Source of the DNA: a virus
Reading direction: 5' to 3' (one strand)
DNA length: 22,816 nucleotides
IMG/VR virus record: IMGVR_UViG_3300031951_006763
Location: 1-22,816 of that record
This document shows positions 1-22,816 of this stretch, piece after piece. Numbering within the stretch: the first letter of the stretch is position 1; every line of letters begins with the position of its first letter. The notes under the pieces are model-generated. The model saw nothing but the letters and a program-made list of their open reading frames with translations. It was not told the DNA's origin and ran no database searches. A program made the position numbers and the translations under genes.

Positions 1-1
1 G

Positions 2-130
2 TGGTGGGATTACGAGAAGAAGTCTATGCCGATAAAGGAATCAGGTTACACCCCGCTAGAAGCAGCCATGCGGTGCGTAGTCAAAGCAAAGATAGGTAAC
101 GAAGTATCTATGCCTGATTGGATGCTGTGA
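2..130 (+). CDS. C-terminal end of a phage hypothetical protein (5' end outside window)
   Basis: An open frame enters at base 2 and stops with TGA at 128-130, giving the last 42 residues of a protein. The tail has a recognisable phage flavour: a GYTPLEAAMRC segment followed by KIGNEVSMP. This resembles the C-terminal part of DUF2591-type phage proteins, where an 'LEAAMRxxVxxKxGxEVxxP' ending is common. That family link is from memory and is weak. The next gene starts inside its stop codon (TGATG), so the two are translationally coupled. Function unknown. Confidence 0.55.
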   Translation, partial: WWDYEKKSMPIKESGYTPLEAAMRCVVKAKIGNEVSMPDWML

Positions 131-366
131 TGCCAGACATAAAACTTTATGACTACCAGCGAGAGCCACGGAACCGGCGAGTTAAGTGGTCAACGTATTA
201 CCCAATGCCAAAAACAAACTCAGACACATTACGTTGTGTAGCCCCGTGGGTAGATAACCACATGCTCTGCTGCTATTACGATGACCAACAAAAACTTATC
301 GGCGTCAGGTTTGTTTACCAAGATGGTAAGTATGTGGATTTGATAGAGGTGACAGATGGAGACTAG
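130..366 (+). CDS. Small phage hypothetical protein, 78 aa
   Basis: The protein is a compact, probably beta-rich polypeptide with many aromatic residues (WSTYYPMP, HMLCCYYDD, VRFVYQDGKYVDLIEV) and no membrane segment. I chose ATG 130 because it overlaps the upstream stop by one base (TGATG). An in-frame TTG at 118 would only add four residues. The last codons overlap the next gene by 11 bp. I do not recognise a family. The end pattern of alternating hydrophobic and charged residues looks like two antiparallel strands. Function unknown. Confidence 0.6.
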   Translation: MPDIKLYDYQREPRNRRVKWSTYYPMPKTNSDTLRCVAPWVDNHMLCCYYDDQQKLIGVRFVYQDGKYVDLIEVTDGD

Positions 367-775
367 CCAGTTTGAAGCAATAAAAGTATCCATGAAGCAG
401 GACAACAGTGGCTATGTGTTGACCCTGCGCATACACCCAGACGAGGTGCCAGAAGAAATCCTGCGCGACTTTGTTGGCGCTAGATACATGGCAGTGCTGG
501 TTAGGATGAATGAAGAAGAACGCCCGATGAATCGCGAAGCAGAGTTAGCTAAGGACATGGTGCGTATCTCTGGGATGTTATGCCGTGACCCACAGTTCTG
601 GGAGTTTCTATCCGAGGCTGGCGGGATTATTGAAAAATCAGAAAAGGAGTCAACAGAATGGCTGAAGGATTATCTAAAAGTAGAAAGCCGCAGCGACATA
701 GCAAAGAGTCCGACGGCGACGGAAAAGATGTTGGGCGTAAAACAGGAGTTTATGGCGTGGAAGCAAAAAGATTAA
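356..775 (+). CDS. Conserved phage hypothetical protein, 139 aa
   Basis: The N-terminal half (about residues 5-55) looks like a small alpha/beta unit: FEAIKVSMKQDNSGYVLTLR, then IHPDEVPEEILRDFVGARY. The C-terminal half is helical, with CRDPQFWEFL and a WLKDYL segment ending in a basic tail. The pattern IHPDEVPEE...VGARY...CRDPxFWxxL is one I associate with hypothetical proteins in small tailed phages, usually near early genes. No catalytic motif is visible. It starts 11 bp inside the previous gene. Its last 118 bp may overlap the next gene in another frame. Function unknown; the reading frame itself is secure. Confidence 0.75.
   Translation: METSQFEAIKVSMKQDNSGYVLTLRIHPDEVPEEILRDFVGARYMAVLVRMNEEERPMNREAELAKDMVRISGMLCRDPQFWEFLSEAGGIIEKSEKESTEWLKDYLKVESRSDIAKSPTATEKMLGVKQEFMAWKQKD
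644..649 (+). promoter_or_regulatory. Shine-Dalgarno AAGGAG deciding the start at 658
   Basis: AAGGAG lies 8 bases before ATG 658, inside the upstream gene. A second AGGAG at 744-748 lies 8 bases before an in-frame GTG at 757. Both starts are therefore plausible for the ribbon-helix-helix gene. The first is the stronger site and has an ATG. Confidence 0.5.
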
Positions 776-1038
776 TACCGTACTCGGTACATCTGTCCGA
801 GGAAGTCTACCTTGCACTTAAGCAGAAAGCTAAAGCCCGCCAGGCATCGAGCCTAGTACGGGACGCTATCACCATGATCTTGGAAGGTAACGACAGCTTT
901 AACTCTGGCTACAACAAAGGCATACGCGATGCTATGGATGTGATCCACAAAGATCCGCACGCTTCCATTATCAGCATAGAGGATCAGCGACTAGCCGACC
1001 GCCTGATAGATCAATTGGAGGGAATGTTAGATGGATAG
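658..1038 (+). CDS. Ribbon-helix-helix-like small DNA-binding protein
   Basis: The core at residues 39-77 has the pattern of a ribbon-helix-helix (Arc/CopG-type) domain: a short strand (LIPYSVHLS), a helix starting at EEVYLALKQKAKA, a turn, and a second helix SSLVRDAITMILEG. The C-terminal 50 residues begin with FNSGYNKGIRDAMDVI and are probably a phage-specific dimerisation or accessory region. A role as a small transcriptional or replication regulator is inferred. I give the start at ATG 658 (strong AAGGAG), which adds a basic 33-residue N-terminus and overlaps the upstream gene by 118 bp. GTG 757 with its own AGGAG is the alternative and would leave 93 residues with the RHH core intact. 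Confidence 0.65.
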   Translation: MAEGLSKSRKPQRHSKESDGDGKDVGRKTGVYGVEAKRLIPYSVHLSEEVYLALKQKAKARQASSLVRDAITMILEGNDSFNSGYNKGIRDAMDVIHKDPHASIISIEDQRLADRLIDQLEGMLDG

Positions 1039-1288
1039 AGATGACATTATCCGCATGGCAGATGAAGCTTCTGGCGGCAGACCAGCTGATGGTTGGGGCG
1101 TGATGTTAGACCATCAACAGCTTGAACGCTTCGCCGCCCTAATTGCAGCAGCAGAGCGCAAGGCAGTTCTGCAAGCCATAGAAGCGGTGTACACACTTGA
1201 AGAAGATCGAAACCCAATGTTTAGCGACGGATATAAGTACGCTTTGAATCAAATAGAAACGTTTATCCGCGCGAGGGGACAGGAATAA
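1031..1288 (+). CDS. Small phage protein with AERK...IRxR signature, 85 aa
   Basis: The protein begins MDRDDIIRMADEA, followed by an aromatic/Gly loop (DGWGVM), then a helix with QQLERFAALIAAAERKAV and a C-terminal IETFIRARGQE. Short proteins of this plan (DDIIRMA...ERFAxLxAAAER...IRxRG) are frequent in phages of proteobacteria, with no known role. The start ATG 1031 overlaps the upstream TAG and has GGAGGG about 6 bases upstream. It shares its C-terminal signature with the genes ending at 1764 and 8645. A 42-bp gap follows, the largest on the plus strand, in which I see only the AAGGAG of the next gene. Confidence 0.7.
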   Translation: MDRDDIIRMADEASGGRPADGWGVMLDHQQLERFAALIAAAERKAVLQAIEAVYTLEEDRNPMFSDGYKYALNQIETFIRARGQE

Positions 1289-1330
1289 CCTGTGATAAGG
1301 TAATTATTCCATGTTTTCAAGGAGACAACT

Positions 1331-1573
1331 ATGTTAAGAGACGGTAAGTTTATAAAAGAAGAGCCACCAAAGATTGGTTCTCACTACGTGCCTAACTTTT
1401 ATCAGTCAGTCACGAATGTAGAGCCGACGGTGGAATACCAAAGCCGCTGGCAGAACGTCCATGAGAAGTACTTATCCAGCATAGATGTAGGTGCGTGGAT
1501 AGTCCTGTTCTACGCAGCCATAGGCGTGGCTCTGACGATCCTGCGGGCTATGTTTGATTGGATTATCAAATGA
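1331..1573 (+). CDS. Small single-pass membrane protein, 80 aa
   Basis: The first 50 residues are hydrophilic. Residues about 53-75 (VGAWIVLFYAAIGVALTILRA) form one strong predicted membrane segment near the C-terminus, followed by the short tail MFDWIIK. This topology suggests an inner-membrane protein with a cytoplasmic N-terminal domain. AAGGAG sits 7 bases before ATG 1331. It might be a superinfection-exclusion or lysis-timing accessory, but nothing in the sequence identifies it: there is no holin-like charge pattern and no lysis gene next to it. The next gene starts inside its stop (ATGA). Confidence 0.65.
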   Translation: MLRDGKFIKEEPPKIGSHYVPNFYQSVTNVEPTVEYQSRWQNVHEKYLSSIDVGAWIVLFYAAIGVALTILRAMFDWIIK

Positions 1574-1764
1574 GTAGAAAGCTGTTTGAGACCGTTAACA
1601 GGGCGGCGGCAGAGTTAGATCTTGTCTATGCCCCAGACGCAGCCGCTTGGGACTGTATGCGCAGCGTAGCGCGGGTGGTAGAGGTACGTGAGCGGGAAAG
1701 GTGCGCGGTTATCTGCGAGAAGATGGGACTGCCAGAGGCGGCAGCAAAGATAAGGAAAGAATAA
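1570..1764 (+). CDS. Small phage protein with ERERCAVICE...IRKE signature, 64 aa
   Basis: I chose ATG 1570 because it overlaps the upstream TGA (ATGA). An earlier TTG at 1558 is in frame but would lie inside the membrane-protein gene. The protein is almost entirely helical, ending RERERCAVICEKMGLPEAAA and then KIRKE. This ERExCAxxCE...A..IR pattern recurs in many small phage genes and twice more in this window (genes ending at 1288 and 8645). Function unknown. The stop overlaps the ATG of the fucosyltransferase-like gene (TAATG). Confidence 0.65.
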   Translation: MSRKLFETVNRAAAELDLVYAPDAAAWDCMRSVARVVEVRERERCAVICEKMGLPEAAAKIRKE

Positions 1765-2711
1765 TGAAGGTAGTAATTCAAAACCACTACGAGTTCATCA
1801 CGACCGACGGCTACCTGTTTAAGAATGAGAACAGTGACATCGGCCACAACCTGCTGCGCCCGTGGGTACAGCTCTACAAAATGGGCAAGGACATGGGTAT
1901 AGATTTCTACACCCCTGACCAGATAGATCTGTACACCATAGACCTAGCCATCTTTATGGACAGGCCAAAGGTAGAGCCTGATATCCCAGGTGCCAGCAAG
2001 ATACTGATTCTGTACGAGCCGGAAGCTGTGCTGCCAGACAACTGGGACGAGGCATATCACGACCGCTTTGACAAAGTGCTGACTTGGAATGACAAGTTGG
2101 TTAACCGCCAGAAATATATCAAGCACAACTTTACTGTGGACTGGACTGACCGCTATCCCTGCACAGCTACAGAGGAAGATTTCAACAGCCGCAAGCTACT
2201 GTGCCTAATGCAGACCGCTAAAAACAGCAGCTATCCGCATAGCCTGTACCCCAAGCGCATAGAAGCTATCCAATGGTTTGTAAAGAATGCCCTGTTTGAG
2301 TTTGATCTCTGGGGTAGAGGCTGGCCCATTCAACAGTTCCCAGTATGCAAAGGCACAACAACTAACAAGCTACTTACGTATAGTAAGTACAAGTTTGCAC
2401 TGGCGTTTGAAAACTGCTACGACGCTACAGGCTATATCTCAGAAAAGATATTGGACTGCTTCATGTCCGGCATCGTGCCTATTTACTGGGGCGCACCAAA
2501 CATTACCACGCACATCCCAGCCGAATGCTTTATAGACATGCGGGATTTTGATAGCTACGAAGATCTGTACAAGTATCTGAAGGGCGTAACTTATCAGCGC
2601 TACTGCGAATACTTAGAAGCTATAGATAACTTCATCCGCTCGGATAAGGCTAACCAGTTTGATAGCAACGAGGAAGTTAAAGACTTACTGCGATTGATAG
2701 GGAGTTATTAA
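1764..2711 (+). CDS. GT10-family (alpha-1,3-fucosyltransferase-like) glycosyltransferase
   Basis: The 315-aa protein carries the C-terminal GT10 donor-binding signature: FALAFEN at residues 211-217, GYISEK at 223-228 and VPIYWGAPN at 238-246. These correspond to the FxLxFENS...YxxEKxxxxxxxGxVPIxxG motif of bacterial and animal alpha-1,3-fucosyltransferases. In that family the motif binds GDP-fucose and transfers fucose to a saccharide acceptor. The N-terminal 200 residues would form the acceptor-side Rossmann domain. No signal peptide or membrane segment is present, so it should be cytoplasmic. ATG 1764 has AAGGA upstream and overlaps the previous stop; an in-frame ATG at 1701 lies inside the upstream gene and is rejected. 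It is the first gene of the sugar cassette and overlaps the next gene by one base. The donor sugar could differ from fucose; the fold assignment is firm, the substrate is not. Confidence 0.85.
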   Translation: MKVVIQNHYEFITTDGYLFKNENSDIGHNLLRPWVQLYKMGKDMGIDFYTPDQIDLYTIDLAIFMDRPKVEPDIPGASKILILYEPEAVLPDNWDEAYHDRFDKVLTWNDKLVNRQKYIKHNFTVDWTDRYPCTATEEDFNSRKLLCLMQTAKNSSYPHSLYPKRIEAIQWFVKNALFEFDLWGRGWPIQQFPVCKGTTTNKLLTYSKYKFALAFENCYDATGYISEKILDCFMSGIVPIYWGAPNITTHIPAECFIDMRDFDSYEDLYKYLKGVTYQRYCEYLEAIDNFIRSDKANQFDSNEEVKDLLRLIGSY

Positions 2712-3427
2712 TGAGTCTAAGCGTAGCAGTAGTTACCAGCACACAAGGTAGATCAACCATAACCAAGGCGATACAAAGTGTACAAGATCAGACTAGGAAG
2801 GCTACTCATTATGTATTCATCCACGGCGCGGAGTATTCCGACAAAGCCATCCCTCACCTGGCGGATGATACGGTCGCCGTACACCTACCTCGGGCTAATG
2901 GCGGTGGTGGTTACGGCATGGCTCCTGTATTTGCTCTTGCTCCCTTCGCTATCTCCGAAGACATCATCTGCTATCTCGACGACGATAACTGGTACGAGCC
3001 AGACCATATCGAATCAGTAGTGGAACTGATAGAGCAACACAACCTTGGATGGGCATACAGCCTGCGCAAAATAGTAGACAACGAAGGGAACTTTATCTGT
3101 GAAGACAACTGTGAATCACTTGGTATGCACCTCAACTCAGACAACCAATACCTCGTTGACAATTCCTGTTACGTCGTTAGAACCGATGTTGCACGCAGAC
3201 ATAGCCATGCTTGGTACGTCCCCATTGTCTCGGATAGAAGTTTTCAATCTGAACTCATGCGGGCCAAACATCCAACAGGAACCACCGGCAAACATTCTGT
3301 CAATTACAGATTATCTAAAGATGGCACGGGGGGAATGACAGCAGATAAATTTTTACACAACAACGAGTTTATGGCGCGCACCCGTCCAGACTTTAATTGG
3401 ACAAGAAAACAAATTTACAATTACTAG
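2711..3427 (+). CDS. GT2-like family A glycosyltransferase, 238 aa
   Basis: The start MSLSVAVVTSTQGR is the beta1-loop of a GT-A fold. It is followed by ITKAIQSVQDQT (the usual 'SixSVlxQT' helix) and IICYLDDDNWYEPDHI with the DDD metal/nucleotide-sugar site at residues 90-92. A second acidic region near VSDRSF could supply the catalytic base. The protein is shorter than typical GT2 enzymes (about 280-330 aa) and has no membrane segments, so it is a soluble transferase. It probably extends or branches a surface or virion glycan together with its neighbours. AGGGAG lies 7 bases before the ATG. Donor and acceptor cannot be told from sequence. Confidence 0.85.
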   Translation: MSLSVAVVTSTQGRSTITKAIQSVQDQTRKATHYVFIHGAEYSDKAIPHLADDTVAVHLPRANGGGGYGMAPVFALAPFAISEDIICYLDDDNWYEPDHIESVVELIEQHNLGWAYSLRKIVDNEGNFICEDNCESLGMHLNSDNQYLVDNSCYVVRTDVARRHSHAWYVPIVSDRSFQSELMRAKHPTGTTGKHSVNYRLSKDGTGGMTADKFLHNNEFMARTRPDFNWTRKQIYNY

Positions 3428-3436
3428 GAGAAAAGA

Positions 3437-4210
3437 ATGACCAAACTATTTATAGCTACCCCGATGTACGGCGGCCTGTGCTACGGCTACTACGCCCAGT
3501 CCCTGATGACATTACAAACTACTCTGCGTGACAACAAGATTGATACTGCTGTCAGCTTTCTATTTAACGAGTCTCTTATCCAGCGCGCACGTAACGCCCT
3601 GGCACATGGCTTTTTAAAGACTGACTTCACGCACCTGATGTTTATAGATGCTGATATCCGCTTTAACCCAGCAGATGTACTGCCTATGTTGTTAGCCGAC
3701 AAGCCAATCATCTGCGGTATCTATCCTAAGAAAGAAATCAACTGGACGCAGATACACAAGGCCGCACAGGCTGGCGTGCCACCAGACCAACTCCGTAACT
3801 TCTCAGGCTCCTTTGTGGTGAACCTGATGAACTACGCAGAGCAAGCACAGGTAGAAGTTAACTCGCCCGTAGAGATATGGAATGGCGGCACAGGATTTAT
3901 GCTAATCAAACGCGAAGTATTTGAGAAGCTAAAAGACCATGTGCCTAGCTATATAAATGACACCCATGACTTAGGTGGCAACATCGGCAAGGAACGTATC
4001 TCTGAGTTCTTTGCTACCAGCATAGAGCCTACTGGTGAACGCCTGCTGTCTGAGGACTATCACTTCTGCAAGGAATGGCGTGAGAAGTGCGGCGGTACTG
4101 TATGGGCAGCGCCATGGGCCAAGCTTGCACACATCGGTACACACATGTTTGATGGCATCCTAACGCCACAACCAGAGCAATTAGTACAACCACAGGCTAC
4201 TCCCGTATGA
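3437..4210 (+). CDS. GT-A glycosyltransferase of a phage-common type, 257 aa
   Basis: The N-terminus MTKLFIATPMYGG is a GT-A nucleotide-binding strand. NESLIQRARNALAHGFL, THLMFIDADIRF (DxD at 71-73) and a late NGGTGFMLIKREVFEKL segment form a set I know from phage-encoded transferases that have 'NxLvxxFLxTxxthLlFiDaDI' cores. The DxD should coordinate the metal and the NDP-sugar. AGGAG precedes ATG 3437 by about 8 bases. The last four bases overlap the next gene (ATGA). This is a soluble enzyme, probably acting with the two transferases upstream. The acceptor could be host O-antigen, capsule or a phage structural protein; the sequence does not decide. Confidence 0.85.
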   Translation: MTKLFIATPMYGGLCYGYYAQSLMTLQTTLRDNKIDTAVSFLFNESLIQRARNALAHGFLKTDFTHLMFIDADIRFNPADVLPMLLADKPIICGIYPKKEINWTQIHKAAQAGVPPDQLRNFSGSFVVNLMNYAEQAQVEVNSPVEIWNGGTGFMLIKREVFEKLKDHVPSYINDTHDLGGNIGKERISEFFATSIEPTGERLLSEDYHFCKEWREKCGGTVWAAPWAKLAHIGTHMFDGILTPQPEQLVQPQATPV

Positions 4211-5439
4211 GCTTCCTACCCGGAGAGACCTTTATCCCTGCCTCCGGGCAGGTAATAGGGGATAGAGAGAAAGACTACATGCACGATGCGGTGGATAAGG
4301 GTTGGCTTACTGCCGGCCAGTACAACCGCTGGTTTGAGGAAGGTCTGACCAAGTATCTAGGCTGCAAGGCCGTGCGTACTGTGAACTCAGGCAGCTCTGC
4401 TAATCTCGTTGCCTTCTCAGCTCTGACATCCCCAAAGCTGGGGGATAGGGCTATCCAAAGGGGTGATGAGGTTATCTCTGTTGCCTGCGGGTTTCCTACT
4501 ACGATCAACCCAATCATCCAGTTCGGCGCAGTGCCAGTGTTCTTGGACGTCAATACAACCCTTAACATTTGTACTAAGGATATTGAGAACGCCATAACCC
4601 GCAAGACCAAAGCTATCTTCATAGCCCACACGCTTGGCAATCCATTCAACGTAGAAGAAGTGGTGGCTCTGGCTAAGAAGTACAACCTGTGGCTGATAGA
4701 AGACTGCTGCGATGCGCTTGGCGCTGAATGGAAGAACCAGAAGGTAGGCACGTTCGGCGACTTGGCAACGTTGTCATTCTTCCCTGCGCATCACATCACT
4801 ATGGGTGAAGGTGGCGCTGTAGTCATCAACAACACTAAACTAACCAGACTGGTGGAATCATTCCGTGACTGGGGTCGTGACTGCTGGTGCGAGCCTGGCA
4901 AGGACAACACCTGCAAGCAGCGGTTCTGCCAGAAGTTTGAAGACCTGCCAGAAGGATACGATCACAAGTACGTATTCACGCACGTAGGCTACAACATGAA
5001 GATCACAGAGATGCAGGCAGCCTGTGGTTACGGCCAGCTAGAACAGCTCGAGCGATTCGTGCAAATGCGCAGGGACAACTATAAGTTTCTGCAAGATGCG
5101 CTGATAGACCAGAAGGATCTATGGCTGCCGACAATCTACCCAGATGCTTGGCCTTCGTGGTTCGGTTTCCCTATCACTGTATCCCCGCGAGCTAAGTTCA
5201 AGCGGGATGAGCTGACTTGGTATTTGAATGAGCATCAGATTGGAACGCGGCTAGTTTTTGCTGGCAACGCTACCAAGCAGCCATTCATGAAGGGGCAGAA
5301 CTACCGCATACATGGCAGCCTAGATAAAACAGATGAGGTGATGAACAACACGTTCTGGGTTGGGGTTCAACCAGCTCTTACCCGCGAGATGCTGACCTAC
5401 GTGGTGGATACCATCAATAAATTTATAAAGGACTACTGA
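4207..5439 (+). CDS. rfbH: E1-type CDP-4-keto-6-deoxyglucose 3-dehydratase (RfbH/AscC/DdhC-like)
   Basis: This 410-aa protein of the DegT/DnrJ/EryC1/StrS fold lacks the PLP lysine. The site reads SFFPAHHITMGEGG, with His195/His196 in its place, the hallmark of PMP-dependent dehydratases (E1, ColD) rather than aminotransferases. It also contains C168-X57-C226-X1-C228-X7-C236, exactly the C-X57-C-X-C-X7-C pattern that ligates the [2Fe-2S] cluster of Yersinia E1. This separates it from ColD, which lacks the cluster. E1 removes the C3 hydroxyl of CDP-4-keto-6-deoxy-D-glucose, with electrons from reductase E3 (AscD/DdhD) through the cluster, giving 3,6-dideoxy-4-hexulose. IEDCCDALGA (164-173) holds the Asp facing the pyridine nitrogen. 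No E3 gene is visible in the window. The start overlaps the previous stop (ATGA) and the stop overlaps the next ATG (TGATG). Family confidence is high; use of CDP rather than another nucleotide is from homology. Confidence 0.92.
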   Translation: MSFLPGETFIPASGQVIGDREKDYMHDAVDKGWLTAGQYNRWFEEGLTKYLGCKAVRTVNSGSSANLVAFSALTSPKLGDRAIQRGDEVISVACGFPTTINPIIQFGAVPVFLDVNTTLNICTKDIENAITRKTKAIFIAHTLGNPFNVEEVVALAKKYNLWLIEDCCDALGAEWKNQKVGTFGDLATLSFFPAHHITMGEGGAVVINNTKLTRLVESFRDWGRDCWCEPGKDNTCKQRFCQKFEDLPEGYDHKYVFTHVGYNMKITEMQAACGYGQLEQLERFVQMRRDNYKFLQDALIDQKDLWLPTIYPDAWPSWFGFPITVSPRAKFKRDELTWYLNEHQIGTRLVFAGNATKQPFMKGQNYRIHGSLDKTDEVMNNTFWVGVQPALTREMLTYVVDTINKFIKDY

Positions 5440-6452
5440 TGAGAGTAGCTGACTGGATAGCAGACTACCTGTGGGAGATAGGAGTCAGCAGAGTGCATGG
5501 CCTGATGGGCGGTGGCGCAGCAGGGTTGAATGATGGATTCATTAAACACCGTGGCATTGAATACATCTGCTACCACCACGAGCAGGGCGCTGGACATGCA
5601 GCTATAGGGGAATCCAAGTACACAGGCAGATTGTCTGTGGTGAACCCCACCACAGGCTGCGGCGGGACTAACTGTGTGACCAGTGTGTTGAACGCTTGGC
5701 AGGATGGTGTGCCAGTCCTCTTCCTGTCAGGTAACGTGCGGCATGACAACACAGCTCATTGGTTAAATACATACAAAGATGTACGCGTTCGGCATTACGG
5801 TGCGCAAGAGCATCACATCATAGATACGGTTAAGTCGATTACCAAAGCTACTGGGTTTATTAGCTACCCAGAAGATGTTGAGTACATGATGCACTTAGCC
5901 GTAGATCAAGCCACACGCGGCAGACCAGGGCCAGTATGGGTGGATGTTCCTAGCAACATACAAGCAGCACAGATGCCAGAACATACGTCTTTAGAATATG
6001 TATCTGCTAAACCATTGAAGGCATTCTTTGACCACGTAAAGCTAACCTCACAACTGCACCTTGCCGAACGCCCAATAGTCTTGGCTGGCGTAGGCATCCG
6101 TCAGTCAGGATGCGTACATGGGTTTATGAATTTTGTAGAGAAGTTCCAGCTACCGTTCGTTACTACTTACGGAGCGCAGGATTATGCACCGTTTGATCAC
6201 CCGCTGAACATGGGAACTGTTGGAGTTCGCGGCAGCCGTACTGGAAACTTTTCCATGCAGAACGCAGACACGCTTCTTATCCTTGGTACATCTATGGGCG
6301 CACCAGTAATAGGGTACGACCCTAAACAATTCAGCCCACAGAGCTACAAGATCTATGTAGATATAGATGGAGGCGAACTAAACAAAGACATCATCCCCGT
6401 ACAAGAAAAGATACGGGTGCCGCTAGATCAATTCTTTGGAGCCATGCTATGA
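5439..6452 (+). CDS. ThDP-dependent C2-transferase, N-terminal and central domains (YerE/acetolactate synthase-like, split)
   Basis: This 337-aa half-enzyme holds the Pyr domain and central domain of a thiamine-diphosphate enzyme of the acetolactate synthase type. Residues 1-180 are the Pyr domain: ADWIADYLWEIGVSRVHGLMGGGAAGL, then YHHEQGAGHAA with the conserved Glu48 that activates the thiamine aminopyrimidine, then NPTTGCGGTN, and GPVWVDVP closing the domain. Residues 190-337 are the TPP_enzyme_M (central) domain, with RPIVLAGVGIRQSG, QNADTLLILGT and a VDIDGGELNK. The PP domain that binds the diphosphate is missing here and is supplied by the next gene. In YerE this enzyme takes a two-carbon unit from pyruvate and adds it to C4 of CDP-3,6-dideoxy-4-hexulose, the product of E1, which is encoded directly upstream. 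AAAGGA lies upstream of ATG 5439. Plain acetolactate synthase activity is possible but the context argues against it. Confidence 0.88.
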   Translation: MRVADWIADYLWEIGVSRVHGLMGGGAAGLNDGFIKHRGIEYICYHHEQGAGHAAIGESKYTGRLSVVNPTTGCGGTNCVTSVLNAWQDGVPVLFLSGNVRHDNTAHWLNTYKDVRVRHYGAQEHHIIDTVKSITKATGFISYPEDVEYMMHLAVDQATRGRPGPVWVDVPSNIQAAQMPEHTSLEYVSAKPLKAFFDHVKLTSQLHLAERPIVLAGVGIRQSGCVHGFMNFVEKFQLPFVTTYGAQDYAPFDHPLNMGTVGVRGSRTGNFSMQNADTLLILGTSMGAPVIGYDPKQFSPQSYKIYVDIDGGELNKDIIPVQEKIRVPLDQFFGAML

Positions 6453-7183
6453 CAAAACAAGAATGGTTGGACAAGTGCAGCCACTGGAAACAGAAGTGGT
6501 CTCAGCGGGAATACCTGCCGGACGATAACGGTCTGGATGTATATGCAGTGCTAGATGCCATAAGCAAGTACAGCGCAGATGACGCTGTGATTATGTCCGA
6601 CGCGGGCACAGCTTTCTACACAGTACCGCAAGCGTACAAGTTCAAAGGTACGCAGCGGTTAGTCATGAGCCAGTCTCAGGGTGACATGGGCTGGGCATTA
6701 CCTGCTGCTATCGGCGTAGCTAAGGCTGGTGCTAAACAAGTTATCTGCATCGTAGGTGACGGCAGCTTTATGTCTAACATGCAGGAGCTTGCTGTTATCC
6801 GTGAACACAACTTGCCTATCAAGATTGTGGTGCTTAACAACAAAGGCTATCTCAGCATCAAGAACACGCAGTCTAAGTTCTACGAAGGCAGAGTACACGG
6901 CACTAGCCCAGAGACAGGCGTATGGTTTCCTAATTTTGTTGAGTTAGCTGAAGTGTTTGGTATAGAGAATCATCAGACATGGAAGACAAAACACATGAAT
7001 GAGCTATTTGCAATAAACTTTTCTCAAGAAATTGATCCTGTATTGATTGATGTTATTTGCACCCAAGACCAGCAAGTCCTGCCATCACAGTCGTTTAAAG
7101 ACGGCAAGCAAGCACCTCTGCATGACATGATTCCATTCCTGTCTGACGAGGAACTCCAACAAGAAATGGTGGTAAAACTATGA
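6449..7183 (+). CDS. ThDP-dependent C2-transferase, diphosphate-binding domain (YerE-like, split)
   Basis: This 244-aa second half of the split enzyme is the PP domain. It contains SDAGTAFY, QSQGDMGWALPAAIG and the thiamine-diphosphate/Mg site GDGS (103-106) followed after 24 residues by NN (130-131), the classic GDG-X(24-27)-NN motif. The tail APLHDMIPFL is like the C-terminus of O-antigen acetolactate-synthase-like proteins. The gene starts with ATGA overlapping the upstream stop, with GGAG 7 bases before the ATG, so independent translation of a second subunit looks real rather than a sequencing frameshift. Together with the upstream product it makes a full-length (about 580 aa) enzyme; Pyr and PP domains from two chains must meet to build each active site. 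The ATGA coupling should keep the two in equal amounts. Confidence 0.88.
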   Translation: MTKQEWLDKCSHWKQKWSQREYLPDDNGLDVYAVLDAISKYSADDAVIMSDAGTAFYTVPQAYKFKGTQRLVMSQSQGDMGWALPAAIGVAKAGAKQVICIVGDGSFMSNMQELAVIREHNLPIKIVVLNNKGYLSIKNTQSKFYEGRVHGTSPETGVWFPNFVELAEVFGIENHQTWKTKHMNELFAINFSQEIDPVLIDVICTQDQQVLPSQSFKDGKQAPLHDMIPFLSDEELQQEMVVKL

Positions 7184-8091
7184 AAATAGCCATACTGGGT
7201 GCAACCAGCGCCATAGCAAAAGATCTGATCCTATCCTTTAGCGACGAGCATAAGTTGGAACTGTACTCACGCCGCCTAAGTGATGTGACTACATGGATGC
7301 TGCAAAATAACCTGCACAACTTTACATCGCAGGATTACACAGAATTCAAACACGCTCGCGACATAGACGTCATCATCAACTTCGTAGGTGCTGGCAGTCC
7401 TGAGAAGGTCATCAAGTTGGGCGAGCAGATCTTTGAGATTACTGAGACGTTTGACCGCATGGCGTTAGATTACATAGGGAAATATCGTGAGTGCAAATAC
7501 ATCTTCATCTCCAGCGGAGCAGTCTTCGGTGACAACTTCAGCACACCGGCAGACATCGACAAAGTATCCGCGTTTCCTCTCAATAACCTTCAGCCCAAGC
7601 ATTACTACGGGTACGCCAAGGCGATGGCAGAAGTCAGGCACAGGATTACCGACCGCAATATCTTTGACCTTCGAGTGTTCAATTACTTCAGCCCTATGGT
7701 GAACATCAACTATCGGTTCATGATTACTGACATGATCCGTGCTATCAAAGATAAGTCTGTGTACAAAGTAGACCGTACTCCTATCGTGCGGGATTATGTC
7801 GGGCCGCTAGACTTCTATCAGATGATCAACGTCATGCTGACTAAGGACAAGATGAATACCGCCATAGATATGTACAGCCGCCAGCCTGTATCTAAAGACA
7901 GCCTGTTGACTGCTATGGCACAGAGATACAAGCTAGAGTACGAGACAGTAGGAGCGCAGGTAGGACTGCCAGCTACAGGTGTGAAGGAGAAGTATTACTC
8001 AGTCAATACTGCGGCGTATGCCATAGGGTACAGACCTACGCTGTCCTCACTTGAAAACATATTCTTGGCTGTAGACAAGATATTGAAATGA
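7180..8091 (+). CDS. Extended short-chain NAD(P)-dependent reductase/epimerase (YerF-like)
   Basis: This 303-aa Rossmann enzyme starts MKIAILGATSAIAKDLI, where GATSAIA (7-13) is the dinucleotide-binding loop. It shows IFISSGAVFG (108-117) with the catalytic Ser region and HYYGYAK with Tyr143 and Lys147, the YxxxK pair of extended SDRs. The 'GATSxIAKDLI' start is typical of reductases found next to E1 and YerE-like genes in O-antigen clusters. There YerF reduces the ketone of the newly added acetyl branch to complete yersiniose A. It overlaps the split ThDP enzyme by four bases (ATGA), so E1, both YerE parts and this gene form one translationally linked unit. A 4-keto reductase or epimerase role on another deoxysugar is the main alternative. 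Confidence 0.85.
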   Translation: MKIAILGATSAIAKDLILSFSDEHKLELYSRRLSDVTTWMLQNNLHNFTSQDYTEFKHARDIDVIINFVGAGSPEKVIKLGEQIFEITETFDRMALDYIGKYRECKYIFISSGAVFGDNFSTPADIDKVSAFPLNNLQPKHYYGYAKAMAEVRHRITDRNIFDLRVFNYFSPMVNINYRFMITDMIRAIKDKSVYKVDRTPIVRDYVGPLDFYQMINVMLTKDKMNTAIDMYSRQPVSKDSLLTAMAQRYKLEYETVGAQVGLPATGVKEKYYSVNTAAYAIGYRPTLSSLENIFLAVDKILK

Positions 8092-8246
8092 ACTACGACC
8101 GTAAATACTGCGCTCACTGCAACACGTTCAAACCACTGGACGGCGGCGGGATGAAGAAGACTAGGGGCAGCCCACGCTGGTGCTGTAAAGAATGTCTGGC
8201 TAGGATAGAAGCGAGGAAAAAGAATGTGGTGCCCAACGTGCAATAG
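8088..8246 (+). CDS. Small zinc-finger protein, 52 aa
   Basis: The protein starts MNYDRKYCAHCNTFKPLDGG and has C8-X2-C11 and C33-X2-C36 knuckles with a basic tail (EARKKNVVP), consistent with one treble-clef or ribbon-type zinc site that binds nucleic acid. Similar 'YDRKYCAHCxxFKPL' mini-proteins occur in tailed phages with no known role. ATG 8088 overlaps the upstream TGA (ATGA). Its last 23 bp overlap the following NrdR-like gene. It is short, but the four-Cys pattern, the coupling and the strand agreement support it. Confidence 0.65.
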   Translation: MNYDRKYCAHCNTFKPLDGGGMKKTRGSPRWCCKECLARIEARKKNVVPNVQ

Positions 8247-8421
8247 TCTTACTAAAGTTACGGACACGCGCAGGTATAGAGACATAACAGATACGTTTGA
8301 CTTTGTGCAGCGGCAACGTGTATGTCGGGATTGCAACCACAAGTTTGCGTCTATAGAAATCCCACAAGAGACTTGGGATAAAACATACAAACTACCTAAG
8401 AAATACAGGAGCGATGGATGA
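8224..8421 (+). CDS. Stand-alone NrdR-like zinc-ribbon protein, 65 aa
   Basis: The N-terminal 45 residues match the zinc ribbon of the ribonucleotide-reductase repressor NrdR: MWCPTC...DTRRYRD...RQRVCRDCNHKFASIE, with C3-X2-C6 and C34-X2-C37 and the 'R..R.C..C...F...E' pattern. NrdR proper is about 150 aa with an ATP-cone after the ribbon; here that domain is absent and only a 20-residue tail remains. In NrdR the ribbon binds DNA boxes in nrd promoters. A truncated phage form could bind such sites without nucleotide sensing (inference), or simply be a generic zinc ribbon. AGGA precedes ATG 8224. Confidence 0.7.
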   Translation: MWCPTCNSLTKVTDTRRYRDITDTFDFVQRQRVCRDCNHKFASIEIPQETWDKTYKLPKKYRSDG

Positions 8422-8645
8422 ACTTGGATGAATACAACAAACTATTTCACAATCTTGAACTAAACCTTGTAGCGTTCAAACCGTTGATGGAATGCAACCA
8501 AGAAGTATTGAAGTTAGTAAACGCCGCGATAGAAGCAGAGCGTGAAGAATGTGCGAAAGCGTGTGAACTATATGAGACTGGTTTGCCAGAATTCTATGCG
8601 CAAACATTAGCCAGAGTTATTCGTGCAAGGTGGATTCATGACTGA
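8418..8645 (+). CDS. Small phage protein with EREECAKACE...IRxR signature, 75 aa
   Basis: This all-helical protein ends AEREECAKACELYETGLPEF and then TLARVIRARWIHD. It shares the ERExCxxxCE and A..IRxR elements with the genes ending at 1288 and 1764, so it is a third copy of the same small-protein plan. AGGAG lies 8 bases before ATG 8418, and the start overlaps the previous stop (ATGA). Function unknown. Confidence 0.65.
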   Translation: MNLDEYNKLFHNLELNLVAFKPLMECNQEVLKLVNAAIEAEREECAKACELYETGLPEFYAQTLARVIRARWIHD

Positions 8646-8832
8646 CAGAAAATACATAGATGACTTTGTAAAAACCTATAAAAAACAAACTGGACAAGAC
8701 ATAGGTTTTGTTGACACTTCTACCGGTAGAAGAATTTATCTTAATGACATGACAGACGAAGACGCTCAGTTAGTAGCTATGTCGTTTTCGCTGATGGTTG
8801 AAGTTGCAAAGGAAAAAAGTGAAGACAGTTAA
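8638..8832 (+). CDS. Small acidic phage hypothetical protein, 64 aa
   Basis: I chose ATG 8638 (AAGGTGG upstream, overlapping the previous gene by 8 bp) over an upstream TTG at 8623. The protein reads MTDRKYIDDFVKTYKKQTGQ, a short strand region GFVDTSTGRRIYLNDM, then an acidic helix DEDAQLVAMSFSLMVEVAKE. No motif is recognised. A small antidefence or regulatory role is conceivable but nothing shows it. Confidence 0.6.
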   Translation: MTDRKYIDDFVKTYKKQTGQDIGFVDTSTGRRIYLNDMTDEDAQLVAMSFSLMVEVAKEKSEDS

Positions 8833-9103
8833 AGAGTATATGAACGAAGTAGCTGGCATCGGGTGCGTGATGTGTCACCACCTTGATCTCGGCTACTCAC
8901 CTGCCGTTCTCCACCATCCGCGCGATGCTGTTGGTGGGGCGCAGCGGGCATCAGACTGGCTTGTGATCCCCCTCTGCCCTGAACACCATGTTGGGAAGTC
9001 TGGATACCATGGGTTAGGAAGCAGGGGGTTTTATACAAGATACAAACTCTCAGAGTGGGATCTCATGGCAATGACTATTGAGAGGCATCATACTGCTTCT
9101 TAA
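8819..9103 (+). CDS. Ref-type (RecA-dependent) HNH-like nuclease, 94 aa
   Basis: The protein has the layout of the recombination-enhancement nuclease Ref of phage P1 and its many phage relatives: GCVMC (C16, C19), LHHPRD (H32-H33), SDWLVIPLCPEHH (C53, H56-H57), then GYHGLG with H64 and an FYTRYKLSEWDL end. The two CxxC/CxxH pairs build the zinc sites, and the HH pair is the HNH-like catalytic strand. P1 Ref makes RecA-filament-guided double-strand breaks; short versions such as this lack the long N-terminal DNA-binding tail. The start is uncertain: GTG 8819 has AGGA upstream, while ATG 8840 and TTG 8798 are also in frame. Its 3' end overlaps the convergent polyvalent-protein gene by 29 bp. 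Confidence 0.8.
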   Translation: MKTVKEYMNEVAGIGCVMCHHLDLGYSPAVLHHPRDAVGGAQRASDWLVIPLCPEHHVGKSGYHGLGSRGFYTRYKLSEWDLMAMTIERHHTAS

Positions 9104-12100
9104 CCATTATCCTTGCGTCTTCCATCTGCTTGGCTATCTCACCAATGATTATCTTCATCCGGTCAATCTCTTCCTTCTTCTGAGCGCCAGTCATATTCTC
9201 ATCATTACGAATGGCTTGTATGGCTTGGCGCATCTTTGACATATCCTTAGAGGCATTGTCATAGAACTTAGCCATGGCAATCTTGTCGCCCTTCTCCTTC
9301 AAGATTTCTTGAACTTTGTCTGCTTGACCTAGCTGGGCAAAATGCCGCATGTCAGCGTAAGCCTGGGCTATTTCTTTGTTGTTCTGATAGAACGCGGTGA
9401 CGTACTTAGATTGTGTGGTTGGCAAAGACTTGATAAATCCCATAGACATAGTATCCGTCCAGTTATTATCTGGGTATGCAGACTTAGAAAATGGTTGTAC
9501 GGCATAGTGCGATAACCATGACGCTGTACCACCTAACCAACCAAAGTAAGCTTTGATAGCATAGTCTGTTTGTACGGGAGATATTTCCGCAGACTCAGGC
9601 AGGAACACGTTAGTTCCTTTTGATAATGCTATAGCCAACGGGCCAGTTTTTTCAGCTATACGTTCAGCCTTGGAAAGTCTTTCCATGCCAGCAGTCTCAA
9701 TAGGAGCGCCAGTAAAACTGTCTTTGTTAGCATATAAATCTACTAACGGTTTAACTATTTGCGGTAGGTTTACAGCAAAAGTGTCAACCACCATACGGGA
9801 CAAACTTTCTTTAAACACTTTACCTTCAACGCCTTGGTCAAATATTTGTTCAGCCGTTCTTTCTACCATTGTGCCAAACGCGCCAACCTCAAACGGTTTA
9901 GGTATACGGAAAGCACTATCCATCCCAGGTAGTTTAAACCACCAAAAGTTATCTCTATCCCACTGCTCACGCTTTTGAAACTCTTCGTCATCCTCAAATG
10001 CTGCATACAAAGCTAATGAAGCTAAAGACACAGCAAGCATTACAGTAGAGAATTGTTGGGCTTTTTGTTTGTCTGTGCCTTCAATTTCTTTACCAGTAAT
10101 ATAGTTGTAAGTAACCCTACCAGTAGGCACAAGACCATCACGACCAAGTTTGTATAAACCTTGTGTGCGAGCATTTAAGAATGGAACAATTTGTGTTAAG
10201 TAGCGGAACGTAGGCCATGCCCCCTGCATAGAGAAGTCAAGCATATCTCTAGCATAAAAAGAAGATTCAAGATGCGACATTCCTTTAGCCTTAAGCTCAT
10301 TGTACAAAGCCATACGGTTAACCGCTTCTGTCTTATTGCCAAACTCTTCGTACTTATCCCGCAAAAATATCAAACCATTCTTAATCTTTTCATCTGTATT
10401 AAGAATAGTATTTGCTTTAACGCCTTTTTTAATTAGGCGTTTCACTAACCTGGCTTGATCACCTTCAACAATACTTCCAAAATTAAAGATTGCTCCACCA
10501 GCAAGAGCTGAAATATGTGCTGGATTTTTTTTGTCTGTAGATGCCCAGTTTTTAAAAACTCTTGATACTGGATCTTTACTAACTTCACTTACAGCACCAG
10601 CGGCAGCAGAGTCTCGGAATAAGTTACGAACTTTAAACGCAGGGGATATTGTCACACCATACTGAAGTATGTTCTTGAAGTTACGAGCAACGTCCAAGAA
10701 CTTAGACTTTGGCCCCATATACCCAATAGCCATGATGGACTCAACTAACATAGGTTCTGTAACTTCAAAATACGCTGGTCGTCCATCTATCATGGTTTTA
10801 ACTACAGAACTACCCTTTCTTGGCGTGTATTCTGATGTGGTGTATTCCGCTTTAAGATCACCAACAAGCTGTCCAGTTTTTTTAGTGTAAACCTTTCCAC
10901 CTTTACCATCTTCATTTGGTCTGTATACAAAACCTGATTTTAAGTTAGGTTGTGCTGCGTTCATATTTATTGCCGAACGAAGCGTAGCATTAGCAGCTTC
11001 ATTCTTCATAGAGGAAGAAAGAATGTGGCTCCAATTACGCAGGGTATTTTCCATCAAGTCACCAAACGGTTTCTCACCACCTTTTAATGCTTTGGAAAAG
11101 TATTGGTTGACTAGACCAGACCTTGTTGCTGCCGTTTGTACATCACCCGTTTCTTCCATAACTTTGTAAAACGGAATGTAGTTAATATCGTTAGCATAAA
11201 TTTCATACGCTTCTTTGTTAATAGTTCCTTGCGCAAGTGCAATGTTAAGTACAGAACGGTTCAATTTGTTCATGTCTTTTTGCACTTCTTTATAAACGTC
11301 AATGCGAGGACGACCATTTAATGTGCCAGACGCAAGCATATTTCTTTTTGCAACAATATCTGGATCAATAGATGTTCCTTTAACCGAGGACTGTAATGCC
11401 CTTACTTCTTTTTTCATTTGTTCTATTTGATCACTTATTTTGTTTGCTTCTTTAACTGTTTGTGCAGAACGACGTTTGGAACCAAGGTCTTGAATCTGAC
11501 CTTTGATATTGTCTATCTTGTCATAAGCTCTGCGTGATTTCTCATATATAGAATGTTCTCTGTTTAAGGCAACCCATATCTGGTAGCTATCAACCTCAGC
11601 TCCAACCGGCTCAAGTGCTGCAATTAAACCCTTAGTATCTTTTGCAATATCTAACGCGCCGTCGGTAAGTTTTACTTCTCCATTAAACAGCAACCCCTCA
11701 ACCGCACCATCTACCGTCGTAGACATGCGAGCTTTCATGTAGGCTATTGGATCAATGTCTCTGATAGACCGGTACTGATCTGCTATACCCTGCGCAAGTT
11801 TTTTCCAGAACTTATCCCGCATACCATCAAGCTTGTCGATGATGGTTTTATTTTCTGGTGCAAAAACAGGCACAAGTTCACTATATAAATCGTCCGGTAT
11901 ATGTGCAAACTGACTTTTAGGTAGAGTGCGCTTCTGCAAAGCTTTCTGTGCGGCAGTTTTGGCTCTTTGTACTGCGGTTTGCCTGCCTTCTTGTTGATCA
12001 TCTAATCTATCTTGCGTCCGTTTTGGTTCTTCAAAAATATCAACAGACTCGTCAGCAACCTGCGGCGTACTAATACCAAACTCCCTACCAGAGCCTGACG

Positions 12101-15077
12101 CTTTGAAACCGGCAGCAATATCTTCCACCGGAACTACCAGCGTCTCTTCTGTCAGGGAAACCAGTCGCTCTAATGCGCCCTGATGTGTTTTGCTAATTGC
12201 CAGCAAGCGACGGATAGCATCTACAAAACGAACAAATGCGTTTTTATCTTTAAAGTCTACGTCAGCCAAATACTTTTGAACTTCAATCTCTGACATACCG
12301 TAGGAAATTAACTCATGTACGTCTTTTAACGCTTGCCGAGTATTTAACTTTGCTGGTACAGGTACGTTGTTAGCTTGATCTGTTTTGACTTTTTTAATTA
12401 TAAACTTGCGCAATTTTTCAAGGTCATCAATAGGGCCAACTATATTTTTGTTAGCAGACTTCTCTGTAATTGAAATTTGCCCTTGAGTTGCAAGGTGCAA
12501 CATCTCATGTAACAGAGTGCGGTAATTAGTGCCCTCAACTTTATTAGCTTGACCTGGAACATTTGGCCCATTGATAGTTACTTCATACCTAGCAACCGGA
12601 GAAACATATCCAGTTACCATGCCATAAGTATTTTGGCGACGTTTACTGCCGCGCAACACTTTGAACGACATCGGTATATTACGATCCTCCATTGCTTTTA
12701 CGCGAGCACGCACAGCCTGCGCTACGACTTTGGCAAAACTATTAGGCGCGTTAGATATCAGATAGTCAGATACCTGCACCACATTCATGCCATCTATTTC
12801 ATTAGCAATCTCTGTGGTTGATTTGTCAATCTTGTATTCTTGCTTCTCTACCTGATCCTCTGCCACTGGTACCGTCACCGTTGGTTCTGATCGCAGAACA
12901 GAAAACACATCTTCTAGTGGGCGACTAACGGCAACATTTCCAAACATATCTGGCTCTGCGGTTGCTTGTTCTGCTGCTTTGTTTGCTTCTGCCGCCAAGG
13001 TTGTCAGCGAGTCACCAATCCTGCGAGGTGCATTTTTATTGGCTGCAAACATGCTGACTATTTCACGAGTCAAAGGATCTAACTCAATATCACCTTGCTC
13101 TATAAATTCAGCCAAGTCTTTATTTTGCCGACGAGCATTTACTGCCATCTCAGCAGCCTTAGTGACGTAACTACGGATATCGTAATCGCCAGCCTCACTT
13201 AAGTTGGACATAGCAGGCGCAGCTATAGCCATGCCTTTTAGAATTTGTTGTGCTTCTGGATCAGTTGTCTCAGCAAACAAATCTATCAACGCATCATTTT
13301 CATAAGCGCGAGCAAAAAGCGCGTTTGATAAACGCATCTTAGCTAATGGATTGGGCTGACCTGATTTATTGATAAGTTCTGCCTGCTCTTCTTTAGGCAT
13401 AGTTGCAACAAATTGCCGCAATGAACGGATGCTTGGGGAGCCATCTGCTAAGAACTCAATGCCTTGTAGATCAAACCTGCCCATATCAACTTTAGCTTGC
13501 TCAGTAGGAGACATGCCTAGTTGTTGTCGGACATTACTAATGTCTGCGATGTTTGGCACTAACGAAGACTTGGGCATAATACGCACAAGCACCGGCTGCT
13601 CGATAGCAGCAATCACGCTTGCATCAATACCGTGTTCAGTATCTTGTAAAAGCGGATTAACATAGTCGCCGTATGGGCCAACAGCGTACAGTTTTTGCAA
13701 ACCAGCTACACGACCATTACCAGCTACAGGCCGGATACCTTCAAATGTAGGGTCTGCATATTCCGCTACAGTGCTGCCATCTGCTCGATTGCTAGGCGTA
13801 ATTTCACGCGCATCTATCACGGCATATTGAATTGGGAATTTACTGCCATCAGATGCTGATACTGTATCTATTCTGCCTAAAGCTTCTTCTGAAATAGGCA
13901 CATCACTAATAACTACAGGTGCGCCCGCCCCAAACTCTCTAGATACAGATAACTTGTTGTAATCAGGCCTGTTGGCTATGTCGTTCATTTGACCAATTGA
14001 ATTAGGTCTTGACCGATCACGATTTTGTATATCCGCAAATGACAAACCAAAGTCCTCTGGCTTGCCTTCAAAGTAATTTTGCATAGCCGCTACAGCATCT
14101 TCTGGCGGTTTTGGTGCCTCTGATAACTTTGGTGGTCTTGTAATTATTTCAGGTGGTTCAGCAGGTGCTTGCGGGGCAGCCTTAGCCGGACGTTCAGCAG
14201 CAGGTTTTTCTTCAGGTGGAAGAGTTTCCACTGGTGGCTTAGCTCGCGCTCTTTCTATTGCACCACCAGGGATAGATATAGCTCCACCAAGGATTGCGCC
14301 ACCCACAAAACTGTCAAAGTATTCTTTGCGGGCTTCTTCGTCAGTAATAGATAGACCAGCTTGGGCACGTTCAAGCACTTGCTGCCCTGCTTCTGTAGCG
14401 CCCTCAACGCCTGCCGTCTTAGCTGCTGGCAAAATGTACTTACCAAGAATACTTGTTGCTGCTTGCTCTGTAAGTGGAGTGCCAGCTTTGCTAAACAATT
14501 TACTAATTGCAGGCATAAACTTAAAGCCAATAACATCTAGCGCCGCTTGCGGAACAGATGCAGCCATAGCGTTTACTACCTTGGCATCTTTGGCGGATAC
14601 GCCCTCTTCTAACTGACGGGAAATATTAGAGCCAGTGAACTGTGCAGCAGATGCTGCGCCTGCGGCACCCATAGCAAGCAAACCCGCAGGTGCTACGGCA
14701 GCAGCAGCTATAGGCGCTACCATATAAGGCAAAGATTGACCTAGCAAACCAGTCACATAATCTATAGGACGTTCTGTAAATTCAGGTTGTTTGTATATCT
14801 CGCCAGCTTTCTCACGCTGTTTGGCTGCATATTCTTCAGCGCCACCTATGCCAGCAGTCGCACCTATAGCACCAACGTCACCCTTTAATCTTTCATAGCC
14901 TGACTTTAAACCAGCAATAAAACCAGTTTCAGGCTCTTTTTTGGGAAGGGCGGCAGGTTCTGCGGGCTGCGAAACCATAGCAGACTTCAAAGCATCAGCC
15001 AAAGCCCGAGCGGCCTGTTGATCTCCCGCGTTGTGCGCGCTTAGGAAGGCGCGTTCAAGCTCCTGGACTGTAGCCAT
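9075..15077 (-). CDS. 2000-aa large polyvalent protein (ParB/DdrB-like, zincin-like and LPD38-like regions)
   Basis: This is the last gene of the virion operon and probably an internal protein ejected with the DNA. Regions in order: an N-terminal helix; a hydrophobic Ala/Gly segment at about 107-145; a Pro/Ala/Glu-rich linker at 278-325; and a DdrB/ParB-superfamily-like domain at about 340-690, with NRDRSRPNSIGQMNDIA, YAVIDAREITPSN and GNGRVAGL (453-460). Next is a zincin-like region at about 780-960 with HEMLH at 857-861 and a possible third ligand in HELISYG (Glu922). Then come a helical coiled-coil region at about 1180-1235 and a C-terminal LPD38-like region at about 1450-1860, with RNLFRDSAAAG, RYLTQIVPFLNARTQG and a membrane-like helix at 1677-1695. 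A helical tail follows. Such multidomain proteins are described in phages and conjugative elements as 'polyvalent proteins' that enter the host with the DNA and act against host defences. The ATG directly follows the upstream stop (TAAATG). Confidence 0.82.
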   Translation of the reverse strand: MATVQELERAFLSAHNAGDQQAARALADALKSAMVSQPAEPAALPKKEPETGFIAGLKSGYERLKGDVGAIGATAGIGGAEEYAAKQREKAGEIYKQPEFTERPIDYVTGLLGQSLPYMVAPIAAAAVAPAGLLAMGAAGAASAAQFTGSNISRQLEEGVSAKDAKVVNAMAASVPQAALDVIGFKFMPAISKLFSKAGTPLTEQAATSILGKYILPAAKTAGVEGATEAGQQVLERAQAGLSITDEEARKEYFDSFVGGAILGGAISIPGGAIERARAKPPVETLPPEEKPAAERPAKAAPQAPAEPPEIITRPPKLSEAPKPPEDAVAAMQNYFEGKPEDFGLSFADIQNRDRSRPNSIGQMNDIANRPDYNKLSVSREFGAGAPVVISDVPISEEALGRIDTVSASDGSKFPIQYAVIDAREITPSNRADGSTVAEYADPTFEGIRPVAGNGRVAGLQKLYAVGPYGDYVNPLLQDTEHGIDASVIAAIEQPVLVRIMPKSSLVPNIADISNVRQQLGMSPTEQAKVDMGRFDLQGIEFLADGSPSIRSLRQFVATMPKEEQAELINKSGQPNPLAKMRLSNALFARAYENDALIDLFAETTDPEAQQILKGMAIAAPAMSNLSEAGDYDIRSYVTKAAEMAVNARRQNKDLAEFIEQGDIELDPLTREIVSMFAANKNAPRRIGDSLTTLAAEANKAAEQATAEPDMFGNVAVSRPLEDVFSVLRSEPTVTVPVAEDQVEKQEYKIDKSTTEIANEIDGMNVVQVSDYLISNAPNSFAKVVAQAVRARVKAMEDRNIPMSFKVLRGSKRRQNTYGMVTGYVSPVARYEVTINGPNVPGQANKVEGTNYRTLLHEMLHLATQGQISITEKSANKNIVGPIDDLEKLRKFIIKKVKTDQANNVPVPAKLNTRQALKDVHELISYGMSEIEVQKYLADVDFKDKNAFVRFVDAIRRLLAISKTHQGALERLVSLTEETLVVPVEDIAAGFKASGSGREFGISTPQVADESVDIFEEPKRTQDRLDDQQEGRQTAVQRAKTAAQKALQKRTLPKSQFAHIPDDLYSELVPVFAPENKTIIDKLDGMRDKFWKKLAQGIADQYRSIRDIDPIAYMKARMSTTVDGAVEGLLFNGEVKLTDGALDIAKDTKGLIAALEPVGAEVDSYQIWVALNREHSIYEKSRRAYDKIDNIKGQIQDLGSKRRSAQTVKEANKISDQIEQMKKEVRALQSSVKGTSIDPDIVAKRNMLASGTLNGRPRIDVYKEVQKDMNKLNRSVLNIALAQGTINKEAYEIYANDINYIPFYKVMEETGDVQTAATRSGLVNQYFSKALKGGEKPFGDLMENTLRNWSHILSSSMKNEAANATLRSAINMNAAQPNLKSGFVYRPNEDGKGGKVYTKKTGQLVGDLKAEYTTSEYTPRKGSSVVKTMIDGRPAYFEVTEPMLVESIMAIGYMGPKSKFLDVARNFKNILQYGVTISPAFKVRNLFRDSAAAGAVSEVSKDPVSRVFKNWASTDKKNPAHISALAGGAIFNFGSIVEGDQARLVKRLIKKGVKANTILNTDEKIKNGLIFLRDKYEEFGNKTEAVNRMALYNELKAKGMSHLESSFYARDMLDFSMQGAWPTFRYLTQIVPFLNARTQGLYKLGRDGLVPTGRVTYNYITGKEIEGTDKQKAQQFSTVMLAVSLASLALYAAFEDDEEFQKREQWDRDNFWWFKLPGMDSAFRIPKPFEVGAFGTMVERTAEQIFDQGVEGKVFKESLSRMVVDTFAVNLPQIVKPLVDLYANKDSFTGAPIETAGMERLSKAERIAEKTGPLAIALSKGTNVFLPESAEISPVQTDYAIKAYFGWLGGTASWLSHYAVQPFSKSAYPDNNWTDTMSMGFIKSLPTTQSKYVTAFYQNNKEIAQAYADMRHFAQLGQADKVQEILKEKGDKIAMAKFYDNASKDMSKMRQAIQAIRNDENMTGAQKKEEIDRMKIIIGEIAKQMEDARIMVKKQYDASQ

Positions 15078-16496
15078 TTATTGTCCACCATATTGTTTCA
15101 ATGCTGCCGCAGCTTCGGGACTAAGTTTAAATGGATTGATTGCTGTATTTTGGCCTGGCGCACCACCGGCACCTGGTTTGTTAACTTCTTCATACATTTT
15201 ACGAGCTTTTGCAACTAACTGCGATTCGCTCAAACCTGAATTTATTGGATTGGCGCTAACAGCTTTCATAGCATCATCCATAGAGTAAACATTTTGTGGT
15301 TTACCACCTTCTTTAACCCGCATCCAATCTCTCATATACTGCTCGGCTTTTTCTGGGCCTTGTTTTGCAAGTATCTCGTGATATTTACCAAGAATTTGCT
15401 GTCCCTCAGTCGGCCTATTAGCATACCTCTCATGAATCCTAGCAACAGCAAGTTGGTATTCACCAGACATTTTTGCAACTTCAAGCGCCCTCTTAGCGTT
15501 CTCATCAATACCGTATTTAGTAACAAACAGATCTGATGATTTCTCTTGTGCTTTGTTAAACTGATCAATTTGTTTATTTTCTTGATCTTCTTTTCTAAGA
15601 AGAAGCGATTGATATTGACTAGCAGCTTTGCCAGAAGTATCCCGCTTCATGCGATCTTCCGCCAACGTCAACTCACGTTCAGTTTTCTTAATGTCTTTTT
15701 CGTTCTCACGAATTTCTTTCAAAGCTCCGCTGTATTGTTGTACCGCTTGGCGACCAACATTACCCAAAACTTCAAACTCCTGACCACGACGAGCGCCCAT
15801 CAAACCAAGGCCAGCCATTAGCAAAGCTTCGCCTTTAGCTTCTTCGCGTCTACCTTTTATTTCATCTCGGCGACCAGCTTCTTCTTGGCGCATACGTTTA
15901 TACAAGTCTGGATCCACACCAGCCATCTGTTCTGCTTTGCGGCTTATATCAAACTGCTCCTGAAGACTTGGATCTTTCATGGGAGCGTACTCACGCAACT
16001 TATAACCACCAGGCAGTGTTTGTGCATCACTCTGTGGCATAGTTGCCAGTGCAGCGTCAGCTTGTCTGCTTGCTCGCACGTAATCTTCTGGTCTGCCACC
16101 ATCTGCAAACGCAACTATCCCGCCGCCTGCATAATCAGGTAAGTTTGTAGGTAGAGCAGCCACGCCATCGCTGTAAGGTAATGCACCCATAATCCCGCCA
16201 TCTGCCGCCATCTGTGGTGGCATCTGACCTTGCGGCATCTGCGGGGGCTGACCCATCTGCGGAGGCATACCTTGACCTTCGGCAGTTGGAGCTGCGCCTA
16301 ACACATCTTGCGCTACCGTAGTCTGTGGAGGAGTCATAGCTGACTTAGTTATGCGGTCAATCATCATGCCAGCCATCACAGCTTCTTGTGGGCCTACTAA
16401 TCCCATCTGTACCATGCGCTGTAAATCTGGCTTACTGTATTTAGTAGCTAGCTCGCGTACTTGATCAATTCGTACATTGAAGTCATCGCGTTTCAT
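15078..16496 (-). CDS. Internal virion/structural protein, 472 aa
   Basis: The N-terminal 60 residues are helical. Then come a Pro/Gln/Met-rich stretch (about 76-96, repeated MPPQMGQ-like units), a glycine motif YAGGGIVAFADGG at 122-134, a long charged helical region (about 255-335, coiled-coil-like, ending in KAQEKSSDLF) and a C-terminus that ends in SPEAAAALKQYGGQ. The GGGIVAFADGG motif is something I associate with structural proteins of marine and freshwater podovirus-like phages; its role is unknown. Position between the 372-aa and 2000-aa genes suggests one of the internal (ejection) proteins, comparable in place to T7 gp15 (inference). AGGAA precedes the ATG by about 7 bases; only 2 bases separate it from the previous gene. 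Confidence 0.75.
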   Translation of the reverse strand: MKRDDFNVRIDQVRELATKYSKPDLQRMVQMGLVGPQEAVMAGMMIDRITKSAMTPPQTTVAQDVLGAAPTAEGQGMPPQMGQPPQMPQGQMPPQMAADGGIMGALPYSDGVAALPTNLPDYAGGGIVAFADGGRPEDYVRASRQADAALATMPQSDAQTLPGGYKLREYAPMKDPSLQEQFDISRKAEQMAGVDPDLYKRMRQEEAGRRDEIKGRREEAKGEALLMAGLGLMGARRGQEFEVLGNVGRQAVQQYSGALKEIRENEKDIKKTERELTLAEDRMKRDTSGKAASQYQSLLLRKEDQENKQIDQFNKAQEKSSDLFVTKYGIDENAKRALEVAKMSGEYQLAVARIHERYANRPTEGQQILGKYHEILAKQGPEKAEQYMRDWMRVKEGGKPQNVYSMDDAMKAVSANPINSGLSESQLVAKARKMYEEVNKPGAGGAPGQNTAINPFKLSPEAAAALKQYGGQ

Positions 16497-16498
16497 AA

Positions 16499-17617
16499 TT
16501 AGTTCCTAGACAAATTGTGTACGCCCAGCCCCATTAAACCGCCTTCTGCACTACCAAACAGTTTAGATGCGCCGTACATAGCCGTTCCTGCGCCAGCAAG
16601 TTGACCGGCTAATGATGGAGGTGCTTGATATAACTGCTGCGTAGTTTGTTGCGGAATACCTTTAAGCATCTCAGCCAAGAACGCAATCTGCTGGTATGGA
16701 TACTGTTTCTGTGTCAGGAAGTCTTGGTAATCTTGAGACATTCTCTGCTGTTCCATAGCCTGACGTTGCGCGCCAGCCGCACCCATAGCATTGATAATGT
16801 CCTTCTGCATACCAAACTGTTGTTGTCCCAAACCACCCAATTGCTGTGCTGCTTGCAACTGTGTTTGTAAACCCTGCATCCCCATGCCTGCGCCATACTG
16901 TCGTGACTGTTCTGCCAGACGCTGTGCTTCCAGAGCTGCTTGCTGGTTTGCTTGCTGGGCTTGTAGCGCACGAGCCGCTTCTGTGCCATACAGATTCTGC
17001 GCTTGTTCGTAAGCAGCCTGCATACCCTTCTGCTGTATATCGCCTTTCTGTTGTGCCAGATTACGCGCAGCTTCTGCTTGCATAATTGCCTGCCGAGATC
17101 CGCCATACGCGCCTGACTTAACAGCTCCGGCTTGCATTTGCTGACCAGTAATATCTGCCTGACGTTGAGCTTCACGATTCTGTATATCTATTACGTTTTG
17201 CACATAAGGCGACATGTACAAGCCCGCTAATCCTGGCTGGGTAAAACTGCCAGTGCCTATGCCTTGAGCTTGGAATTGTTGTGGGACGTAATTAAACTGT
17301 CCTGCTGTCTGTCCTGCCTGCGCAGCAAACTGTGTAGCCGGTGCCAACTGTTGTGCTGGGCCAAGATTAGCTACGGCCTGCTGGCTAGATAATTGCAGCG
17401 GATCAAATCCAGCTATACGTTGTCCACCATACGGAGTGTATCCAGCAGTGCCCTGAGCAACAGCCCTCTTAGCCATCTCACTGACCATAGGCTTAAACTC
17501 TTCTGGATAGGAGAGCGTAGTCTGAGTGCTGGATGTTGGAGTCTGACCACCACCTTCTCCACCCATGTTAAAAGTAAACCACTCAGGGTTAAAGAATAAT
17601 TTTAAAAATTTAAACAT
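16499..17617 (-). CDS. Gln/Ala-rich virion protein, 372 aa (internal core-type)
   Basis: The protein starts MFKFLKLFFNPEW, then has a Pro/Thr-rich stretch and a large helical region (about 140-300) very rich in Gln and Ala. Its core, MSPYVQNVIDIQNREAQRQ at 135-153 followed by QQMQAGAVKSGAYGGSRQ, is a pattern common in tailed-phage proteins encoded among the late virion genes. I set the start at 17617 because AGGGAG lies 7 bases upstream; the open frame extends 38 codons further into the upstream gene, which has its own frame there. An in-frame ATG at 17566 (MGGEGGG) is a weaker option. The C-terminus AEGGLMGLG echoes the glycine motifs of the neighbours. Function inferred as core or DNA-ejection protein. 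Confidence 0.8.
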   Translation of the reverse strand: MFKFLKLFFNPEWFTFNMGGEGGGQTPTSSTQTTLSYPEEFKPMVSEMAKRAVAQGTAGYTPYGGQRIAGFDPLQLSSQQAVANLGPAQQLAPATQFAAQAGQTAGQFNYVPQQFQAQGIGTGSFTQPGLAGLYMSPYVQNVIDIQNREAQRQADITGQQMQAGAVKSGAYGGSRQAIMQAEAARNLAQQKGDIQQKGMQAAYEQAQNLYGTEAARALQAQQANQQAALEAQRLAEQSRQYGAGMGMQGLQTQLQAAQQLGGLGQQQFGMQKDIINAMGAAGAQRQAMEQQRMSQDYQDFLTQKQYPYQQIAFLAEMLKGIPQQTTQQLYQAPPSLAGQLAGAGTAMYGASKLFGSAEGGLMGLGVHNLSRN

Positions 17618-18056
17618 GTAAATGCTCCCTGCGGTAATCGTCAAATCGTTCCGCAACCATTTCTTTCCAAACTTCAGGCATGTACTTGGCTGCTTCAACA
17701 GGGCCAACACATACATGAACCATGTACGCAATAATATTGCCAGCGGAATAACGAAGGTTATGTGCTATTTCAATGCCATGCTCATCTTTGTTACGCTCAA
17801 AAGCATTTGCTGTCTTGTATGCAGATACAACAGTTATCCACATGGGTAGAACATAAGGCTCAATCAATTTATAAAACTTATTGTTTGGCAAATATACCAA
17901 CGCAATCAAAAATGCTTCGTTGATTTCGTCTTCAGTTTTATCTTTATCTTTGTCAACCAAATCATCCCAAATATGGGCTAGTCTTACAAGCATACGGAAA
18001 ACAGCTAGTGCGTCTTCATTGCCACCAAACCATTCTAATTTTCCGTTTTCACTCAT
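17610..18056 (-). CDS. Conserved phage protein with aspartate-rich DDxxD motif, 148 aa
   Basis: This small all-helical protein has FRMLVRLAHIWDDLVDKDKD near the start (DDLVD at 31-35), then NEAFLIALVYLPNNKFYKLI, and a Gly/Asn-containing helix NLRYSAGNIIAYMVHVCVG. The DDxxD-type motif after a hydrophobic helix resembles the first aspartate-rich motif of isoprenoid (terpene/squalene) synthases. The protein is too short for that fold (families have about 250 aa or more), and a second NSE/DDxxD motif is not clear. I know similar short 'HxWDDLIDxD' proteins from phage virion operons, of unknown role. It starts four bases inside the 1162-aa gene (ATGA) and overlaps the next gene by 8 bp. Confidence 0.75.
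   Translation of the reverse strand: MSENGKLEWFGGNEDALAVFRMLVRLAHIWDDLVDKDKDKTEDEINEAFLIALVYLPNNKFYKLIEPYVLPMWITVVSAYKTANAFERNKDEHGIEIAHNLRYSAGNIIAYMVHVCVGPVEAAKYMPEVWKEMVAERFDDYRREHLHV
17625..17630 (-). promoter_or_regulatory. Shine-Dalgarno AGGGAG deciding the start at 17617
   Basis: On the minus strand AGGGAG lies 7 bases before ATG 17617, inside the last codons of the 148-aa gene. It selects this ATG over the upstream in-frame ATG at 17731, which would overlap the neighbouring gene by 122 bp. Confidence 0.7.
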
Positions 18057-21000
18057 ACAGGCAACATCTTTTCTGCGCGGCTATTTACCGCTACCTTACC
18101 TTTGCCTATGCTCTTGCTTCTTGCCCGCTGTACACGATCCATCATGGCGTAAAGTTTTCTTGCGCCTGCTTCTGTAGATCCGTTTCCAAGCTCCGAGACT
18201 ATGCGTGCGGGAACCACAAACTCACCATCAGCAAGACGGGCAGGCTGGCGGTCGCCAATAGAAGCAGGAATAGAATCACTAACTCCATCCCCTGGCCCGC
18301 GAAGTAATCTTCCTCCATCGGAATAACCTCCTAAGTTATATCCAGCAATACCACCTGATGCCATAGCTCTAGGCTCTTGTGCAGCTTGTGCAGCTTGTGC
18401 AGCCTTTACTGCTTCTTCTACTGTTGGATATTGACCAAAACCAAATATGTTTGGTTGTGATGCAGTCAATCCAGATGTTGCAGCAGGTAAACCATAAGTA
18501 GTTTTCTGCGCAGCAAGGCCAGGCTCACCTAACTGAGAATATAAATTTGTCAGGCCAAGACGTTGACTAATATCAGCATACGGTAGAGCGCCTTCAATCG
18601 TAGACTTAGGTTGAACTGCAAATGGGTTGTACTGTGCAACGTTAGGCCCAGTAGGTACATAAGGTGAAGGTTGTGGTGCCATAGCTTGTGAAGCAAAAGG
18701 CTGTAACTGCTGCGCTCTGTAACCTTCGATTTCTGCTTGCGATATAGCTGGCGCACTTGGCGTAGAAATAGCCGGGACAAACGGTTTAACAAGTTGCTGT
18801 TGATATTGTGGGCTACCTTTTATCTGCTCTTGTAAAGCAGATATGTTCATGCCAGTACCTTTGAGACGGCTCAATTCTTCCATAGTTGGAGGTTTGCCAA
18901 ATACATCCTGATAGTAGGATGCAATTTGCTCCATAGAAGCTGGGCCTTCTGATTCAACTAATGCTTGTTTTTGTGCGCTAGTAAATGCAGCTTCGTTAAT
19001 CTTGTTTAAATTTTGCAGATAAGCATCACTAGACGTCAAAGCTCCACGAAGATTATTAAAGTTAGTAATCTTATTAGCTGGATCTTTAAAGTATGCCAAC
19101 TCACCCTTGGTCATGTCACGACCCCAGTAGTACTGAGCCTGCTGGTTCAAATCATCATTGGTAAACTTCTGCGGCATAGTAAGTTCAGCAAGTGTTCCAA
19201 TGTTCTTGGACACATCTGCCTCTGATAACTTCTTACCTACATACTTGTTCATCTCCGTTTGTGTTGGAGAGCGGCCAGCCAATTCTTCATAGACTCGGCG
19301 TACATCGCTTTCTTCCATAATCTTCTTAGTTGTGTCCAGTCCAGGAACTTTAGTTAACTTACTATAAGAAGGTGTTACTTTCTCAGGCAAATATTGTCCA
19401 CTCTTAGGATCGTAGACAACCTTGCCTTGTTTAGCCATTGAAAGATCACCTTCCAATGTTTTAATTTGTTTTTGTTGATCTGCGCTAAGAGTTCTAACGC
19501 TGCCATATCCCTGTTGTTCTGGGTTTTTCTTAATAGCATCTATCTTTGCTTGTATAGCAGAAACATCTCCAGCAGTTTGCGCTGGTTTTGTATCTAGCCC
19601 GCGAGCTTGCAATCCAGAACCACGCTTGGTTTCTTCTCTAAACTGAGCTATACGAGAATCTTTAGCTTTAGTAGCCTCTTCGTACTCACCCTGTTGTTTG
19701 TTGTACGTTTCTTCTGCGCGACCTATTAAACTTTGAATGCCAGTCTTTTTTGCCGCTTCAAGTGCGGCTTTGGCTTTCTCAGCTTCAGACTTTTGTTTGC
19801 CAATTTCTGAATCAAATCCTTTGCTCAGGGCGGTAAGATCATCACCTTTAATGTCGCCAGAGAAACCTGTGTAACCCTTTTTGAACACATCTGTTTCAAA
19901 GTTACGCAGTGCTTGGCGTTCTTTAATTTCAGTATCTAAATCTTTTACGCGATTGGTATATTCATTAGTTACGTCTTTAAACGCACTGCTTTGATCTGTT
20001 TGTATACCTTTTAATTCAGACGCACGCCCAGATTGCCAACTAGACAAATCTTTGTTCGCATTGGCTTTCCATTCGTTTAATTCTCTTTGTCTTTCTTTCT
20101 TTTCGTTTGCATCTCTAATTGCGTTGATTTCTTTTTGACGAGATGAAAGTTCACTACTAATATCTTTTTGTTTTTGTTTTAACTCATTAGATGTGTCTTT
20201 ATTAAAACTATTGATTCTGTCTGTGTATTCTTTCTTTAACTCTGCTGTACGCTTATCTGCCTCAGCTTTGGCTCTAGCTTTGTCAGCAGCGCGTTCTTTT
20301 GCAAACGCAGCATATTCTTTGGCTGCATTCTCTTCAGCTATTTGAGCTTCTGATTTTACTGGGCCGCCTTTTTTAAGCGCAACTATCCCGCCACTTGCCA
20401 GCTTTTGTTCGCCGGTATAAGGGTCAATATTTTGATAACCATCTGGCTGAAATACATTCTGGGATATAGGATTGTTTTTAGGTACCGAATATCCATACGG
20501 CTTGATATTAGACATAGGATAATTAGTATTAGCACCAACAGTATTCTGCTGTGACATTCTCTCCACTGGCAGATTAGCTAATCCACCGTCAGCAAAGTAC
20601 AGACGCTCAGAAGAACCACCGGGCGCGCGAGGCGTAGGGTTGTAAACAGATGCGCCACCTAATTGCATTTGACTTGCTGCTTGGGCTTCCTTCTTCTTGC
20701 GCTCTTCTTCCATAAGGAATGGAGCCATAGCTGCAAGGTAATTGCCTTTGTTCTCTTTGATGAAATCTGGGTTCATCAACTTAGAGAAATCCATACCCCC
20801 AAACATGCCTTTGGATTTGGCTGCTTCTTCTAATACTTTAGTTGGAGCTTGTGCTGCTTGTTGCGCAAAAGCTTGTTGCTGAGCAATTTGTGCTGTGGTT
20901 AATTGTGGAGGAGCAATGCCTCCAGAATACGCAAGTTGTCCTGCACCAGCTCCTGCACCAACAGGCGCAACAGGAGCGGCAGATGCAATTGGCGCAGTCA

Positions 21001-21541
21001 TACCGCCTAACGCTGGGTTAGTTGCCGCAGCTAATCCGGCAGGCACAGCACCGGCAGCAGTTGCCGCACCGGCAGCACCAGCAGCTCCAGCAGCAGGAGC
21101 GAGAGCGCCCATGCCACCAACAACTCCAGGCATAGCACCAGCAGATATCATTGCAGGCGCAGCAGCACTGGCAGCAGTTGCCGCACCGGCAGCACCAGAT
21201 AATCCAGCACCTATTCCAGCACCACCATAAGCACCAAGACCAGCGAGAATGCCGTTCTTCAAACTACCAGTAGCTACAGCAGTAGCACCGCCTACCATCA
21301 TGGCTGCCATAGGAGCGCCAACGCCAGTAGCTGTCAACGCAGCACCAGCAATCATTGGAAGAATAGATGATAAGAACCCAGCCTCTGGTAATCCAGTCTG
21401 TGGGTTGATGGACAACGAACCACCGTGCGCCATGGCTAAGGATTGCAGTCCCTGTACCTCGCCTGGGGTCATGTGTACAAGCATCTTGTCTTCGCCGCGA
21501 CCGGCGGTTTGAAGATGGTTAGCTAGGGTATGCAGGCTCAT
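18053..21541 (-). CDS. Large virion protein with glycine motifs, coiled coil and DUF4214-like repeats, 1162 aa
   Basis: The N-terminus MSLHTLANHLQTAGRGEDKM leads into LVHMTPGEVQGLQSLAMAHG, a start common to phage structural proteins. Residues 55-210 are an Ala/Gly-rich, membrane-like glycine-zipper stretch. Short glycine motifs follow: YFADGGLANLP (315-325), ASGGIVALKKGGPV (382-395) and later MASGGIAGYNLGG (1060-1072). Residues 400-640 are a long charged coiled coil. Residues 743-917 hold three degenerate repeats (YEELAGRSPTQTE, YYWGRDMTKGE, YYQDVFGKPPTMEE) resembling DUF4214-type units. The C-terminus, GGRLLRGPGDGVSDSIPASI then DGEFVVPARIVSELGNG, is a module shared by many phage tail and virion proteins. 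Role inferred as tail needle, tail-channel or internal protein. AAGGTG lies 4 bases before the ATG. Confidence 0.78.
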   Translation of the reverse strand: MSLHTLANHLQTAGRGEDKMLVHMTPGEVQGLQSLAMAHGGSLSINPQTGLPEAGFLSSILPMIAGAALTATGVGAPMAAMMVGGATAVATGSLKNGILAGLGAYGGAGIGAGLSGAAGAATAASAAAPAMISAGAMPGVVGGMGALAPAAGAAGAAGAATAAGAVPAGLAAATNPALGGMTAPIASAAPVAPVGAGAGAGQLAYSGGIAPPQLTTAQIAQQQAFAQQAAQAPTKVLEEAAKSKGMFGGMDFSKLMNPDFIKENKGNYLAAMAPFLMEEERKKKEAQAASQMQLGGASVYNPTPRAPGGSSERLYFADGGLANLPVERMSQQNTVGANTNYPMSNIKPYGYSVPKNNPISQNVFQPDGYQNIDPYTGEQKLASGGIVALKKGGPVKSEAQIAEENAAKEYAAFAKERAADKARAKAEADKRTAELKKEYTDRINSFNKDTSNELKQKQKDISSELSSRQKEINAIRDANEKKERQRELNEWKANANKDLSSWQSGRASELKGIQTDQSSAFKDVTNEYTNRVKDLDTEIKERQALRNFETDVFKKGYTGFSGDIKGDDLTALSKGFDSEIGKQKSEAEKAKAALEAAKKTGIQSLIGRAEETYNKQQGEYEEATKAKDSRIAQFREETKRGSGLQARGLDTKPAQTAGDVSAIQAKIDAIKKNPEQQGYGSVRTLSADQQKQIKTLEGDLSMAKQGKVVYDPKSGQYLPEKVTPSYSKLTKVPGLDTTKKIMEESDVRRVYEELAGRSPTQTEMNKYVGKKLSEADVSKNIGTLAELTMPQKFTNDDLNQQAQYYWGRDMTKGELAYFKDPANKITNFNNLRGALTSSDAYLQNLNKINEAAFTSAQKQALVESEGPASMEQIASYYQDVFGKPPTMEELSRLKGTGMNISALQEQIKGSPQYQQQLVKPFVPAISTPSAPAISQAEIEGYRAQQLQPFASQAMAPQPSPYVPTGPNVAQYNPFAVQPKSTIEGALPYADISQRLGLTNLYSQLGEPGLAAQKTTYGLPAATSGLTASQPNIFGFGQYPTVEEAVKAAQAAQAAQEPRAMASGGIAGYNLGGYSDGGRLLRGPGDGVSDSIPASIGDRQPARLADGEFVVPARIVSELGNGSTEAGARKLYAMMDRVQRARSKSIGKGKVAVNSRAEKMLPV
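18376..18402 (-). repeat. Three perfect tandem copies of a 9-bp unit
   Basis: The plus-strand unit CTTGTGCAG is repeated three times without change. It codes for the AQAAQAAQ run at about residues 1048-1055 of the 1162-aa protein. Slipped-strand copy-number change would add or remove three residues without breaking the frame. Confidence 0.85.
21053..21198 (-). repeat. Perfect 29-bp direct repeat in the Ala/Gly-rich region
   Basis: An identical 29-bp unit lies at 21053-21081 and 21170-21198, 117 bp apart start to start. It codes for the GAAGAATAA-type peptide twice in the glycine-zipper part of the 1162-aa protein (about residues 115-163). The period is a whole number of codons (39), so recombination between copies would delete 39 residues in frame. 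Confidence 0.8.
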
Positions 21542-21572
21542 AACGCACCTTTAGAAAATTTTGTCAATAGTA

Positions 21573-22241
21573 TCATGTGGGTAACGCCGAAACAAAGGTT
21601 AGCGTAGTCACCACTGATTGAGTAGATGGCTTCGTCGGGCTGCCAGACGCAGCGTAAAAAGGTATGGTTACATTAGACTGTGTAGGTGACCAATAAATAG
21701 CCACATTATCTCCAGCATTCATGGATAAAAAGTAATTCCAGCCTTTAATGTCATGAGATGGATTGTTTACAGCTTTACGAGCAGGCATACCAACTTTGCC
21801 AGCAGAACCGGGAATATCAACACCGTTTTGTTTTAACCAGATAAACACATCTTCCGGCGCATTATCAGCATTTTCTAACTGCGCACTAAACTGCAAGTTG
21901 TATATGCCAGCATACTCAACAGTAATGTTTGACGAGTTCAACGTGACGTTGCTAGAAAAATCCGTCGTGTTCATCGTCATCAAAGTTGCGGTGTTAGCTG
22001 TTGTTGTTTGCGTAAGGTTGCTGGAGAATGCTCCATAAGGAACCCGCAAGTTAGCTGTAGTAACAGAATTATTAGACGATAACTGGCCTATAAAGTTATC
22101 TATCTGGGAAAAGTACAGACGTAAGACGTTATTAAGTTGATCCAGATACTGGCGGCTGTAATCTACTGGCGCGATAGGAAGCGCAGGAGCTTTCGTCCTA
22201 GTAAGATCAAGAACCTCTGTAGTAACAATCTGTGTGGTCAT
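21573..22241 (-). CDS. Virion protein with C1q/TNF-like beta-sandwich, 222 aa
   Basis: Residues 1-60 are an N-terminal helical/adaptor part (QYLDQLNNVLRLYFSQIDNF, which could trimerise). Residues 65-222 look like a C1q/TNF-like jelly roll: an early strand with PYGAFSSNLTQ, then NITVEYAGIYNLQFSAQLEN (the 'GxYxxxxSxQ' strand), DVFIWLKQNGVDIPGS, then GDNVAIYWSPTQSNVTI and a final TTLTFVSA strand. Domains of this type are receptor-binding or decoration parts of phage tails and capsids. It overlaps the upstream tail gene by four bases (ATGA), which supports a tail-tip or tail-accessory role. A 31-bp gap to the next gene shows no terminator. Confidence 0.78.
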   Translation of the reverse strand: MTTQIVTTEVLDLTRTKAPALPIAPVDYSRQYLDQLNNVLRLYFSQIDNFIGQLSSNNSVTTANLRVPYGAFSSNLTQTTTANTATLMTMNTTDFSSNVTLNSSNITVEYAGIYNLQFSAQLENADNAPEDVFIWLKQNGVDIPGSAGKVGMPARKAVNNPSHDIKGWNYFLSMNAGDNVAIYWSPTQSNVTIPFYAASGSPTKPSTQSVVTTLTFVSALPT

Positions 22242-22816
22242 CTACGTCCATCCGGCCTGATGTCTATACGTGGCGCACCTAATTGCCACTGACATCCCAA
22301 CTGATCTGAGCTGATCTTAAAGGCCATTTGGCGACCGCGCAGTCTTGTATACACAATCTGAGTAAACTCCTGCACGTTGTAGTTTTTCACCGTGTTGTAG
22401 GACTGTGCTGACTGTACTGTTGGCGTATCTGCTGTGCCGTATGGCGCACCAGGATTTTGTCGTGGACGCAGACTAAATGTCACCTGCGGCTTGTCAGGAG
22501 ATGACGTAGTAGATCCATCAAACGTAATATCTGGAATCATCCGCCATACAAAACCAAAGTTGTGACCGTCCCCAATGTCAAAGTCTGAGGACTGTATGTA
22601 CGATGTAATCGGCAATATAGTGCCGTTTACCTCTACGTTATTAGTTCCGCTCTCATGGTAGACAATAGTATTGCTGTATGTCGCGCCCATCGGAAACTCG
22701 CGCAGCGGGCTGTCAGACCAAGCAGACCGCCCAAGTGTGCCGTAATACCATACCTGATCCAGATAGTTGTAGATCACATAGCGGTCTATAGTCGTAGAGT
22801 TAGACGAACAATAGAA
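22238..22816 (-). CDS. C-terminal part of a tail nozzle/stabilisation-like protein (5' end outside window)
   Basis: The frame is open to the window edge. Upstream of the GTG at 22775-22777 it continues without a stop through STTIDRYVIYNYLDQVWYYG, so the visible GTG is not the start. The segment IDRYVIYNYLDQVWYYGTLGR followed by SAWSDSPLREFPMGATYSN reads like a beta-propeller blade ('vyNyxxxxWyxGtlxRtaW'). It is the kind found in podovirus tail proteins such as P22 gp10 or T7 gp12 (nozzle); this link is by pattern only. The end, GRQMAFKISSDQLGCQWQLG followed by APRIDIRPDGRR, is a C-terminus I have seen in this class. It is the most upstream visible gene of the minus-strand operon; the remaining N-terminal part lies beyond base 22816. 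Confidence 0.75.
   Translation of the reverse strand, partial: FYCSSNSTTIDRYVIYNYLDQVWYYGTLGRSAWSDSPLREFPMGATYSNTIVYHESGTNNVEVNGTILPITSYIQSSDFDIGDGHNFGFVWRMIPDITFDGSTTSSPDKPQVTFSLRPRQNPGAPYGTADTPTVQSAQSYNTVKNYNVQEFTQIVYTRLRGRQMAFKISSDQLGCQWQLGAPRIDIRPDGRR

Follow-up and report, generated by a model that had tools for sequence, protein, structure and literature searches.

Sugar branching by the formation of a carbon-carbon bond is a rare step. Among the closest described systems is the yersiniose-type cluster ddhD-ddhA-ddhB-ddhC-yerE-yerF of Yersinia pseudotuberculosis O:6 and of Pseudomonas WCS417 and its relatives; the Pseudomonas clusters are laid out as E3-RfbF-RfbG-E1-YerE-SDR, and ddhA-ddhD, yerE and yerF have been assigned to such a Pseudomonas-type locus (PMC4509608). 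In 2016, one paper still described the reduction step in yersiniose synthesis as uncharacterised (PMC4753412). A 2025 review of the carboligase class, from which support for the YerE chemistry is also taken, describes viruses as an unexplored source (PMC12247030). As to viruses, rfbH and O-antigen genes occur in sargassum viruses (PMC11295528), where, as in the locus described here, phage-borne nucleotide-sugar genes are accompanied by glycosyltransferases, and multi-gene transfers between phages, to which the present cassette may be likened, are known from HTVC023P-type pelagiphages (PMC9599517). Among the known phage surface-sugar and auxiliary metabolic cassettes, our literature search found no paper with a sugar-branching step or a split carboligase, nor any on phage yersiniose or YerE.

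We analysed a stretch of 22,816 nucleotides (the window; virus record IMGVR_UViG_3300031951_006763), which, judging from its block of virion and DNA-ejection genes, belongs to a phage. On its plus strand, positions 4207-8091 are occupied by the genes of a predicted E1-type 3-dehydratase (E1), the two parts of a ThDP enzyme (ThN and ThC) and an SDR, in this order (Table 1). All four reading frames of the preliminary description are present, and its claim of a linked set in which every junction is an ATGA or TGATG overlap agrees with the sequence (ATGA at 4207, TGATG at 5437-5441, ATGA at 6449 and again at 7180). The cassette recurs, whole or in part, in 16 other related viral contigs and purifying selection acts on its codons (dN/dS 0.04-0.26), so the four-gene block is not a product of chance. 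It is also bigger than had been described: three glycosyltransferase genes (1764-4210) on the same strand travel together with it. Among the long phage contigs that share the conserved block, one has terminal repeats. Counts of promoters and terminators did not exceed those in shuffled sequences, with none on the plus strand within 1764-8091, and a scan of the window and of parts of its relatives for tRNA genes, sought as a clue to the host, gave none.

Table 1. Features of the cassette and its surroundings in the window
Feature	Position	Strand	Length	Basis
Glycosyltransferase family 10 (fucosyltransferase-type; GT10)	1764..2711	+	315 aa	Pfam Glyco_transf_10, E 1.4e-17; kept upstream of cassette in relatives
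Glycosyltransferase family 2 (GT2)	2711..3427	+	238 aa	Pfam Glycos_transf_2, E 1.2e-7; co-occurrence
GT-A-fold glycosyltransferase (GT-A), phrog_1574	3437..4210	+	257 aa	PHROG, E 1.2e-44; AlphaFold model
E1 / RfbH, PMP- and [2Fe-2S]-dependent NDP-4-keto-6-deoxyhexose 3-dehydratase (predicted)	4207..5439	+	410 aa	NF011936; PDB 3bcx; aligned residues; tree
ThN, PYR and central domains of split YerE/JanthE-like ThDP carboligase	5439..6452	+	337 aa	Pfam TPP_enzyme_N and _M; best PDB match 8rph
Split junction: GGAG, 7 nt, ATGA (ThC start overlaps ThN stop)	6438..6452	+		Read from sequence
ThC, PP domain as separate protein of ThN's enzyme	6449..7183	+	244 aa	Pfam TPP_enzyme_C; best PDB match 8rph
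YerF-like SDR reductase (predicted)	7180..8091	+	303 aa	Homology to post-yerE SDRs; model
Convergent virion and DNA-ejection block: 2000-aa polyvalent protein, DNA ejection protein, virion protein	9075..22777	-		PHROG and Pfam; order conserved in long relatives

The E1 assignment of the preliminary description was confirmed. The protein exceeds the cut-off of the NCBIfam RfbH model NF011936 (635 bits against 423, E 5e-191), matches the PDB E1 3bcx (E 1e-152) and is 58-59% identical to Pseudomonas E1. In the alignment to 3bcx, the active-site His occupies the place of the aminotransferase Lys (PAHHITMGEGG), and the four Cys of the [2Fe-2S] cluster are intact, the CC, C-x-C and C positions being all kept. 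An aminotransferase identity is ruled out by this His and these cysteines. In the tree, the window E1 lies among the CDP-pathway E1 enzymes of Pseudomonadota, those of Yersinia included. Its family profile and residues thus mark it as a member of the RfbH/E1 family, for which dehydratase activity is predicted.

As for the SDR, it matches Pfam Epimerase (E 4e-12), while the NCBIfam search gave no close model. It is 38-41% identical over approximately 300 aa (E 1e-70 to 1e-84) to the SDR encoded immediately after yerE in Pseudomonas ddhDABC-yerE loci (seven of the eight; such a homologue is missing from the other), and 38-46% identical to the SDR that comes after the ThDP gene of five Burkholderiales-type clusters. 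The designation YerF-like, which is upheld by these matches, refers to the Pseudomonas post-yerE SDRs and not to the Yersinia YerF sequence. The model of the protein (pLDDT 88) has its best PDB fold match in 8v4g, a CDP-sugar NADP reductase; in BFVD, a fold search brought up nothing more specific than viral NDP-sugar SDRs of a general kind (12-18% identity). The yersiniose reductase step could be studied on the phage SDR as a small test case.

ThN and ThC retain the residues expected for catalysis, namely the Glu within HHEQ in the former and the conserved ThDP-Mg motif GDGSFMSN...LNN (GDG...NN) in the latter. The phage enzyme falls inside a YerE/JanthE-like clade (support 100/99). Its nearest characterised relative is JanthE (8rph; 31% identity, 301 bits), followed by PpYerE (28% identity, 203 bits). 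The YerE-like character proposed earlier therefore stands at the level of this larger clade; the lineage itself, however, is a separate viral clade apart from the PpYerE branch, and not YerE proper, so that we would call the two proteins YerE-like by descent and predicted chemistry rather than standard family members. The sister of the viral clade consists of cellular enzymes that are not E1-linked (92/90), the linked gene being NeuB-like by eye; this counts against the main reading given below. The preliminary description had named, among contrary outcomes, a ThDP enzyme placed with catabolic IlvB and an SDR placed with unrelated reductases. The former did not occur (see below), and the SDR matched the post-yerE reductase of bacteria.

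Our main reading, to which we assign a probability of about 0.7, is that the operon makes a C4-branched 3,6-dideoxyhexose, which is probably attached to a glycan. We infer the following reactions. E1 would strip the C3 hydroxyl from a host-supplied NDP-4-keto-6-deoxyhexose, most likely CDP-4-keto-6-deoxy-D-glucose, with electrons from a host reductase. ThN, providing the catalytic Glu, and ThC, providing the ThDP-Mg motif, would decarboxylate a 2-oxo acid, likeliest pyruvate, and add the acyl unit onto the C4 ketone to give a tertiary alcohol. The SDR would use NAD(P)H to reduce the ketone on the new branch, and the GT10, GT2 and GT-A enzymes would then transfer the sugar, most likely to host surface polysaccharide. 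GT10 enzymes usually use GDP-fucose as the donor, so not every glycosyltransferase here need use the branched sugar. The phage does not encode a complete CDP-3,6-dideoxyhexose pathway: RfbF, RfbG and E3 are all missing from the window and from the window-group contigs and long relatives searched. Their absence counts against the main reading and means that the precursor and electrons must be host-derived.

The core chemistry of the yersiniose-like pathway proposed in the preliminary description is thus predicted from E1, the YerE-like ThDP enzyme and the YerF-like SDR, and the gene order it had noted is indeed that of Pseudomonas and Burkholderiales-type clusters, which share E1-ThDP-SDR; the identity of the product as yersiniose A is not established. 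Nor is the CDP linkage, which was deduced from E1 in a locus lacking the three genes named above, or a two-carbon branch derived from pyruvate. The same chemistry might use a longer hydroxylated 2-oxo acid or another nucleotide, such as dTDP, and yield an erwiniose- or caryophyllose-like sugar, a reading that we find possible but somewhat doubtful. By the bit scores given above, JanthE is a closer relative of the phage enzyme than PpYerE is; JanthE accepts longer donors, and ErwE favours functionalised donors above C4 (PMC12247030). Aldolase and aldehyde dehydrogenase genes (MhpE/MhpF-like) are usual in cellular JanthE-type clusters, which counts against the main reading and raises the possibility of a donor longer than pyruvate. 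As to the nucleotide, in a second viral group dTDP-glucose 4,6-dehydratase-like genes and a class-I aminotransferase gene adjoin the split enzyme. However, the window-group cassette contains no aldolase, aminotransferase or RmlB-like gene, its E1 clusters with the CDP-pathway enzymes, and its SDR is of the kind that directly follows yerE in Pseudomonas; moreover, Rugosibacter L118 combines a JanthE-like enzyme with a YerF-like SDR in a locus where MhpE/F were not found.

We consider it unlikely that the sugar decorates the virion or the phage DNA instead of the host surface. Phages are known in general to glycosylate their virions, and the acceptor of the three linked glycosyltransferases is not assigned; but the cassette runs the same way as the replication-type genes and faces the virion genes in convergent orientation, and the GT-A model (pLDDT 73.5) weakly resembles surface-polysaccharide enzymes (its weak matches being GtrB, ArnC, GlfT2 and mannosylglycerate synthase).

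The split of the carboligase is the mark of a virus-only ThDP clade and is new here. YerE-like enzymes are normally single polypeptides of about 570-620 aa, and none of 80 cellular loci is split, whereas the split, with overlapping start and stop, is retained in 75 of the 79 viral loci read. That it should come from a sequencing or assembly frameshift, or from a programmed frameshift producing one fused protein, is very improbable: although the gene is fused in four viral loci and a T-run precedes the junction in a few, the ATGA overlap is common to 72 of the 75 split loci, which originate from many separate metagenome samples, in the window a separate GGAG site precedes ThC by 7 nt, the 15 junctions read share no slippery heptamer, and both ThN and ThC are under purifying selection. 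An assembly frameshift is ruled out by the shared overlap. The phage would thus offer a natural two-part ketone carboligase, directly expressible and testable. It is scarcely credible that ThN and ThC form a viral acetolactate synthase with no connection to the sugar genes, serving overflow metabolism or that of branched-chain amino acids: the NCBIfam matches are of this kind and a generic annotation would read so, but every such model scores far under its cut-off, the tree and the AU test (p=3e-8) reject the AHAS grouping and rule out an IlvB/AHAS identity, and the genes overlap in one set with E1 and the SDR; where a viral locus is long enough to tell, E1 nearly always accompanies the ThDP genes.

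Close relatives of the enzyme set are frequent in uncultured phages and occur in no isolated phage. Among 50,697 GenBank phage records, the ThDP proteins matched only IlvB-type acetolactate synthases (at most 32%) and the SDR matched nothing; a plasmid search with the SDR was also negative. The earlier statement that no described phage carries the set thus holds for isolates but not for uncultured viruses. Carriers of the viral ThDP clade include podovirus-like phages of about 61-67 kb and larger phages, the clade is found with two E1 lineages of separate descent, and the second viral group has GT2 homologues in 17 of its loci. We tentatively propose, as a conjecture standing a little short of an even chance, that viruses own a distinct, mostly two-subunit ketone carboligase clade, which on two or more occasions has joined up with 3-dehydratases of distinct origin, has moved among phages that are not related, and produces branched sugars that their hosts are not known to make. 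The wide spread suggests that branched dideoxysugar synthesis may be common during infection and, if so, would matter for surface remodelling, receptor blocking and superinfection.

Compared with the yersiniose-type clusters, the phage has the same order of E1, YerE-like ThDP enzyme and SDR in the position of YerF, but lacks ddhA, ddhB and ddhD (RfbF, RfbG and E3); the phage ThDP enzyme comes from a different lineage and consists of two proteins, and the genes are neighbours of virion genes. The YerE-type enzyme PpYerE (5ahk) belongs to the same larger clade, apart from AHAS, but is a single chain on a separate branch. The JanthE-type clusters of Duganella, Rugamonas, Massilia, Roseateles and Rugosibacter (five loci) again share the E1-ThDP-SDR order; in contrast to the phage, they hold RfbF and RfbG alongside these genes, usually add the MhpE/MhpF-like genes, and encode JanthE as one chain of approximately 600 aa with a CDG motif, where the phage enzyme has two chains and GDG.

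The four genes of the set have the coordinates and overlapping junctions given to them in the preliminary description, and the core reading of the set as branched-sugar enzymes is well supported. The product of the first, described as an E1-type 3-dehydratase, passed the RfbH model with 635 bits (cut-off 423), and its nearest solved structure is 3bcx, which we take to be the Yersinia E1. In the tree of ThDP enzymes the viral proteins form one clade (support 100/100) within the JanthE-like group (100/100), which in turn joins the PpYerE-type enzymes (100/99), apart from acetohydroxyacid synthase (AHAS). A tree in which the viral enzymes were forced together with AHAS, i.e., with the IlvB type, was rejected (p=3e-8). 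The genes of the nearest cellular sister group (92/90) adjoin genes that by eye look like those of the sialic-acid-synthase type, not E1, and so phylogeny alone is insufficient to fix the substrate of the viral enzyme. In the sister-clade loci L074, L075, L085, and L092 the neighbors resemble NeuB-type sialic acid synthase, FabZ-like proteins, and AMP-ligase, and these loci may represent a different carbon-branching pathway.

Judged by sequence, the Pfam and PDB matches of the SDR are weak. In each of eight retrieved Pseudomonas loci that encode a YerE-type enzyme, E3, RfbF, RfbG, E1, and YerE are consecutive, and in seven the gene following YerE encodes an SDR 38-41% identical to that of the window over about 300 residues, which bears out its designation as YerF-like. 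The counterparts in Pseudomonas WCS417 are named ddhA-ddhD, yerE, and yerF (PMC4509608). Five Burkholderiales-type clusters also display the order E1-ThDP-SDR, their SDRs being 38-46% identical to the window's. The AlphaFold model of the latter (pLDDT 88) is closest to 8v4g, a Campylobacter NADP-dependent reductase for CDP sugar alcohol (TM 0.79-0.85). Homology and fold match together make it likely that the window SDR acts as a reductase. Two Pseudomonas loci (L116 and L235) carry adjacent YerE-type and JanthE-type ThDP genes after E1.

The ThDP enzyme is cut in the linker between the central and PP domains. For both resulting proteins, ThN and ThC, the closest solved structure is 8rph, presumably JanthE; 5ahk we take to be PpYerE. 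In the alignment 8rph shows a CDG motif, in agreement with the description of JanthE (PMC12247030). Searches with ThC and SDR retrieved 16 further viral contigs belonging to the same group as the window. A search with the alignment yielded 286 viral stretches that encode relatives, and the 80 best of them, 51-80% identical to ThC, were read; near-identical contigs are included in these counts. For the best cellular relatives the identity is 39% at most. The enzyme is a single chain in all 80 cellular loci; among 79 viral loci showing both halves it is split in 75 and fused in four, and ThC start and ThN stop overlap as ATGA in 72 of the 75. The 61,156-base contig L016, excluded from the junction counts, looks like a low-quality assembly, as frameshifts break its cassette and most other genes. 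In the window, ThC is preceded by a GGAG of its own, seven bases ahead of the start. The fused viral genes are nested within the split clade (support for their exact place is moderate) and so look like re-fusions. The split distinguishes a clade of YerE-like carboligases that is specific to viruses, a point on which the preliminary description only touched.

The catalytic histidine and the Fe-S cysteines of E1 are kept both in the window group and in a second viral group of larger phages with the split enzyme. The E1 proteins of the former are placed among those of Pseudomonadota, Yersinia's included, while those of the latter form a branch of their own; the two are of separate descent. Even so, both groups show linkage between E1 and the viral ThDP clade. 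Because this pairing recurs with E1 of separate descent, E1 and the split enzyme probably work in one pathway, the repeated pairing being the best argument for that. The second group has, in addition to E1, a His-type PLP dehydratase-like protein without Fe-S cysteines (see the table).

Coordinates of the features discussed
Feature	Locus	Coordinates	Remark
E1	window	4207-5439	+ strand
ThN	window	5439-6452	+ strand
ThC	window	6449-7183	+ strand
SDR	window	7180-8091	+ strand
GT10, GT2, GT-A-fold enzyme	window	1764-4210	upstream of the four-gene set
2000-aa protein with ddrB-ParB and LPD38 polyvalent-protein domains	window	9075-15077	- strand
Class-I aminotransferase	L191	7834-9000	second viral group
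	L156	7831-9000	
	L197	7783-8952	
His-type PLP dehydratase-like protein	L153	1927-3126	second viral group
	L197	887-2092	
	L210	2744-3913	and similar
F12	G003	23036-24154	oriented contig
	G008	24897-25919	oriented contig

RfbF, RfbG, and E3 were not found in the window group, so the phage needs the host to supply an NDP-4-keto-6-deoxyhexose and electrons. E3 is seldom nearby in the cellular loci either. JanthE-type clusters usually, and those of bacteria very often (many cellular loci in L076-L138), contain genes for an aldolase and an acylating aldehyde dehydrogenase whose sequences look by eye like MhpE and MhpF; these enzymes would make donors longer than pyruvate. The second viral group contains dTDP-glucose 4,6-dehydratase-like genes (293-307 bits, under the cut-off of 365) and, in several loci, an aminotransferase gene between E1 and ThN, whose product could convert an amino acid to a 2-oxo acid donor. 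Donor and nucleotide may therefore differ from phage to phage, and the two-carbon branch proposed earlier is a guess for the window. The core of the proposed yersiniose-like pathway is well supported, but yersiniose A, CDP, and pyruvate are putative as its fine detail.

The ratios of dN/dS against three relatives are 0.04-0.05 for E1, 0.12-0.16 for ThN, 0.14-0.26 for ThC, and 0.08-0.13 for SDR, so all four genes are maintained as functional. The glycosyltransferase genes keep nearly the same order in relatives. The left-hand genes of the window, an IMG/VR virus record 22,816 bases long, lie on the + strand, while the block from 9075 to the right end lies on the - strand and encodes virion and DNA-ejection proteins, including the polyvalent protein, possibly ejected together with DNA. 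Because the direction of the set opposes that of the virion genes, use of the sugar in the infected cell is slightly favored over virion decoration. Ten window-group contigs encode a conserved protein of 340-372 aa with an RGGDK motif (F12), which has no Pfam match and adjoins the cassette in some of them.

The gene order of the window recurs in longer viral relatives, of which G003 (61,180 bases) looks complete owing to its terminal direct repeat of 127 bases. When GenBank phage records were searched at the protein level, no carriers of the SDR emerged among Synechococcus phage MinM2, Planktothrix phage Pag-Yong1, Pelagibacter phages HTVC023P and HTVC027P, and phage DSL-LC04. The major capsid protein of G003 is 62-71% identical to those of these same phages; G003 and DSL-LC04 further share 58% identity in the terminase and 44% in the portal. 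Considering these marker proteins and the long relatives with the same gene order, the window belongs to a podovirus-like phage of about 61-67 kb.
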